This document shows positions 1 through 64,000 of a DNA stretch of 64,000 bases, piece by piece; the first letter of the stretch is position 1; every line of letters begins with the position of its first letter. The notes under the pieces are model-generated. The model ran no database searches and was not told the DNA's origin. It was given only the letters and a program-made list of their open reading frames with translations. The DNA is from Propioniferax innocua (GTDB lineage: Bacteria; Actinomycetota; Actinomycetes; Propionibacteriales; Propionibacteriaceae), in contig NZ_VFOR01000002.1 in assembly GCF_006716235.1 (NCBI RefSeq), positions 124,001-188,000 on the forward strand, written 5' to 3'. The position numbers and the translations under genes are program-made.

Positions 1-278
1 GCCTCCACCAACGCCGTCGTCTTGCCCGATCCCGGACCGCCGAGCACCAGCAACGGACCGGACGCATGCTCCACGACACGACGCTGCCCGGCTGACAATG
101 CAGGAGCCTCACGCTGCTCCCCGGCACCATGCACCATCACGTCGACGCCATCGTCACGCGTATGGTCATCGTCACGCGTCTGGTCACCATCCACATGACC
201 ATCGTCCACATGGCCGTGGCTCATGCGGTCGCTGCTCGCAGGTTCGGGCCCCATCCCACCTCCAGGATTCAGTTCCAT
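1..278 (-). CDS. UvrD-family ATP-dependent DNA helicase, N-terminal fragment (AdnA-like?)
   Basis: Only the first ~90 codons are inside the window; the gene runs off the left edge. Read on the minus strand it gives a Q-motif-like LSAGQRRVVEH stretch, then GPLLVLGGPGSGKTT, which is the Walker A motif of superfamily 1A (UvrD/AdnA) helicases. Such proteins unwind DNA during double-strand break or excision repair. Three in-frame ATGs exist (starting at 278, 254 and 224), none with a clear ribosome binding site, so the start is uncertain. The first 50 or so residues before the Q motif are rich in Asp, His and Gly and look like a poorly conserved extension. In mycobacteria AdnA (Rv3202c) lies a few genes from moeB, as here, which favours an AdnA-type helicase; this is inference from context. 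Confidence 0.72.
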   Translation of the reverse strand, partial: MELNPGGGMGPEPASSDRMSHGHVDDGHVDGDQTRDDDHTRDDGVDVMVHGAGEQREAPALSAGQRRVVEHASGPLLVLGGPGSGKTTALVE

Positions 279-454
279 CACGCACCCAGGGCACGGCACG
301 GTTCCAGCCATGACGGGGGTCAGACCGACGTTCTTCCTCGAGTCGTTCTTCCTCGGGTCGTTCTTCCTCAGGTCGTGGCGAACAGATGCCTTTCCTCCGT
401 CCACGGAACATGCAACCAGAGGGGTCCGACAGATTCTCGTCGTACAGTGCACCC

Positions 455-937
455 ATGGTCGCCACCCCCGCCACCTTGGCCCTCGAGAAAGCCGGCATCG
501 CCTTCCGCGTGCGTCAGTACGAGCACGATCCGGAGGCGGTCGCCCGCGGACTCCCCTACGGCGAGGAGGCAGCCGAAGCACTCGGGCTCCCCGCGGGGCA
601 GGTCTTCAAGACGATCCTGGTCGTGGTGGATGGAAGCCCGGGCGTCGTCATCGCTCCGGTGTCTGCTCGGATCGCACTGAAACGCGCGGCACAGGCACTG
701 GGCGGGCGACGTGCGTCACTCATGGATCCGTCCGACGCCGAACGGATCACCGGTTACGTGGTAGGGGGGATCAGCCCCGTGGGCCAGAAGCGGCGGCTCC
801 CGACCGTGCTGGACGCCAAGGCCATGGAGTATGCTCACGTGGCGGTGAGTGCGGGACGCCGTGGCGTCGACATGGAGTTGACTCCCGCCGATCTGGTCGC
901 GGTGACCGGGGCGACGGTGAGGGATCTCACGATGTGA
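455..937 (+). CDS. ybaK: YbaK/ProX-family Cys-tRNA(Pro)/aminoacyl-tRNA deacylase
   Basis: A 160-residue protein with the YbaK fold. It has an N-terminal region about reading tRNA-linked residues, then the family hallmarks FKTILV (around residue 50), a conserved Lys near the middle (ALKRAAQALG), and GGISPVGQKRRLPTVLD, the glycine-proline loop that closes the active site. YbaK proteins hydrolyse mischarged Cys-tRNA(Pro) and related aminoacyl-tRNAs in the cytoplasm, a proofreading step in translation. The ATG at 455 fits the usual family N-terminus (ATPATLALEKAGI); the frame is open further upstream but that part does not look like the family. It stands alone, followed by the cold-shock gene. 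Confidence 0.9.
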   Translation: MVATPATLALEKAGIAFRVRQYEHDPEAVARGLPYGEEAAEALGLPAGQVFKTILVVVDGSPGVVIAPVSARIALKRAAQALGGRRASLMDPSDAERITGYVVGGISPVGQKRRLPTVLDAKAMEYAHVAVSAGRRGVDMELTPADLVAVTGATVRDLTM

Positions 938-1075
938 ACAAATCTCCTCAATATTTGGCCCACTCCCCCTCCCGCAGTCGCAATGTCGACATTTACCCCG
1001 TACACTTCAGCATGTCGCGAAGATTCGTGGCACGCCATCCGGCGGATTTTTTTCAAGTTAGAAAGTGGGTTCTCC

Positions 1076-1279
1076 ATGCCCCAGGGGACCGTCAAGTGGT
1101 TCAACCCGGACAAGGGTTACGGATTCATCGCCAGCGACGAAGGCTCGGCGGACATCTTCGTTCACTACTCGGCCATTCAGTCGAACGGCTTCCGCACCCT
1201 CGATGAGGGTCAGGCCGTCGAGTTCGAGACCGTTCAGGGCGACCGCGGCGTTCAGGCCGAGAACGTTCGCGTCATCTGA
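1076..1279 (+). CDS. cspA: cold-shock protein, CspA family
   Basis: A 67-residue single cold-shock domain (five-stranded OB fold). Both nucleic-acid binding motifs are present: KGYGFI (RNP1, around residues 13-18) and DIFVHYSAI (RNP2, around residues 27-35). Cold-shock proteins bind single-stranded RNA and melt secondary structure in the cytoplasm. The length is normal for the family and there is no C-terminal extension. The upstream gap (938-1075) is A/T-rich compared with its surroundings, includes a run of seven T (1048-1054), and probably carries the promoter and an untranslated leader; leaders of csp genes often control expression by folding. No strong Shine-Dalgarno sequence is visible before the ATG. 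Confidence 0.95.
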
Positions 1280-1292
1280 TCGAACTTCAACG

Positions 1293-1325
1293 CTGATTCA
1301 CCGCGCATGATGCGCGGTGAATCAG
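1293..1325. terminator. perfect 14-bp hairpin shared by cspA and moeB 3' ends
   Basis: CTGATTCACCGCGC (1293-1306), a 5-nt loop, then its exact complement (1312-1325). It lies between two converging genes and even includes the TGA of moeB (1322-1324). No T-run follows on either side, so it may be a bidirectional, U-tract-poor terminator of the kind common in actinobacteria. Confidence 0.6.
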
Positions 1326-2581
1326 TAGCGCAGCTGCTCGGGTTCGATCTGGTCGATCCACGCGGTGATTCCGCCCCCGAGGTGATCCGCGTCGAACCCG
1401 GCAGCCCGCACAATCGCCAATACCTGGGCGGAACGGACTCCGCCCTTGCAGTACAGGACGACAGGTCGGCTCGGATCCAATCGCGTCAGTGCTTCGCCGG
1501 ATTCGAAGAGCCCCTTCGGGATGTTGACCGATCCGTCGATCCGATTGATCTCCACCTCATTGGGCTCACGCACGTCGATGAGCTCGAAATCCTCTCGCCC
1601 GGATTCACGGTCGGTGAGACGACGACGCAGGGTCGCGGCGTCGAGGGTGTGGCCTTGGGCCGCCTCCACCACATGCAGCGGGAGCGCATCACACTGGTCG
1701 GCGTCGATTCCCGGCGCCACGACCGTCGGAGCATCACCGCACACCACGCAGGCCGGATCACGCTCCACCGCAAGCTCCGACCACGTCGCCCGCAACGCAT
1801 CGTGCAGCAGGAGCCGTCCGATGAGCGGTTCACCGATGCCGAGGATCAGCTTCAACGCCTCGGCGACCTGCGCCGAACCGATCGCGGCCGGCAGCACACC
1901 AAGCACACCGCCCTCAGCACAGCTCGGCACTGTTCCCGCCGGTGGCGGTTCGGGAAACACGCACCGATAGCAGGGGCCGTGTGGCGGGTTCCACACAGTC
2001 ACCTGCCCGTCGAACCGGAAGATCGACCCCCAGACGAGTGGGGTCCCGGTGAGCACGCAGGCGTCATTCACCAGGTAACGCGTCGCGAAGTTGTCGGCAC
2101 CATCGAGCACGAGGTCATACCGGCCGACGATCTCGGTGGCGTTCTCCCGCGTCAGGCGTTCCTGATGCTGCTCCACCGTCACCGCAGGATCCAGACGCGC
2201 AACGGCCTCTGCCGCTGACTCCACCTTCGGCCGCCCCAGGTCCCCCACGCCATGGAGCACCTGACGCTGCAGGTTGGAGATCTCCACCACGTCGTCATCG
2301 ATGACGCCGATCGTGCCGACCCCGGCCGCCGCCAGATACAACAGTGCGGGGCTGCCGAGTCCGCCGGCACCCACCACCAGCACCCGGGCATCCAACAACC
2401 TTCGCTGACCGTCGACTCCGACCTCGGGGATGATGAGATGACGCGAATAACGGGTCACCTGGTCTCGATCCAGCCGGGGACGCTCGGCGTGGTCACGTTT
2501 GAGCCCATCGGATAGATGGCCACGTTTGAGCCCATCGGATAGATGGTCACGCTTGAGCCCATCGGGTACAGGTGTGGTCAC
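1322..2581 (-). CDS. moeB: MoeB/MoeZ adenylyltransferase with C-terminal rhodanese domain
   Basis: A 419-residue E1-like enzyme. Residues ~40-270 form the ThiF/MoeB domain: RYSRHLIIPEVG, the ATP-binding VVGAGGLGSPALLYLAAAG, and DGADNF. CYRC and CVVC pairs bind the structural zinc. The C-terminal ~100 residues are a rhodanese domain with the active loop CKGGVRS, where the Cys carries a persulfide. Such MoeZ-type proteins adenylate and then thiocarboxylate the C-terminal glycine of MoaD- or CysO-like sulfur carriers for molybdopterin or cysteine synthesis. Position next to a TetR gene matches the Rv3206c-Rv3208 arrangement. The N-terminus is odd: about 30 residues made of a 9-residue repeat (DGLKRDHLS) precede the conserved domain, encoded by a DNA tandem repeat (see 2491-2571). 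Confidence 0.93.
   Translation of the reverse strand: MTTPVPDGLKRDHLSDGLKRGHLSDGLKRDHAERPRLDRDQVTRYSRHLIIPEVGVDGQRRLLDARVLVVGAGGLGSPALLYLAAAGVGTIGVIDDDVVEISNLQRQVLHGVGDLGRPKVESAAEAVARLDPAVTVEQHQERLTRENATEIVGRYDLVLDGADNFATRYLVNDACVLTGTPLVWGSIFRFDGQVTVWNPPHGPCYRCVFPEPPPAGTVPSCAEGGVLGVLPAAIGSAQVAEALKLILGIGEPLIGRLLLHDALRATWSELAVERDPACVVCGDAPTVVAPGIDADQCDALPLHVVEAAQGHTLDAATLRRRLTDRESGREDFELIDVREPNEVEINRIDGSVNIPKGLFESGEALTRLDPSRPVVLYCKGGVRSAQVLAIVRAAGFDADHLGGGITAWIDQIEPEQLRY
2491..2571. repeat. three tandem 27-bp repeats in the moeB 5' end
   Basis: Copies at 2491-2517, 2518-2544 and 2545-2571. The first two differ at one base (GGTCACG versus GGCCACG); the third has a few more changes. The period is a multiple of three, so the repeat is read in frame as DGLKRDHLS and can gain or lose copies without breaking moeB. 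Confidence 0.9.
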
Positions 2582-2608
2582 AGATCAACCTTAGACGCTG
2601 TGATCCAC
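2574..2608. promoter_or_regulatory. imperfect palindrome between moeB and tetR (possible operator)
   Basis: GTGGTCACAG (2574-2583) and CTGTGATCCAC (2598-2608) are inverted copies with one extra base in the right arm. The site overlaps the moeB start codon (2579-2581) and faces the divergent TetR gene. TetR proteins usually bind such palindromes near their own gene, so this is a reasonable operator candidate, but nothing proves binding. Confidence 0.35.
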
Positions 2609-2722
2609 CCCGATCTTGTGCCCCTGTGCCCTGACACGCACCGGAGGGCCCGCGGTCACCGCACCTGATGACGCGCCGACGCAGCACTACCCCGAACCGG
2701 CGAACGACGGTAGTTTTGCCAA

Positions 2723-3349
2723 ATGGCCATTGAACCCGGACGTCGGCTTCCCCGTGAACAGCGTCGAGCACAGTTGCTCGACGTCGCTGCGGGCACGTTT
2801 GGTCAAGACGGCTACCACAACACCTCCATGGACGACATCGCCGAGGCAGCCGGTGTCTCCAAGCCCGTGCTGTACCAGCATTTCCCATCGAAGCATTCGC
2901 TGTATCTGGCATTGGTCGAAGCAGCCTGCATCGAGTTGGCGAAGACGATCGATGCGGCTCTGGACAGCCCGACCAACCGTGACCGCGTCCGCGCCACGAT
3001 CGATGGGTTCTACGACTTCGTCACCGACGGAGGGCCATACTTCCGGTTCGTGTTCGAATCAGACTTGGCCGCCGACCCCGATGTCCGTGCCCTGCACTGG
3101 CGCACACAGGTCGAGATCGGCTCGGCCATCGGCGCGGTGATCGCATCGGAGACCGACCTCGACGATCAAGAATCAACCCTGTTGGGCATCTCTTTGGTGG
3201 GTATGGCACAGACGAGTGCTCGACGCTGGCGCGCCCAGCATGACGCCGGCGAGGTCTCGCTCTCTGCCGAGCGCGCTCGCGAACTGACCACGATCCTCTG
3301 TTGGCGAGGTGTCGCCGCCTTTCCCCGCACCGGCAGCGAGAGTGACTGA
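2723..3349 (+). CDS. TetR/AcrR-family transcriptional regulator
   Basis: A 208-residue regulator. The N-terminal helix-turn-helix is clear: RRAQLLDVAAGTFGQDGYHNT, MDDIAEAAGVSKPVLYQHF and PSKHSLYLAL (residues ~12-58). The rest is an all-helical ligand-binding and dimer domain with no recognisable ligand. It corresponds by sequence and position to the TetR gene (Rv3208) that follows moeB in mycobacteria. Start at ATG 2723 gives the usual short lead before the first helix. In mycobacteria the next gene is the DUF3107 gene; here some 14 kb of other genes come first (3510-17466). Confidence 0.92.
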   Translation: MAIEPGRRLPREQRRAQLLDVAAGTFGQDGYHNTSMDDIAEAAGVSKPVLYQHFPSKHSLYLALVEAACIELAKTIDAALDSPTNRDRVRATIDGFYDFVTDGGPYFRFVFESDLAADPDVRALHWRTQVEIGSAIGAVIASETDLDDQESTLLGISLVGMAQTSARRWRAQHDAGEVSLSAERARELTTILCWRGVAAFPRTGSESD

Positions 3350-3404
3350 CCCCCAACAAGCCCCCAAGTCGAGCGCCGACGCTCCGCTGCCCCATCGAAA
3401 GCGT

Positions 3405-3410
3405 TATGTT
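3405..3410 (+). promoter_or_regulatory. possible -10 element upstream of the telA block
   Basis: TATGTT in the 160-bp gap before telA fits the TANNNT -10 pattern. It is the only plausible promoter seen in the gap and would serve the run of genes from telA onward. No good -35 was recognised, so this is tentative. Confidence 0.25.
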
Positions 3411-3509
3411 TGGCCGCAGTGCACGAAGGCTGCCCACAGTGACGGCCACGTCACGAGAACTTCACGATGATCCAGAGCGACAGACCGCCACAGCTTCAGG
3501 GGGAACCCG

Positions 3510-4796
3510 ATGTCCGACCAGTTCGACTTCCAACCCGCGCAGCATCCCGGAGCTGCCCAGGAGCAGTCATCCGGCGGCGCGGCCGAGCAGCTCGCTCCTC
3601 CCGAGGGCATGGCCGATCCCTTCTCCTTGGAGGCCCCCGCGGCGCCTGCGCCTGTCACCACCACTCAGGCGCCACGCATGGCACCCCAGGTGAAGGCAGA
3701 ACAGGCCCCCGTGCTGGATGAGAAGGTCGATCAGTTCATGACGGCGTTGACCTCGGCTGAGCCGAAGTCGCCCGAGATGGAGGCACAGGCCACCGCGGTG
3801 CGCAACATGGGCGACGCGGACATCCGCAAGTCCGCCGAGACCTCCAATCGTCTGTTGAACGCCCCCATCAAGGCGATGAACGAAGGTGCGATCTCCGGCA
3901 AATCGAAGGTCGGTCAGACGTTGCTGGACCTGCGTCGCACCGTCGAGGACCTCGATCCCAGCCAGGCCACCGGCACCCGCAAGGTGCTGGGCTTCCTGCC
4001 GTTCGGTGATCGCATCACCGACTACTTCCGTAAGTACCAGTCTGCGCAGTCGCATCTGAACGGCCTGCTGCACAGTCTGCAGAACGGCAAGGATGAACTG
4101 ACCAAGGACAACATCGCGCTCAACATGGAGAAGAAGAACCTCTGGGCGTCGATGGGCCGGTTGAACCAGTACATCTACATCGCCGAACGGCTCGACGCGA
4201 AACTTTCGGCACAGATCCAGGAGCTCGAGATCACCGATCCCGAGAAGGCCGACTCCCTGAGCAAGGACGTCCTGTTCTACGTCCGTCAGAAGCATCAGGA
4301 CCTTCTGACGCAGCTCGCGGTGTCGATCCAGAGCTACCTGGCGATCGACATCATCATCAAGAACAACCTGGAGCTCATCAAGGGCGTCGACCGCGCGTCG
4401 ACCACCACGATCTCGGCCCTGCGCACCGCGATCATCGTCTCGCAGGCCCTGACCAACCAGCAGATGGTGTTGGACCAGATCACGGCGCTGAACACGACCA
4501 CCTCGAAGCTCATCGAGAACACCTCGGTCATGCTCAAGGACAACTCGGCCCGCATCCAGCAGCAGGCCGCCGACGCCACGCTCGGGCTGCCCGAGCTCCA
4601 GAACGCGTTCGCGAACATCTACGAGACGATGGATTCGATCGACACGTTCAAGGAGCAGGCCCTCGACTCGATGGCGCAGACCGTGGGCGTGCTGCAGCAC
4701 GAGGTCGACAAGTCCAAGACCTACCTCGACCGTGTGTCGCAGCAGGACCAGCGCATCGCCGAGGGCGCGCTCGATTTCGAGCAGAACATGCGCTGA
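3510..4796 (+). CDS. telA: TelA/KlaA-family toxic anion resistance protein
   Basis: A 428-residue TelA-family protein, all helical after a Pro/Ala-rich first ~65 residues. Family features include GFLPFGDRITDYFRKYQSAQSHL (core around residue 165), DNIALNMEKKNLW, and the long helical stretch ending VSQALTNQQMVLDQITALN and TSKLIENTSVMLK. TelA proteins were named for tellurite resistance plasmids but are widespread and are predicted to work with XpaC and ATPases in envelope or toxin stress; their biochemistry is not settled. RBS AGGGGGAA sits five bases before ATG 3510. It heads a long block of co-directional genes that includes a PknG-like kinase, a PP2C phosphatase, VWA and FHA proteins, which suggests it is one output of that signalling set. 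Confidence 0.93.
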   Translation: MSDQFDFQPAQHPGAAQEQSSGGAAEQLAPPEGMADPFSLEAPAAPAPVTTTQAPRMAPQVKAEQAPVLDEKVDQFMTALTSAEPKSPEMEAQATAVRNMGDADIRKSAETSNRLLNAPIKAMNEGAISGKSKVGQTLLDLRRTVEDLDPSQATGTRKVLGFLPFGDRITDYFRKYQSAQSHLNGLLHSLQNGKDELTKDNIALNMEKKNLWASMGRLNQYIYIAERLDAKLSAQIQELEITDPEKADSLSKDVLFYVRQKHQDLLTQLAVSIQSYLAIDIIIKNNLELIKGVDRASTTTISALRTAIIVSQALTNQQMVLDQITALNTTTSKLIENTSVMLKDNSARIQQQAADATLGLPELQNAFANIYETMDSIDTFKEQALDSMAQTVGVLQHEVDKSKTYLDRVSQQDQRIAEGALDFEQNMR

Positions 4797-4871
4797 TCGA
4801 GCCACGCAGGAACACGCACTGATCACGACACCGCCACCACGGGCGGTCAAGGACATGGGAGCCGGGAGCAC

Positions 4872-5546
4872 ATGGGATTCCTGAACTGGGTCAAAGGGGT
4901 CGACCACAAGCTCGAGCCCGAGGCTCTGGAGAGCCAGCACACCGTGCCGACCGCGGACGACATCCTGCAGGCACTCAACAAGACCGCAGACATGGCGCAT
5001 CGTGCGAATCTGTCCGGTGTCGTGACCGCTCGTGTCGATCGGGTGTCGAAGGCCGTGCGTGATGTGATGCCGCTGCTCGAACGTGAGGGGCTGGGATCGC
5101 AGGACTCCTACGCGATCATGGCGACGGCCACCGACTACCTTCCGGAGGCTCTCGGGGCCTACCTCCGTCTGCCCCGTGAATGGGCCGACTCACGCCCGGT
5201 GGATCGGGGCCGCACCGCCCTGATGCTGCTGATCGATCAACTGGATCTGCTCACCGCCACGATGGACAAGATCCTCGACGCGGTCGCCCGTGCCGATGCC
5301 ACGGCGCTGGTGGCGCACGGACGCTTCCTCAACGCCCGTTTCGGTGGGCAGGCCGGTGCCGGTGACCTCGAGTTGGGCGAGGTCGCGGGGACGCCTCCTG
5401 AAGGTTTCCCCGCATCGGAGGGTTCTGCTCCCGCGACACGATCTGATGGGAATGGGACCGCCGCGCATCCAGAGCCCCCGGCGAAGCGTTCGACGCAGAC
5501 CGGCCCCGGCCCCACTCCACGCAATCCGCTCGACCTCGACTTCTGA
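4872..5546 (+). CDS. helical protein next to TelA, possibly XpaC-like
   Basis: A 224-residue protein. Residues ~1-160 are predicted helical (LLIDQLDLLTATMDKILDAV and ALVAHGRFLNARFG are typical). The last ~60 are a disordered Pro/Ala/Gly tail ending NPLDLDF. The position straight after telA, and the layout of a folded helical part with a short linker, recall XpaC, the partner found beside TelA in Bacillus (xpaC-yaaN). I cannot confirm homology by eye, so the name is a suggestion. RBS GGGAG precedes the ATG; the next gene starts 12 bases after the stop, so it is probably in the same operon. Confidence 0.6.
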   Translation: MGFLNWVKGVDHKLEPEALESQHTVPTADDILQALNKTADMAHRANLSGVVTARVDRVSKAVRDVMPLLEREGLGSQDSYAIMATATDYLPEALGAYLRLPREWADSRPVDRGRTALMLLIDQLDLLTATMDKILDAVARADATALVAHGRFLNARFGGQAGAGDLELGEVAGTPPEGFPASEGSAPATRSDGNGTAAHPEPPAKRSTQTGPGPTPRNPLDLDF

Positions 5547-5558
5547 TCGGAGACCGCC

Positions 5559-7325
5559 ATGTCCGACGCCCGTACCCTCTCCGAGGCCATCGAGCATCTC
5601 TCCACGACGGCACAGGACGTCGGCCTGGACCCAGCGGTCGCCCGCACAGAGGGCTGGCAGTTGGCCGCTGCGGTGGCCGAGAGCAACCGTCAGGCATTCG
5701 TGGAGTGGGCCGGTGTCCAAGGGCTCGAGCCCGACGCCGAATCGTTCATGGTCGCAGCCCAGGCCGGGCGACGCTGGCGCAGTGCCCCGACCCGGCTGTT
5801 GCAGGAGGTGCAGATGTCCCGTCCAACGAGCGCGGCGTCGTATGCCGCGGCGTTGGCCGAGGTCTGCACCAGTGCTGCGGTGCTGGGTGAACCGGGGCCC
5901 CGGTCGATGGGCAATGCCCAGGCAGCAGCTGCTGCGCAGCTCGGCGCCGTCACCGGTCAGGCGACGAGATCGTCCGCCGGTGACGCGGGCGTCGGCAGCC
6001 GGTCACCCGAGCCGCTTCGCTCGCCCGACGCCCCTGCCGCCGGAGAGACCCCCGACGTCGGCGTCCTGCAACGCGTCCTCGATCAATTGCAGGGGAGCAT
6101 CGCGCGGCAGCAACGTGAACTGGCCACGAACCTGAGCCGCTCGCCACTGGACCTCGACCCTGACACCTTCGGGCCCGGCGCGTTCAGCGGACTTCCCGGG
6201 AGCCCCGTGGCTGCCGATCCCACACACCACATGTCCCCGGAGGCACCTCTTCCCGGTGCCGTTCCTTCGCCGTCGGCTGCACCCAGAGCCGATGTCAGGG
6301 CCGACGCCACCCAACACCAGACCGACGCCAAGGCCGCGGAGCAGGCCGAGGAAGAGCCGGAAGAGACGCGCAGTGTCGAGGAACTGCTCGCCGAGCTGGA
6401 CGATCTGACCGGCCTCACCCGTGTGAAGAAGGAGATCCATCAGCAGTCTGCTGTGCTCCGTGTCGAGGGGCTCCGCAAGGATGCGGGACTCAACGTGCCG
6501 ACCGTCACACGACACCTCGTGTTCGTCGGGAACCCCGGTACCGGCAAGACAACGGTCGCCCGGCTCGTGGCCGGGATCTACAAGGCTTTGGGGTTGCTGT
6601 CGAAGGGACAACTCGTCGAGGTGGACCGCTCCGAGCTGGTGGCCGGCTATGTCGGTCAGACCGCGTTGAAGACCGCCAAGGTCGTGGAATCCGCCAAGGG
6701 CGGTGTCCTGTTCATCGACGAGGCCTACAGCCTCTCCGGTGATCAGTACGGCACCGAGGCCATCAACACCCTGGTCAAGGAGATGGAGGATCACCGCGAC
6801 GATCTCGTGGTGATCGTCGCGGGATACCCACAGCCGATGAAGGTCTTCATCGCCGAGAACCCCGGCCTGGCCAGCCGTTTCCGCACCACGATCGAATTCG
6901 ATGACTACACCGACTCTGAACTGGTGGAGATCTTCACCGGCATGGTCGCCCGTGCGGACTACGACGCCTCGGACGAGACCGTCGAGCGGTTCAAGACGGT
7001 TCTCGCGACGCAGCCGCGCGACGAATCCTTCGGCAACGGACGCTTCGTCCGCAACTGCCTCGAAGCCGCGATCGGTGCCCATGCCTGGCGTCTTCGCGAG
7101 GTGACCGACCCGACGCTGGAGGATCTCCGCACCCTTATCCCCGAGGACCTCGACGGCCTGGAGAAGGAAGAGGAGCTCCCTGATCTGTCGCTGTTCCAAC
7201 AACATGTGGGGCTCCCCCTCGAGCCGCCGGAGGAGGATCCGGCCGGTGCAGACAGCGCCGACGACGGCCCCTCCGACGAACCCGCCACCGTTGACATCAC
7301 TCCCCCCGCCGAGGATGGGGCATGA
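5559..7325 (+). CDS. CbxX/CfxQ-type AAA+ ATPase
   Basis: A 588-residue ATPase. Residues 1-270 are alanine-rich and poorly conserved, with an acidic stretch (EQAEEEPEETRSVEELL) just before the catalytic part. The AAA+ domain spans ~275-530: LDDLTGLTRVKKEI, Walker A GNPGTGKTT (about residue 324), the YVGQTALKT pore-loop region, Walker B VLFIDEAYSL (about 383-392), and an arginine-finger region NPGLASRFRTT. This is the CbxX family, which includes rubisco activases, SpoVK and the C-terminal ATPase domain of type VII secretion EccA. There is no EccA-type TPR region. ATP-driven remodelling of a partner protein is likely; the partner is unknown, with TelA or the membrane protein downstream as candidates. 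Its stop overlaps the next start (ATGA), showing translational coupling. Confidence 0.9.
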   Translation: MSDARTLSEAIEHLSTTAQDVGLDPAVARTEGWQLAAAVAESNRQAFVEWAGVQGLEPDAESFMVAAQAGRRWRSAPTRLLQEVQMSRPTSAASYAAALAEVCTSAAVLGEPGPRSMGNAQAAAAAQLGAVTGQATRSSAGDAGVGSRSPEPLRSPDAPAAGETPDVGVLQRVLDQLQGSIARQQRELATNLSRSPLDLDPDTFGPGAFSGLPGSPVAADPTHHMSPEAPLPGAVPSPSAAPRADVRADATQHQTDAKAAEQAEEEPEETRSVEELLAELDDLTGLTRVKKEIHQQSAVLRVEGLRKDAGLNVPTVTRHLVFVGNPGTGKTTVARLVAGIYKALGLLSKGQLVEVDRSELVAGYVGQTALKTAKVVESAKGGVLFIDEAYSLSGDQYGTEAINTLVKEMEDHRDDLVVIVAGYPQPMKVFIAENPGLASRFRTTIEFDDYTDSELVEIFTGMVARADYDASDETVERFKTVLATQPRDESFGNGRFVRNCLEAAIGAHAWRLREVTDPTLEDLRTLIPEDLDGLEKEEELPDLSLFQQHVGLPLEPPEEDPAGADSADDGPSDEPATVDITPPAEDGA

Positions 7326-8677
7326 GCAAGCCTTCCGGTTCCGGGGGTCAGGGCGTTCCGGGGCGGACGACGACCGCTCCAGCACCAGGACAGCAGCAGC
7401 CCGGCGCTCCAGGTCGGCCTGCCGGCACTGTGGCCAAGACATCGGCGTCCGGACCTCCGGCGTCGCAGAAGGGGCAGAAGGGAAAGGGCCGGGGCACGTC
7501 CCGCAAAGAGCGGTCCACCCCCACGAAGCTGCGGATGATCCGTGGAGCAACAGTGGCGGTCATCCTTCTGACATCCCTGCTGACTGCGGTGCTCATGTTC
7601 TCCGGCCGTGGGTCCATGACGCAGGCCGCCGGGCACACCGAGCAGCTGATCCGCATGCATCACATCAAGACACTGCTTCTGCAGGCCGACGCCGACGCGA
7701 CCACGTCATTCCTGACCGGGCAGGAGGCGACCACGTATGTGTCGGCGATCGAGGAGGCGAGCACACTCGTTGTCGAGGCATCCCGTTCCCAGCCCGACGA
7801 TCAGGAGCAGCTGGCACGGCTCAACTCCGCGATCGTCGAATACAACGCGACCGCGAGCCTGGCCACGGCCAACAACCAACAGAACTTCCCTGTGGGAGCG
7901 GCCCACCTCGATGAAGCCGGAACGCAGCTGCGTGAGGAAGCCCTCCCCGTGGTGGACTCACTCATCACCACCAATACCCACGCGGTCGAACAACAGACAC
8001 GAATGGTCCCGGCAGGAGTGGTCCTCCTGGTGCTACTCGTGCCGTTGGGGTTCGCCATCTATCTGATGATCTGGGTGGCGCGGCGTTTCAAGCGCGTGGT
8101 CAATGTCGGCATCGTGGGTGCCACGGTGGCGGTGGCGGCCTCGACCGTGGTGGCGACGATGGCCACCAGTACCACCGTGGCGGAGGTGCGGAGTGTCACC
8201 GACGACGATCTCGCTGCGGCCGTGACGATCGCAGATGCCCGTTCGAACGCCTACAACGCGCAGGTTTACCAGAACCTCAGCCTCATCTCGCAGGAGCGGT
8301 CCGCCGAGTTCAACGCAGCCTGGCAGAACGCTGCTGTCTCGGTGACACAGTCACTTCGTGACGCAGGGGAACAGGATCTGGTGGATCTGTGGCATGTGAA
8401 CGAGACCAACCACCGCAAGATCCGTTCGCTCGACGCCGACGGTGATGTGGACGGTGCCAAGAAACTGGCAACCAGTCAGGAGGTGGGTGCGGCCTTCGCC
8501 GACTTCTCCGATTCTGCCGACGAACGTCTCGGTACCAATGCCAGGGCCAGTACCGCTGCCTTCAACGACTCCGGTCCTCGGCTCGTGGCGGCCGGCGTCA
8601 CCGTCAGCGTCCTCGGCCCGTTGGCCGCAGGGTTGATGATCTGGGGAGTCGGTGTGCGTCTGCGGGAGTACCAGTGA
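7322..8677 (+). CDS. four-TM sensor-like membrane protein, GlnX-like
   Basis: A 451-residue membrane protein with a disordered cytoplasmic lead (1-70, rich in Gly, Pro and Lys). The body is built of two similar halves: TM1 (~74-94), an extracytoplasmic helical domain (~95-228), TM2 (~230-252), TM3 (~263-282), a second helical domain (~283-420) and TM4 (~424-445). The helical domains resemble ligand-sensing four-helix bundles. In mycobacteria GlnX, encoded with GlnH and PknG, has this kind of architecture and relays amino-acid levels to PknG. The PknG-like kinase three genes downstream supports the same role here, although no GlnH-type binding protein is present. Assignment rests on architecture and context. 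Confidence 0.7.
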   Translation: MSKPSGSGGQGVPGRTTTAPAPGQQQPGAPGRPAGTVAKTSASGPPASQKGQKGKGRGTSRKERSTPTKLRMIRGATVAVILLTSLLTAVLMFSGRGSMTQAAGHTEQLIRMHHIKTLLLQADADATTSFLTGQEATTYVSAIEEASTLVVEASRSQPDDQEQLARLNSAIVEYNATASLATANNQQNFPVGAAHLDEAGTQLREEALPVVDSLITTNTHAVEQQTRMVPAGVVLLVLLVPLGFAIYLMIWVARRFKRVVNVGIVGATVAVAASTVVATMATSTTVAEVRSVTDDDLAAAVTIADARSNAYNAQVYQNLSLISQERSAEFNAAWQNAAVSVTQSLRDAGEQDLVDLWHVNETNHRKIRSLDADGDVDGAKKLATSQEVGAAFADFSDSADERLGTNARASTAAFNDSGPRLVAAGVTVSVLGPLAAGLMIWGVGVRLREYQ

Positions 8678-8883
8678 TGGTGTCCGGTCCGTTCGCGCTC
8701 GCCCACAGCATCGTCGATGGACGTCCCGGGCTCGCAGGCCCGGCTGCACAGGAACTCTCCCCCGGCACGGGCGTTCCTTCGGCGTATGCGGTATCGGTGC
8801 GCGATGATCGTGCCGACCGATGGGTGAACTCACTGGACGCCGATGTCAGCTTCGTCATCCCCGTGTATGGAAGGACTTCATGA
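8677..8883 (+). CDS. small hypothetical protein in the coupled kinase operon
   Basis: A 68-residue reading frame that starts within the stop of the sensor gene (TGATG, ATG at 8677) and ends within the start of the next gene (ATGA at 8880-8883). Such double coupling argues that it is translated. The protein begins MVSGPFALAHSIVDG, has no TM helix, no cysteine motif and no domain I recognise. It occupies the place where glnH lies between glnX and pknG in some actinobacteria, but at 68 residues with no lipobox it is not a binding protein; it might be a remnant or a small subunit. Confidence 0.55.
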   Translation: MVSGPFALAHSIVDGRPGLAGPAAQELSPGTGVPSAYAVSVRDDRADRWVNSLDADVSFVIPVYGRTS

Positions 8884-10025
8884 GCATCACTGCCCCCGAC
8901 GCCCCGGGACGGCTCGGTGTTCCACTGGATCCAGCGCAGGCCGGTCGTTACATCAGTGACCTGCAGGCGTGGATCGATGCACGCCGTTCCGAGCTGGACC
9001 AGATCGACCAGGTGGTGATGGCCAGCCCCGACCGGGATCAGCTCACCGGCGACGTGGCGTTGTGCCTGACTCTGTGGAAATCGGTCTCGGATCGCCATGA
9101 CCTGTTGGCGGCCACCTGGGATTCAGGTCGGGTGGGTCCGGTGGAGCGTGAGCGGTTGTCCTCGTTGATCTGGGGGCGGCTCGAAACAGGCGACCCCAAG
9201 GCCAGTGCGCTGGCGGTCTCCCTGCCCGAGGCATCACGGCTGTGTGACGCGATGGTCGCCCAGCTGCGCACCCGCGTCAGCTTCGATGTGAACGCACATC
9301 AATACGCGGGACGCATGCATGATCTGCGGGCGCAGATGTCACGCCTTCAGGACCAGGTCGCCCTCGAACCCCCGGCCCTGCGCGCCGAGCCCGCGGCGAA
9401 ACTCGCCGACCTCCAGCAGCGGGTCGACGCCATGACTGACCGCATGGCTCAAGGCGGTGACATCGGAGGTCTCATCGGCCCGGTGGAGATCGAGGCGGCA
9501 ACCTTCGAGCGCGATCTCATCGTCGGCGGGGTCCAGCGGCGTCGCGCGCGTGGTCTGATCGATCAGACCCGAGAGAAGCTCGATGACCTCATCGAGCGGG
9601 AGGAGGCCATGCGCAAGCTCGTCAAACGCTGTCTCGCCACGGTCTCGCCCTCCCCCAAGTACGCCGTTCCCGATGTGGATGTGTTGGGCCCGATGCCCAA
9701 CACTCCCGATCGGGTCAAGGAGTTCTCCGAACGGCTCGACAAGGTCTCACGCGCCATGCAGGTGGTCCAGGAGGCCTACACCGAGGCGCTGCACGAACAT
9801 GACCTGCTCACAGCCCGAGCCGAGCAGTTGCGGGATCGGGCCCGAACGCTGGGGCTGACCGAGAATCGGGATGTGGCAGGTGTGAGCGCCATCTGCCACG
9901 ACGTTCTTTCCCGACGCCCCTGCCCCATGCCGCTGGCGCGTCATCTGGTCGCAACCTACGAGGCAGCACTCGAATGGGCGCTCACCCAGCAGCGGACGCC
10001 CACCAGAGAGGGTGAGCCCACATGA
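8880..10025 (+). CDS. helical/coiled-coil protein of the kinase operon
   Basis: A 381-residue soluble protein predicted almost wholly helical, with heptad-like stretches such as HDLRAQMSRLQDQVAL, KLADLQQRVDAMTDRMAQ and ARGLIDQTREKLDDLIEREEAMRKLVKRCL. No catalytic motif, signal peptide or TM segment. The sequence SPSPKYAVPDVDVLGPMPNTP in the second half is a Pro-rich break between two helical parts. Start and stop both overlap neighbours (ATGA), so it is made together with the sensor protein and the kinase. An adaptor that joins membrane sensor and kinase would fit, but that is a guess. I do not recognise a family. Confidence 0.75.
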   Translation: MSITAPDAPGRLGVPLDPAQAGRYISDLQAWIDARRSELDQIDQVVMASPDRDQLTGDVALCLTLWKSVSDRHDLLAATWDSGRVGPVERERLSSLIWGRLETGDPKASALAVSLPEASRLCDAMVAQLRTRVSFDVNAHQYAGRMHDLRAQMSRLQDQVALEPPALRAEPAAKLADLQQRVDAMTDRMAQGGDIGGLIGPVEIEAATFERDLIVGGVQRRRARGLIDQTREKLDDLIEREEAMRKLVKRCLATVSPSPKYAVPDVDVLGPMPNTPDRVKEFSERLDKVSRAMQVVQEAYTEALHEHDLLTARAEQLRDRARTLGLTENRDVAGVSAICHDVLSRRPCPMPLARHLVATYEAALEWALTQQRTPTREGEPT

Positions 10026-12532
10026 GGTGCACCCAGCCCGGATGCACGGGCGACATCGTCGATGGTTACTGCATGATCTGCGGCATGCCGCCCAGCATGG
10101 GCGCTTCGGCGTCCCAGCAGGCTGCACCGCAGACGAGTGTGCCGCAGACCAACGCGTCCCCGTCTCCCAAACCCAACTCCCCGTCCTCCAACTCCCCGTC
10201 CTCCGGTTCCCGGGCTCAGCAGGTTTCCGGGTCGGCCTCATCGCAATCGGCCGCACCGGCCGGCCCCGCCTCCGGCCGGATGTCGACCACGACGCCATCA
10301 CCCTCCAGCCAGCAGGGTCCGTCACCGCGACCGGGACCGACGCCGACCAAGGTCAAGGGTCGGTGCACGATGCCCGGCTGCGGCGGCGAGATCCGTGACG
10401 GCTACTGCGACATCTGCGGCTCGCCCCCGGGCACCGCGCCAAGCCCTGTCGAGGATGATGCCGGCCTGTCCTCGGTGACCAAGGCATCCAGCCACATCGC
10501 ATCGACGGCGCTGGGATCGTCGATCGTCGGCACCGAATCCACGCGGCGCATCCGTGAAGCCTCTCGAGAGCGATCGGCACGTATCGGTGCCGGGTTGACA
10601 CGCGTTCCCCCGGCTCCTGCGGTGGACCCGGAGAAGGCCATGATGACCGATCCCGTCGTGCCCGAGCGCAAAAGGTTCTGCCCCAGCTGCGGCGCCAAGG
10701 TGGGACGCTCACGCGAGGGGCGGCGCGGGCGTACCACGGGGTTCTGCGCCTCGTGCCGCAACCCCTTCTCCTTCGACCCGCAGCTGAAGGCCGGCGACAT
10801 CGTCGGCAATCAATACGAGGTGGCCGGTTGCCTCGCCCATGGCGGTCTGGGCTGGATCTACCTGGCCCGTGACAAGAACGTCTCCGACCGTTGGGTCGTG
10901 CTCAAAGGACTGCTCAATTCCGGCGACGCCGACGCCCTTGCCTCCGCGATCGCCGAGCAGCAGTTCCTCGCCCAGGTGGAACACCCGTTGATCGTCGAGA
11001 TCTACAACTTCGTCACCCACGAGGGTGCTGGCTACATCGTCATGGAGTACGTAGGTGGCCGTTCCCTGAAGGACCTGCTCAAGGACCGTCGGGCGAAGAA
11101 CAACGGGATCTACGATCCGCTTCCGGTCGATCAGGCGATCGCCTACATCGTCGAGGTCCTTCCCGCGTTCCAGTACCTGCACGAGAAGGGTCTGATCTAC
11201 TGCGATTTCAAGCCCGACAACATCATCCAGATGGGCGATTCGATCAAGCTCATCGATCTGGGTGGTGTGCGTCGACTCGATGACGAGGATTCAGCCATCT
11301 ACGGAACTGTCGGCTATCAGGCGCCCGAGATCGCGCGCCTGGGGCCCTCGGTGCAGTCCGACATCTTCACGATCGGACGCACGCTGATGGTGCTGTGCTC
11401 GGAGTTCCGTGGCTACCAGTCGACATACGAGTTCTCCCTGCCGCCGGTGGAGGAGACCCCGCTGTTCCAGGAGAACGACTCGCTGTATCGGCTCCTGTTG
11501 AAATGTTGTGCGCCGAACCCGGCCGATCGTTTCGCGTCCGCCGATGAGCTACAGACACAGTTGATGGGTGTGCTGCGTGAGACGGTGGCGCGCCGCACCC
11601 CGGGCACCGCGTTGACGTCAGCCCCCTCGGAGTTGTTCGAGGCCCCGGTGATCGTGAACGATTCGGTGGACTGGCACCAACTCCCCAGGTTGCGTCCCAA
11701 CACCTCCGATCCCCAGCATTCGTGGTTGTCGAACATCGACATCGATGATCCGGCCAACAAGCTCTCGGTATTGGACGGTGCTCCGGAGGACACCGAGGAG
11801 GTGTGGATCGCCCGCTGCGCCGCCGCCCTCGAACTCGGCGATCACCGACGTCTGGATCAGCTGACGCGCTCACTGCTGCATCTCAACCCGTGGGAGTGGC
11901 GGGCGGTGTGGATGCAGGGTCTGGGCGCCATGGCCCAGCATCGTTGGCATGACGCCATGGCCGCGTTCAACGCGGTGTACGGGCAGGTGCCCGGCGAACT
12001 GGCCCCCAAGCTCGCTCTCGCGGTCGCCTGCGAGAACGCCGGGGAGCCCGAGGTCGCCGAGGGGCTGTATCTCGCCTGCGTCTCGACCGACGCCAATTAC
12101 GTGACGATCTCGGCGTTCGGGCTGGCTCGTATCCGGGAGGCTCGTGGAGACCTGAAGAAGGCGGTCTCGGCTCTCGACATGGTGCCGACGACCAGCCGCG
12201 CCTATGCCGAGGCCCGACGCAGTCGCTCGCGTCACCTCATCGAACTCGGTGAGGGCTTGGAAGGACTGAGCAAGGCGATGGAGTCGATGCAGGGCGTACG
12301 CATGGCACCCGGTGAACGTGAACATTTCGAGGTGACCGTTCTGGAGCAGGCTCTCGCCGAAGTGCTCCACCACGGCCCACAGAAGATCGAGATCAGTGGC
12401 TACCCTGCCGAGGAGAAGCAACTGCGTATCGGTCTTGAGAAGGCCTACCGCCGCCTCGCACGTCACGAGGAGGAGCGCCGGGTCGAGCTCATCGACGAGG
12501 CCAACCAGATCCGACGCTGGAGTCTGCTGTGA
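10022..12532 (+). CDS. pknG: PknG-like serine/threonine protein kinase with zinc ribbons and TPR region
   Basis: An 836-residue kinase. Two near-identical zinc ribbons open the protein: Cys 3, 8, 17, 20 and Cys 115, 120, 129, 132 (pattern CxxPGCxGxIxDGYCxICG), joined by Ser/Pro-rich linkers. A rubredoxin-like site follows (Cys 220, 223, 242, 245), then the kinase domain (~264-520): glycine loop AHGGLGWIYLA, Lys ~293, catalytic loop YCDFKPDN (Asp 395) and LIDLGGVRR (Asp 412). As in mycobacterial PknG the usual HRD arginine is missing and DFG is DLG. The C-terminal ~240 residues are TPR-like. Mycobacterial PknG phosphorylates the FHA protein GarA to control glutamate metabolism. PknG is normally ~750 residues; the extra length is the ribbon region. 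Next gene is the matching phosphatase, overlapping by four bases. Confidence 0.92.
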   Translation: MRCTQPGCTGDIVDGYCMICGMPPSMGASASQQAAPQTSVPQTNASPSPKPNSPSSNSPSSGSRAQQVSGSASSQSAAPAGPASGRMSTTTPSPSSQQGPSPRPGPTPTKVKGRCTMPGCGGEIRDGYCDICGSPPGTAPSPVEDDAGLSSVTKASSHIASTALGSSIVGTESTRRIREASRERSARIGAGLTRVPPAPAVDPEKAMMTDPVVPERKRFCPSCGAKVGRSREGRRGRTTGFCASCRNPFSFDPQLKAGDIVGNQYEVAGCLAHGGLGWIYLARDKNVSDRWVVLKGLLNSGDADALASAIAEQQFLAQVEHPLIVEIYNFVTHEGAGYIVMEYVGGRSLKDLLKDRRAKNNGIYDPLPVDQAIAYIVEVLPAFQYLHEKGLIYCDFKPDNIIQMGDSIKLIDLGGVRRLDDEDSAIYGTVGYQAPEIARLGPSVQSDIFTIGRTLMVLCSEFRGYQSTYEFSLPPVEETPLFQENDSLYRLLLKCCAPNPADRFASADELQTQLMGVLRETVARRTPGTALTSAPSELFEAPVIVNDSVDWHQLPRLRPNTSDPQHSWLSNIDIDDPANKLSVLDGAPEDTEEVWIARCAAALELGDHRRLDQLTRSLLHLNPWEWRAVWMQGLGAMAQHRWHDAMAAFNAVYGQVPGELAPKLALAVACENAGEPEVAEGLYLACVSTDANYVTISAFGLARIREARGDLKKAVSALDMVPTTSRAYAEARRSRSRHLIELGEGLEGLSKAMESMQGVRMAPGEREHFEVTVLEQALAEVLHHGPQKIEISGYPAEEKQLRIGLEKAYRRLARHEEERRVELIDEANQIRRWSLL

Positions 12533-13821
12533 ACATGCCCGAGGGAGTTGGATCGTCCGGTTTCACCGAAGCCGTTCCGTGCATCAGTTGTGGGGTTCTG
12601 CCGATCCCCCAGAACGCCTGGTGCCCAGAATGTGGAGCCCTGCTGCCGACGCAGCTCCCCGAGGGACACCGACCACCGGGGGCGTCCTCGGTCACCACTG
12701 CTCTCCCCCCGAGCAACACCGATGGATCCGACGAAACCGTTCACCGGCTGGAGACGATCTGCCCGTCCTGTCAGGGCATCATCGAGACTGGATACTGCCT
12801 GCGTTGCGGCGCCGCCGAAGGTCCCCTGCGTGACCATTTCCAACAGGTTCCCGCCGTCTGGCTGGCCGGTGTGAGCGATCGTGGGATCCGGCATCATCGC
12901 AACGAGGACGCTCTGGCGCTGGCCGCCGACCCCGTGCCATGCTCGTACGGCGTCATGGTGGTCTGTGACGGCGTCTCATCCTCCGAGGCGTCGGACATCG
13001 CGTCGATGGCTGCGGCACGGGCGGCACGTGACCTGCTCGACGAAAGGCGTCGCAGCGCCTCGTCACGCCGTGCCCCCTCCTCGAGCATGCTGCTCCAGCA
13101 GGCGGTCGAGTCCGCCAACGACGCCGTCATCCGTGCGACCGGAGACTCCGAGACATCGCACACCGACGACGGCGCCGCCGCACAGATTCCGCCGACGAGC
13201 GGTGCGGCCGCCTGTACGTTCGTCGCGGCCCTGATCGATCAGGATGCTGTGACCGTCGCCAACATCGGTGACTCTCGTGCCTACTGGATCGGTGATGACG
13301 CCGATGCCCGGTTGTTGACGGTGGACGATTCGATGGCGCAGGTGCGCATGGCGATGGGCGTCGACCGCGAGACCGCTGAAAGCGAACCACAGGCCCATGC
13401 GATCACCCGTTGGCTGGGGGCCGATGCACCCGATCTCATGCTCACCCCACGTTCTTTCCAGGTACCCGGCGACGGCTGGCTGATCCTGTGCAGTGACGGA
13501 CTGTGGAACTACGCCTCCGCTCCTGAGCATCTGCTGACGCTGGTGCAGGAGGCCGCTCTCGCCGGCATCCATGAGCCGCGTGATCTGGCTGCGCATCTGA
13601 CGCGATGGGCCTGCGTACAGGGCGGACACGACAACATCACCGTCGCTGCAGCACGATTCGGGCCACGCCAGGATGTGTCGGCCATCATGCCGGGATCTGC
13701 TGCCCGCGATGCGGTGCCCCCCCCTGCTTCGGGCACGATGAACGCTCCGGTCACGGCCCTCTCCGATGACGCCACAGACCCTCTTCACGTCAAGGACCCC
13801 GCTGCACGTCAAGGAGACTGA
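12529..13821 (+). CDS. PP2C-family Ser/Thr protein phosphatase with N-terminal zinc ribbons
   Basis: About 430 residues. The N-terminus has two zinc ribbons (Cys 18, 21, 32, 35 and Cys 78, 81, 90, 93); the second ends GYCLRCG, matching those of the kinase. The PP2C domain (~112-385) has all metal-binding elements: DRGIRHHRNEDALAL, VVCDGVSSSE (Asp 147), NIGDSRAYWI, LCSDGLW and GGHDNIT. It would remove phosphate from Ser/Thr in the cytoplasm, most likely opposing the kinase encoded just before it. A GTG at 12529 overlaps the kinase stop; ATG 12535 is an alternative start two codons later. A disordered Pro/Ala tail ends the protein. Compared with PstP of mycobacteria it lacks a TM helix. Confidence 0.92.
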   Translation: MNMPEGVGSSGFTEAVPCISCGVLPIPQNAWCPECGALLPTQLPEGHRPPGASSVTTALPPSNTDGSDETVHRLETICPSCQGIIETGYCLRCGAAEGPLRDHFQQVPAVWLAGVSDRGIRHHRNEDALALAADPVPCSYGVMVVCDGVSSSEASDIASMAAARAARDLLDERRRSASSRRAPSSSMLLQQAVESANDAVIRATGDSETSHTDDGAAAQIPPTSGAAACTFVAALIDQDAVTVANIGDSRAYWIGDDADARLLTVDDSMAQVRMAMGVDRETAESEPQAHAITRWLGADAPDLMLTPRSFQVPGDGWLILCSDGLWNYASAPEHLLTLVQEAALAGIHEPRDLAAHLTRWACVQGGHDNITVAAARFGPRQDVSAIMPGSAARDAVPPPASGTMNAPVTALSDDATDPLHVKDPAARQGD

Positions 13822-13846
13822 CACAGCGTCGTCGGGCGTAGGGCCT

Positions 13847-13902
13847 GATCTGGTGACCGAAGCGGGGCATACTGGTCTGGACACCCCGGTGGGGACCAGA
13901 TC
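13847..13902 (+). promoter_or_regulatory. structured gap between phosphatase and VWA genes
   Basis: The 165-bp gap contains GATCTGGT (13847-13854) and its complement ACCAGATC (13895-13902), enclosing a second hairpin with CTGG and CCCC arms (13877-13887 pairing with 13891-13899). The two folds share bases and could exclude each other. It may be a partial terminator or a control point that lets the VWA and FHA genes be expressed differently from the kinase and phosphatase. Confidence 0.35.
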
Positions 13903-13986
13903 TCCCGATCCGCTGACGGGTACGACACCTCACCGGGAACGCACGACGAGTTCCCGGCCCGGGACTGCGACGATTGAAGGAGCGCC

Positions 13987-15267
13987 ATGGCGGATTTCAC
14001 CTCCGCGGTCTACCAGAACGAGTTCCTGCCCGACGGCGGCACCGATGTGAGCGCCATCGTCACCGTCGAGTGCGCCAATGCCGGAACCGCGGGCCAGACG
14101 GGAAGTGGATCGGCAGGCGAGATCATCATCGTCGACACCTCGGGCTCCATGGGCGTCACGAACATGGAGGCGGCCAAGAATGCAGCCATCGCGGCATTGG
14201 ACCACATCGTCGACGGCACGTGGTTCGCCGTCGTGGCCGGCAATCATCAGGCCTTCCTCGCCTACCCGATGAGCCGCGGGGGTCAGGGCATGGTCCGCAT
14301 GGATTCCTCGACGCGCTATCAGGCTGCCCGCGCCATCGGGACATTCCGTGCCGACGGTGGTACCGCGATCGGTTCGTGGCTCAATCTCACCCGAGCCCTG
14401 TTCAACTCGATCCCGGGGCTTCAGCAGAAACACGCCATCTTGCTGACCGACGGCGAGAACCACAACGAGACGCCTCAGCAGCTCGACATGGCGATCCAGT
14501 CGTCGATCGGTCAGTTCCAGGCCGATTGCCGAGGGATCGGCGTCGATTGGAAGGTCTCGGAGATCCGCAAGGTCGCCCAGGCTCTGCTCGGCTCGGTCGA
14601 CATCATCCCTCACCCCTCCCAGCTCGGCCCGGTGTTCGCCAACCTGATGCAGAAGTCGATGGCACGCGGTGTGGCCGAGGCCAATCTGAAGGTGTGGGCG
14701 CCGCAGGGCTCTCAGGTCCTGTTCGTGCGTCAGGTCTCCCCCGAGGTTGAAGATCTCACCCACCGGGGTACGGCGGTGAACCCTCTGACGCAGTCGTTCC
14801 CCACCGGCGCGTGGGGGGATGAATCACGTGACTATCACGTGGCGGTCCGGTTGGCTGCCCGCGCCGTGGGCCAGGAGCAGTTGGCCGCTCGCGTACAGCT
14901 CGAGGTCGGCGGTCAGGTGGTGACGCAGGGGTTGGTGAAGGCCAAGTGGTCCGGTGATACCTCCCTGACCGCACGCATCAATCCCGCCGTCGCCCACTAC
15001 ACCGGGCAGACCGAACTCGCCACCGCCATCCAGGAGGGTCTGGCTGCCCGTGCTGCGGGCGATGAACGAACGGCCACGACTCGTCTGGGACGTGCCGTGC
15101 AGCTGGCAGCTGAGACCGGGAACGACGGTGCGACATCGCGTCTGCGCAAGGTCGTCGATGTCCAGGACGAGGCCACCGGCACCGTCCGGTTGAAGCGGTC
15201 AGTGGACAAGGCCGATGAGATGGCATTGGACACCGCGTCCACCAAAACCACACGGGTGAGGGGCTGA
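13987..15267 (+). CDS. VWA-domain protein
   Basis: A 426-residue protein with an N-terminal von Willebrand factor A domain. The MIDAS metal site is complete: DTSGSMG (Asp 50), the conserved Thr in ADGGTAIGSWL and the Asp in LLTDGENHNETP. No signal peptide or TM helix, so it is cytoplasmic. The middle third has a beta-rich VWA-linked region, and the C-terminal third is helical and Ala/Arg-rich (RAAGDERTATTRLGRAVQLAAETG resembles TPR-like VWA partners). VWA proteins often act with AAA+ ATPases as chaperone or docking units, and an AAA+ ATPase is encoded upstream. AAGGAG lies five bases before ATG 13987. The FHA gene begins one base after its stop. Confidence 0.9.
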   Translation: MADFTSAVYQNEFLPDGGTDVSAIVTVECANAGTAGQTGSGSAGEIIIVDTSGSMGVTNMEAAKNAAIAALDHIVDGTWFAVVAGNHQAFLAYPMSRGGQGMVRMDSSTRYQAARAIGTFRADGGTAIGSWLNLTRALFNSIPGLQQKHAILLTDGENHNETPQQLDMAIQSSIGQFQADCRGIGVDWKVSEIRKVAQALLGSVDIIPHPSQLGPVFANLMQKSMARGVAEANLKVWAPQGSQVLFVRQVSPEVEDLTHRGTAVNPLTQSFPTGAWGDESRDYHVAVRLAARAVGQEQLAARVQLEVGGQVVTQGLVKAKWSGDTSLTARINPAVAHYTGQTELATAIQEGLAARAAGDERTATTRLGRAVQLAAETGNDGATSRLRKVVDVQDEATGTVRLKRSVDKADEMALDTASTKTTRVRG

Positions 15268-15268
15268 G

Positions 15269-16291
15269 ATGGCACGTTGCGCCGACGGACACGAGAGCCG
15301 TTCCACCGACTACTGCGACACCTGCGGTGCGGTCATCACCGATCCCGGGGCACCGTCCCCGGCATCGCGTGCCGCTGGCCCCGATCAGGCCGCGGGGGAG
15401 CCGGCCACACCGACCGGAATCACCTGCCCGAACTGCGATGCGATCAATCTGCCGGATTCGCTCTTCTGCGAAGCGTGTGGCTACGACTTCACCACCGGCA
15501 GCATGCCACGCGTCGCCGACACCAGCTCCTGGCTCGACCTCGATGCTCCCGCCGCGAGTGCACCCGGTGGCGTCGGGCCATCACCCAACCGGGATGAGTC
15601 GGCTTCGGCCGCTGCGAACCAGCCCGCTGCGGAGAAGCCGAGTGCTCCCGTACCGTCACCGTCGTTGGACCTCGAGCCCGAGCCCGACCCTGCTGCCGGT
15701 CCGGTCCCCCGCACCGCGACGCCCCGTCCAACGACGGCCCGTCCATCAACACCGCAGTCGGCAGGGTCGCAGTCCCCCGAAGCCACGCGCAATGCTCCTC
15801 TCATGCCCGAAACACCGCGACCCGAAGCACGGAGGCCTGAAGCTGGCATGACGACGAACGATCCGATCGACTGGGTGGCCGAGTTGTGGATCGACCCCGA
15901 GTGGTACGCCGTTCAGGAGAGCCCGGACCCCATTCCGTCCCCCGGGCTGCCCGACATCGTTCCGCTGCGCGGCGACTCGGTCCTGATCGGCCGTACCTCG
16001 CACAGCCGAGGGATCTTCCCCGATATCGAAGGTGGCGCCGACACCGGTGTCAGTCGGCGTCAGGCGAAACTGACCACCGATGGGAAGCGTTGGTTCGTCG
16101 AGGATCTCGATTCCTCCAATGGCACCTTCGTCGGCCCTGCTGCCGGAAAACTTCCGGAGGATCCGCTGACGCCGGGGCGTCGCCATGAGCTCGAGCCGAG
16201 TGACCGCATCTACGTGGGTGCGTGGACGCGGATTGTTCTGCGACGTGCCACGGCGGAGGAAGCCCGGGCCGCAGCCGGCCGCATGGACTGA
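15269..16291 (+). CDS. FHA-domain protein with N-terminal zinc ribbons
   Basis: A 340-residue protein. Zinc-ligand sets at Cys 4, His 8, Cys 16, Cys 19 and Cys 53, 56, 67, 70 (the last ends FCEACG) are followed by a ~150-residue Pro/Ala/Glu linker and a C-terminal FHA domain (~225-325) with the phosphothreonine-binding residues VLIGR, GVSRRQ and SSNGTFV. FHA domains bind phosphothreonine peptides, so it should recognise targets of the kinase encoded in the same block. The mycobacterial counterpart GarA has an N-terminal ETT phosphorylation motif; none is visible here, so the mode of switching may differ. The shared ribbon type suggests it docks on the same scaffold as the kinase and phosphatase. 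Confidence 0.92.
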   Translation: MARCADGHESRSTDYCDTCGAVITDPGAPSPASRAAGPDQAAGEPATPTGITCPNCDAINLPDSLFCEACGYDFTTGSMPRVADTSSWLDLDAPAASAPGGVGPSPNRDESASAAANQPAAEKPSAPVPSPSLDLEPEPDPAAGPVPRTATPRPTTARPSTPQSAGSQSPEATRNAPLMPETPRPEARRPEAGMTTNDPIDWVAELWIDPEWYAVQESPDPIPSPGLPDIVPLRGDSVLIGRTSHSRGIFPDIEGGADTGVSRRQAKLTTDGKRWFVEDLDSSNGTFVGPAAGKLPEDPLTPGRRHELEPSDRIYVGAWTRIVLRRATAEEARAAAGRMD

Positions 16292-16326
16292 AACCCGCAG
16301 CTGATCCATCCGTGGAGAAAGTGAAC

Positions 16327-17466
16327 GTGGACAAGGCAGACAGGGAGAAGTCGGCCGGGGATGCGGCTCCCCCGGCCCGCTTGGGCCGTGACCTGCGCGG
16401 GCACACCGACGCACTGGCAGCGTTGGTGGAGCATCGGAACCTGGTGGAGTTCACCGAAGGCCACTGGATCCTCGCCGAGGCCGTGGACGGCCGGATCTAC
16501 AACTACCGTCCCGAGGAGTTCCTCCCGCAGGAACATCGCTGGCGGGTGATGTCCCGCATCACGGCACCGATGGTCGCCGCGACGCTGCTGGCCGCCGTCG
16601 CCCTCGGCGGAGCCTCCGGCGAGGACGCTGTTCAGGCGACCCTGGTGCTGCTCATCGGAGGTGCCCTCGGGCTGGGTTTCTGCGCCCTGCAGTACACAGC
16701 GACCCAGAAGGTGCGCGCCAAACGTGCCCGGACGGGCATCCCCGCGGGACGCAAGCCGCTGCCGGTTCCACCCGAGACATCGGCCGAGCGTCATCGGCGT
16801 CACCAGAGCGATCACATCGAGGAGACACCTGTGATCGACGACGCGACGACCGGCCCCGGCGAGAAGCGTTCCGGGACTCGTCCGGACCAGGAGTGGATCG
16901 TCCGAGACAGCCCCGGCGCGGAGCCGACGAACGAGGAGCTGGCGAACCGTGAATGGCCACTGCTCCCCTCCGCTTCGGAGGAGGACGAGCCCGAACAGTC
17001 CTGGTGGGAGCGTCATCAGGGTTGGGAGAAGTACCGGCGGCAGCATGAACTCGGTCACGACGATCTGAACAGTGCGGTCGCCGAGAATCGGCGTCTCACC
17101 GCCAGCTCCGACCACCGATGGATCCTCGCACGAGATTCCGCCCAACGCTGGTACAACTACCGACCCGAGGAATACCGGTGGGCCGAAGGGTGGTCGAGGC
17201 GCGGTTTCGCGATCTCTCTCGGTGCCGGTCTGATGACCTTGTTGACCGTCACGGGCGTGATGGGACTGATCAGTTCTCCTTCCACGGAGACGGCCATCGC
17301 GACGGCAGTCGTCGGCCTGCTCACGACCGGGTTCTGGGTCCCGATCGGCATCCAGATCCGGGCCGGACGCGCGCGGGCCAAGCGCGGTGTCCCTCCGCCC
17401 CGCAGTGCGGCGTACCCGGTCGCTGCGGACCCGACCGATGAGGATCGCCGGAATCATCGTTCCTGA
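16327..17466 (+). CDS. duplicated-repeat membrane protein with YNYRPEE motifs, copy A
   Basis: A 379-residue protein made of two homologous halves. Each half has a helical segment with a Trp-Ile-Leu core (GHWILAEAVDGR; HRWILARDSAQR), then a YNYRPEE motif (residues 58-64 and 276-282), then two TM helices (~80-95 and ~104-122; ~293-312 and ~323-345) and a short basic, Pro-rich exit (GIPAGRKPLPVPPE; GVPPPRSAAYPVAA). The halves are joined by an acidic linker containing EPTNEELANREWPLLP. I know no family name. GTG 16327 is chosen because GGAGAAA lies six bases upstream; earlier in-frame starts lack an RBS. A paralogue with the same plan follows at 17791. Likely a membrane anchor of the TelA/kinase block, by position only. 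Confidence 0.8.
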   Translation: MDKADREKSAGDAAPPARLGRDLRGHTDALAALVEHRNLVEFTEGHWILAEAVDGRIYNYRPEEFLPQEHRWRVMSRITAPMVAATLLAAVALGGASGEDAVQATLVLLIGGALGLGFCALQYTATQKVRAKRARTGIPAGRKPLPVPPETSAERHRRHQSDHIEETPVIDDATTGPGEKRSGTRPDQEWIVRDSPGAEPTNEELANREWPLLPSASEEDEPEQSWWERHQGWEKYRRQHELGHDDLNSAVAENRRLTASSDHRWILARDSAQRWYNYRPEEYRWAEGWSRRGFAISLGAGLMTLLTVTGVMGLISSPSTETAIATAVVGLLTTGFWVPIGIQIRAGRARAKRGVPPPRSAAYPVAADPTDEDRRNHRS

Positions 17467-17498
17467 CGCTGCGCACCGGCGGGTCAGCATGTCCCACG

Positions 17499-17510
17499 GG
17501 TATCGTGGGC
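17499..17510 (+). promoter_or_regulatory. candidate -10 region before the DUF3107 gene
   Basis: GGTATCGTGGGC, whose TATCGT fits TANNNT, lies 46 bases before the GTG start of the DUF3107 gene. The identical 12-mer occurs at 18899-18910 before the next promoterless gap, which supports a shared promoter element rather than chance. Confidence 0.4.
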
Positions 17511-17555
17511 ACGCATTCGCGCCAGAACACCACACACGAACCACAAGGAGTACCC

Positions 17556-17777
17556 GTGGACGTCAAGATCGGAATCCAGCACATCACCCGCGAACTGATC
17601 GTGGACACCGACCAGAGCGCCGACGAGGTCGCGACGGCCTACCAGGAGGCAGTCGCCAACGGCGGCACCTTCGAACTGGTCGACACCAAGGGCGGACGCA
17701 CCATCGTGCGCGCCGAATCGGTGGCCTACCTCGACCTCGGCAGTGAGAAGGCGCGCAAGGTCGGCTTCGGTCTGTGA
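17556..17777 (+). CDS. DUF3107 protein (Rv3208A/TB9.4-like)
   Basis: A 73-residue conserved actinobacterial protein: VDVKIGI at the start, EVATAYQEAV in the middle and the invariant-looking end VAYLDLGSEKARKVGFGL. It matches the DUF3107 family, whose mycobacterial member lies between the TetR gene Rv3208 and the RhlE gene Rv3211. The function is unknown. GTG 17556 is the start because AAGGAG sits five bases upstream and the family begins there. Here it has been separated from TetR by about 14 kb and is framed by two paralogous membrane genes. Confidence 0.9.
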   Translation: MDVKIGIQHITRELIVDTDQSADEVATAYQEAVANGGTFELVDTKGGRTIVRAESVAYLDLGSEKARKVGFGL

Positions 17778-17790
17778 GTCTCCGCCTCGG

Positions 17791-18882
17791 ATGAGCACCG
17801 AGCGGAAAGCCGTTGGCCACGCGCAGCTTCGCGACGCCATCTTCGAGTACCGCACGCTGTGCGAGGAAGAGCCGGACGCGGGCTGGAAGCTGTCGGCCGG
17901 CATCGACCGCCGTTACCGGAATTACCGGCGATCGGAGTTCGTCCGGAACGAGAGCACGAGTTGGCCTCTCCTGTGGGGCGTGCTGGGAATCGCGGCCCTG
18001 CTGACGGTGGTCCTTCCCTGGCTGGATGGCACCGAACTGGTGACAGTCATGTGCTTGGGCGCGCTCTCGCTGAATGCGGCTGGCGCGCTGATCGTGTGCC
18101 GGAAGAAACGTCGTACCCGAATATTTGCAGGGCTGGCGGCGCCCCGAGGCATGCCCATCACCGTCCCGCCGGAGAGCCTCGACGAACGGGCGGAGCGTCT
18201 GTCGCTCCCGCTCGAAGATCCTCCCGACACCACGAATGCTCCGTCGGCGCCCGCCGCGGCGGGCGTCGAACCGACGAACGAGGAGCTCCTCGACCGCGAG
18301 TGGCCGCTGCTCCCCATCGAGTCCACGCCGGACTCCGCGGAGCCCGGTGTGGAACGAGCCGAATCCGAGCCCGAGACGGAGTCGTTCTGGGAACGTCAGA
18401 CCGGTTACCGGAAGTTCCAGCAGATCCGCGAGAATGGTCACAAATCACTGCTCGAAGCCGTGCAGGAGAATCACCGGCTCAATGCCACCTCCGACCACGC
18501 CTGGACGCTGTCACGCGGCGGCGGGGAAGGACTTTGGTACAACTACATGCCGCAGGAGATGGGGTATGGCCCTGACCTCCGGGGATGTTTGTGGTTCGTG
18601 GGGATCCTCACAACCCTTCTGGCGCTGGGATCGATCCTCGCCATCCCGGTGGTGCTCTTCCAGGGACCTCTGATCAATCTGCTCTTCTGCCTCGGTGGAG
18701 TTCTGCCGTCCCTGCTCTGGGCGGTGCTCTTCCGGCCGGAGTGGCGTGCCATGCGTGCCCGGAACCGACGCCACGTGCCCGCTCCGACGGGCCGGCCATA
18801 CCGGCTTCAGTACCAACCACCCCCCGCCACACCGGCCACGATGACCGGTGCCGAAGACGGGATCGGCTCTTCCGCGCCGTGA
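17791..18882 (+). CDS. duplicated-repeat membrane protein with YNY motifs, copy B
   Basis: A 363-residue paralogue of the protein at 16327-17466. It has the same order: a first half with RYRNYRRSEF (41-50, a worn form of the motif), two TM helices (~57-78 and ~83-103), basic Pro-rich exit, the linker EPTNEELLDREWPLLP (nearly the same as in copy A), then a second half with LWYNYMPQE (248-256) and two TM helices (~264-290 and ~296-315). The second half keeps the closest match (RLNATSDHAWTLSR versus RLTASSDHRWILAR). Starts 13 bases after the DUF3107 stop, ATG 17791, with no clear RBS. Unknown function; the pair arose by gene duplication after an internal duplication. Confidence 0.8.
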   Translation: MSTERKAVGHAQLRDAIFEYRTLCEEEPDAGWKLSAGIDRRYRNYRRSEFVRNESTSWPLLWGVLGIAALLTVVLPWLDGTELVTVMCLGALSLNAAGALIVCRKKRRTRIFAGLAAPRGMPITVPPESLDERAERLSLPLEDPPDTTNAPSAPAAAGVEPTNEELLDREWPLLPIESTPDSAEPGVERAESEPETESFWERQTGYRKFQQIRENGHKSLLEAVQENHRLNATSDHAWTLSRGGGEGLWYNYMPQEMGYGPDLRGCLWFVGILTTLLALGSILAIPVVLFQGPLINLLFCLGGVLPSLLWAVLFRPEWRAMRARNRRHVPAPTGRPYRLQYQPPPATPATMTGAEDGIGSSAP

Positions 18883-18898
18883 CCGGGTGACGAACATC

Positions 18899-18910
18899 GG
18901 TATCGTGGGC
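18899..18910 (+). promoter_or_regulatory. candidate -10 region, second copy of the 12-mer
   Basis: GGTATCGTGGGC again, 95 bases before the glutaredoxin-like gene. TGAC sequences lie 15-20 bases upstream and could serve as a -35. See the matching element at 17499. Confidence 0.4.
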
Positions 18911-19005
18911 GGGCCGCTGCTGCACGACGCAGCCCGAGAACATCGAGGAGTCTTCGTGGACGTCACACCAGGCATGGGCCCGGCGTCGACCGTGAGCCGT
19001 ACCCC

Positions 19006-19461
19006 ATGAGGCCCCTGCGTCGGTGGACACCGGCCCTGTTCTGGGCCGTGCTGTTGATCGGGCTCGGCGCCCTGCTGGTGTGGCGCGGCGCCGAGGAATC
19101 CCTCTGGGCCCCTGCCATGTTGCTCCCGATGGTGTGGTTGGCGTCGCCACTGGCCTTTCCGCGCATCACCTCCCACGCCGAAGCGGCTGAACGGGCCGAG
19201 GCCGAACCCGGCACGGTGCGGATCTTCGTCCGGCCCGGATCGTTGTTCTGCATCTGGCTGCGTTGGAAGCTCCATGGCCTCGCCCGGGAGGTGCTGTGGA
19301 TCGATGTGTGGGCCGATGATGAGGCCGCGGTGAAGATCCGCGAGCTCGGACGCGGCGAGTTGCTCGTACCGGTCGTCATCGTCGATGACGTGACGCGTCA
19401 CAACCCTCCGGCCGACTGGGTCGCCCACCACGTGACCCCGCCCAAAGGCAGCGGCAGGTAG
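19006..19461 (+). CDS. membrane-anchored glutaredoxin-like protein with altered active site
   Basis: A 151-residue protein: two hydrophobic helices (residues ~8-26 and ~33-51) followed by a thioredoxin-fold domain of the glutaredoxin/mycoredoxin type (~70-148) with VRIFVRPGSLFCIWLRWKL, WIDVWADDEAAVKIREL, LLVPVVIVDD and the typical cis-Pro before VVIV. Related actinobacterial proteins carry CPYC or CxxC at the position that reads SLFC here, so only Cys 82, the usual resolving cysteine, is left. It could therefore act as a monothiol protein or have lost redox activity. It lies between the block described above and rhlE, on the same strand. Confidence 0.72.
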   Translation: MRPLRRWTPALFWAVLLIGLGALLVWRGAEESLWAPAMLLPMVWLASPLAFPRITSHAEAAERAEAEPGTVRIFVRPGSLFCIWLRWKLHGLAREVLWIDVWADDEAAVKIRELGRGELLVPVVIVDDVTRHNPPADWVAHHVTPPKGSGR

Positions 19462-19584
19462 GGTGGGCTCCTGTGCACGCTGTGTGCACCGCTCCGCCGA
19501 TCGAGCAGGCGCTCGGCGTCGCCGCCGTGGAGCGCGCAATCTTCCGGGTCCTGACGGGTCCGGGCCTGGACCAGAGGACACATT

Positions 19585-21111
19585 CTGAACACCACCGAAC
19601 AAGCTGAAGACACACCCACCAGCCAAACTTTCGCGGACCTCGGCATTCGAGCCGAGATTGTCGACGCCCTCCGCGAGGCGGGCATCGAATCGCCCTTCCC
19701 CATCCAGCAGATGGCCATTCCGATCGCCAAGCAGGGCACCGACATGATCGGGCAGGCCCGCACGGGAACGGGCAAGACCCTCGCCTTCGGTGCTTCCCTG
19801 CTCCATCGCATCGAGTGCGACAACGAGCACGGCACGGCCCCGCAGGCCCTCGTGGTCGCACCGACCCGCGAACTCGCGCTGCAGGTCTCCAAGGACCTCA
19901 AACTCGCCGGCGCGAAGCTCGGCGCCCGCCTGCTCACCGTCTACGGCGGGGTGGGCTATGAGCCCCAGCTGGACGCCCTCGCAGCCGGCGTCGACGTGGT
20001 CGTCGGCACCCCAGGCCGCCTGCTGGATCTGGCCGACCGCCGCGCTCTCGACCTTCGCCACATCAAGGTCCTCGTGCTGGACGAGGCCGACGAGATGCTC
20101 GACCTCGGCTTCCTGCCCGATGTGGAACGCATCCTCGCCAAGACTCCCGAGAGCCGCCAGACGCTGCTGTTCTCCGCCACGATGCCGTCGGCGATCGCGT
20201 CGCTGGCCCGCACGCACCTGACGCAGCCGGTGAACATCCGCGCCGAGAGCAGCGAGGACTCCCAGACCGTTCCGGCCACGACGCAGTTCGTGTACCAGGC
20301 ACACAACCTGGACAAGCCCGAACTCATCGGACGCATCCTGCGGGCCGAGGACCGTGACCGCGTCATGATCTTCTGCCGCACCAAGCGAGCCGCTCAGCGC
20401 ACCGCCGACGATCTTGTGGACCGCGGTTTCAAGGCCGCTGCGATCCACGGCGATCTGCGTCAGGAGGCCCGTGAACGTGCATTGAAAAAGTTCCGTGACG
20501 GAACCGTCGACGTACTCGTGGCCACCGATGTGGCCGCCCGCGGTATCGACGTCAGCGGCGTCACCCATGTGATCAACAATGAGTGCCCCGATGACGAGAA
20601 GACCTACGTGCACCGCATCGGTCGCACCGGCCGCGCCGGACGCACGGGCGTCGCGGTCACGCTGGTCGACTGGGCCGACGTGACCCGTTGGAAGGTCATC
20701 AACAAGACTTTGGGGCTCGACTTCGACGAGCCGGTCGAAACCTACTCGAGCTCACCGCATCTGTTCACCGATCTCGGCATTCCCAAGGGCACCAAGGGAC
20801 GGATCAAGGCAGAGAAGCCCCACCATGACGAGGATGAGGGCACAGAACGCCCCCGGCGTCAGCGGGCACCGCGTAACCGTAACCGGCGCCGCACCAAGAA
20901 CGGTAAGCCGGTCAGGGGCGACAACGATCAGGCTCGTGGCGGAGCCCACGACGAGTCGGCCGGTCGGTCGGCCAACTCGGCAGCCGAGGACTCATCGCAG
21001 GGTTCGGGCGCACAGAACACCGAAGGGGATTCGCCACGACGCCCACGTCGCCGCCGTCGCCGCTCGACCCAGAACCGCTCCGGCCAGGGTCAGGATCCGG
21101 CACAGGGCTGA
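19585..21111 (+). CDS. rhlE: DEAD-box ATP-dependent RNA helicase, RhlE-type
   Basis: About 508 residues. The family Q-motif region FADLGIRAEIVDALREAGIESPFPIQ lies before the first ATG (19711), so the true start must be upstream. The frame is closed by a TGA near 19550 and holds no ATG, GTG or TTG in the right place; CTG 19585, seven bases after GAGG, gives LNTTEQAEDTPTSQTFADLG, the expected N-terminus, so CTG (or the ATT before it) is the likely start. Motifs: ARTGTGKT (I), PTRELA, GTPGRLLDL, DEAD (II), SATMPS (III), the helicase C domain with HRIGRTGRAG (VI). The basic, disordered tail (RRQRAPRNRNRRRTKNG) binds RNA. It unwinds RNA in ribosome assembly or decay. Matches Rv3211 in position. 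Confidence 0.9.
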   Translation: MNTTEQAEDTPTSQTFADLGIRAEIVDALREAGIESPFPIQQMAIPIAKQGTDMIGQARTGTGKTLAFGASLLHRIECDNEHGTAPQALVVAPTRELALQVSKDLKLAGAKLGARLLTVYGGVGYEPQLDALAAGVDVVVGTPGRLLDLADRRALDLRHIKVLVLDEADEMLDLGFLPDVERILAKTPESRQTLLFSATMPSAIASLARTHLTQPVNIRAESSEDSQTVPATTQFVYQAHNLDKPELIGRILRAEDRDRVMIFCRTKRAAQRTADDLVDRGFKAAAIHGDLRQEARERALKKFRDGTVDVLVATDVAARGIDVSGVTHVINNECPDDEKTYVHRIGRTGRAGRTGVAVTLVDWADVTRWKVINKTLGLDFDEPVETYSSSPHLFTDLGIPKGTKGRIKAEKPHHDEDEGTERPRRQRAPRNRNRRRTKNGKPVRGDNDQARGGAHDESAGRSANSAAEDSSQGSGAQNTEGDSPRRPRRRRRRSTQNRSGQGQDPAQG

Positions 21112-21145
21112 ACCGCAGGCCTGCCTGATTCGATCAGGCTGACCA

Positions 21146-21183
21146 GATTCCCCGTCGATGTCTTCGGACATCGACGGGGAATC
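21146..21183. terminator. 17-bp hairpin with TTCG tetraloop
   Basis: GATTCCCCGTCGATGTC (21146-21162), loop TTCG, then the exact complement (21167-21183). It is placed between the converging rhlE and PHP genes and probably ends transcription both ways. A small CCTGAT/ATCAGG hairpin lies just before it (21123-21137). Confidence 0.75.
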
Positions 21184-21227
21184 GTGCGTCTCGGGGCGAT
21201 GGCTTCAGAGGTTTTGGTCGGGGCGGG

Positions 21228-22067
21228 TCAGGTCATTCGAGCCCGGATGCGTTCCCACACTCCCGGGGCCGTGGTCTCCGAGGCGATCTCGTGACCGACC
21301 TTTCCGGTGCCGTGGTAGTCACTCGAACCGGTGACGAGAAGTCCATGGGTCCTTGCGATGCTCCGCAGCTCACCCCGCATGGCTGAATCCCTCGGTCCAT
21401 GATCGCCATGATCGATCTCGATGCCGTCCAACCGGTGATCGCGCGCCAGGCGTCCGATGGTGTCGCCGTCGAGGACATCGCGGCTCCCTCTCCCCCACGG
21501 GTGTGCGATGACGGTGACCGCCCCGGCGTCGTGGAGAAGATCGATGGCCTCGGGCAGGGGTGACTCATATTTGCCCACATGCGCCAACCCACCATCGTGG
21601 AGATACCGATTGAAGGCTTCGGCGCGGTCCGCCACATGCCCGGCCGCCACGAGAGCGTCGGCGACGTGGGGACGGCCCACCGAATCACCACCCGCCCGAG
21701 CGATGACGTCCTCCACCGTGATGGGAACTCCCAGTTCTTCCAGCCGCGCGACCATCCGTGGGACACGCTCGGTACGTCCCCGTCGGATACGTTCGAGCTC
21801 CTCCAGCAGAGGCGCGTGCGAGGTGTCAGCGCCATAGGCCAGCAGGTGCACCGAGCGTCCGCCGAGCGTCGTGGACATCTCCATCCCCGGCACGAACTCG
21901 ATCCCCATCTCATGTGCTGCCGCCTCAGCCTCGGCGTGACCGGAGAAGGTGTCGTGGTCAGTCAGCGCGATCACATCAACGCCCAGCCTCGCGGCTCGCC
22001 GCATCACTTCGGCCGGGCGATCGGTCCCGTCGGACACCAAGGAATGCGTATGCAGGTCGATGATCAT
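21228..22067 (-). CDS. PHP-domain metal-dependent phosphoesterase
   Basis: 279 residues of the PHP family. Metal-binding segments are clear: DLHTHSLVSDG (residues ~4-14), ALTDHDTFSG, a glutamate in FVPGMEMSTT, VIAHPWGRG and SSDYHG near the end. The family of this size includes the RNase AM/nucleoside 3',5'-bisphosphate phosphatases (YciV/TrpH). ATG 22067 is chosen over an upstream frame because GAGGAG precedes it by about seven bases and the PHP core begins at once. It is the gene downstream of and on the same strand as the NAD-glutamate dehydrogenase gene, 45 bases away, so it may be transcribed from that promoter. Confidence 0.88.
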   Translation of the reverse strand: MIIDLHTHSLVSDGTDRPAEVMRRAARLGVDVIALTDHDTFSGHAEAEAAAHEMGIEFVPGMEMSTTLGGRSVHLLAYGADTSHAPLLEELERIRRGRTERVPRMVARLEELGVPITVEDVIARAGGDSVGRPHVADALVAAGHVADRAEAFNRYLHDGGLAHVGKYESPLPEAIDLLHDAGAVTVIAHPWGRGSRDVLDGDTIGRLARDHRLDGIEIDHGDHGPRDSAMRGELRSIARTHGLLVTGSSDYHGTGKVGHEIASETTAPGVWERIRARMT

Positions 22068-22112
22068 GAACTGCTCCTCACGTCCTGCACCCACGGTACA
22101 ACCTGGTGATGA

Positions 22113-25100
22113 TCACTCCTTGTCGAGCAGGGCACGCAGAGAGCGCAGCCCCACCGAGATCCGAGCGATCTCCGGCTCCGCCGCGACCACTTCCGACAGG
22201 GTCTGCTCGGTCGCTGCAATCTCGGGGAGTTCAGCTGCCCAGGCTGCCACCCGCTCACTCGGACTGGCGTCGGGGCCACCGCAGGACATCGCCTGCGCCG
22301 TGAGTCGCGACTGGAGCTGGTGCAGGTCCTCACGCATCGCCGAGCGTGCCATCGTCTCCCATCGGTCGGTCCGCGGCAGGGCACCGATGTGCGCACGCAA
22401 CAGGTCGATGCCGGTCTCCTCGGCGAGCTGGAAGTGCACCGCCGCCACATCGATGACATCGGCGCCCAACCGCTGGGCGTTGGTGGCGATGTCGAGCGAC
22501 TGGTACGTCACCTGTGCGGTCGCCACCACCGTGGCGAGTTCCTGATCCACCCCCGCTTCGGTGTAGCGCGCGCACATGGAGTCGAAACGTTCCTTGCCGC
22601 GGCCCACTTGGAGCTCGGAGATGGATTCCTTGATCCGTGCGACGTCATCGGCGAGTTCCTCGACGACCGCGCCGACATCGATGGGGGAACGACGATTGGC
22701 CAACACCCACCGTGTGCCGCGTTCCACGAGGTTACGGAACTGGATGCGCATCGAGGTCTGCACGTCGGCCGGGATCTTGTTGTCCAGGGCCGCTGTCTGC
22801 TCCTCGTGCAGCCCGAGACGGAAGATCGCTCGAGCGGCCAGATGCGCTCGGATGACCTCGACCGGGCTGGCACCCAGCTCGTCGTTCAGACGGTAGTAGG
22901 ACGTGATCCCGGAGGAGTTCACGAAGCGATTGACCGTGACGGTGGCGATGATCTCCCGCTGCAGACGGTGACCGCGCATGATGTCGCTGTGACTCTCCCG
23001 CAGACGCGGCGGGAAGTAGCGGGCCAGTCGGTCAGCGAAGTAGGGATCGTCGGGAAGGTCCGATGCGATCACCTCGTTCTCGAGATGGATCTTGGTGTAG
23101 GCGAGCAGCGTGGCCAGCTCCGGCGCGGTGAGTCCTTCACCATTGTGGATGCGATGCTTCATCTCGGCGCTGGTGGGAAGGTTCTCAAGGCCACGGTCGA
23201 GCAGCCCGGCCTCCTCGAGGACGCACATCCACCGCTCGTGCACCGGCGCCACCGACACGGCCTGGGCGAGGCCGTTGGCCAGGGCGAGGTTCTGGTCGTA
23301 GTTGTTGGCCAGAACCAACTCGGCGACCTCATCGGTCATCGACGCCAACAGCTCCGCCCTGTTCTCGGCGCTCAGACGCCCATCGGCGACCTCCTGGGCC
23401 AGCAGGATCTTGATGTTGACCTCATGGTCGGAGGTGTCGACGCCTGCGGAGTTGTCGATGAAGTCGGTGTTGATCCGTCCGCCGCTCTTGGCGTACTCGA
23501 TACGCCCGAGCTGCGTGAACCCGAGGTTGCCGCCCTCACCCACGGCCTGCGCCCGCAGTTCCCCGCCGTTGACGCGTACCGGATCGTTGGCCTTGTCCCC
23601 CACCTGCGCATGGGTCTCGGAGGCCGCCTTCACATAGGTTCCGATGCCGCCATTCCACACCAGATCCACCGGTGCACACAGGATCGCCCGGATCAGTTCG
23701 GTGGGAGCCATCGCCGTCACGTGGTCGTCGAGCCCCAGAGCGCTGCGTACCTCGGGGCTGATGGCGATCGACTTGGCCCGGCGTGAGTACACGCCTCCGC
23801 CGGCCGAGATGAGGGAACGGTCGTAGTCGTCCCACGTGGACCGCGGGGTGTCGAACAGACGCCGACGTTCCTCCCAGCTCGCGGCCGCGTCCGGTTCGGG
23901 ATCAAGGAAGATGTGCATGTGGTTGAACGCGGCCACCAGCCGAATGTGTCGGCTGAGAAGCATGCCATTGCCGAACACGTCCCCGGACATGTCGCCGATG
24001 CCGACACAGGTGAAGTCCTCGTTCTGGCAGTCGACCCCCATCTCGCGGAAGTGACGCTTCACCGACTCCCACGCACCACGTGCGGTGATCCCCATGCCCT
24101 TGTGGTCATAGCCCACCGAACCACCGGAGGCGAACGCGTCGCCCAGCCAGAAACCTCGCGAGACCGAGATCTCATTGGCCACATCGGAGAAGGTCGCGGT
24201 GCCCTTGTCGGCGGCCACCACCAGATAGGGGTCATCATCGTCGAAACGCACCACGCGCGTGGGCGGATCGATCTCCCCGTCGATGATGTTGTCACTCACA
24301 TCGAGCAGTGAGTTGATGAACACCCGGTAGCAGTCCCTGCCCTCGGCGAACCATGCCTCGCGGTCACGCCGATCGGGCAACTGTTTGGGCAGAAAACCAC
24401 CTTTGGCCCCCACCGGAACGATCACGGTGTTCTTGACCATCTGTGCCTTCACCAGACCCAGCACCTCGGTGCGGAAGTCCTCGCGTCGATCCGACCAACG
24501 CAGACCACCACGGGCCACCGATCCGAACCGCAGGTGGACGCCTTCGACGCGCGGCGAGCACACGAAGACCTCGAAGGCCGGACGTGGCTCGGGCAACATC
24601 TCCAGCTCGGTCGGCCGGATCTTCAACGCGAGGGCCCGGGCATCCTCGCGGAATGCGTTGGTGCGCACCGTGGCGTCGATGACAGAGAGGAACGACCGGA
24701 TGATGCGGTCGTGGTCAAGGCTGTCCACCACCTCGAGGTCGGCCAGCAGAGCATGACGGTACTGCTCGACGACCGCCCCACGTTCATCAGCGTCGGAGAA
24801 CGCGTCCGGGTCGAACTTGGCCGCGAACAGGCCCACCACACGGCGGACCAACGGCACATTGGCCAGCAACGAATCGGCGATGTACTTCTGCGAGTACGGG
24901 GTACGTGCCTGCTGGAGGTACCGCGAGATCGCCCTCAGCCACGCCACCTGGGTCCAGTCGAGGCCTGCGGCCATGACGAGTCGGTTGAGGCCATCGGCCT
25001 CACTGTCGCCCTGCCAGGAAGCGCGGAAAGCATTCTGGAAACGGTCCCTGTCGGTGCTGCTCCACCGCGACACATCCTCAACGCCTTCAGGGATCCGAAG

Positions 25101-26942
25101 CCCGAAGTCGTAGACGAGCGACGGGGTGTCGGCTTCTCCGGTGAGGTCGTAGGGGCGTTCGTCCACGACCGTCACGCCCATGTGGGCAAGGTGTGGCAGC
25201 ACCTCGGTGAGCGTCATGCGTTCGTGTGCGAACACCTTCAGACGAACATCGGCTTCGGAAGGGTCATCGGGCACATACAGCGCCAGCGAGATGTCATCGA
25301 CGGAGGTCTCCCCCAGTGCGTTGAGATCCATCAGGGCATGGCGAACGTCGAAGGCCTCCTTGTAGGCCTCGGGAATGCCACGAGCACCAGCCCAGACGCT
25401 CGCAAGCTCCTGGTCAGGTTGGTCCTCCAGAGCTGCGGCGAGATGGTCGTCCCAGTTCTGGGTCGCCACGGTGAGCCGGTCCTCCAGCGCGGGGACATCC
25501 ACAGATCCCACCTGACGCCCTTCAGGCATACGGACGGTGAAGTGCAGTCGTGCCAGCACCGACTCGGTGACGCGTGCCTGATAGTCCACCGACTCGCCAC
25601 CGAGTTCGGTCAACAGCATGTCCTCGATGACATTGCGGATGCGTGTGGTGTAGCGGTCACGCGGCAGGAACACCAGGCAGGACAAGTAGCGGCCCGAAGC
25701 GTCCGGGCGTACGAAGAGCCGCACCTGACGCCGCTCCTTGAGACGTGCGATCTCCTCGACGGTACGGGCGAGGGCGGCATCGTCGGATTGGAAGAGTTCA
25801 TCGCGCGGGTAGGTCTCCAGTGCCGACCAGATGGCTTTGGCCCCGTGCGAGCCGGATTCGAAACCAGACCTGCGCACGATGTCTCGCGCCCGATCACGCA
25901 CCAACGGGATGTTGCCCACCGAGTCTGAGTAGGCCGCAGCCGCGAACAGGCCCAGGAAGCGTCGCTCCCCGACCGGCGTTCCGTCGTCGTCGAGGACGCG
26001 GACGCCGATGTAGTCCAGGTATGCGGGGCGATGGATCCGGGATCGGAAGTTGTCCTTGGTGACCACCAGCAGTCCGGGGTGGCGCGACGGGACGGCGTGG
26101 AAGGCGTCTGGCCTGTCCCGGTGCCGCAGTATGCCCAGGCCAGTGCCCTCACGTTCGGTGTACTCATCGCCGTCGATGGTGTATTCGCGGTACCCGAGCA
26201 GGGTGAAGTGATCCTGATCCACCCAGGACAGGAACTCGGAGGTCTGCGCCAACTCACGGTCGTCAACCGGGGACGGCATGGCCTCGAGCAGGCGAATGGT
26301 GTCACTGATGCGTTCCCGCATCGCCGGCCAGTCCTGGACAGCTTCGTTGACGCCTTGGATCACAGCCCCCAGCCCGGCGATCAGCCGGTCGCGGGCCTCT
26401 TCGTAGTCGGCGCCGACCGGCGGATCGACCTCGAGGTGGATCCAGGATTCACGGACCGCTCCGGTCTCGGTGTAGGCCGAAGCCGTCGGCAGCACACGCA
26501 GCATGGCTCCGTTTTCGTCACGGCGCACCACCAGTTGCGGGTGTTGGATGTCGACCATGGCCCAGCCCTGACGCAGGACCTCCATGGTCACGGTGTCCAC
26601 CAAGAAGGGCTGGTCGGCGATGACGAACTGGATGACGACGCGGCCCATCCCCGTCGTTCCTGATTCCACCGCCCCGATCACCGGAGTCCCCTCGGCATCG
26701 GAAAGTGCCTGCCCAAGACGCAGGTGCTCCGCCAGCAGCGTTCCGGCTCGCTCAGCGGGGATGCGCACGAGCTCATCGGGGTCGACGTGTCTGAAGTACT
26801 GCGTCACGACCTCATGCAGCTGATCATCCAGTACCGGAGGCGTATCGGCCTGTTCGACCGCCTGCGCCACTTGCCCCAACCACGTGCTCTTGTCCACTTC
26901 GACCGTCACGCGGCTCACTCTAACCGGCTCACGCCGACTCAT
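22113..26942 (-). CDS. gdh: NAD-specific glutamate dehydrogenase, large (180-kDa) class
   Basis: 1609 residues, the usual size for the L-GDH180 class. It oxidises glutamate to 2-oxoglutarate and ammonia with NAD in the cytoplasm. N-terminal ~600 residues hold ACT-like regulatory domains ([26 protein letters not shown]). The catalytic core (~700-1250) has [60 protein letters not shown], and the Rossmann-type [15 protein letters not shown] with DPEPD. A long helical C-terminal part follows. In mycobacteria this enzyme is the target of GarA, the FHA protein controlled by PknG, and a PknG-like kinase and FHA protein are encoded 6-12 kb away. The divergent DUF2505 gene shares the 120-bp upstream gap. 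Confidence 0.95.
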   Translation of the reverse strand: [1609 protein letters not shown]

Positions 26943-27065
26943 GCCCAGTGGGTCGCGATGTCACTCGGTTCCTCAACAAAGGCGTGAACCCCTGCCGGCT
27001 CGATCCGGCGACGAAGCCGAAGGTCCGCCACCCCGACCACCACCAGATACGGCAGGATGGTGCCC

Positions 27066-27533
27066 ATGGAGATCAACGCACACGTCGAATTCGCCACTGA
27101 CCCCGCCCACGCCTTCGAGATGCTCACCGACCCGTCGTTCCTCGAGCAGGTGGCTCTCGAAAGCGAGGGAACGAATGTCGAGATCAGCGTCGATGGCAAC
27201 ACCACCATCAGCCGGCGCGACCTCCCGGCACCCGACATGGCCAAGAAGATCACCGGCGACACGTTGCGCGTCGAAGAAATCGTTGAATGGGACGAAGCCG
27301 ATGCAGATGGCTCGCGCTCCGGCACCGTGACCGTGACCGTGAAGGGTCAACCCGCCAAGATGAACGGCACCGTGAAAATGGCCCCCGGTGGCCCCGGCAC
27401 CGTCGGCGACGTGAACGGCGACCTGAAGGTCAACATCCCACTCATGGGCAAGAAGATCGAGAAGATGGCCGCCCCCCTCATCATCGAAGGCGTGGAGACA
27501 TGGGAGAGCGTCGGCAAGAAGCGTCTCGCCTGA
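27066..27533 (+). CDS. DUF2505 family protein (SRPBCC-like)
   Basis: 155 residues. The layout is that of DUF2505, an actinobacterial branch of the START/SRPBCC fold: MEINAHVEFATDPAHAFEMLTDPSFLEQVA, paired beta strands with TTISRRDLPAPDMAKKITG, and a C-terminal helix region MGKKIEKMAAPLIIEGVETWESVGKKRL. Such folds bind hydrophobic ligands, but no ligand is known for this family. ATG 27066 gives the conserved MEI start; an in-frame ATG three codons upstream is possible. No signal peptide. It is divergent from gdh. Confidence 0.85.
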   Translation: MEINAHVEFATDPAHAFEMLTDPSFLEQVALESEGTNVEISVDGNTTISRRDLPAPDMAKKITGDTLRVEEIVEWDEADADGSRSGTVTVTVKGQPAKMNGTVKMAPGGPGTVGDVNGDLKVNIPLMGKKIEKMAAPLIIEGVETWESVGKKRLA

Positions 27534-27559
27534 GTTGGCCCTGCTGAACCGCAGGGAGT

Positions 27560-28042
27560 TCATTCGATCAAACGCTGCGCCTCACTTGGCCCGAACCACA
27601 TGAGGTCATGCTTCTCGAGGAACCCCTGGACGATGTCCGATTCCCAGGCAGCTGCCAACACCGAGTCGTTGTCGGCCGCCTGGGGAATCTGCACATCTGA
27701 TGCCGCAGCGTCCCCCTCACTTTCGTCGGCGAAGATCGATTGGACGCGGCGCCATCCGAACGGCCCCACCTGAACGAGGCCGAAGTCGGCATCTGGCCCC
27801 AGGTCGGGCTCATGATCGTCGGTGGCGACCGCCAGTACGAGACGACGCCCGTGGGAGACCAGAGCATCAACCCCTGCGATCATGCACAGCGCGTACTCGA
27901 CCTCCTCATCGGCGCCATCGGTGTAGCCGAAGGTGTCGAGCATGCGTTGGGTTCCGGCGAAGCCGCGCATGTTTCGGGTTTCGCCCCTGCGCAAGCTCTC
28001 CAATTCGTGTGCCGACACCGGCACGAACACCAGTTCACCCAT
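27560..28042 (-). CDS. small conserved actinobacterial protein (possibly DUF6912)
   Basis: 160 residues: begins MGELVFVPVSAHELESLR, contains an acidic DGADEEVEYALCMIAGVDALV helix and ends KHDLMWFGPSEAQRLIE. The opening strand followed by a loop and the EEVEYAL helix recall DUF6912 proteins found near secA in many actinobacteria, but I cannot verify this. No TM, signal or cysteine motif. It may be co-transcribed with the acyltransferase-like gene that starts upstream on the same strand, whose stop (28116) is 73 bases from this start. Confidence 0.7.
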   Translation of the reverse strand: MGELVFVPVSAHELESLRRGETRNMRGFAGTQRMLDTFGYTDGADEEVEYALCMIAGVDALVSHGRRLVLAVATDDHEPDLGPDADFGLVQVGPFGWRRVQSIFADESEGDAAASDVQIPQAADNDSVLAAAWESDIVQGFLEKHDLMWFGPSEAQRLIE

Positions 28043-28115
28043 GACTCTCCTGTTCGGTTCTCTTTCTCCTCAGCATGCAGGCTCCTCCGGGAGACGGGAC
28101 GAAGCGGGGCCTGAG

Positions 28116-29570
28116 TCAGCCATCCTCCCAAGCCGCCTGTAGTTCTCCCACCGCCTCATCGATGCAGCTCACCAGAAGTTCCGGATCGCGAACCTGATCA
28201 CGATCGGCGTTGACTCCGACGAACATCTTCCCGTCATAGGAGGTGACGCCGATGCTGAGCAATCTTCCGGGCTCCACCGGAAGTACTGGATGGCTCGCTG
28301 TCATGGTCACCCCATCGAGAGCGATTCCATGCTGCGGCCCTGGCGCGTTGGTCACCAACAGATGATGCGGACGCAGCACCAGCTCATGGGAGGCGCGGAC
28401 CGCCAGCGTATGCAGTGTCATGGGGGCGAAACCGGCGATATCGCGGATGCTGTGTGCAGAGACCGCCCTTCCGGTGTCGGTGTGAGCACGTGTGCCGTGC
28501 GAGATCTGTCGCATCCGCATCAACGGATTCGGTTCGAACAGTGGCAGCGATATCAGATGCGGCGACACATGCGAGCCGAGAGCCGAAGGCTCACCATCGG
28601 TGTCCACCACACTCATGGGTACGAGCGCCAAGAGCTCGCGGGCACGTACATCCTGCGCAGCCAGCCATGCCCGAAGGCCTCCCGCGATCACAGTCAGAAT
28701 CACATCGTTGATGGTGTAGGAGGCACCACGCAGCGCCCGCAGATCATCCAACTGCAGCACGGTGCGGGCGAAACGCCGCTGCTCGCTGGGCACACCACCA
28801 AACGGCGTCCCCAGCGGCCCACGGTTGCCCCGCAGCGCCGTGCCGGCCCAACCCCCCATCGAGCCCCCGGCGACGAAGGCCTCGCCAGCGGCCAAGGCCG
28901 TGGTCACCGCGCTGCTGAGACTGCGGCGTCCCACCGCCAAGGCTGGCCCCGGACCGGAGAGCCCTTCCCGCACGGCGTCGAACACCAAATCGACCATCCG
29001 GGGTTCGGGCAGCGGCTCGAACGGTTCATCCTCCGATCCCCACGACGAATCATCGGTCTCGTCATCATCGGCATCATCGTCATCGACGATGTCATCCAGC
29101 AGCACCTGACACAGCTCAACGGCGTCGATACCGTCAACCAGACACGGGTGGGTCTTGGTTATCAACGCGCAACGCTGCTGGCCGGTGTCTGGATCCGGCT
29201 GAAGCCCTTCGACGATGTAGCACTCCCACAGCGGCCGGTCGAGGTCGAGCTGCCGAGCTGTCACCCGCGCGACGAACTCATCGAGTTGCCGCGCAGTCCC
29301 CGGCCGCGGAAGAGCACTGTGACGGATGTGGAACGCCGGATCGAAGTCAGCGTCCTCCACCCACACCGGCGCTGCCAACCCACCCGGAACCTCGCGCACA
29401 CGCAGGCGGTAGCGCGGCACGTAGGCAAGCCGCTCCTCGATCAACGCGGCGATGGCGTCGACGTCGATATCGTCGCCGGTGAAGATATCCACCGAACTCA
29501 CATGTTGCGGTGTGCGTCGTGACTCGGCAGCCAGCAGGGCCGCCTCACTAGCGGTCAGTCGCTGGGGCAT
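28116..29570 (-). CDS. WS/DGAT-family acyltransferase-like protein with altered HHxxxDG motif
   Basis: 484 residues with the wax-ester synthase/diacylglycerol acyltransferase fold: LTASEAALLAAESRRTPQHVSS at the N-terminus, RYRLRVREVPGG, DRPLWECYIVEGL, the active-site region around 139-148, and NDVILTVIAGGLRAWL, LVPMSV, TNAPGP in the second half. The family catalytic motif HHxxxDG reads HPCLVDG here (His 141, Pro 142, Asp 146, Gly 147): the second, catalytic His is replaced by Pro. An acidic insert (VDDDDADDDETDD) lies after it. Functional enzymes make storage lipids from acyl-CoA; this copy may be inactive or have another role. ATG 29570 fits the family start; a longer frame to 29843 looks non-coding. 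Confidence 0.85.
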   Translation of the reverse strand: MPQRLTASEAALLAAESRRTPQHVSSVDIFTGDDIDVDAIAALIEERLAYVPRYRLRVREVPGGLAAPVWVEDADFDPAFHIRHSALPRPGTARQLDEFVARVTARQLDLDRPLWECYIVEGLQPDPDTGQQRCALITKTHPCLVDGIDAVELCQVLLDDIVDDDDADDDETDDSSWGSEDEPFEPLPEPRMVDLVFDAVREGLSGPGPALAVGRRSLSSAVTTALAAGEAFVAGGSMGGWAGTALRGNRGPLGTPFGGVPSEQRRFARTVLQLDDLRALRGASYTINDVILTVIAGGLRAWLAAQDVRARELLALVPMSVVDTDGEPSALGSHVSPHLISLPLFEPNPLMRMRQISHGTRAHTDTGRAVSAHSIRDIAGFAPMTLHTLAVRASHELVLRPHHLLVTNAPGPQHGIALDGVTMTASHPVLPVEPGRLLSIGVTSYDGKMFVGVNADRDQVRDPELLVSCIDEAVGELQAAWEDG

Positions 29571-29593
29571 GGCCCCACGGTAGCCGGTGGCGT

Positions 29594-30106
29594 TCAGGCG
29601 ACGCGGAGGTGGCTCACCGGAGGTGTCACGAGAGGACGCAACGCAGCAGGCCCAGCGTCGAGAGCCGTGCAGACCCAACGTGTCCCGATCAGATCGATAC
29701 GCAGGGCCATGGCCACTGAACGCGGACGCACCGCGCGGCCACCCACATGGAGCCGGACGGTGACCTCGGCACACATGGCCCCGGGATGCTGGATGCGCAG
29801 GGAGGCAGGTGTGAGGTGCACGCGGTCGGTTCGAGACGACCATTCACGAACCTGCGCCAACACCGGATAGGTCGCCCATGCCGCGAGTTGGCCGATGGGA
29901 CGCCGCCCCACCACACCCTCGAGAAGCACCTGCAGCAGACGCCGCACATGCGGTTCGAGAGGGCTGGCGGTACGGTTGCGGCCCAAGGCGTCAGCGCTCT
30001 GAGGCAGGAGGGGCTGAGCAGAGCTGTTCGTGGCGACATCGGCATCCAAGGAGTGGGGCCGAGGTTCGGGGATCCGCCCGGGAAGCGGTTCGACGTGAGG
30101 GATCAT
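29594..30106 (-). CDS. Rv3235-like protein (DUF6459)
   Basis: 170 residues from ATG 30106. The first ~60 are variable and Pro-rich. The conserved part (HVRRLLQVLLEGVVGRRPIGQLAAWATYPVLAQV ... RIDLIGTRWVCTALDAG) matches the Rv3235 family, which sits near secA in mycobacteria and other actinobacteria as it does here. A helix with a VVGRRPIGQL turn followed by a beta sheet recalls the SnoaL/NTF2-type fold. The role is unknown. No signal or TM segment. Earlier in-frame starts up to 30157 are possible. Confidence 0.75.
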   Translation of the reverse strand: MIPHVEPLPGRIPEPRPHSLDADVATNSSAQPLLPQSADALGRNRTASPLEPHVRRLLQVLLEGVVGRRPIGQLAAWATYPVLAQVREWSSRTDRVHLTPASLRIQHPGAMCAEVTVRLHVGGRAVRPRSVAMALRIDLIGTRWVCTALDAGPAALRPLVTPPVSHLRVA

Positions 30107-30178
30107 GCAGCCAGCCTGCAATGCCCAGCCGCAGACGTCCACGACACGCCGCAGCACAGCGCGGCCTGCTCGAGTGCG

Positions 30179-31033
30179 TCAGACCGATTCGGCGCCGTTC
30201 TCGTAGACCTTGCCGGGTTCGGGCTTCCCGAAGAGTTCACTGACCGTCACCAACGTGTACCCCTGCTCCTTCAACGAGCGCACCATCTGGGGCAGCGCAC
30301 TGGGAGCGGAGGCGTGGATGTCATGCATGAGCACGACCGATCCGGCCTGGACCTCTTCTGTCACAGTCTGGTTGATGGCCGCCGGGTCGGACTCCTGCCA
30401 GTCCTGGGTGTCCACGTCCCACAGGATCACCGCCTGACCAAGCTCACCGGCCACCTTGCTGACGGTCTCGTCCTGCAACCCATATGGCGGCCGCAGCGCG
30501 ACCGGACGCTTTCCGGTGACCCTCTCGAGTTCATCCGCCGCGCCCCCGATCTCGGCCCGCAGCCGCTCATCGTTGACGCCGGTGAGGTCGGGGTGGGTCG
30601 CAGTGTGGTTGGCGATCTCCATTCCCGGTGTCTGAGCCACCTGCTTGGCGACCTCCGGGTAGGCCTTGAGGTTGGACCCCTGCATGAAGAAGGTTCCGGG
30701 GACGCCCTCACTCACCAAGGTGTCCAGCACACGCGGCGTGTATTCCGGTGACGGCCCGTCATCGAAGGTGAGGGCGACGCACTTCAACACGGCACAATCG
30801 ATCGCGGGAGCTGCGGCAGCTGTCTCGATTCCCGGTTCGTCACCGGCTTTCCCATCAACCGGTTCCTCCTCCGATGCGGAGACATCCGAGGACGGCTCGG
30901 CGACAGGAGCAGTGGGGGTCGGCAGGGTTTCCTCGGTCTGAGCCGCTCCGCCGACAGGCAGCACACCGACACCGGCCCCCATCATGAGGACGCCAACGAG
31001 ACCGGGCACCATCAGCTCGAGGATCCGCTTCAT
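30179..31033 (-). CDS. polysaccharide deacetylase (NodB/CE4 family), exported
   Basis: 284 residues. An N-terminal signal or anchor helix (residues ~8-30) is followed by a ~55-residue Pro/Glu/Ala linker and the NodB domain (~85-275). CE4 motifs are all visible: TFDDGPS (motif 1, catalytic and metal Asp), NHTATHPDLT (motif 2, His pair), RPPYG (motif 3), DTQDW (motif 4) and LMHDIHAS (motif 5). These enzymes remove acetyl groups from peptidoglycan or other cell-wall glycans outside the membrane. No lipobox Cys at the signal end. Downstream gene secA is on the same strand 73 bases upstream of this start. Confidence 0.9.
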   Translation of the reverse strand: MKRILELMVPGLVGVLMMGAGVGVLPVGGAAQTEETLPTPTAPVAEPSSDVSASEEEPVDGKAGDEPGIETAAAAPAIDCAVLKCVALTFDDGPSPEYTPRVLDTLVSEGVPGTFFMQGSNLKAYPEVAKQVAQTPGMEIANHTATHPDLTGVNDERLRAEIGGAADELERVTGKRPVALRPPYGLQDETVSKVAGELGQAVILWDVDTQDWQESDPAAINQTVTEEVQAGSVVLMHDIHASAPSALPQMVRSLKEQGYTLVTVSELFGKPEPGKVYENGAESV

Positions 31034-31106
31034 GCCCCCAAACTAAGCGTCGAACAATGCCCGTGCTCTCAGGCACGCCGCACAGGGTTCAAGCAATCGG
31101 GAAGCT

Positions 31107-34058
31107 TCAGGAGCGCTTCCCGTGACACTGCTTGAACTTCTTCCCCGAACCACACGGACACTTCTCATTACGTCCGGTGCCGGCGTACGGATCGGTCGCC
31201 TCCGGCGCGTTCGCCTCCTGGGCAACGGCCTTGCCGGACTCATCTGCGGCCGAGTATTGCAGCCGTTCGGCCCGACGCTTGGCGCCCTCCCCAACCTGGA
31301 TGCGATCACGCAGAGGACTGGGTTTCGGTTCCCCGGTCTCCTCTACACCCTCGTCGTCTCCAGCAGCCGTGCGCTTGTCGGCGACGGCCTTGGCCTTCTT
31401 GCGGGGGCGTCGGCGTCCGGCCCGGTTCGTGGGCGTGGTCTCGGAGCCCTCATCCCCATCGGCAGTGGTCGTGGCGGTATCGGCTTCCGCTCCCGCCTCG
31501 GCCCCCTTGCCCGCGTCGATGCGCCGCGCGATGGAATCCGCCGTCACAGCCTTCCCATCGGCGTCACGCACCATCCCCACCTGGGGCCGCTGCACCTTCA
31601 CGGTGAAGATCTGGCTGATGACCTCCTCGGTGAAGGCCTCCATCATCGCGACGTACATGTCGCCGCCCTCCCGCTGATATTCCACCAGTGGGTCGCGCTG
31701 AGCCATGGCTCGCAGTCCGATGCCTTCGCGCAGGTAGTCCATCTCGTAGAGGTGCTCACGCCACTTGCGATCGAGAACCTGAAGCATCACCTGACGCTCC
31801 ACCTCACGCATGGTGTCCTCGCCGAGCTCTTCCTCGCGGGCGTCGTAGCGCTTGTTGGCGTCCTCGACGAAATCCTCGACCAGCTGGTCCTGGGTGATCT
31901 CGACATCCTCGTATTCCTCGATGTCCAATGACACCGGGTAGAGGGTCTTCATGCCATCCCAGAGGGCTTCGAGATCCCAGTCCTCGGCGAACCCCGGGGT
32001 CTGTGCCCGGACGCTCTGCTCCACGACCTTGTCGAGGGTCGAGCGCATGTGCGTCTCGATGTCAGCACCCTCGAGCACCTTGCGTCGATCGGCATAAATG
32101 GCGTGACGCTGACGGTTCATCACGTCGTCGTACTTGAGGACGTTCTTTCGCATCTCGAAGTTCTGCGATTCCACCTGCTTCTGGGCACCGGCGATGGAGT
32201 CCGAGACGCGCTTGTTCTCGATCGGCTGATCATCGGGCACCTTCAGAGCAGTCAGCACCCACTCCACGATGTCGCTCTTGAACAGCCGCATCAGATCGTC
32301 GCCGAGCGACAGGTAGAAACGGGATTCGCCCGGGTCGCCCTGACGTCCCGAACGGCCACGGAGCTGGTTGTCGATACGCCGCGACTCGTGACGTTCGGAC
32401 CCCACCACGTACAGGCCACCGAGATCGACGACTTCCTCGTGTTCGGCCTTGACCTGCTCCTCGAACTTCTCGAGGGTCTCAGGCCAGCGCTTCTCATACT
32501 CCTCGGAGTCCTCCAGTGGGTCGAGACCGTCGGCCTTGAGCTTGGCCTCGGCCAGGAACTCAGCGTTGCCACCGAGGATGATGTCGGTTCCTCGCCCGGC
32601 CATGTTGGTGGCGACGGTGACGGCGCCCTTGCGTCCGGCCATGGCCACGATCGACGCCTCACGTGCGTGGTTCTTGGCGTTGAGGACCTCGTGCGTGACC
32701 TTGGCCTTGGTCAGCAACTTCGAGAGCGCCTCGGACTTCTCCACCGAGGCGGTACCGATGAGAACCGGCTGCCCCTTCTTGTGCCGTTTCTGGACATCCT
32801 TGACGACCGCCTCGAACTTCGCCTCTTCGGTGCGGTAGATCAGATCCTTCTCGTCGACGCGGATCATCGGCTTGTTGGTCTCGATCTCCACCACCGAGAG
32901 GCCGTAGATCTTCTGGAACTCCGCCTCCTCGGTCTTGGCGGTACCGGTCATGCCCGCGAGCTTGTCGTACATGCGGAAGAAGTTCTGCAGGGTGACCGTG
33001 GCGAGCGTCTGGTACTCGTCCTTGATCTCGACGCGTTCCTTGGCCTCGATCGCCTGGTGCAGGCCCTCGTTGTAACGACGTCCCTCGAGGGTTCGGCCGG
33101 TGTGCTCATCGACGATGAGCACATCGCCGCGGTTGACCACGTAGTCCTTGTCCTTGCGGAACAATTCCTTGGCCTTGATCGCATTGTTCAGGTACGAGAT
33201 GAGCGGAGTGTTCTCCGACTCGTACAAGTTGCGGATACCAAGACGATCCTCGACCTTCGCGATACCCGGTTCCAGGATCGAGACCGTCTTCTTCTTCTCG
33301 TCGACCTCGTAGTCGACGTCCTTGCGCAGTCGCGTCGCGATCTTGGCGAACTCGGGATACCACTGATGGTTGTCCTCGGCGGGACCGGAGATGATCAGCG
33401 GCGTCCTCGCCTCATCGACCAGAATCGAGTCGACCTCGTCCACGATGGCGAAGTTGTGCCCCCGCTGCACACAGTCCTCGATGCGCTGGGCCATGTTGTC
33501 ACGCAGGTAGTCGAATCCGAACTCGTTGTTCGTTCCGTAGGTGATGTCTGCTTTGTAAGCCTCCCGACGCTGGGCCGGCGTCATCCCTGCGGTGATGCAC
33601 CCCACGGTGAGTCCGAGGAACTTGTGGATACGGCCCATCTGCTCGGACTGTGTCTCGGCCAGGTAGTCGTTGACGGTGACCACGTGGACGCCCTTGCCCT
33701 CGAGCGCATTGAGGTAGGACGGCAACGTCGCCACGAGGGTCTTGCCCTCACCGGTCTTCATCTCGGCGATGGTGCCCATGTGCAGGGCGGCCCCGCCCAT
33801 GATCTGCACATCGAAGTGACGCTTTCCCAGCACGCGGCGAGAAGCCTCGCGGACCGTGGCGAAGGCCTCGGGAAGGACATCGTCCAATGTCTCGCCGTCG
33901 TCGAGGCGCTCACGGAACCCATCGGTCTGTTTCCGCAGCTCCTCATCGGACATCTCCTCATAGTCCTCCTCGATGAGGTTGACCTGCTCGGAGATGGACT
34001 TCAGCTTGCGGCGGATCTTGCCTTCACCGACGCGAAGCAACTTGTCGAAAACAGACAC
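31107..34058 (-). CDS. secA: preprotein translocase ATPase SecA
   Basis: 983 residues. DEAD-type motor with Walker A MKTGEGKT, the [14 protein letters not shown] motif II, the peptide cross-linking domain, NMAGRGTDI and [25 protein letters not shown] in the second nucleotide fold, the helical scaffold, a Ala/Glu/Arg-rich linker and a C-terminal zinc SEC-C motif ([14 protein letters not shown]). It drives protein export through SecYEG. GTG 34058 ([19 protein letters not shown]) is the start; AGGA lies about nine bases upstream. The position before hpf, comF and lpqB-mtrB-mtrA (with an SMR/SelO insert between) matches the SecA1 locus of mycobacteria, so this is the housekeeping SecA. Confidence 0.97.
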
Positions 34059-34124
34059 GGATCTTGTTCCTCGATAGCGTGCACGGGCGATCACCGGGGT
34101 GGCGACCACGCTCAAGGGTAGACC

Positions 34125-34886
34125 CTAGAGCACAGAACCCACTTCATGCAGTCGCCGGGAGGACCACTCACGCGCGGATTCATATCCAAGATTCCGGTAC
34201 AGACGCAGTGCCGCGTCGTTGTCGGCGTGGACGCCCAGCGTGCAGACCCCGCTGCGACGCACCGCCCACCGCGTCAGGTAGCCCGAAACGATGCGCCCCC
34301 AGCCCTGGCCACGGGCGTCTTGGGCGGTGGTCAATCCCACCAGCTCCGGGACGTCACAACAGTTGATCGTGGCACCGCCCACCGCCCGCAGACCGCCGCG
34401 CGGATGGGCCACGCCGACCCACCGTTTGACGCTGCCGTCACCGGCCCGCACCCAAGGACGCCTGTTGTGTTCCTCGATGAAGGCATTTATCAACTCGGCA
34501 TCGACGGTGTCGTCCAGAGGGATCAACGTCGGCTCGGCCGGATCCACCTCGGGCCGGGTCTGCGTCCACATCCAGTCCCATTCACCACCGGTCCCCGCAG
34601 GAATCTCCGCCTCGAGCACTCGCCCCCATCGACGATCCGCCGAAATGCCGAACATTCCCTCGAGCATCCCGGAGTCTCGGATCTCCCGCAGAACGGCCAC
34701 CACATCGGACTCACTGGTGTCGTCCCCAGTGAGCACCCAGTACCCGGGCCGATCATCCCGGCGTTCCAGGACCACGATGCCATCGGCCGACCAAGCCCGC
34801 TCGCCCTCGGCCCCGGCACCCCATCGAACGAAGGGGTCCTCACCTGCGACCGCCAGCACATCTTCACGCGTCTTGAGAGGTTCCAC
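34125..34886 (-). CDS. GNAT-family N-acetyltransferase
   Basis: 253 residues. The N-terminal half is a degenerate GNAT-like region (VVLERRDDRPGYWVLTG). The C-terminal half carries the acetyl-CoA loop: VGLTTAQDARGQGWGRIVSGYLTRWAV (QGWGRI is motif A) and ALRLYRNLGYE (motif B). Two-domain GNAT proteins of this size occur widely in actinobacteria; the acceptor cannot be told from sequence. ATG 34886 is used. The gene reads toward secA, and its start faces the riboswitch region on the other side. Confidence 0.85.
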   Translation of the reverse strand: MEPLKTREDVLAVAGEDPFVRWGAGAEGERAWSADGIVVLERRDDRPGYWVLTGDDTSESDVVAVLREIRDSGMLEGMFGISADRRWGRVLEAEIPAGTGGEWDWMWTQTRPEVDPAEPTLIPLDDTVDAELINAFIEEHNRRPWVRAGDGSVKRWVGVAHPRGGLRAVGGATINCCDVPELVGLTTAQDARGQGWGRIVSGYLTRWAVRRSGVCTLGVHADNDAALRLYRNLGYESAREWSSRRLHEVGSVL

Positions 34887-34934
34887 ACCGGCACCCTAGC
34901 CCTGCTTCCAACTGGAAATGGAGTACGGTTTTCG

Positions 34935-34990
34935 CCGCGGACGAGGGAGCAGTACCCGCGACCACCGCTGGCCAGGATCGGCTCCGGTGG
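34935..34990 (+). ncRNA. guanidine-III (ykkC-III) riboswitch candidate
   Basis: Elements in the order of the known class: stem CGCGG (34936-34940), conserved ACGAGG (34941-34946), GUAC (34952-34955), closing stem CCGCG (34956-34960), conserved CAGGA (34973-34977), and a pseudoknot between GGAGC (34946-34950) and GCUCC (34981-34985). An outer helix CCACCG/CGGUGG (34962-34967 with 34985-34990) encloses the CAGGA segment and is longer than in compact examples. The two guanidinium-exporter genes follow, which is the expected regulon. Binding of guanidinium should raise export gene expression. Confidence 0.8.
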
Positions 34991-35025
34991 CGAAGCCAAG
35001 ACTGTCTCACGGACTCTCTCCCAAT

Positions 35026-35061
35026 CCAAGGAGCACTCGTGGCCCAAGGAGCACCCGTGGC
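35026..35061 (+). repeat. tandem 18-bp duplication of RBS and start codon
   Basis: CCAAGGAGCACTCGTGGC (35026-35043) is followed directly by the same 18 bases with one change (35044-35061). Each copy has AAGGAG, a five-base spacer and GTG, so the first SMR gene has two equally good in-frame starts, GTG 35039 and GTG 35057. Confidence 0.85.
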
Positions 35062-35371
35062 GTGGACCATCCTCATGATCTCCGGCATGTTCGAAGCAGT
35101 CTGGGCGGCGGCCCTCTCGATGTCGGCCGGATTCACGCGTCTGAAACCCACCCTCGTCTTCATCATCGCCTGCTGCATCTCGATGGGCGGGCTGTCATGG
35201 GCGATGATGTGGATTCCGGCGGGGACCGCTTATGCGGTGTGGTCCGGGACCGGCGCAGTGTTGGCTGTGGTGTGGGCCATCATCACACGTCAGGAGCGGA
35301 TCACCTTGGCGCGAACGCTGCTCCTGGGGCTGTTGATCGGCTCGATCGTCGGATTGAAGGCGGTGAGTTGA
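35057..35371 (+). CDS. SMR-family guanidinium exporter subunit 1 (Gdx/SugE type)
   Basis: 104 residues with four TM helices. Starting from GTG 35057 the essential membrane carboxylate is Glu 13 (FEAVWAAALSMSAGFTR), exactly as in Gdx/EmrE; from GTG 35039 it would carry six extra residues. IPAGTAYAVWSGTGA and the C-terminal IVGLKAVS match the guanidinium-exporting (Gdx) branch of small multidrug resistance transporters, which work as proton-coupled antiporters in the cell membrane. Gene pairs form heterodimers with fixed opposite topology, and the next gene starts one base after this stop. A guanidine riboswitch precedes the pair. Confidence 0.9.
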   Translation: MAWTILMISGMFEAVWAAALSMSAGFTRLKPTLVFIIACCISMGGLSWAMMWIPAGTAYAVWSGTGAVLAVVWAIITRQERITLARTLLLGLLIGSIVGLKAVS

Positions 35372-35372
35372 C

Positions 35373-35750
35373 ATGCCCTGGCTGATACTCATCGCCTCTG
35401 CTGTGTTCGAAGCGGTCTGGGCCACGGCGTTGGGGATGTCCGATGGCCTGCGTCGCCCCGTCCCGACGCTGGTGTTCGTGGTTGCAGGCGTCATCTCGAT
35501 GGTCGGGCTCGCCCGCGCCGCCAAGCATCTGCCGATCGGCACCGCGTACTCGGTGTGGGTGGGGATCGGCGCCTCCTTGACCGTCATCTGGTCCATGGCG
35601 ACCGGCGCGGAGTCGGTGACAGCGGGGAAGGTCGTGTTCCTCATCGGAATCATCGGAGCCATCGTGGGCTTGAAGGCCCTCCCCACCGGTGAGCCCGTGC
35701 CGGTGCCCGCACCGGACAAGCCCTTCGCAAGTGACCGACGCCAACGCTGA
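35373..35750 (+). CDS. SMR-family guanidinium exporter subunit 2 (Gdx/SugE type)
   Basis: 125 residues, four TM helices, Glu 13 in FEAVWATALGMSDG, LPIGTAYSVWVGIGA and IVGLKALPTG, all as in Gdx proteins. A Pro-rich tail of about 20 residues after the last helix is longer than in most SMR proteins. It should pair with the product of 35057-35371. Tandem, co-translated Gdx genes are usual for heterodimeric forms. ATG 35373 follows the previous stop by one base. Confidence 0.9.
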   Translation: MPWLILIASAVFEAVWATALGMSDGLRRPVPTLVFVVAGVISMVGLARAAKHLPIGTAYSVWVGIGASLTVIWSMATGAESVTAGKVVFLIGIIGAIVGLKALPTGEPVPVPAPDKPFASDRRQR

Positions 35751-35830
35751 CGCACCCGCCCACCTTGACGTTGCGCCGGGCAGTCGCGGCTCAACGTCGA
35801 GGTGGAGGCGAAAGACGTACGCTCGAGGCC

Positions 35831-37138
35831 ATGCCCGCACCCAAGCTGGAACACACGTACGCCTCCACGGTTCCGACGCTCTCCCGCGCGTGGACGGCCC
35901 AGGAGTGGCCAGACCCTGAGCTGGTGGTTCTCAACGAACCGTTGGCCGCCGAACTCGGGCTCGACGCAGCCTGGTTGCGGAGCGATGAGGGGATCGCCTG
36001 GCTCACCGGGAACGGCGTCCCCGAGACCACGGCGCAGGCCTACGCAGGTCATCAGTTCGGTCACTTCGCCGGCGTCCTCGGCGATGGCCGGGCTCTGTTA
36101 CTCGGGGAACTCCCCACCTCGGATGGTGGTCGTGTGGACCTGCACCTCAAGGGTTCGGGACGAACACCCTTCTCCCGTGGTGGAGACGGACTGGCCGCAC
36201 TCGGCCCCATGCTGCGCGAGTATCTGGTGGCCGAGGGCATGCACGCGCTCGGCATCCCCACCGCACGCGCCCTCGCGGTGGTGTCGACCGGCATGACCGT
36301 ACAACGGGAACGCCCCCTGCCCGGCGCGGTCCTGTGCCGCGTGGCCTCCAGCCACCTGCGGATCGGCACCTTCCAGCTCGCTGCGGCCCTGCAGGAGAAT
36401 GACACCCTCCGTGCCCTGACCGACCACGCGATCGACCGACACCATCCGAGCGCCCGTGATGACGCCGACCCGGCGCTCGCCCTGCTTCGGTCGGTGGCCA
36501 CGACACAGGCGCAGCTGGTGGCCCGGTGGATGCTCACCGGTTTCGTACACGGCGTGATGAACACCGACAACACCACGATCAGCGGTGAAACCATCGACTA
36601 CGGGCCGTGTGCCTTCATGGACACCTACGACCCGCACGCGGTGTTCAGCTCCATCGACCGTGGCGGACGCTACGCCTACGACCAGCAACCCGCCATCATC
36701 CGATGGAACATCGCCCGCCTCGCCGAGGCCCTCCTGCCCATGATGCAGGGCAGCAGCGACCAACGGGTGGATGCCGCCACCGAGGTGGTGCACTGCATGG
36801 CCGAGATCCACCAGGCGACATTCGATGCAGGTCTTGCCCGCAAGCTCGGGGTCGCCCACATCGACGCCGACGAACGCGAGCAGTTCCTCACCGGGCTCGC
36901 CGATGCACGACGCGACTTCACCGATGCGTTCCCACCGCGCCATGGCGTCAATCCCATCGTGATCCCGCGCAATCATCTGGTCCAGGAATCGGTCGACGCC
37001 GCCGAGGAGGGAGACCTCGCTCCCTTCAACGAGCTCCTCGCAGCGGTGACCCGACCCTGGGATGAACCGGAGGCCGACAGGCTGAAGGGCCCGCCGCCTG
37101 CTGGCGTCGGACCCTTCGTGTCATATTGCGGCACGTGA
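35831..37138 (+). CDS. selO: SelO (YdiU) protein AMPylase
   Basis: 435 residues of the SelO pseudokinase family, which moves AMP from ATP to Ser, Thr or Tyr of other proteins. Family segments: QAYAGHQFGHFAG, LHLKGSGRTPFSRGGDG, REYLVAEGMHALGIPTARAL, the catalytic MNTDNTTISGETIDYGPCAFMD, and the C-terminal FVSYCGT with the conserved Cys two residues from the end. In animals this Cys is part of the selenocysteine motif; in bacteria it is linked to redox control. ATG 35831 matches the family start; the open frame before it is GC-rich filler. Members are usually ~480 residues, so this is slightly short. Confidence 0.92.
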   Translation: MPAPKLEHTYASTVPTLSRAWTAQEWPDPELVVLNEPLAAELGLDAAWLRSDEGIAWLTGNGVPETTAQAYAGHQFGHFAGVLGDGRALLLGELPTSDGGRVDLHLKGSGRTPFSRGGDGLAALGPMLREYLVAEGMHALGIPTARALAVVSTGMTVQRERPLPGAVLCRVASSHLRIGTFQLAAALQENDTLRALTDHAIDRHHPSARDDADPALALLRSVATTQAQLVARWMLTGFVHGVMNTDNTTISGETIDYGPCAFMDTYDPHAVFSSIDRGGRYAYDQQPAIIRWNIARLAEALLPMMQGSSDQRVDAATEVVHCMAEIHQATFDAGLARKLGVAHIDADEREQFLTGLADARRDFTDAFPPRHGVNPIVIPRNHLVQESVDAAEEGDLAPFNELLAAVTRPWDEPEADRLKGPPPAGVGPFVSYCGT

Positions 37139-37192
37139 CCTGCGGTACCTGATCCAGGTATCGCACCGAGCCACGGCCGTTCTGTCAGGACA

Positions 37193-37828
37193 TCAAGCGG
37201 TCTTTGCAGAATGGCCGGGGACGTCGAGGTGGATCACACCGTAGTCATAGGCCTTGCGGCGATAGACCACGCTGGGACGCCCACTCTCGGCATCGACGAA
37301 CAGGTACCAGTCGTGCCCGACCAGCTCCATCTCGGTCAGGGCCTGGTCCAAGGACATCGGCGCCGCCTCATGCGTCTTCTCCCGCACGACGAGCGGCCCG
37401 TCACCGGTCACCTCCATACCTGCGACATGGCGGGTGGGCACGGCTTCGTCTGACGCTTCCTGAACGGACTCCACCGGCATGTCGGCCATGGCGTCATGCA
37501 GTGACTGAGGATTTCGCTGTCCACGCCGTACCTTCTTGCGGTCGGCAGCCTTTCGGAGCTGGCTCACCAGTCGGTCGACCGCCCTGTCGAGGGCGGCGTA
37601 CTTGTCCTGGGCATGAGCCTCGGCCCGGATCACCGGGCCCTTCCCCAACAACGTGATCTCGACCCGCGACGCTTCATCGGGGTGCCGACGATTTCCATAG
37701 CCAGCCACCTGGACCTCGATACGGATCGCACGGGGAGCAAGCTTTTCGACCCGCTCCAGCTTCTCGTGCACACGTGCTTCGAAATCGTCGCTCACACCCA
37801 TGTGCCGACCAGTGACCTTGATGTCCAT
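37193..37828 (-). CDS. hpf: long-form ribosome hibernation promoting factor
   Basis: About 211 residues. N-terminal HPF/RaiA domain (MDIKVTGRHMGVSDDFEARVHEKLERVEKLAP ... ASRVEITLLGKGPVIRAEAHAQDKYAALDRAVDRLVSQLRK), a variable linker (~110-150) and the C-terminal dimerisation domain of long HPF (VVREKTHEAAPMSLDQALTEMELVGHDWYLFVDAESGRPSVVYRRKAYDYGVIHL). It pairs ribosomes into inactive 100S dimers in stationary phase. AGGAGG lies six bases before ATG 37828 and three before ATG 37831, so 37828 is preferred. The upstream gap has a repeated TTGAC motif. Confidence 0.95.
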   Translation of the reverse strand: MDIKVTGRHMGVSDDFEARVHEKLERVEKLAPRAIRIEVQVAGYGNRRHPDEASRVEITLLGKGPVIRAEAHAQDKYAALDRAVDRLVSQLRKAADRKKVRRGQRNPQSLHDAMADMPVESVQEASDEAVPTRHVAGMEVTGDGPLVVREKTHEAAPMSLDQALTEMELVGHDWYLFVDAESGRPSVVYRRKAYDYGVIHLDVPGHSAKTA

Positions 37829-37932
37829 CATGAACCTCCTCGGTGTGCTCGTGCGTTCGTTTCCGTCACCTGTGACGGGCAACGCACAGGCGCCTTTTGG
37901 ATCCACCCGTTCTCAGTCACACCCACAGAGTC

Positions 37933-37980
37933 GAGTCAAAATCACGAACTGAGGTCAACCCCACGAACTGAAGTCAAACC
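37933..37980. promoter_or_regulatory. TTGAC-bearing direct repeats upstream of hpf
   Basis: On the minus strand three TTGAC sites occur about 19-20 bases apart, two of them within near-identical 18-19-base units (copies at 37943-37960 and 37962-37980; partial copy at 37933-37941). They lie about 105-150 bases before the hpf start. They could be repeated activator or repressor sites, or stacked -35 elements. Confidence 0.45.
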
Positions 37981-38022
37981 CGCAAGGCACCATGCCCAAA
38001 CGCTACTCTGTTCGGTGGCGGT

Positions 38023-38706
38023 TCACCAGTGATTAACCCCCTTGTCACCTGTGAAGTTGCCCACCGCTCCCACCACGGCAGCCCCGGAAACACTCCAACC
38101 GCCTGCGCAAAGAGCACGCAATGCCTCTGCCAGCGTTGCTCCCGAGGTCGTCAGATCATCGACCACGATCGCCGGACGGCCGGAGGTCGGCTTCATCGCA
38201 ACCAGGGCTCCCCGGAGATTCTCGGTGCGTTCAGCACGGTCCAGGCCAGACTGATCCTGTACCGCACGGGTGTGTCGCAGCGCCCGATGCACCTCCGCTC
38301 TCGTCGCTGTGGTGGCCTTGGCCGCGCGGACAGCCAACGCCGCTGTCGCGTCATACCCACGACGCCGCACCGCGCTGCGTGTCGACGGCACCGGCACCAG
38401 CACGACACGGGCACCCTCCGGGGCACCCAGACCGGCGGCCAGATGATCCACCGCACCGGCCAGACGGTCTCCCAGCGGTCGGGCAAGATACCAAGCCGAG
38501 CGTTCCTTGTGGGCGCTGACAAGACGCCGTACCAGAGCATCACCGGGACCAGCTGCCACGACCGGAGGGGTCAGACCCGGAAGCCGGAACGCCTGGGGCG
38601 CAGCGAGCAACCCACGGCATACGGAGCACAGCCGAAAACCCGGCTCATCACATCCCGGGCAGCAGGACCCCAGCAGCAGGTCAGCGGCAGCGTCGACGAG
38701 GCGCAT
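38023..38706 (-). CDS. comF: ComF-like phosphoribosyltransferase-fold protein
   Basis: 227 residues: an N-terminal zinc ribbon (CCPGC ... LCSVC, residues ~15-30), a middle helical part, and a type I phosphoribosyltransferase domain with VVLVPVPSTRSAVRRRGYD and the PRPP loop VVDDLTTSGATLAEA. Homologues (ComFC, Rv3242c) help bring single-stranded DNA into the cell or support DNA repair. The start is ATG 38706. The stop of lpqB is immediately upstream (one base), so it belongs to the mtrA-mtrB-lpqB-comF transcription unit; the same order occurs in mycobacteria. Confidence 0.9.
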   Translation of the reverse strand: MRLVDAAADLLLGSCCPGCDEPGFRLCSVCRGLLAAPQAFRLPGLTPPVVAAGPGDALVRRLVSAHKERSAWYLARPLGDRLAGAVDHLAAGLGAPEGARVVLVPVPSTRSAVRRRGYDATAALAVRAAKATTATRAEVHRALRHTRAVQDQSGLDRAERTENLRGALVAMKPTSGRPAIVVDDLTTSGATLAEALRALCAGGWSVSGAAVVGAVGNFTGDKGVNHW

Positions 38707-38707
38707 G

Positions 38708-40459
38708 TCAGCCCGGGTAGGCCACCGCGTGCAGATTGGGGTTCAATTCGGTCCAGCGCAGATCGTCCTCGAACTGCCATGCCCCGCGGCCGACAACCGC
38801 GGCTCGTACCCGGTCCGGAGTCGCCGAGCTCGCCACATGGGTCACGTCCCACTCCTCTGGCTGGCCGATGTCGGCGTAGTGGCTTCCGCTCTGGTCGATC
38901 CTGATGACCCGACTGCTGCTCTCGGCCTCATCTGTGACCAGTGCCGCCAACGAGGCCCCCGACACCCACCCGACGTCGGTGGCCTGCACCTGCGCGGGCT
39001 GGCCCGGCTCGGCGAGGGAGACCGTTCGCCAATGGCCCACAGTCGGTATGGCACCAGACCTGTCGATGAGGCCGATGCCGAGTTCCTTGCGCCCGCTCGT
39101 CAGCTGACGAACCGCGGCGAACCGGACGCCATCTGGAGCGATGGAGAAGTTCACGATCTCCGCGCTCTGGGTCAGGTCCGTGCGAATCGGCATGAGGTCG
39201 GTTCCGTCCCACATGCCGATGCGCTGGCGCCCGTCGGCCCTGCAGACGAACCACAGCTCGCTGGTGGAGGAACCGACGAAGTCGGGGCGCAGCAGATCGG
39301 TGCAGCCATCGACGATCGACTCGGATTCCTCTCCAGCGAAGGGCGCCACCACCAGGGAGGTCTCCCCATCGGACACCACAGCTCCCTGGGAGCGGTCTCC
39401 GCTCACCGCGAGGGAGGACGCCTGTGGCTGCTCGCTCAGAGGGCCTTCCACCGGCACCAACGCCGCACCGGCGGCCCCCGGCTCCACCGAGACGACCCCA
39501 TCCTCGGAGAGCCCGTACATGTCGTCACTCACCGGTGGATCGGGGGCCAGGGATTCGGCCGCTTCGATCGGGACGATCCCGGTGGCGTCCTGTTCCCGCA
39601 CCGGGTACGGCTCACCGTTGACGCTGATACGAAGCCCCGAGACCTGCGGGAGTTGGCGGAGCGTCCACAACATCTGGGTGACCATGCGCGTGCGTCGCTC
39701 CTCGGACAGGCCCAACACGTGGTCGGTCATCGAGACATCCACGACGCCCGCCTCATCCATCGATGCGGACTGCACGTTGAGCCGGGTCTGGGGCGGCACC
39801 GCACTGGCCACGGATGGCTCGAGCCAGTCCGATGCCCCACGCAGCAGAGCTTGGAGAACCGTGGTGGGAGTGCGGTTGTTCCGCGGCATGTACACCGGAT
39901 CCGGCACGAGACGGGAGAAGGCCGGGTCGAAATAATAGGTGTCGACGCTGCTGTAGAAGTTGTCGAACGTGTACTGCGTCATCACCACGCCATCCGGCGG
40001 GCGTGAGATCCGCCATTCACCGTCCTCATTGCGCTGCAGCCCGAAGTCCAGTTTGAGCGTTCGGTCCATACGGCTGAACGCTCCGTCAGGGCCGATACGC
40101 CCGTACAACGGAGCTGTCAATGTCGCAGAGTCCGGTGTGGTGGCGACGCTGTAGCCATCGGCGTAGATCAACACCTGACTTTCCGGACGCCAACTCTCGG
40201 CGACATCCTCGGTGAGGTACTGCCTGGCCACGTGGTAGCCGGGCTGATAGTTGGCCATCGCCTGCAAGAACCCCTCCACCACGGTGCGCGGAGACGAATC
40301 GGCGCGCGGCGGCTCGGGAGCCACCTGAACGCCCACATCGGGTTCCTCCTGGATTCCCGGGGCGACCTCCACCGGGCCACGAGTGGGGATGTTCGCGCAG
40401 CCGACGAGCGTCAACAGAGCCAGCAGTGCCACCACGCCTCGAACAAGTTTCCCGATCAT
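38708..40459 (-). CDS. lpqB: LpqB lipoprotein, partner of MtrB
   Basis: 583 residues. Signal peptide and lipobox LTLVGC (Cys ~21), a GerMN domain region (TTVLQALLRGASDWLEPSV ... VNGEPYPVREQD, ~190-300) and a C-terminal LpqB beta-propeller. It is anchored outside the cell membrane, binds the sensor domain of MtrB and influences MtrAB signalling, growth and cell-wall integrity. The start overlaps the mtrB stop by four bases (40456-40459), so the two are made together. Overall layout and length are normal for the family. Confidence 0.95.
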   Translation of the reverse strand: MIGKLVRGVVALLALLTLVGCANIPTRGPVEVAPGIQEEPDVGVQVAPEPPRADSSPRTVVEGFLQAMANYQPGYHVARQYLTEDVAESWRPESQVLIYADGYSVATTPDSATLTAPLYGRIGPDGAFSRMDRTLKLDFGLQRNEDGEWRISRPPDGVVMTQYTFDNFYSSVDTYYFDPAFSRLVPDPVYMPRNNRTPTTVLQALLRGASDWLEPSVASAVPPQTRLNVQSASMDEAGVVDVSMTDHVLGLSEERRTRMVTQMLWTLRQLPQVSGLRISVNGEPYPVREQDATGIVPIEAAESLAPDPPVSDDMYGLSEDGVVSVEPGAAGAALVPVEGPLSEQPQASSLAVSGDRSQGAVVSDGETSLVVAPFAGEESESIVDGCTDLLRPDFVGSSTSELWFVCRADGRQRIGMWDGTDLMPIRTDLTQSAEIVNFSIAPDGVRFAAVRQLTSGRKELGIGLIDRSGAIPTVGHWRTVSLAEPGQPAQVQATDVGWVSGASLAALVTDEAESSSRVIRIDQSGSHYADIGQPEEWDVTHVASSATPDRVRAAVVGRGAWQFEDDLRWTELNPNLHAVAYPG

Positions 40460-42309
40460 GACTCCGATGTCCCCCTCTCACGCTCGTCCCTGTCGTCCTG
40501 CTCGTCTCGGCTTTCACTCCCCGAGCCTGCGGCATCTGTGCCCATTCCCGTCGCGGCTGCGTCCGCCCTGTCCCCATCGCTGGTACTCGCATCATCAGCG
40601 TTTCGGGCACCGGTTGCGAGATCGGCGGAGGCAGCGTTCGACTCCGCGCTCCGCCGCGGTCGGTCGATGCCGCCCTCCTCGTCGGTGGGTGTGTAGGCGG
40701 TCTCCAAGGTGGCGTACTCCGAAGCATCATCGGCGACGCCGGCGGCGCGTGTCGGTCCGGGAAGCGGAATGACGCGGACCTGCTCAATGGGCTGCGACGG
40801 CACCAGATCACGCGGGATCACCGGGAGCGGAGAAACCTCCAGCACATCTCCGGCGCGCTTGGGCAGGGTCAGCCGGAACTGTGCTCCCTGGTTCGGGCGC
40901 CCCCATGCGTTCAACCAACCGCCATGGAGCCGCGCGTCCTCCATGGCGATGGAGAGCCCGAGCCCGGTTCCACCGACCGTACGATTCCGCGAGGGGTCGG
41001 CACGCCAGAACCGGTGGAAGACCTGCTTGGCCTGCCCCGCTTCGAACCCGATGCCATGATCACGAACCGCCACGGCAACGGCTTTGGAGCCGGAAGCGAC
41101 GATGACTTCGATGGGTTCACCCTCGCAGTGTTCGATGGCATTGGTGATGAGGTTGCGCAGGATCCGACGTGCTCTGCGCACATCGATCTCGGCTATCGCA
41201 GGCCCATCCTCCTGAATGGTGAGGTGCGTTCCCGAACGATGCGCGAAAGCCTGCTGGGCGTCCACCTCATCGGCCACGACCTGCACCATGTCGACCGGGT
41301 CCAGGCTCAGTTTCACCGCGCCGGCGTCGAACCGGGAGATCTCGAGCAGATCGGCCAGCAGTGATTCGAAACGTTCGAGCTCGTCCTGCAGGAGTTCGGC
41401 GGAGCGTCGCTCGACCAGATCCATCTCCCCGCGTCCGTCGTAGAGCACCTGCGCGGCCATCTGCACCGTGGTGAGTGGAGTGCGCAGCTCATGGGAGACA
41501 TCGGAGACGAAGCGCTGCTGAACACGTGAGAGTTCCTCGAGCTGGGTGATCTGACGCTGCAGCTCGGCAGCCATGTTGTTCATGGATTCCGCCAGGGAAG
41601 CAAGGTCGTCGGTGCCTCGGACCTCCATGCGGTTCTCCAGACGTCCCGATGCGATCTGTTCGGCCGCCAGACGTGCCTGGCGCACCGGCGTCACCACTTG
41701 GCGTGAGACAAGGGCCGCGATCGCAGCCAGGAGCAGCGCCAGAAGGATGCCCGTGGTGAACACCGCTCGCTGAAGCACATCGAGGGTCTGGACCTCCTGC
41801 GTCAGCGGGAACACCAGATACATCGGGAAACGCGTCTGATCATTCGCACTGAGACTGGCGCCAACGGCGAACCCGGGTTCATCGGGACGCCCATCGCTGT
41901 ATTGGATCAGCGTCGGGGTCACCAGCAGATCGGTCGAGGTGCTCTCGGTGACGCGTCGCCGCAACTCATCGGGAACCGACGCCGGGCGCACCTGATCGGA
42001 ACTGCTTTCGGCCACCGGCCCCTGCAACACCACGTGGTACTGGCCCCCCAAGGAACCGCGGTAAGCGACCTCGTAGGTGAGCTGGGTCAGCAGCTCGTTG
42101 ACGTTGCTGCTGGAGAAGTCTGCGGCTTGGAGACGCCGCTGAGCAGTGTCCACGGCCACCGACGATTCGACGAGCGCGGACTGCTTCTTGCCTTCGAGCA
42201 CACCATCGCTGGCCTGACGCATCAGCAGCATGCCCCCGAGCACCATCACGAATGCCGATGCCAACAGCGTCGTGCCGATGACGCGCAGCGGCACAGACCC
42301 CCACCACAC
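40456..42309 (-). CDS. mtrB: MtrB sensor histidine kinase
   Basis: 617 residues. TM1 (~10-30), extracytoplasmic sensor (~32-200), TM2 (~205-228), HAMP, HisKA with VSDVSHELRTPLTTVQM (phospho-His), and HATPase with NLITNAIEHCEG, DHGIGF and TGLGLSIAMEDARLHGG. It senses cell-wall or division status with LpqB and phosphorylates MtrA. A Ser/Asp/Ala-rich tail of about 80 residues follows the kinase domain. GTG 42309 is the first standard start, only some ten bases before TM1 begins; the frame continues upstream to mtrA with no ATG, GTG or TTG, so a non-standard start for a slightly longer N-terminus is possible. mtrA ends 34 bases upstream. Confidence 0.95.
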   Translation of the reverse strand: MWWGSVPLRVIGTTLLASAFVMVLGGMLLMRQASDGVLEGKKQSALVESSVAVDTAQRRLQAADFSSSNVNELLTQLTYEVAYRGSLGGQYHVVLQGPVAESSSDQVRPASVPDELRRRVTESTSTDLLVTPTLIQYSDGRPDEPGFAVGASLSANDQTRFPMYLVFPLTQEVQTLDVLQRAVFTTGILLALLLAAIAALVSRQVVTPVRQARLAAEQIASGRLENRMEVRGTDDLASLAESMNNMAAELQRQITQLEELSRVQQRFVSDVSHELRTPLTTVQMAAQVLYDGRGEMDLVERRSAELLQDELERFESLLADLLEISRFDAGAVKLSLDPVDMVQVVADEVDAQQAFAHRSGTHLTIQEDGPAIAEIDVRRARRILRNLITNAIEHCEGEPIEVIVASGSKAVAVAVRDHGIGFEAGQAKQVFHRFWRADPSRNRTVGGTGLGLSIAMEDARLHGGWLNAWGRPNQGAQFRLTLPKRAGDVLEVSPLPVIPRDLVPSQPIEQVRVIPLPGPTRAAGVADDASEYATLETAYTPTDEEGGIDRPRRSAESNAASADLATGARNADDASTSDGDRADAAATGMGTDAAGSGSESRDEQDDRDERERGTSES

Positions 42310-42343
42310 TCGTGAGGGCCAGGTGAACAGTCGCGTCAGCCGG

Positions 42344-43042
42344 TCACTCAGCCGACTCGCCCGCCTTGTAACCGATGCCGCGCACCGTGATCACGATCTG
42401 TGGATGTTCGGGGTCCGATTCGATCTTGGAACGCAGACGCTGCACGTGAACGTTCACCAGACGCGTGTCGGCCGCATGTCGGTAGCCCCACACCTGGGAC
42501 AGGAGCGTCTCACGCGAGAACACCTGGTTGGGGCGACGCGCGAGCGCCAGCAGGAGGTCGAACTCCAGTGGGGTCAGGGAGATCTCCGTCTCTCCGCGGC
42601 GAACCGAGTGTCCGGCCACGTTGATGGTGAGGTCCCCGATCGTCAGTTCCGATTCCTGGGGCTGATCATTCCCGATGCGGCGAAGACGCGTTCGGATGCG
42701 TGCCACAAGCTCCTTTGCACGGAACGGCTTGGCGACATAGTCGTCCGCGCCGGCTTCGAGGCCAGCAACGACATCGAGCGTGTCGGACTTCGCGGTGAGC
42801 ATGATCACCGGAACACCGGACTCGGCGCGGATGTCCTTGCAGACATCGACGCCATCGCGCCCCGGCAGCATGAGATCGAGCAGGACGAGGTCCGGCTGAT
42901 GGCTCCGGAATGCTTCGAGGGCACCGTCACCGGTGCTGATCCATTCACTGTCGAAACCTTCCTGCCGCAGAACGATCTGCAGCATCTCGGCCAACGCCGC
43001 ATCGTCATCGACCACCAGAATGGTCGGCTTCGACTCAGTCAC
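42344..43042 (-). CDS. mtrA: MtrA response regulator (OmpR family)
   Basis: 232 residues. Receiver domain with the acidic pair DDD (12-14), phospho-acceptor Asp 56 in VLLDLMLPG, Thr/Lys switch residues MLTAKSDTLD and KPF, then a winged-helix DNA-binding domain (RRGETEISLTPLEFDLLLALARRPNQVFSRETLLSQVWGY, RLVNVHVQRLRSKIE). MtrA controls cell division, cell-wall hydrolases and DNA replication initiation in actinobacteria. It heads the mtrA-mtrB-lpqB-comF unit. ATG 43042. Confidence 0.96.
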   Translation of the reverse strand: MTESKPTILVVDDDAALAEMLQIVLRQEGFDSEWISTGDGALEAFRSHQPDLVLLDLMLPGRDGVDVCKDIRAESGVPVIMLTAKSDTLDVVAGLEAGADDYVAKPFRAKELVARIRTRLRRIGNDQPQESELTIGDLTINVAGHSVRRGETEISLTPLEFDLLLALARRPNQVFSRETLLSQVWGYRHAADTRLVNVHVQRLRSKIESDPEHPQIVITVRGIGYKAGESAE

Positions 43043-43178
43043 ACTCTCCCCCAGCTCATCTTCAGGAAACTGGCCACAGTCTAGAGCGGATCAGCGCAGA
43101 TCCCGCGCCACACCATGTCGGCGTGCCGGGATCTGAGGACTGCCCGACTTCACCCCTGCCTGAACATGACGGCCACAT

Positions 43179-44282
43179 TCACGGGGAGACCCCAGGCCCG
43201 GCGGCATACTGATCGATGTCATCGGTCCGGGTCGTGTCCTGCCCCTGAACCGGCATCCCGGTCGTGGGCTCGGGCATGGGCGTCTGCGTCGGCGTCGGCG
43301 TCGGCATCTGCGGCTGCTGGAAGGTCGGCATGCCGCCACCGCCCTGTTCGAGTTTGCCCAGCTTCTCCGCTTCCGATGCCGGCCATTTGCCGCCCACGAA
43401 GACATCGCGATCCACGGACTCGTTGTCGGTGAGGATCGTGGACGCCTCATCGACATTGCTCGCCCAGTAGGTCTCGTTCGTGGGCAGGTCATTGCGCAGA
43501 TAATCCAAGACTGCTTCCAGCACCGCAGTGGCCTGACGCGCCCGAGGAGCGGTATTACAAAACCACCCCCACGTCTTCTCGATCCCCTGCACCTCATAGC
43601 CCTCGATGGATGCCTTTGCCTGTGCCAGCTGGGCCGCGAATGACAGATACAGCCCCTGCAGTCCCCTGGAGGCGTTGTTCAGGACATTTCCACTGGCCGT
43701 GGCCAGCTCCCCGGTCTGTTGCGACGCTGCCGACTGATGCGGAACGACACGCGCGTATGCCTCAGCGCCTTCACCAGACCACCCTTGGATCTGCTGGGCC
43801 TCAGCGATCCCCGTGGGTATTTCCGCCATGGAGGTGGCGATGTCATGCCACGACGTGCCGACGTCGTGCAGCTTCTTCGGTGCGCTGGAATACGGCTGGT
43901 ACTCGGTCTCCCACAGCGTGAGAACTTCGTCGGCCAACCGCTTGGCCTCCTGTTCGAATGACTGGAAGGCGTCCCGAGCGTTGGTGGCCATCTGGTGCGG
44001 GCCGTTCGACACCAGCACGGTTCCATCAGCCTTGACGATGTCGGGAAAGTTGACCTGATCCCCCGGCACCAAAGCGTCGAACAGGCGAATCGGCGCATCC
44101 AGCGCCTGGGACATCCAGTCAGGCATCAGGAAGTCCATCGTGTCACTCAGCCACGACCCATCACTCTGACAGGCGTTCTCCACTGCCGTCTTCAGCGGAT
44201 TGATGTGGTCGTTCACCATGAACGAATCGATCATGTGCCACTGCTTGATGTCCAAGCTGGGCGATGTCACCGATTGAGTCAT
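43179..44282 (-). CDS. WXG-like helical protein, type VII secretion-related
   Basis: 367 residues from ATG 44282, which has GAGGAG seven bases upstream. The central region (~115-260) is helical with WSGEGAEAYARV, a WxG turn as in ESAT-6-type proteins, and heptad stretches before and after. The last ~55 residues are a Pro/Thr-rich, Met-rich tail (MPTPTPTQTPMPEP). No signal peptide or TM helix. ESX substrates of this kind leave through a type VII machine, but no EccC-type ATPase is in the window. It is last in a run of three genes that overlap or nearly touch, just downstream of the mtrA region. Confidence 0.75.
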   Translation of the reverse strand: MTQSVTSPSLDIKQWHMIDSFMVNDHINPLKTAVENACQSDGSWLSDTMDFLMPDWMSQALDAPIRLFDALVPGDQVNFPDIVKADGTVLVSNGPHQMATNARDAFQSFEQEAKRLADEVLTLWETEYQPYSSAPKKLHDVGTSWHDIATSMAEIPTGIAEAQQIQGWSGEGAEAYARVVPHQSAASQQTGELATASGNVLNNASRGLQGLYLSFAAQLAQAKASIEGYEVQGIEKTWGWFCNTAPRARQATAVLEAVLDYLRNDLPTNETYWASNVDEASTILTDNESVDRDVFVGGKWPASEAEKLGKLEQGGGGMPTFQQPQMPTPTPTQTPMPEPTTGMPVQGQDTTRTDDIDQYAAGPGVSP

Positions 44283-44293
44283 CTTCTCGCTCC

Positions 44294-45868
44294 TCAAGCC
44301 ATCATGGGCCGTGGTCCGCCGCCGGGAGTGGACGGCCCACTGCCCGCCCCACCCGATCCGGTCTCATGTCCGGCCGCCGCTGCGTCTGCAGCCAACTGCG
44401 TGTTCTCGTCCTCGGTCTCGCCATATCGGGTGGCGGCCTCGTCCAGCTTGTCCGCGATCGTGGTGAACTCACCACCGCCATCACCGAAGTAGGTTTCCAA
44501 GCGCCCGCTGAGCGCCTGATAGCTGGAGGCAAGCCGGGCGGAGGCGAACGGGAAGTCGGATTCACCGACGGCGAACCCCATCACGTCGGTCTTGTGCCCG
44601 TCGAAATCATCCGAGAACCGTCGCCACTTCTTGGCCAGATCACGCAACGACGTGGGCTCGAACTCCGACATTCCTCCCGGCATACCGCCACCGGGCATGC
44701 CCCCACTCGGCATACCACCACCGGGCATGCCCCCACTCGGCATACCACCACCGGGCATGCCCCCACTCGGCATACCACCACCGGGCATGCCCCCACTCGG
44801 CATACCACCACCGGGCATGTCCGTGCTGGGCATACCACCACCCGGCATTCCCCCACCGGGCATGTCCGTGCTCGGCGTACCACCACCGGGCATGTCCGTG
44901 CTGGGCATACCACCACCGGGCATGTCCGTGCTGGGCATACCACCACCGGGCATGTCCGTGCTGGGCATACCGCCACCGGGCATGTCCGTGCTGGGCATAC
45001 CGCCACCGGGCATGTCCGTACCGGGCATGCTGACATCGTCCATCCCCGGCCCCCCGGCACCGGGGCCGAAGCGAGGATCATCCGACCCTGTCGGCCACGT
45101 ACTCGGATCATCCGGGTCATACCCCGGAGGCCACGTACTGGGATCATTCGGATCAAACCCAGGCGGCCACGTACTCGGATCATTCGGGTCATAGGGCTTC
45201 GAACCCGGCAAATCGAGCCCCGGCCCATCCAGGCCAGGACCGTCGTACCCCGGTGGCCAAGTGCTCGGGTCACTCGGATCGAAACCATCAAGCCCCGGAC
45301 CGTCGGTCCCCGGCATCGAACCGCCACCGTCATACCCAGGAGGCCACGTGCTCGGATCATTCGGATCAAACCCAGGCGGCCACGTACTCGGATCGTTCGG
45401 ATCAATGGACGACGGATCAAAACCACCAAGACCACCACCGGGTCCGCCCATGCCGGAGACATTCGGGTCGAGACCAGCCGCACTGGTCAGCCCAGGGCCG
45501 CCCATGGGCGCGGCTCCAGCACCTCCGGAAGCACCCATCGGCGCCGCAGCGCCTCCGGTCATACCACCTGCTCCAGCACCTGTACCGGCTCCCGCACCGG
45601 GACCACCGGCCATGCCTCCACCGGCACCGCCGCGCATACCGCCCATCATCGGAGGCGGCATCATCATCGGAGATCCTCCGCCCTTGCCGCCGCTCTCCTT
45701 ACCGCCGGCGCCATTGGGGTCGATCAGCGCCTCGTAGATGTCCGAATCATCCTCAGCGAACTCATCTCCAGCGCGGATCTGCGTCATGCCCGAGCGGTGA
45801 GCGGCGAGCTCCTGAAGCGTCGGAACCCGCGCCTGGTCCCAAGGGTCATGCATCGTCTCGTCGGTCAC
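44294..45868 (-). CDS. repeat-rich Gly/Pro/Met protein with EspC-like C-terminal domain
   Basis: 524 residues. Residues ~1-55 are a short folded lead (TLQELAAHRSGMTQI). ~55-390 are low complexity: a Gly/Met/Pro zone, repeated DPNDPSTWPPG[FY] units (12 residues) and a long run of ten-residue GGGMPSTDMP and GGGMPSGGMP units. The C-terminal ~125 residues (SLRDLAKKWRRFSDDFDGH ... TIADKLDEAATRYGETEDENTQ) look like the helical hairpin of EspC/WXG100 proteins, where a Yxx[TE]xx[ED] element can serve as export signal. A secreted or surface protein is likely. It overlaps the next gene upstream by four bases. Confidence 0.8.
   Translation of the reverse strand: MTDETMHDPWDQARVPTLQELAAHRSGMTQIRAGDEFAEDDSDIYEALIDPNGAGGKESGGKGGGSPMMMPPPMMGGMRGGAGGGMAGGPGAGAGTGAGAGGMTGGAAAPMGASGGAGAAPMGGPGLTSAAGLDPNVSGMGGPGGGLGGFDPSSIDPNDPSTWPPGFDPNDPSTWPPGYDGGGSMPGTDGPGLDGFDPSDPSTWPPGYDGPGLDGPGLDLPGSKPYDPNDPSTWPPGFDPNDPSTWPPGYDPDDPSTWPTGSDDPRFGPGAGGPGMDDVSMPGTDMPGGGMPSTDMPGGGMPSTDMPGGGMPSTDMPGGGMPSTDMPGGGTPSTDMPGGGMPGGGMPSTDMPGGGMPSGGMPGGGMPSGGMPGGGMPSGGMPGGGMPSGGMPGGGMPGGMSEFEPTSLRDLAKKWRRFSDDFDGHKTDVMGFAVGESDFPFASARLASSYQALSGRLETYFGDGGGEFTTIADKLDEAATRYGETEDENTQLAADAAAAGHETGSGGAGSGPSTPGGGPRPMMA
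44660..45025. repeat. 30-bp minisatellite coding GGGMPS[TD/GG]MP units
   Basis: About twelve direct copies of a 30-bp unit in two alternating forms: one giving GGGMPSGGMP (about 44660-44820) and one giving GGGMPSTDMP (about 44810-45025). Copies are almost identical at DNA level, the mark of recent slippage or recombination. Unit length is a multiple of three, so copy number can vary in frame. Confidence 0.9.
45095..45420. repeat. 36-bp repeats coding DPNDPSTWPPG units
   Basis: Several imperfect copies of a 36-bp unit read as DPNDPSTWPPGF/Y, interrupted by related GDG-rich stretches. They adjoin the 30-bp array in the same gene. Both arrays together make up over a third of the gene. Confidence 0.85.
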
Positions 45869-46590
45869 TGGGTGTCCTTCCCCTCACGTGCGGAACGACC
45901 TGCGAGCAGATCGAGTGTCGCCTGAGCGACATCCTGCGTCAGCTTCACGCGTTCGCGGCCACGACCAGGAATCACTTCAGGCGGGGAGTAGGAAGCAAGC
46001 GCTCGGCCATGGGCCTCCATGAAGGTCTCCGCGATCTTGTCGACGCGTGCTCCCGAACTCCATTCCGGATCAATCGTGCACCTCTGCAGCAGTTTTCCGG
46101 GCCCGAGAACGACGGTAATCTTCCGGTTCATGCTGCTTCCTTCTGCGGGCGTGAAATCCGTGCGATCCCGATAGCCCTCTTCGTCCGGATCCACCGGCTG
46201 CCCCAGCTCTGCGAAGCCTCGCTCGATGCGGGAGATCACCTCGGGGTCGAAATAGTCCTGATCCATCAACCTGCGCGAGTCCACCTGTGGCATCGAGGGC
46301 GAGACGACAGCCACCCCCATGTCACCTTGGGGCATCCGCCCGCTGAGGGCCAGGCCGGCGGACATCACCAGTGCGTTCAGGGGCTGGCCGCGGCCGGCGT
46401 CCTGCCAGTTGTTCTTGATCCTGATCGCCACGATGACACCGTCATCATCCACACCGAGCGTCACAGACCCGGTGCCATCGGTGAACTCCTCCACCGCTTC
46501 TCCGCCTTCGGCGGGTTCTGTGTCGAGTCCGGCGGGAGTCGGCCCCAGGGGATTGATGTCGTCGTCAGCGGGGATGCCCCAGTCGTTCAT
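45865..46590 (-). CDS. hypothetical protein of the type VII-like triad (YbaB-like N-terminus)
   Basis: 241 residues. The N-terminal half (GTGSVTLGVDDDGVIVAIRIKNNWQDAG ... PLNALVMSAGLALSG) has the strand-and-helix pattern of YbaB-like proteins that often accompany ESX substrates. The C-terminal half contains SSMNRKITVVLGPGKLLQRCTIDPEWSSGARVDKIAETFMEAHGRAL, which resembles the same kind of fold a second time. No TM or signal. It overlaps the repeat-rich gene (45865-45868), pointing to joint expression. A chaperone-like role for the two WXG-like proteins would fit but is inferred. Confidence 0.72.
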   Translation of the reverse strand: MNDWGIPADDDINPLGPTPAGLDTEPAEGGEAVEEFTDGTGSVTLGVDDDGVIVAIRIKNNWQDAGRGQPLNALVMSAGLALSGRMPQGDMGVAVVSPSMPQVDSRRLMDQDYFDPEVISRIERGFAELGQPVDPDEEGYRDRTDFTPAEGSSMNRKITVVLGPGKLLQRCTIDPEWSSGARVDKIAETFMEAHGRALASYSPPEVIPGRGRERVKLTQDVAQATLDLLAGRSAREGKDTQ

Positions 46591-46605
46591 GAGGCCAATA
46601 AACCA

Positions 46606-47160
46606 CTAATTGGAGCCCGAATCGGCGGTCCAGGTCGACCAAACGGCAACTTCCGGTTTTTGCCGACGCAGCGTCGAGCGCCACAGCCCCTGATGATCCA
46701 GCCCGAACACGTCGTCGTAGCGCGCACGGGCGACGAACCAGGCGTCACGTGCGATCTCGCTCTCAAGCTGCCCCGGGCTCCACCCCGCGTAACCGGCGAA
46801 GATCCGGATGTGGTCATAGGCACCGGCCACGAGCTCGACCGGCGTGTCCAAGTGCAACAGGCCCACCCTGTCAAAGACCCGACGCCATCCCGGCGGCTCA
46901 TCATCATCGATCGCACTGGCCAAGCAGATCGCGCCATTCGGCGACACCGGACCACCGCAGTACAGACGACCGGGCGGGCTCACTTGGTCCACCCACTGCG
47001 GCAGCACCTCGGCCAGATCCACATCGGTCAGGCGGTTCAGCACGACTCCGAGAACGCCGCCGTCATCGACATCGAGCACGAGAACCACAGCGTCGTCGAA
47101 CCATCCATCCCGCAGAGTCACATGGGAGATCAGAAGGTCTCCGGGCTCGACGATCGACAT
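46606..47160 (-). CDS. yqgE: YqgE/AlgH family protein (UPF0301)
   Basis: 184 residues. Family features: PGDLLISHVTLRDGWFDDAVVLVLDVDDGGVLGVVLNR, YCGGPVSPNGAICLA, IRIFAGYAGWSPGQLESEI and WFV. The function of this conserved fold is unknown. ATG 47160 is preceded by GAGGGG; an open frame further upstream lacks family similarity. It is divergent from gdhA and lies just upstream of the type VII-like genes on the same strand. Confidence 0.9.
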   Translation of the reverse strand: MSIVEPGDLLISHVTLRDGWFDDAVVLVLDVDDGGVLGVVLNRLTDVDLAEVLPQWVDQVSPPGRLYCGGPVSPNGAICLASAIDDDEPPGWRRVFDRVGLLHLDTPVELVAGAYDHIRIFAGYAGWSPGQLESEIARDAWFVARARYDDVFGLDHQGLWRSTLRRQKPEVAVWSTWTADSGSN

Positions 47161-47266
47161 GCCACCCCTCGGACGCATAGCACGTGTACAGGACTTCCAC
47201 CACACAGTAGCCCGGTGTCCACGCAGGCGACGATGTGAGACGGGGGCTCGAGAACGAGTAATCTGA

Positions 47267-48631
<1,365 letters not shown>

Positions 48632-48655
48632 GCCCTGCTCTTGACGATTCCCCGG

Positions 48656-49948
48656 TCAGGAGCTGGCGTTCCAGGCCTCGACGATCTGTTGTCCGTGGTC
48701 CCCTGCGATGGTGGACGCCTCGGCGTCCCCGTCGGGGGTGCTGCGGAATCGTGCCGATGAATCCAGGTGTGTGACGGTCAGGGACCAGTGTCCGTCGTCC
48801 CACATGTCACGCACCTCGCCGAGAACACCCGGCCACGTGTCGGGGTCGTCGTCCAGCCAGACGCGCGCCCCGTCGGATTCCAGCCAGATGCGAGCGTCGC
48901 CGGAGTCGAGGACGCGTTGCATCGCCGGGGCGGCGCGACGCACGGACTCGCCCGAAACGTCCTCCACCATCCACTTCGTCTGCCCGGAGGCCTCGCCACT
49001 GAGCCGGACCGGGTGGGTGAGCGTCGGCGCCTCGGCGAGGAGGCGGCGGCTCTGCTCGGCGGTGGTGGCGGTGAATGTGCTCCGTCTGCCGGGCACGTAG
49101 ACGACCGAATCGATGCGGCCGAGGAATCGTCGTAGTTCGGGGAGGTCCTGAGGTGGGGTGTCGCTCGCGACGGTGAAGGCGTCACCGGTGAACTCCACCT
49201 GCGGTGCTTGCAGGGGTGCGGCCACTTCGACGGCCCGCAATACCGCAGGATCATCATCCACGGTGATCAGATTGGGATGTCGAGGCGTCAGGGCCACCGT
49301 CAGCCCGGCGTCCTGCACCGCAGCGACGATCCCGCTCCGGCCAGTGAGCTCCTGCATGGTCTCCCCCTGGAGGCAGGTGTCCTCGGTTTCGCAGAACCGC
49401 ACGATGTCGGCCCATGACGTGCCCGCTTCGTCATTCCACGACGCTGCGGCAGCAGCATCCGGGCCGAAGTGGTCCCGCTCCCTTCGAGGGCCTGAGTTGG
49501 AGCCGCGCATGCCCCAGCGGACCATCCGCTCGTCGACGCCGGAGGGCAACGGCTGCGCTGCCATGGCCAACCCCTGGGCGTCCTCCGACTGCGGACTGTT
49601 CCCCACGTCGATCCCGCTGACGCCAGCCTCGGTGTCCCATCGCAGCTCGAGACCCCAACGGCGAATCTCCCGGGAGGACACATGATCACGCAGGTCGTCC
49701 AGCACCACGGCGGCATCGGCATGTGAGGCCGTACGCGCCACGACGCGATGCCCGATCGTCGCTCCGAACAGGAGCTCCGAGATGTCCTCGAACGTCACGT
49801 CCGTGAGCAGTGGATGGTTCTCCGCCCAACCGCGCAGTTCGTTCGAACCGGACCACAGGACGCCACATCCGGCCAAGGCGAGAGTCAGGGCGACCGAAAC
49901 GGGCCAGAACCACAGCCTCCGCAGGCGGAGTGCGAGACGACGAAGCAT
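48656..49948 (-). CDS. predicted lipoprotein of unknown function
   Basis: 430 residues. Basic N-terminus (MLRRLALRLRRLW), hydrophobic stretch and lipobox LALAGC point to a lipid-anchored extracytoplasmic protein. The rest is a mixed alpha/beta body with repeated segments of the type VVLDDLRDHV...WGLELRWD and RRAAPAMQRVLDSGDARIWLE, each preceding a Trp-rich strand, suggesting two or three related domains. No enzyme motif seen. Converges with gdhA (24 bases between stops). ATG 49948 is followed within 25 residues by the lipobox. Confidence 0.75.
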   Translation of the reverse strand: MLRRLALRLRRLWFWPVSVALTLALAGCGVLWSGSNELRGWAENHPLLTDVTFEDISELLFGATIGHRVVARTASHADAAVVLDDLRDHVSSREIRRWGLELRWDTEAGVSGIDVGNSPQSEDAQGLAMAAQPLPSGVDERMVRWGMRGSNSGPRRERDHFGPDAAAAASWNDEAGTSWADIVRFCETEDTCLQGETMQELTGRSGIVAAVQDAGLTVALTPRHPNLITVDDDPAVLRAVEVAAPLQAPQVEFTGDAFTVASDTPPQDLPELRRFLGRIDSVVYVPGRRSTFTATTAEQSRRLLAEAPTLTHPVRLSGEASGQTKWMVEDVSGESVRRAAPAMQRVLDSGDARIWLESDGARVWLDDDPDTWPGVLGEVRDMWDDGHWSLTVTHLDSSARFRSTPDGDAEASTIAGDHGQQIVEAWNASS

Positions 49949-50030
49949 GATCTCGAGGGTAAAGCACGGGCCTCCACCGCCCGCGATGTGAGGGACACCA
50001 GTGTGGCGATGCGTCCCGAAGCAGGACCGG

Positions 50031-50408
50031 CTAGGTGGCATCACATCTCGCCCAGTCGGCAAGCGCATCAGCGACGTCAGCCAACACCACCTGGCCGCTC
50101 GCGACGGTGATCACGAGATCATAGGCATCGTCATCGGAAGCCTCGATCCAGACGCCGTTCAGATCCAGAAACACCAAGGTCGCCAACCATCCCAGTCGTT
50201 TGTTGCCGTCCACGAGCGGATGATTGTTGACAAGCGAGTCCATGAGAGCCGCAGCCTTGAGCTCCAGCGCCGGATACGCCTCCTGACCCCATAGCGAAGT
50301 CGTCGGCCGGTGCGCAGCCGACTCCAGCAAACCAAGATCCCTGACAGGGCCGACCCCCAGGTCGGTCACGAGCGTCAGCAGATCCTCCGTGGACAGGAAG
50401 ACAGTCAC
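50031..50408 (-). CDS. doc: Doc-type toxin (Fic fold)
   Basis: 125 residues. The Fic/Doc signature HPLVDGNKR (residues 63-71) is complete, preceded by LKAAALMDSLVNN. Doc toxins phosphorylate elongation factor EF-Tu and stop translation. Its ATG overlaps the stop of the antitoxin gene by four bases (50405-50408). Confidence 0.88.
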   Translation of the reverse strand: MTVFLSTEDLLTLVTDLGVGPVRDLGLLESAAHRPTTSLWGQEAYPALELKAAALMDSLVNNHPLVDGNKRLGWLATLVFLDLNGVWIEASDDDAYDLVITVASGQVVLADVADALADWARCDAT

Positions 50409-50608
50409 TGCCCCAGCCGCTCGATGACATCCGCATAGCGGGTCCGAACACGTGCAGAGGCATCCGCAACCCGGGCCTGATGCCCGCGACGTTCCGCGAC
50501 CTCATGGATCGCACGGATCGTCGCCTCCTGTTTGCTCACACCATCAGCCGCCGCGAGCGCAGCCAACGCCTGCTCGTCGCGTTCGGTGAGTCGAAGTGTC
50601 ATCGCCAT
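50405..50608 (-). CDS. antitoxin with ribbon-helix-helix N-terminus, partner of Doc
   Basis: 67 residues from ATG 50608 (ATG 50602 also possible). MTLRLTERDEQALAALAAADGVSKQEATIRAIHEVAE is a CopG/RHH-type DNA-binding arm; the rest (RVADASARVRTRYADVIERLGQ) is a flexible tail that would bind the toxin. It overlaps doc by four bases. Pairing of Doc with RHH antitoxins is common in actinobacteria. It probably represses its own promoter. Confidence 0.8.
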   Translation of the reverse strand: MAMTLRLTERDEQALAALAAADGVSKQEATIRAIHEVAERRGHQARVADASARVRTRYADVIERLGQ

Positions 50609-50726
50609 GCACCAACGATACCAATGTGACACCACCTGAATGTTCCAACGATCCCGGACACCACGACGTTGGCGCTTGCCCCCAACTGCAGTGCCACGAA
50701 GACACCCAATGCATCCGAACACGACA

Positions 50727-50760
50727 GAAGGCCGAAACTGCACATGCAGTCTCGGCCTTC
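50727..50760. terminator. 16-bp hairpin (one mismatch) between the two toxin-antitoxin pairs
   Basis: GAAGGCCGAAACTGCA (50727-50742), two-base loop, TGCAGTCTCGGCCTTC (50745-50760). Its form is that of a strong terminator. It is placed as the terminator of the YafQ gene, but it may once have ended an older copy of ssrA (see 50775). Confidence 0.7.
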
Positions 50761-50774
50761 CGACACAGGGATGA

Positions 50775-50812
50775 GTGGAGATGAGGGGGGCACGTGTCGA
50801 ACCCTTGACGGT
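50775..50812 (-). other. possible displaced ssrA 3' end (old attachment site)
   Basis: On the minus strand GGGTTCGA (T-loop-like) is followed twelve bases later by CATCTCCAC, the same two elements that end ssrA (51817), and then the terminator-like hairpin at 50727-50760. This is the order left when an element inserts into the 3' end of tmRNA. The sequence between the two elements is not conserved. Confidence 0.4.
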
Positions 50813-50836
50813 CTGTCAGCACCTCATGCTGGTGGA

Positions 50837-51130
50837 TCAATGCCCGAAGATCTCATCATGCGTGCCTGTCCGCAGGAAGATGGCCAGTTCGTCGGTGGTC
50901 TGCCACACGCACAACCAATCCCCCATTTTCGCGACGTGACACTCCTTGGCTCCCTGCCACGCGCCCTTCAGCTCGTGCATACGATGCCGTCGACGGAGCT
51001 CCCCCAGCGACGCCGCATCGTTGACCAAAACGAGTCGAATAACGTCCTTCAACGGTTCAACGGCGACGTGCTTCTTCTGCAACCGCTTGACATCACGCTC
51101 GAACTTCGACGTGAATTCAGGACGCAACAT
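50837..51130 (-). CDS. YafQ-family toxin (RelE superfamily)
   Basis: 97 residues of the RelE/ParE fold: MLRPEFTSKFERDVKRLQKKH, LGELRRRHRMHELKGAWQGAKECHVAKMGDWLCVWQTTDELAIFLRTGTHDEIFGH. The segment ELKGxWxGxxECHV and the final H (GTHDEIFG) are diagnostic of YafQ, an mRNA interferase that cuts at the ribosome. The antitoxin gene is eight bases upstream. Stands within the presumed ssrA-associated insert. Confidence 0.9.
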   Translation of the reverse strand: MLRPEFTSKFERDVKRLQKKHVAVEPLKDVIRLVLVNDAASLGELRRRHRMHELKGAWQGAKECHVAKMGDWLCVWQTTDELAIFLRTGTHDEIFGH

Positions 51131-51138
51131 ACTGAGCT

Positions 51139-51402
51139 TCAGATGCCGAGAGCGTGGAACACCTCGTCCGCGTCAGCGAACCGCGACGTGCCACGCTCGG
51201 CGATCTGCGCCGCCTCGCGAAGAGCCTCGAGCGACTCCCGGTTCGGCTCGCCGTAGCTGAGGTTCAGGGGAATCCGGTTCTCGCGCACGATCTGCCGATA
51301 GAAGGCGCGCGTCACCGACGACAAGTCAAACCCAAAGTCTTCCGCGATCTCCGCAGCGCGCTCCTTCGTCGACTCATCCACACGAACGGTCACTGATGCC
51401 AT
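51139..51402 (-). CDS. DinJ/RelB-family antitoxin
   Basis: 87 residues: ASVTVRVDESTKERAAEIAEDFGFDLSSVTRAFYRQIVRENRIPLNLSY is a typical RelB/DinJ ribbon-helix-helix; the C-terminal part would wrap the YafQ toxin. ATG 51402 has GGAGG eight bases upstream; the open frame before it is not conserved in form. First gene of the toxin-antitoxin unit. Confidence 0.9.
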   Translation of the reverse strand: MASVTVRVDESTKERAAEIAEDFGFDLSSVTRAFYRQIVRENRIPLNLSYGEPNRESLEALREAAQIAERGTSRFADADEVFHALGI

Positions 51403-51458
51403 GACAACCACCTCCGTAAAACATTTTAGCATCAACGTCCTACACCAGCCCCCCTCGC

Positions 51459-51776
51459 ATGAGTCATCGCGCAGGCATCTTCAACACCGCCACCCAGACA
51501 GCCATGGAAGCACTGGAACAACGCCAGCAAGAGTTGGACCAAGCCATCCAGAGCGAACAAGCCAAGACAATCCTGCACGAAGATGCGATCGCCAGCGCCG
51601 CCTTCTACCAGAGATTCGCCAACGCCAAGCTGAGCAAACCAATCACCAAAGACCTGCTGCTCCACCCCTTCATCGCCGGAGAGCAGAAGCTGACCATCAC
51701 CACGCGCTACTACAACGGTGGGGAACCCATCCCCCACGAACAGCTCACCAAGCACAACAAAATGGGTACGCGTTGA
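51459..51776 (+). pseudogene. C-terminal fragment of a serine recombinase
   Basis: A 105-codon frame that looks like only the tail of a large serine recombinase: a coiled stretch (ALEQRQQELDQAIQSEQ), then HEDAIASAAFYQRFANAKLSKPITKDLLLHPFIAGEQKLTITTRYYNGGEPI, where the last part resembles the recombinase C-terminal strand VxxxxxxLTITYxY. The catalytic domain is absent. Its stop codon falls inside the ssrA terminator stem. Assigned with modest confidence from pattern only. Confidence 0.45.
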
Positions 51777-51804
51777 GCTCTCCAAGAGAGTTCAACGCGT
51801 ACCC
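51764..51804 (-). terminator. 19-bp hairpin at the end of ssrA
   Basis: GGGTACGCGTTGAGCTCTC (51764-51782), loop CAA, complement at 51786-51804 with one G-U pair. Read from ssrA it is followed by ATTTTGTTG. It ends tmRNA transcription about 13 bases after the mature 3' end. Confidence 0.85.
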
Positions 51805-51816
51805 AAGGGGTATTTG

Positions 51817-52185
51817 TGGAGATGGCGGGAATCGAACCCGCGTCCTCGAAGGATGTCCCAGGGCTTCTCCGGGCGCAGCTGACAATTGACGTTCTACTCG
51901 GCTCCTGCACTCCTGCCAGCGAGTTGCAGACGAGCCCAGCCGTGTGAAAGTCCCCCACTCACCCCACGGCGTGGTGAGCGGAGCAAGCCTCCATTGGTCG
52001 AGGCCAGACACCGAGCCGAAGGCTAGCCCGGGCTGACCCTTCGATCACTGATCAGGCAGCGAGAGCGAAGTCAGTGCGCTTAGAATCGGCACTTATTGGT
52101 TTCCAGAGAGCGTTAACGAGATAACTCTGGATCCTCGGCCCGCTTCCCCTGGGATCACCGCCCCAAGTCGAAACCGATCATCCCC
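51817..52185 (-). ncRNA. ssrA: transfer-messenger RNA (tmRNA)
   Basis: 369 nt. The 5' end GGGGATGATCGGTTTCGAC and the 3' end GGTTCGATTCCCGCCATCTCC pair to form the tRNA-like acceptor (GGGGAUG with CAUCUCC). The tag-reading frame (52052-52090) codes ADSKRTDFALAA followed by TGA, a typical actinobacterial degradation tag. It rescues ribosomes stalled on broken mRNA together with SmpB, encoded at 54494-54991. The CCA end is not encoded. A TAAGCT -10-like element lies about 50 bases upstream. Confidence 0.95.
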
Positions 52186-52279
52186 CTGTTGAGTTGTTCC
52201 ACCCACCCGGACCACCGGATACGTGGATCGATCCAGCTTAGCGCGTCGCACCGGGGCCGGACCAATGACGGTCAAACAA

Positions 52280-52744
52280 CTAGTGCCTCGAACGTGCACG
52301 CCCGATGCGGTCGATGAGCGCGTCGACTGGCGATTCCCAATCCTCACCGCGGCCGGCCTGCACCGCCCCTGCCACCGAGAGCAACACCCACAGTCCGAAA
52401 CCGGCGACGAACGCCTTCTCGGCCAGGAAGCTCCCATCCAGCAACAATGCCGCCACCAGCGTCAGGGTTCCCATCACCAGGGTGAGGCGAAAGGCCTTCG
52501 CAGCCTCGCGCCGCACCATCGAGCCGGGACGTGCAGTGAGCCAGAACAGCGCCGGGCCGAACACGCTCAGCGGCAGGGCCGACATGTAGGCACCGGCAGC
52601 AGCGATCCGCGTCCCCGAGCGGTCGTCGGTGTGCACCGGCAACGGCGTCGCCGCGGAGACTGGCATCGGCTGCCGTGGAGCCGCGTCGTGGTCGAGCGGC
52701 CGGTGCTCGGTGAACTGGTAATCGACGTACTGGGGAAAGGTCAT
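52280..52744 (-). CDS. DUF4870-type membrane protein
   Basis: 154 residues. After a Pro-rich lead there are three hydrophobic helices (~50-68, ~82-103, ~108-127) with LPLSVFGPALFWLTARPGSMVRREAAKAFRLTLVMGTLTLV, the layout of DUF4870 proteins, and a cytoplasmic end. Function unknown. Lies between ssrA and the DUF2207 gene; 34 bases separate it from the latter on the same strand. Confidence 0.78.
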   Translation of the reverse strand: MTFPQYVDYQFTEHRPLDHDAAPRQPMPVSAATPLPVHTDDRSGTRIAAAGAYMSALPLSVFGPALFWLTARPGSMVRREAAKAFRLTLVMGTLTLVAALLLDGSFLAEKAFVAGFGLWVLLSVAGAVQAGRGEDWESPVDALIDRIGRARSRH

Positions 52745-52778
52745 ACGTCAAGTGTGCGCCGCAACGGCCACCTGCACA

Positions 52779-54497
52779 TCAGGTTCGTCCCTGAGCCTGC
52801 CCCTGCAAAACCGCGCCCTGCGGACCCGTCGCGGCCAACTCCAACGCCCGCACCACCCCGATGACGGCGAACGGGGAGAACGTCGCGCCCCTCCACCACG
52901 GGGGCATCTCGTCGGACACACGCCCCAGCGTGATGGCCTCCTGCATGATGGACGCCCATCGCTCGGTGTCATCGACACTCACCGACCATGGCAGGCTCTC
53001 GGTCAACATCGAGGTTCCCGGCTCCACCTGATCGGCCTCCAGCGCAGCCAGTGCCTCCCGATGCAGCCGCACGCGTTCGCTCACCTTCGCGCCCTGCTCG
53101 GTCGGCAACGCCCATCGACGCCAACTCACCATCCACACCACACCGATCGCGACGGGCAGGAGCGCCAACACCCCGACCACCGCCCAGCCGACCTGCACCG
53201 AGGCCACCCCCGACAGTGCGAACCCCGAGAGTGCGAGCACCGTGCCCACAGCGAGCAACAGTCCGAACAGCGTCGGCGCCGTCAACAGCGCCCGTCGCCG
53301 AGGGAACCATTTCGCCTCGGTCACCGTGCAGCACACCGCCCTGCGTAGTGCGGCGTGCACATCGGGGATGGGGCGTCGAGGCCCCAGCGTGATCGTCGCC
53401 CCTGACTTGGGATGCCCGAACAACCGGGCCAGGAGGGCCGACTCGTAGCCGCGACGCACCCGGCCGGGGTCGCGCACCGCGATGGTGGCCTCTCCCGCCA
53501 CGGCTGGCCCGATGTCCACCACACCCCGCACAGCGAGATCCATCAAGGTGGCCGCGGTGTGGCGTGCTCCCCACACTCCGTCCACCAACAGCGACGCCTC
53601 CGCCGGCGAGATGTCCGGAGGCTCCAGCAGCACCCTGTCGTCGGGAACATGCCGACGCGGCCGCGCGACCCGAGCGATGCCCTGACTGCGTCGGAGCTCA
53701 CGCCACACCAGAGCCGAGGTGATGAGCGTCGATGCCACCATGGCCAAGCCCCCGATGAGTAGGGAGCGCCGCACCGGCTCGGCGCGGGCCACGAGCTCCG
53801 GTCCCGGCTCGACCGCACCGGGGATGAGGAGTGCCGCCACACGGAAAGTGTCGTCGGGGCCGAGACTCGACGTCTGGTAATGCCCCCGACCGTCAGACGA
53901 CACGGTGGCTCCCGGGCATGGCGCCTCGTCCTCCTCATCGAGGGAGCACCGGGCTCCCTGAACGCCTCCCGGAGCGCTGACGCTGACCTCCACCTTCTCG
54001 ACCGGAGCGCCCGGGCCTGCAGCAGAGACATCCCAGACGAATTCGTCGAAGCCGGGTTGGGACTGCGTCGCACTGCGGATCGTGTACCGGATCAGATAGG
54101 TCTCGGTACGGTCGGCCGGGCGGGACGGATCCCCGATCCGCAGGCGTGTTCGACCCGTTCCGTGTTCCTGCACGGTTCTTTGGGAGACATCGGTGGCCGC
54201 TCCGGTGGGGCTGGAGACGACCACATCGGACACGGCGTAAACGACGTCACGGCTCGAGTCCCAAGGTTCTCGGGCCGGGATGTCGAGCTCGATACCTGGG
54301 CGGCCCCGAGCGCCGAACTCGTACTCGATGCGCTGGGTGACATCCACATCACCATTGGGTCGGACCACGTAATCGGCTTCCATGGAGTGCACGACATCAC
54401 GCCAGCCCGCATGCGCCGGTGCTGCGGTGTCCACGTGGATCGCCAAGCCTCCGATCAGCACCCCCAGAGCGATGCAGGCACGAGCCAGCAGCCTCAT
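52779..54497 (-). CDS. DUF2207 predicted membrane protein
   Basis: 572 residues. Signal peptide (~1-30, ends AHAG), an extracytoplasmic domain of about 215 residues ([24 protein letters not shown] ... [10 protein letters not shown]), TM (~245-265), a cytoplasmic part with repeated DUF2207 features ([33 protein letters not shown]), further TM helices (~400-450) and a cytoplasmic end. No assigned role. The stop of smpB overlaps its start (54494-54497), so translation is coupled to smpB. Confidence 0.85.
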
Positions 54498-54991
54498 CGA
54501 GCCCTCCGGTTGCGGGCGGCCAGTGCCCGCTGAGCCTCACGATCTGCATCTCGTTCACGGATGGTCTGACGTTTGTCGTACTCACGTTTGCCCTCGGCCA
54601 CGGCCAGCTCCACCTTGGCGTACCCATCCTTGAAGTACAGCGACAAAGGGACGAGCGTCCGACCCGTGGGCTCCACACCGCGGGCGATACGTTCGATCTC
54701 ACGCCGATGCAGCAGCAGCTTGCGCGTGCGTCGGGCACTGTGGTTGAAGATGTTGCCGTGGCTGTACTCGGGGATGTTGGCCTGACGCAACCAGACCTCT
54801 CCATCATCGAGGGTGGCGAACGCGTCGACAAGGCTGGCCCAGCCTGCTCGCAAGGACTTCACCTCAGTCCCGGCCAGGACGATCCCCGCCTCGTAGGTGT
54901 CGATGATCTTGTAATCGTGCCGTGCCTTTTTGTTGCGCGCCACGACGCCCTCGGTGGACACACCCTTCACCGGGCCTTTGGACTTGGCCAT
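54494..54991 (-). CDS. smpB: SsrA-binding protein SmpB
   Basis: 165 residues. OB-fold body with [111 protein letters not shown], and a basic, disordered C-tail that enters the ribosome mRNA channel. It binds tmRNA (ssrA at 51817-52185) for trans-translation. ATG 54991 gives [29 protein letters not shown], the family start. Confidence 0.97.
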
Positions 54992-55042
54992 GACACCTCC
55001 TCGATTGATGCGCCCCGCACCGAGCCTGGCTGACAGATGCGA

Positions 55043-55087
55043 ACGAGCGGCCCAGCCACCTTACTCGAAGGTGGCTGGGCCGCTCGT
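55043..55087. terminator. 20-bp perfect hairpin between smpB and the M23 gene
   Basis: ACGAGCGGCCCAGCCACCTT (55043-55062), loop ACTCG, exact complement (55068-55087). It follows the stop of the M23 gene on the minus strand. A strong stem but weak T-tract. Confidence 0.8.
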
Positions 55088-55101
55088 GTGACACATTCGC
55101 G

Positions 55102-55173
55102 GGCGTCAGCCCAGATATCCCCCCGGGCGTCAGCCCAGATATCCCCCCGGGCGTCAGCCCAGATATCCCATGG
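55102..55173. repeat. three tandem 24-bp copies of the M23 gene 3' end
   Basis: Copies begin at 55102, 55126 and 55150 (period 24). The third holds the last codons (GYLG), the stop and the first bases after it; the other two are downstream and carry the same GYLG-stop in the same frame. The array therefore gives backup copies of the C-terminus and stop codon. Confidence 0.9.
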
Positions 55174-57127
55174 GGTCGACTGCTTCGCCGTTGGAATAGA
55201 CCATGAAGTGCAGGTGGCAACCGGTCGAGTATCCGGTGGAACCGACATACCCGAGAGTCTGTCCCTGCGTCACCTGCTGACCGGGGCTCACGATGTATTC
55301 CGTCGCGTGGTTGTAGGACGAGACGATGTTCTCGCCGTTCACGTTGCCGTGGTCCACCATCAGGCGGTTTCCGTAACCGGCGTTGAAGTAGCTCTCGGTC
55401 ACGACACCGTCACTGACAGCCCGGATCGGCGTGCCACAACCTGCACCGAAGTCGGTGCCATCATGCAGTTTGTACACGTTCAGCACCGGGTGCATACGCA
55501 TTCCGTAGGCCGAGGTGACACCTCCCTCCGACGGCATGACGAACCCATTGGCAGCCGGGGTGGCGCCAGTGGCGTCACGAGGATCCTCGGCCTCGATCTT
55601 CGGCTGTGCCTCCGGCACGACCGGAGCTTCCTGTGCCTGCTCCTCGGCGGCCTGGTTGGCCTCCTGCTGGGCCTCGTCGACACGGGCCTGCGCCTCGGCG
55701 GCTTCCTGGGCCGCTTGGTCGGCAGCAGCCTCGGCCTCGGTGGACGGCGAGTCCTCAGGCATCGGCTCTGCCGGCTCGGATCCAGCAGGTTCAGATTCAA
55801 CGGCCTCAGCGGGAGGCTGGGGTTCAGTGGCCTCAGCCTGTTCCTCAGCAGCCTGTTCAGCCGCTTCCCCTGCCTCGGTCGATTCGGCCGCTTCCCCTGC
55901 GGTCGACTCGTCCGTCGGCTCGGTGGACGCCGGAGCCTCGCTCTCACCCGACTCGGCCGCTTCCCCTGCGGTCGACTCGGCCGTGGCTTGTGCCGCCGGC
56001 TGTGAGGGCTGCTCACGTGGAGCCTCCCCGGCTTCAGATTCGGCCTGATTCTCTGCAGCAGCCCCCGCATCCTGCGTGGGTGCGGAGTCCGGCGTGGTAT
56101 CGGTGGGGGCAGCCTGTGTGGTCTCCGACGCAGCCTTCTCCGCAGTCCCGTTCTGCGGCATCGCCGTGGATTCGCTCGGGCTTCCCTCACCCTGAGTGCG
56201 CTGTGCGGCGGCCTGTTCACGGGCCTCACGCTCGGCCACGGCCTGATCGATGGCGGCCTGCTGGGACTCCTGCGCCCGATCGTTGAGGCGTTCCTCGACG
56301 TTCGCGCGTTCCTGCTCGACCTCCGCGAGGTATTCACGGTCAGCTTGGGCCTGCGCCTCGGCTGCTTCCTTGGCGTCCTCGTTGGCTTCCACCAATTCGC
56401 TGACCTGCGCCTGCTGCTGGCTGGCCTGATCCACGAGATTCTGCTTGGCCTGAACGTTTGCGGACGCCTCAGCCTTGCGCTCTGCGAGGATCCGCTCGGC
56501 TTCGGCGAGGGAGTCGCGCCGCGCCTCAAGATCCTTCTGGGCCTTCTCGTAGGCCTTCAGATCGGCATTGGTCCCGTCGTGCATCGTCTGCGTCCACTGC
56601 GACTGGTTCGCGAGCTCGTGGGTGTCACTGGAGCCGACGACGACGCCGACACCGGCCAGGTCATTGCGCTGCTGGTAGCCGGAGCGCACGACCTCACCGA
56701 CCTTCTTGCGCTGTTCCTCGACCTTTCGCTCCCCTTCGGCCACCTTGTCCTTGGCCGTCTGGAGATCGGCTCGAGCGGTGCTCAACTTCTCGGCGAGTTC
56801 CTCGTCGGCCTGCTTCGCAGCGGCGAGCTCGTTTTGTGTGTTCTTCAGGTTGGTGCGGGCGGTTGCCAATCGGTTCCGCGCACTCTCCAGGTTGTCGGCG
56901 GCACGCTGCGCGGCGCCCTCGGACGAGGCGACACGGTTGTTGCCCGCCTCCACCTGTTGACTCACCTGCGTCTGTTGATCGTCCAGACCGTCAGCAAACG
57001 CCGGAGCAGCCCCCAAGCACACAGCAAAGGAAACAGCCAGCGACACCGTGGAACGCGTCAGCGTTCTTCGCACGGCGGCGAAACGGCCCGGGACACTCGG
57101 ATGAGTGTGAGGAAGACCCCGTTGCAC
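55154..57127 (-). CDS. exported M23 peptidase with long coiled coil (EnvC-like)
   Basis: About 657 residues. Signal peptide (LTRSTVSLAVSFAVCLGAAPAFA), a coiled coil of ~230 residues (NLESARNRLATARTNLKNTQNELAAAKQ and so on), a ~250-residue Ala/Glu/Pro-rich linker with TAGEAAES repeats, and a C-terminal M23 domain: HDGTDFGAGCGTPI (zinc ligands His, Asp), GNRLMVDHG, and TGCHLHFMVY (zinc ligand His). It would cut peptidoglycan cross-bridges. The gene is just downstream of ftsX-ftsE, the order expected for a hydrolase switched on by FtsEX. GTG 57127 is chosen; TTG 57139 is an alternative. Its end carries the 24-bp repeats. Confidence 0.9.
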   Translation of the reverse strand: MQRGLPHTHPSVPGRFAAVRRTLTRSTVSLAVSFAVCLGAAPAFADGLDDQQTQVSQQVEAGNNRVASSEGAAQRAADNLESARNRLATARTNLKNTQNELAAAKQADEELAEKLSTARADLQTAKDKVAEGERKVEEQRKKVGEVVRSGYQQRNDLAGVGVVVGSSDTHELANQSQWTQTMHDGTNADLKAYEKAQKDLEARRDSLAEAERILAERKAEASANVQAKQNLVDQASQQQAQVSELVEANEDAKEAAEAQAQADREYLAEVEQERANVEERLNDRAQESQQAAIDQAVAEREAREQAAAQRTQGEGSPSESTAMPQNGTAEKAASETTQAAPTDTTPDSAPTQDAGAAAENQAESEAGEAPREQPSQPAAQATAESTAGEAAESGESEAPASTEPTDESTAGEAAESTEAGEAAEQAAEEQAEATEPQPPAEAVESEPAGSEPAEPMPEDSPSTEAEAAADQAAQEAAEAQARVDEAQQEANQAAEEQAQEAPVVPEAQPKIEAEDPRDATGATPAANGFVMPSEGGVTSAYGMRMHPVLNVYKLHDGTDFGAGCGTPIRAVSDGVVTESYFNAGYGNRLMVDHGNVNGENIVSSYNHATEYIVSPGQQVTQGQTLGYVGSTGYSTGCHLHFMVYSNGEAVDPMGYLG

Positions 57128-57203
57128 AATTGACCCCAATCACATCGGTTGACGTGCTTGCTGCGATCGCACGCCCCGATGCTGACCACGGGGTCAACCC
57201 GGG

Positions 57204-58106
57204 TCAGACCCGGAGATACCTACGAGTCGCCACAAGCGTTGGAATTATGGCCAGAGCGATTGCGACGATTGCAACCCCGCCCATGGCCAATCCCGCGTGT
57301 TGCCAGCCAATCCAAGGTGAAGCCTGAATCAAGACTTGAGCCTTTTGGCGAATCAGGAACTGCATCCCAAGAGCCAGCGTTCCGCACGCCAACGCGGCGC
57401 CGATGAGAGCTGAGATGAGTGCTTCCAGCAGGAATGGAAGCATGATGTAGAAGTTGCTCGCACCGACCAGACGCATGATCCCGATCTCCCGTCGGCGAGC
57501 GAATGCTGCCATGCGAATGGTGTTGGCGATCTGCAGTGACGCGGCCAACAGCAACAGGGCCGACGCGATGACGGTCCCCCACTGCAGGAGGCCGAGCCAT
57601 TCGAAGAGCCGGTCCAGCACCTCACGCAGATCCTGGACGGCCTGCACCCCTGGCATACCGACAACGGCGCTCACCACGCCTTCGTACTGTTCGGGGTCCA
57701 CAAGCTTGATGCGATAGGACTCCTGCATCTGCTCGACGGTGACGGTGCCCTCCATCGAAGTGCCGGCGAAGGCCTTCTGGAACTCCTCGAACGCCTCCTC
57801 CTTGGTCTCGTGATGGACCTCGGCGACCTCGGGGTTCTCCCGGAGGGTCTGCTCGATGGCAGCCTTCTCGTCCTCGGTGACGTCTTCACCGGGAGTGCAG
57901 TTGTCGCCGGTGGAATCGGCATTGCAGAGGAAGACCGAGATCTCGATCTTGTCGTACCAGCCGCCCTTCATGAGCTCGACCTGCTGGTAGGCCAACAGGC
58001 CGGCGCCGAACAGCGACAGGGAGACCCACATGGTGACGATGACCGCGATGGTCATCGAGATATTGCTCTTGATGCCGGACCAGGTCTCGGACAGTGTGTA
58101 ACGCAT
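57204..58106 (-). CDS. ftsX: cell division protein FtsX
   Basis: 300 residues. TM1 (~15-40), an extracytoplasmic domain (~45-165) with NADSTGDNCTPGEDVTEDEK, then three TM helices (~175-200, 220-250, 270-292) including MRLVGASNFYIMLPFLLEALISALIGA, the FtsX permease signature. It transmits ATP hydrolysis by FtsE to cell-wall hydrolases outside. GAGGGAGAGCTG precedes ATG 58106. ftsE lies ten bases upstream of the start and the M23 gene follows. Confidence 0.95.
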   Translation of the reverse strand: MRYTLSETWSGIKSNISMTIAVIVTMWVSLSLFGAGLLAYQQVELMKGGWYDKIEISVFLCNADSTGDNCTPGEDVTEDEKAAIEQTLRENPEVAEVHHETKEEAFEEFQKAFAGTSMEGTVTVEQMQESYRIKLVDPEQYEGVVSAVVGMPGVQAVQDLREVLDRLFEWLGLLQWGTVIASALLLLAASLQIANTIRMAAFARRREIGIMRLVGASNFYIMLPFLLEALISALIGAALACGTLALGMQFLIRQKAQVLIQASPWIGWQHAGLAMGGVAIVAIALAIIPTLVATRRYLRV

Positions 58107-58116
58107 CAGCTCTCCC

Positions 58117-58803
58117 TCACTGGTACCCGTAGACGCCCTTGGTCTGGTCACGCACCAATTCGCCGTCGTCGAGTTCGATGACACGTTTGCGCATCTGGTC
58201 AACGACCGTGGAGTCATGCGTGGCCATGAGCACGGTGGTGCCGGCACGGTTGATCCGATCCAGAAGTTTCATGATCCCCACCGAGGTCGCGGGGTCGAGG
58301 TTGCCGGTGGGCTCATCGGCGATCAGAATCGGAGGCCGATTCACGAAGGCCCGTGCGACGGCGACACGTTGCTGTTCACCCCCGGAGAGTTCTTCGACCA
58401 TTCGATCGCCCTTCGACCCGAGCCCGACCAGCTCGAGCGTCTCGGGAACCTTGCTGCGAATCTCCCGACGCGGGCGACCGATCACCTGCAGCGCGAAGGC
58501 GACATTGTCATAGACGGTTTTTCCCGGCAGAAGCCGGAAATCCTGGAAGATCATGCCGATCTGACGACGCAGACCAGGCACCTTCCAGCTTGGAAGCCTG
58601 TTGAGGTCCCGGCCGGCCACATGGATGCTGCCGCTGCTGGGACGCAGCTCGCGCAGGATCAGCCGCAGGAAGGTCGACTTGCCCGAGCCCGAGGTACCGA
58701 CGAGGAAGACGAACTCCTCGGCCTCGATCTCGACGTCGATATTGCGCAACGCCGCTCGACGCTGCCCTTCATACGTCTTGGTGACATCTTGGAACCGGAT
58801 CAC
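58117..58803 (-). CDS. ftsE: cell division ATP-binding protein FtsE
   Basis: 228 residues. ABC ATPase with Walker [11 protein letters not shown]-loop, signature LSGGEQQR, Walker [10 protein letters not shown] and the H-loop MATHD. Pairs with FtsX at the septum. GTG 58803 gives the family start [11 protein letters not shown]; a longer frame upstream is not similar. prfB lies 60 bases upstream on the same strand. Confidence 0.95.
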
Positions 58804-58863
58804 GTGGCCAGAGTCTAGGGCCGCCGCACCCCCGATCAGGGGATGCACGACCGGCGCGTCAAA

Positions 58864-59973
58864 TCACTCGCTCTCGGAGTTCTTGCGCCAGCGGATACCG
58901 GCCTCGATGAAGTCGTCGATCTCCCCATCGAACACGGCATCGGTGTTACCGGTCTCCTGATCGGTGCGCAGATCCTTGACCATCTGGTACGGGTGCAGCA
59001 CGTAGGAGCGCATCTGGTTGCCCCAGGAGTTGCCACCGTCCCCCTTGAGGGCGTTCAGTTCGGCCTCGCGGTCCTTGCGCGCCTTCTCCAGCAGCTTGGA
59101 CTGCAACACCTTCATGGCCGCCACCTTGTTCTGCAACTGCGACTTCTCGTTCTGACACGAGACGACAATGCCGGTGGGCACATGCGTCAGACGGACGGCG
59201 GAGTCAGTGGTGTTGACCGACTGACCGCCGGGACCAGAGCTGCGGAACACATCGACGCGCACATCAGCTTCGGGGATGTCGACGTGGTCGGCCTCTTCGG
59301 TGACGGGGAGCACCTCGACACCGGCGAACGAGGTCTGACGCCGCCCCTGGTTGTCGAACGGCGAGATGCGCACCAGACGGTGCGTTCCCTGCTCGACCGA
59401 GAGCGTGCCATAGGCGAATGGAGCCTTGATGGCGAAGGTGGCCGATTTGATACCGGCCTCTTCTGCATAGGAGGTGTCATAGACCTCGGTGCCATAGCCG
59501 TGACGCTCGGCCCATCGCATATACATCCGCATCAGCTTCTCGGAGAAGTCGGAGGCGTCGACACCACCGGCTTCGGCACGGATCGTCACCAAGGCGTCAC
59601 GTTCGTCGTACTCGCCCGAGAGCAGGGTGCGAACCTCGAGTGCGTCCACCGCGACGCGCAGAGCCGCGATCTCGCGTTCGGCCTCGGCGCGAGAGTCGGC
59701 GTCGTCCTCCTCCTCCGCGAGCTCGATGAGCACGGACAGATCATCGATACGGGCGCGCAGTTTCTCCACACGCTCCACCTCGGACTGCAGGTGGGACAAC
59801 CGGGATGTCACCTTCTGGGCATTCTCCTGATCGTCCCAGAGATCAGGTGCGGACGCCTGTTTTTCGAGCTCGACGATCTCCGAACGCTTGGATTCGAGGT
59901 CGCTCACGGCCTCGATCGATGCCAGAGCATGCTCCAGCGCGTCCACTTCGGTCGAAAGATCTGCATCAGCCAC
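58864..59973 (-). CDS. prfB: peptide chain release factor 2
   Basis: 369 residues. Has the stop-recognising SPF tripeptide ([11 protein letters not shown]), the GGQ loop ([24 protein letters not shown]) and the helical N-terminal domain. It releases peptides at UGA and UAA codons. The frame is uninterrupted: there is no programmed +1 shift near codon 25, as expected in actinobacteria. ATG 59973. Confidence 0.97.
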
Positions 59974-60041
59974 AACGCCTCAGCGTACCCCACGTCGATG
60001 TGGATGCTCAGAGCACGGGCGAACAGTGGAATGATGTGCTC

Positions 60042-60497
60042 ATGGCAGAACTCAAAGACCAGCTCCGCACCGACATGACCGCTGCGATGAAGGCCAAGGA
60101 CCGACACACCGTCACCGTGCTCCGCTCGGTGATGGCGGCGTTCTCCGCCGAAGAAGTCTCCGGTGACGCTTCACACGAGCTGACCGCCGAGCAGGAACTC
60201 GCGGTTCTTCGCAAGCAGGCGCGGCAGCGTCGCGATTCCGCCGAATCGTACGGTGATGCCGGGCGTCAGGATCTCGCCGACGCCGAGATCGCGGAGGCCG
60301 AGGTTCTCGAGGCCTACCTCCCCCAGCCGCTTTCGAGCGAGGAACTCACTGCGCTCGTCGACGCCGAGATCGCCGCTCTCGGCGAGGAGCCGACCATGAA
60401 GCACATGGGCGCTCTGGTGAAGGCGGTCAATGCCAAGGCCGAAGGCCGCGCCGACGGCAAGGCCGTCGCCGACGCGGTGCGCTCCCGCATCGCCTGA
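60042..60497 (+). CDS. yqeY: GatB/YqeY family protein
   Basis: 151 residues: MAELKDQLRTDMTAAMKAKDRHTVTVLRSVMAAFSAEEV, then the helical YQPLS-type segment LEAYLPQPLSSEELTALVDAEIAALG and MKHMGALVKAVNAKAEGRADGKAVADAVRSRI. This is a stand-alone form of the GatB C-terminal helical domain that binds tRNA; its role in bacteria is not known. ATG 60042. Faces the glycerophosphodiesterase gene, with 17 bases between stops. Confidence 0.92.
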   Translation: MAELKDQLRTDMTAAMKAKDRHTVTVLRSVMAAFSAEEVSGDASHELTAEQELAVLRKQARQRRDSAESYGDAGRQDLADAEIAEAEVLEAYLPQPLSSEELTALVDAEIAALGEEPTMKHMGALVKAVNAKAEGRADGKAVADAVRSRIA

Positions 60498-60514
60498 CCA
60501 GATCTCCCCGGCCC

Positions 60515-61273
60515 TCAGCCCCTCAACGCCGCCCGGGCCGCTCCCGGGGCGTTGGTAATCACCGCATCGACCCCGAGTGCCTCCGCCAGCCGGATGTGTT
60601 CGGGGTCGTCCAGCGTCCAAACGTGGACACGCAGACCTGCGCCATGACATTCTGCGACGATCTCCGGTGTCTGCAGTGACGCCGCTGACGGATGATAGGC
60701 GGCGGCGCCGCAGGAACTCACATAGTCGGCGGGCCGCCACAGATGCGCCCCCGTCAACACGCCCAGACGCAGCTGCGGTGCCTGCGCCCGCACCTCGGCG
60801 AGCGTGTGGTGGTTGAACGACGAGACCCAGACGCGATCAGAGACCCCGGACACGGTGATGATGTCCGCTGCTCGGGCCGCGATCCCCGGGTAGAACGTGG
60901 GCAGGGTCTTGAGCTCGACATTGGCCTGCATATCGGCCGGCAGCCACTCGAGGACCTCCTCGAGCGTGGGGATCGACTCCCTCTCATGCTCATTCCACGG
61001 GCCATGCTCATTCCCCAGGCCATGGGCCACCGAACCGTGGGAGGCGTCGTAGGAGTACCTCCGCAATTGCTCGAGTGTCAGGTCGGCCACCACGCCACGC
61101 CCATTGCTGGTGCGGTCGATGGTTTCATCGTGGATCACCACGAGCTCGCCATCGGCTGTGCGGTGCACGTCGAACTCGATGGCGTCCGCTCCCTGCTCGG
61201 CCGCAAGCCGAAAGGCGCTCATCGTGTTCTCCGGTGCCTCCGCGCTCGCTCCCCTGTGCGCCCAGATCTCCAT
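60515..61273 (-). CDS. ugpQ: glycerophosphodiester phosphodiesterase
   Basis: 252 residues of the GDPD TIM barrel: IWAHRGASAEAPENTMSAF (catalytic His), DAIEFDVHRTADGELVVIHDETIDRTSNG (metal-binding Glu and Asp, second His), VELKT and VHVWTLDDPEHI. It splits glycerophosphodiesters into glycerol 3-phosphate and an alcohol. No signal peptide, so cytoplasmic. ATG 61273 begins just before the barrel; an open frame reaching 61612 reads through the tRNA gene and is not coding. Confidence 0.93.
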   Translation of the reverse strand: MEIWAHRGASAEAPENTMSAFRLAAEQGADAIEFDVHRTADGELVVIHDETIDRTSNGRGVVADLTLEQLRRYSYDASHGSVAHGLGNEHGPWNEHERESIPTLEEVLEWLPADMQANVELKTLPTFYPGIAARAADIITVSGVSDRVWVSSFNHHTLAEVRAQAPQLRLGVLTGAHLWRPADYVSSCGAAAYHPSAASLQTPEIVAECHGAGLRVHVWTLDDPEHIRLAEALGVDAVITNAPGAARAALRG

Positions 61274-61413
61274 GGAATCAGTACACCACCTGTGCGTCAC
61301 CAAGGATGCGTCACCAGGAAACGACCGATCCTGGCCTGTTCTCGGCGGCATCCGACGCCGAGAACGGCCACACGGAGACGTCACGGCTGAACGATGCCAC
61401 GACCACCGATCGG

Positions 61414-61498
61414 TACCGGAGAGGGGATTCGAACCCCTAAGGCCTTTTAGAGCCAGACGGGTTTGAGCCGTCCGCGTATACCGTTCCGCCACTCCGGC
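61414..61498 (-). tRNA. tRNA-Leu (CAA)
   Basis: 85 nt on the minus strand. Acceptor GCCGGAG/CTCCGGT, anticodon stem GACGG/CCGTC with loop CTCAAAC (anticodon CAA, reads UUG), a class II variable arm (TGGCTCTAAAAGGCCTT), and the T-arm GGGGTTCGAATCCCC. The CCA end is not encoded. It lies alone between the phosphodiesterase and pyruvate kinase genes. Confidence 0.96.
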
Positions 61499-61621
61499 GC
61501 GCCCGGGAACACATGTATCCCTCGGGGCACCGCGAAAATATAGCTCATCGACGGCCCCAGCCGCGAACCGGCCCACCGACGAGGGCCTGGCCCGGCTCAT
61601 GATCCGGGCCATGGGGGCTCC

Positions 61622-63055
61622 TCAGAGGGACGGGTGACCGCTCGTGGGCGGCTTGATCTTGTGCACCCGCACCGCGTTGGTCTTACCGGGGACCCCCACC
61701 GGGTAGCCCGAGACGGTCACGACGCGGTCCCCCACTTTCACGAAATCACCGTGGACGAGGGCGCGATCCACCTCGAGGATCATTTCGTCGGTGCTGTCAC
61801 AGTCGCGCACCAGGAAGGTCTTGATGCCCCATGACAGCGTCAGCGCCTGTGCCGTCGATCGGCTGGGCGTGAACACCAGGATGGGGATCTCCGGCCGCAA
61901 CCGCGCCAGACGGCGAGCGGTGTCCCCGGAGGTGGTGAAGGCCACCAGGTACGTGGCGCCGATACGTTCAGCCACCTCGGCGGCGGCCTTGGACATGATG
62001 CCACCGGTGGTGTGCGGATCCCAGTCGATGACGTCGATGCGATCCATGCCGTGTGACTCGGTGTTACGGACGATGTTGCGCATCGTCTCGACCGTCGTGA
62101 TCGGGTACTGCCCCACCGAGGTCTCACCCGAGAGCATGACGGCATCGGCTCCATCGAGCACCGCATTGGCCACATCCGAGGCCTCGGCGCGCGTCGGCCG
62201 CGGAGCATGGATCATCGACTCCAGCATCTGGGTGGCCACGATGACCGGCTTGGCCCAGCGTCGCGCGGCAACGATGATGCGCTTCTGCGCCATCGGCACC
62301 TGCTCCAGAGGAAGCTCGACGCCCAGGTCGCCACGCGCGACCATCACCGCGTCGAAACTGTCGACGATCTCACCGATGGCCTCCACAGCCTGAGGCTTCT
62401 CGATCTTCGCGATGACCGGAACGGTGCGGTTCTCCTCGCGCATGATCTCGTGCACCGGCTCGACATCCTTGGCACTGCGCACGAAGGACAGGGCGATCAT
62501 GTCAACCCCGCTGCGCAACGCCCATCGAAGGTCGTCGCAGTCCTTCTCACTCATCGCGGGGACGCTGACCGCCACCCCCGGGAGATTGATGCCCTTGTGG
62601 TCCGAGACCGGCCCCCCGACAGTGACGCGGCACACCACGTCGGTCCGGCTGACCTCCTCGGCGACGAGATGCACGTTTCCGTCATCAATGAGGATGCGGT
62701 CCCCCGGCGTCACATCGCCGGTCAATCCCTTGTAGGTCGTGGAACAGCGTTCCTTGTCGCCCTCCACATCCTCGGTGGTGATCGTGAACCGATCGCCGTA
62801 TCCGAGCGTGACCTTGCCTTCGGCGAACTTCCCGAGTCGGATCTTGGGTCCCTGCAGATCCGCGAGAACACCCACCGGGCGCCCCACCTTCTCGGCGGCC
62901 TGCCGCACCAACTGAAGGCGGCGATCGTGCTCGGCATGATCGCCGTGGCTCATGTTGAGTCGAGCGACGTTCATGCCCGCCTGTACCAGACCGACGATCT
63001 TGTCCAGATCGTTGGTCGCCGGACCAAGAGTGCAAACAATTTTGGCTCTACGCAC
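61622..63055 (-). CDS. pyk: pyruvate kinase
   Basis: 477 residues. RRAKIVCTLGPATN (start), GMNVARLNMSHG, VLADLQGPKIRLG, the K-binding ISK-type signature IPVIAKIEKPQAVEAIGEIV, MVARGDLGVELP, the pore VATQMLESM, RAEASDVANAVLDGADAVMLSGET. Carries out the last step of glycolysis. The C-terminal domain is intact. GTG 63055 is the likely start (VRRAKIVCTLGPA); a TTG three codons upstream is possible. Downstream of the pseudouridine synthase gene by about 70 bases. Confidence 0.96.
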   Translation of the reverse strand: MRRAKIVCTLGPATNDLDKIVGLVQAGMNVARLNMSHGDHAEHDRRLQLVRQAAEKVGRPVGVLADLQGPKIRLGKFAEGKVTLGYGDRFTITTEDVEGDKERCSTTYKGLTGDVTPGDRILIDDGNVHLVAEEVSRTDVVCRVTVGGPVSDHKGINLPGVAVSVPAMSEKDCDDLRWALRSGVDMIALSFVRSAKDVEPVHEIMREENRTVPVIAKIEKPQAVEAIGEIVDSFDAVMVARGDLGVELPLEQVPMAQKRIIVAARRWAKPVIVATQMLESMIHAPRPTRAEASDVANAVLDGADAVMLSGETSVGQYPITTVETMRNIVRNTESHGMDRIDVIDWDPHTTGGIMSKAAAEVAERIGATYLVAFTTSGDTARRLARLRPEIPILVFTPSRSTAQALTLSWGIKTFLVRDCDSTDEMILEVDRALVHGDFVKVGDRVVTVSGYPVGVPGKTNAVRVHKIKPPTSGHPSL

Positions 63056-63125
63056 GGTCCCCAAGCATAGTCCTGCACCTTCTCATCATCGATGGGGGCC
63101 TTGTGCCTGCCTTTCGGCCTCGGCC

Positions 63126-64000
63126 TCAGGCGCGTTGCAGAACCTCGAGGGCATGAGCCAGGTCCTCCGGAGGTTCGGAGGTGAAATGCACCTGCTCCCC
63201 ACTGCCGGGATGCTCGAAGCCCAAACCGACCGCATGCAGCCACTGTCGTTCCAGCCCCACACGTTCCGACAGTCTGGGATCCGCCCCATACAACGCGTCA
63301 CCAACACACGGGTGCCCAGTCGCAGCCATATGGACGCGGATCTGGTGCGTGCGCCCGGTCTCGAGATGCACCTCGATGAGAGTGGCGGCCGCCATCGCCT
63401 CAAGCGTGTCGTAGTGGGTGATCGACTCCCGTCCCCCCTCGACGATCGCCATCTTCCATTCCCCACTGTGGTGGCGCCCGATGGGTGCGTCGATGGTCCC
63501 GGAGAACGGGTCGGGATGCCCCTGTACGAGGGCGTGGTACGTCTTTTCGACGGTGCGCTCCCGGAACGCCTGTTTCAGCAATGAGTACGCCCGCTCGCTC
63601 TTGGCCACCACCATGAGCCCCGAGGTTCCCACGTCGAGACGCTGCACGATGCCCTGACGCTCGGCCGCTCCCGACGTGGAGATCGCAAATCCCGCCGCAG
63701 CAAGATGCTCCACGACCGACGGACCTTTCCACCCCAGACTCGGATGGGCCGCAACCCACGCCGGCTTGTCAACGACGATCAAGTCCGCATCATCGTGGAC
63801 GATGCGCAGCCCCTCCACGATCTGAGGGCGCACCCGAACACCCACCGGGTCCTCGGGGATGTCGACCTCCAGCATCTGCCCCGCATCGACCCGATCCGAT
63901 TTCGACACAACGACGCCGTCGAGCCGTACCGAACCATTGGCGACGAGATCGGCCACACGGCTACGGGACAGCCCCGTCATGCGGGCGCACGCCGCATCGA
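63126..64000 (-). CDS. rluD: RluD/RluA-type pseudouridine synthase, 5' end beyond window
   Basis: 291 codons seen. S4 RNA-binding domain ([27 protein letters not shown]) then the catalytic domain with the family signature [16 protein letters not shown] and the conserved catalytic Asp in [16 protein letters not shown]. An ATG at 63980 is possible, but the reading frame continues to the right edge and the six residues before it (DAACAR) look like the usual lead of the S4 domain, so the real start is probably outside. It makes pseudouridines in 23S rRNA. Confidence 0.9.

Follow-up and report, generated by a model that had tools for sequence, protein, structure and literature searches.

Two paralogous, internally duplicated membrane proteins flank the DUF3107 gene in Propioniferax innocua

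Introduction

Two described systems come closest to the gene pair studied here, termed A and B, which is located in a 64,000-nucleotide stretch of the Propioniferax innocua genome (the window). The PspM/Rv2743c proteins (PF25587, NF047839) are actinobacterial and resemble A and B in having a tight hairpin of two transmembrane (TM) helices followed by a basic, proline-rich stretch. They differ from A and B in that neither a helix-beta-hairpin unit before the TM helices nor a tandem duplication is visible, and in having a helical C-terminal domain, which A and B lack. The second system is the GlnX-PknG-FHA (GarA/OdhI) glutamate-control locus, the components of which are encoded upstream of A and B on the same strand. 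The available part of the description of this system does not count A and B among its components, and both are absent from the equivalent locus of relatives.

A and B are internally duplicated paralogues

The coordinates of A and B in the initial annotation were correct (Table 1). The start codon of A is the GTG at 16327, with an alternative at 16321, and that of B is the ATG at 17791. The DUF3107 gene sits between them; 35 bases separate the FHA gene from A and 13 bases separate DUF3107 from B, all on the same strand. A and B showed 34% identity over 370 columns (blastp, E 7e-39). Identity at the first, second and third codon positions was 175, 186 and 119 of 323 aligned codons, and the codon usage of both genes fell inside the range of their neighbours, which suggests that A and B are real genes. 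Composition gave no sign of a foreign origin for either gene, the terminator scan found 2 terminators as compared to 2.0 expected, and the promoter scan found none.

Table 1. Coordinates of the features in the window.
Feature	Position	Strand	Description	Basis
TelA gene	3510-4796		>11 kb upstream of A/B	Pfam
GlnX-like gene	7322-8677	+	upstream of A/B	below NCBIfam cut-off
PknG gene	10022-12532	+	upstream of A/B	
FHA gene	15269-16291	+	upstream of A/B	
Gene A	16327-17466	+	379 aa, two tandem units, four predicted TM helices	
A unit 1	16387-16797	+	helix, beta-hairpin, TM hairpin, basic/Pro tail	half-versus-half alignments
A unit 1, exact YNYRPEE	16498-16518	+		sequence
A unit 1, TM helices	16558-16614, 16627-16683	+		hydropathy
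A linker	16921-16968	+	EPTNEELANREWPLLP	A/B alignment
A unit 2	16996-17463	+	Trp-rich helix SWWERHQGWEK in front	AF2 model
A unit 2, exact YNYRPEE	17152-17172	+		sequence
A unit 2, TM helices	17206-17262, 17296-17352	+		hydropathy
DUF3107 leader copy 1	17499-17565	+	upstream 12-mer, ribosome-binding site, first codons	leader comparison
DUF3107 gene	17556-17777	+	73 aa	PF11305, E 2.3e-24
Gene B	17791-18882	+	363 aa, paralogue of A	
B unit 1	17797-18200	+	divergent motif YRNYRRSE at 17914-17937	alignments
B unit 1, TM helices	17968-18024, 18040-18096	+		hydropathy
B linker	18268-18315	+	EPTNEELLDREWPLLP	A/B alignment
B unit 2	18370-18830	+	YNYMPQE at 18538-18558; SFWERQTGYRK in front	alignments
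B unit 2, TM helices	18604-18660, 18670-18726	+		hydropathy
DUF3107 leader copy 2	18899-18965	+	includes GTGGACGTCA	45/67 identical, ungapped
17-codon remnant frame	18956-19009	+	GTG...TGA; overlaps the next gene's ATG (ATGA, 19006-19009)	read from sequence

Each protein consists of two units of approximately 130–155 residues with a W.L...YNY beta-hairpin within each. The alignment of the two halves of A scored 125, which was reached by none of 500 full and none of 500 local shuffles. The corresponding score for B was 57, also reached by none of 500 full or 500 local shuffles, the best local shuffle scoring 56. With the soluble parts alone, the half-versus-half score was reached by 0 of 1,000 shuffles for A and by 3 of 1,000 for B. 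These comparisons confirm that A and B are a pair of internally duplicated membrane proteins and that four copies of one unnamed domain, which matches no curated family above cut-off, surround the DUF3107 gene. Two further claims held in part. The YNYRPEE motif is exact in both halves of A, whereas the copies in B are divergent (two of four exact), and a Trp-rich segment precedes the second halves (a WWER or FWER helix) but is absent before the first halves.

The linker EPTNEELxxREWPLLP was nearly identical in the two proteins, as had been proposed. With 14 of 16 residues shared, it outranks every other 16-column stretch in the alignment of A with B, and 14 identities were reached by 125 of 20,000 permutations of the alignment columns. 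The third codon positions of the linker have diverged (10 of 16 identical), and the threonine of EPTNEEL is invariant between A and B.

Predicted structure and topology

A structure prediction of a half, which the initial annotation had called for, was obtained for A unit 2. The AF2 model, the sequence basis of which is the four paralogous sequences of one genome, had a mean pLDDT of 74.6, with residues 21–60 at 85–91 in blocks of 10; the full-length model was poor (pLDDT 47.7). Each half is predicted to form a helix, a beta-hairpin, two TM helices and a basic, Pro-rich tail. Positive charge is strong after TM2 and weaker before TM1 in each hairpin; the charge before TM1 is mixed, and almost neutral in B unit 2. 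From this pattern we infer a cytosolic location for the units, linker and tails, with only short turns outside.

The Foldseek search had best E-values of 1.9 against PDB and 0.62 against viral models, and the best E-value of the PDB sequence search was 0.16. In a VIA-align comparison with 178 chains the best Z-score was 6.4 (81 residues, rmsd 6.3), and the matches were tied and mainly consisted of long helices.

A and B are restricted to one lineage and are not recognized as PspM

We found no credible relative of A or B outside their own genome in 198 genomes of the family, 394 of the class and 396 of the phylum. Profile searches gave weak matches in 26 of 147 family genomes at E-values up to 0.05 (best 0.00102) and in six of the 394 genomes of the class (E ≤ 0.001). 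The best class-level match (8.3e-5) carries an internal stop, and five of the six start at profile position 54 or later. The phylum search matched one of 396 genomes, at 18.5 bits and covering columns 303–370 only. We read these remote matches as TM background. No match above cut-off was obtained for either protein in Pfam, NCBIfam, PADLOC or PHROGs, so that the halves were not assigned to any characterized family in the curated searches. The suggestion of an undescribed family stands as far as curated families are concerned, but a family with members elsewhere is not supported, A and B being the only members found. We conclude that this pair of membrane proteins is lineage-restricted.

The one family listed for the halves is PF25587, which raises the question of whether A and B could be divergent members of the PspM/Rv2743c family, whose proteins partner PspA at the membrane in the phage-shock system of mycobacteria. 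PF25587 matched three of the four halves and was the best Pfam match of A (E 3.1e-5, 24.2 bits; other matches were DUF7269, E 0.03, and 8xMP, E 0.42), and none of five shuffled copies of A matched it. The PspM model NF047839 matched A at E 1.4e-4 and B at E 2.5e-4, and the tails after the hairpins are similarly basic and Pro-rich. However, all scores were below the curated cut-offs, with 24.2 bits for A and 12.2 for B against 27.7 for PF25587, and 21.9 and 21.1 against 80 for NF047839. The best Pfam stretch of A is mainly the TM hairpin and stops at profile position 107 of 237; no homology past the hairpin into the PspM C-terminal domain was seen in A or B. Moreover, PF25587 gave 26 other sub-cut-off matches (19.6–26.2 bits) in 296 genomes; seven of these have an internal stop, and at least two (G357 C48 and G349) represent genuine PspM-like proteins.

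Independent PspM profiles did not confirm the match. Against a profile built from 48 PspM-like sequences, the 11.6 bits of A were reached by 154 of 1,000 local shuffles and the 10.6 bits of B by 93 of 1,000, although the reversed sequences scored lower (6.3 and 4.8 bits). With 22 high-scoring PspM proteins, A scored -4.0 bits (881 of 1,000 shuffles) and B 1.3 bits (205 of 1,000); without composition correction, A rose to 9.4 bits, reached by 31 of 1,000 shuffles, whereas the score of B was reached by 315 of 1,000. The profile-profile alignment (hhalign) scored 30.0, slightly over all 200 controls (maximum 29.6), but contained 15 columns outside the hairpin and had a probability of 23%. Neither pspA nor clgR was found beside the pair, the neighbours being the FHA, DUF3107 and glutaredoxin-like genes. 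Membership of the PspM family was rejected after these controls, and we consider this identity most improbable.

Link to the kinase block and possible function

A and B had been proposed as a probable part of a neighbouring TelA/kinase block. The TelA gene, however, lies more than 11 kb upstream. The shared strand and the short gap after the FHA gene agree with a link, whereas the blocks of relatives do not. The order PknG-PP2C-VWA-FHA-DUF3107-DEAD is present in relatives without A or B. Among 33 relative loci, the layouts of which were taken from tblastn since gene calling missed DUF3107 in 13 of 20 loci, PknG was found in 17 and a match to A or B at E ≤ 0.01 in none; conserved co-occurrence with pknG was thus not observed in this set. 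The FHA-DUF3107 gap exceeds 600 bases in 6 of the 18 relatives with both genes on one strand, and all six carry other genes there, which makes adjacency to the PknG/FHA block weak evidence. Overall, the tie of A and B to the kinase block is weak. A 401-aa protein encoded at 8820-10025 had no TelA match in Pfam.

Our tentative best explanation, to which we give slightly less than an even chance, combines a two-step duplication origin with a pair of cytosol-facing membrane scaffolds. A and B would act together, probably as a hetero-oligomer, and the helix-hairpin units and the linker would dock a soluble partner, for which the FHA protein or PknG, both encoded upstream, are candidates. As to function, cytosol-facing scaffolds with a partner docked via the linker are a best guess, inferred only. 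A reading that we also take seriously, while holding it somewhat doubtful, is that A and B, as orphan membrane proteins, landed in a permissive junction, are kept for some lineage-specific role in the envelope and have no functional connection with PknG, FHA or DUF3107. The relatives that keep the block without A and B, the other genes at the junction and the lack of homologues in the genomes searched favour the orphan reading, whereas the tight same-strand spacing between FHA and A and between DUF3107 and B, the block-like codon usage and the strongly conserved linker, which points to a specific partner, argue against it.

A far more specific role is highly improbable in our view: A and B could be a new lineage-specific membrane adaptor on the PknG-FHA glutamate-control circuit, in which PknG would phosphorylate the linker threonine, the FHA protein would bind the phospho-linker, and FHA-controlled enzymes, for instance the large NAD-glutamate dehydrogenase encoded downstream of A and B, would be retained at the membrane or set free from it. 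Binding of the FHA protein by the linker would mean that a phospho-signalling circuit conserved in actinobacteria has gained a lineage-specific membrane arm; failing this, A and B would be an ordinary orphan pair.

Duplication history and a copy of the DUF3107 leader

Corresponding units of the two proteins (A1-B1, 46 of 128 residues identical; A2-B2, 53 of 143) are more similar than the units within each protein (A1-A2, 42 of 136; B1-B2, 32 of 127), which places the unit duplication before the gene duplication. A new observation is that the DNA downstream of B contains a copy of the DUF3107 leader. The two copies share 45 of 67 bases, including the ribosome-binding site and the start codon, as compared to 34 for the next best 67-mer in the window. 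The soft score of the match was 23 (maximum of 17 in 1,000 shuffles), and a stricter score was reached by 2 of 1,000 shuffles. No trace of the distal part of DUF3107 was detectable after B; a candidate tail remnant was rejected since 203 of 1,000 shuffles equalled its score.

An alternative that we consider unlikely is that the match represents a promoter or leader shared under one regulator. The 12-mer GGTATCGTGGGC, which could contain an actinobacterial -10 element, is identical in both copies, and each copy lies in front of a gene on the same strand, in favour of this explanation. It accounts less well for a match that continues ungapped through the ribosome-binding site as far as the tenth base of the DUF3107 coding sequence, and TATCGTG was found in none of 45 distinct DUF3107 upstream stretches from relatives. 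Judged from the sequence, A and DUF3107 were probably duplicated as one unit, with later loss of the second DUF3107. The unit was duplicated within an ancestral gene. This gene was then most likely copied along with the DUF3107 gene behind it, and of the second DUF3107 copy only the leader and first codons would have survived. An orphan membrane protein would thus have grown by two rounds of duplication that left a readable scar. The second leader copy now precedes the glutaredoxin-like gene, and the leader and start codon of a neighbour would thereby have outlived their own gene in front of another.

Coding character and repeat structure of genes A and B

The two reading frames were found to be real and to lie where the initial annotation had placed them, and the gene between them is certainly a DUF3107 gene, as judged from its profile match. 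Codon usage and GC content of A and B fall within the range of neighbouring conserved genes. The proteins align with 34% identity over 370 columns (E = 7e-39), confirming that they are paralogs. The codon alignment (323 positions) shows agreement at 175 first, 186 second and 119 third bases, and the same codon is used at only 52 of the 115 degenerate residues common to A and B, which suggests two old protein-coding copies.

Features in and around the A/B region, in window coordinates
Feature	Coordinates	Location relative to A	Remarks
TelA	3510-4796	same strand, upstream	
AAA ATPase	5559-7325	same strand, upstream	
GlnX-like protein	7322-8677	same strand, upstream	203.9 bits, cut-off 250
401-aa protein	8820-10025	same strand, upstream	
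PknG	10022-12532	same strand, upstream	
PP2C	12529-13821	same strand, upstream	
VWA	13987-15267	same strand, upstream	
FHA	15269-16291	same strand, upstream	
Gene A	16327-17466		GTG start, 16321 possible alternative
DUF3107 gene	17556-17777		PF11305, E = 2.3e-24
Gene B	17791-18882		ATG start
Leader copy and 17-codon remnant frame	18899-19009		frame 18956-19009, ends on ATG of the glutaredoxin-like gene (ATGA)
Glutaredoxin/mycoredoxin-like protein	19006-19461	downstream of A/B	TIGR02200 below cut-off
DEAD-box helicase		downstream of A/B	
PHP protein		downstream of A/B, opposite strand	
Large NAD-glutamate dehydrogenase		downstream of A/B, opposite strand	

Both proteins are internally duplicated, as had been proposed. 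The first and second units of A (A1, A2) aligned with a score of 125 and those of B (B1, B2) with a score of 57, and neither score was reached in 500 full or 500 local-composition shuffles. Because the top local shuffle for B scored 56, it is mainly by comparison with A that the duplication in B can be recognised. In comparisons between the genes, the A1-B2 score was reached by one of 500 local shuffles and the A2-B1 score by none of 500. When the soluble parts of the halves were compared without the TM segments, 0 (A) and 3 (B) of 1000 shuffles reached the score. The unit has the consensus GH..L..A..E...L......W.L.......YNYrpEE, followed by a short-turn pair of hydrophobic helices and a basic, Pro-rich tail, with 12 columns invariant across the four copies; a profile of the unit recovered exactly these four copies from the genome itself. 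The YNYRPEE motif ascribed to both proteins is exact in both copies of A, but B carries YRNYRRSE and YNYMPQE. Similarly, a Trp-rich segment had been assigned to every half but is present before the second halves only (SWWERHQGWEK and SFWERQTGYRK).

The linker between the units, EPTNEELANREWPLLP in A and EPTNEELLDREWPLLP in B, is nearly identical as originally described, with 14 of 16 residues shared. It is the best 16-column run of the A/B alignment, and 14 identities were reached in 125 of 20,000 permutations of the identity columns. The linker DNA agrees at 39 of 48 bases and at 10 of 16 third positions; thus, the linker looks conserved at the protein level rather than newly copied. A single Thr within it is invariant.

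Origin of the gene pair

Downstream of B, positions 18899-18965 match the DUF3107 leader (17499-17565) at 45 of 67 bases without gaps, spanning a 12-mer shared exactly by both, the ribosome-binding site AGGAGT and the gene's first ten bases, GTGGACGTCA. The next-best site for the leader on either strand of the window matched at most 34 of 67 bases, and the window contains the 12-mer just twice. None of 1000 shuffles attained the soft local score of 23 (maximum 17), and under stricter scoring the match was reached by 2 of 1000 shuffles and by none of 752 other window pieces. For the remainder of the second DUF3107 copy, no trace was detectable after B (203 of 1000 shuffles reached the score). 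The simplest reading of these sequence matches is a tandem duplication of the A-DUF3107 unit, after which the body of the second DUF3107 was lost. Unit identities between the genes (A1-B1 46/128, A2-B2 53/143) exceed those within them (A1-A2 42/136, B1-B2 32/127), indicating that the unit duplication preceded the gene duplication. The unit would thus have doubled in an ancestral gene before A-DUF3107 doubled in tandem and the second DUF3107 body was lost. Since the remnant frame overlaps the downstream ATG, the glutaredoxin-like gene may now use the inherited ribosome-binding site through coupling, with the leader copy acting as its leader.

Occurrence and relation to PspM

The genome probably belongs to the Propionibacteriaceae, judging from the gene block and from an order with two families. 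An undescribed family, as first proposed, was not borne out in the sense of members beyond this genome: the full A/B profile matched the own genome only among 198 family genomes, as did A as query among 147, the genus being represented by one genome in those searched. The unit profile gave weak matches in 26 of 147 family genomes (E 0.001-0.05) and matches at E <= 0.001 in 6 of 394 class genomes, and the A/B profile gave one weak match besides the own genome among 396 phylum genomes; these look like TM background. Nothing was found in two pattern scans of the 84,980-genome GTDB collection (two short peptide patterns each), in a pattern scan of viral contigs, or by tblastn searches of plasmids and phages with A as the query; these searches may omit records very near this genome.

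The sole family with E < 0.01 for A/B was PspM/Rv2743c; PMC11237479 describes PspM as having two TM helices and belonging to the clgR-pspA operon. Its profile PF25587 matches three of the four halves and none of five shuffled copies of A. However, A (E = 3.1e-5) reached 24.2 bits where the cut-off is 27.7, B gave E = 0.15, and both scored about 21-22 bits with NF047839, for which the cut-off is 80. Among 296 class genomes, a further 26 matches to PF25587 fell below the cut-off (19.6-26.2 bits), seven with an internal stop and at least two representing true PspM-like proteins. On a profile of 48 PspM-like proteins, A and B (11.6 and 10.6 bits) exceeded their reversed sequences (6.3 and 4.8 bits), but 154 and 93 of 1000 local shuffles reached these scores. 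With 22 high-scoring PspM sequences, A scored -4.0 bits (reached by 881 of 1000 shuffles) and B 1.3 bits (205 of 1000); without composition correction, A obtained 9.4 bits (31 of 1000). The hhalign score of 30.0 lies slightly above all 200 column-shuffled controls (maximum 29.6), with a probability of 23% versus at most 21%, but the match covers 15 columns outside the hairpin and away from the Pfam-aligned stretch. Unlike A and B, PspM-like proteins continue beyond the hairpin into a long C-terminal part. On this evidence, we did not assign A and B to PspM, an identity that we consider highly improbable.

PF25587 matched above its cut-off in 58 of the 296 class genomes, in several families (e.g. 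loci L141-L148 and L170-L186). PspM-like proteins may therefore be more widely spread than the "mycobacteria and corynebacteria" mentioned in PMC11237479.

Predicted structure and topology

Folding of A2 with a four-row alignment gave a model (mean pLDDT 74.6) of two helices, a beta-hairpin formed by the W.L and YNY strands, and two long helices, with block means of 85-91 for the helix-hairpin part (residues 21-60). The model is tentative, since a single genome supplied all four rows, and the full-length A/B model was poor (pLDDT 47.7). No significant structural match was obtained in PDB (best E 1.9), among viral models (0.62) or with VIA-align (Z at most 6.4, rmsd 6.3). Basic residues are dense after TM2 of each hairpin and mixed before TM1. 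According to the positive-inside rule, basic flanks mark the cytosolic side, which places the units, linker and tails in the predicted cytosolic portion.

Genomic neighbourhood and putative function

The region was mapped in 33 distinct relative genomes, a non-random sample of 20 picked from DUF3107 matches and 13 from VWA matches. DUF3107 was present in 30 of these loci (tblastn), with the helicase alongside in 29, and FHA lay on the DUF3107 strand in 18, with PknG alongside in 14; the fetched stretches span 9-18 kb, so the absence of distant genes counts for little. Neither A nor B was detected at E <= 0.01 in any of the 33 loci. Among the 18 same-strand relatives, 12 have 32-407 bases between the FHA and DUF3107 matches and six have more than 600, and all six long gaps contain other genes. 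The junction occupied by A is thus permissive, and the nearness of A to the TelA/kinase block, of which A and B had been thought part, is poor evidence of joint function.

The junction content differs among all six relatives, marking it as a site that tolerates insertions within a conserved block. L151 has a rhodanese-like protein, L152 an MFS transporter, L153 an FAD oxidoreductase, L154 a VKOR with a thioredoxin-like protein, L160 a glutathione peroxidase and L079, by eye, an ABC transporter set with a further enzyme.

A and B are a genuine orphan pair of duplicated membrane proteins, with a good evolutionary scenario and a putative function. In the most likely working model, they would act as two membrane-anchored scaffolds predicted to face the cytosol, combining a conserved docking linker with four small helix-hairpin units between them. 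PknG is described as recruiting FHA substrates via phosphothreonines (in PMC8546545), GarA as inhibiting the large glutamate dehydrogenase (in PMC8175468), and phosphorylation-dependent FHA-VWA protein binding as possible, shown in an archaeon (in PMC6509490). These precedents make a phosphorylated linker bound by the upstream FHA protein a concrete idea based on proximity and the one invariant Thr, although it is a long shot. For DUF3107, a review entry reads "possible ATP-binding protein" (PMC4255298), and the M. tuberculosis protein Rv3208A is of unknown function according to PMC5108770.

The PknG/GlnX-like/FHA signalling block shares a stretch of less than 25 kb (3510-26942) with the large NAD-glutamate dehydrogenase, and the dehydrogenase accompanies DUF3107 in 12 of the 33 relative loci, which would fit a regulator adjoining its target. 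The glutaredoxin-like protein has a hydrophobic N-terminal segment and, at the CxxC position, just one Cys (FCIWLR), and its equivalent in L153 lacks even that Cys.
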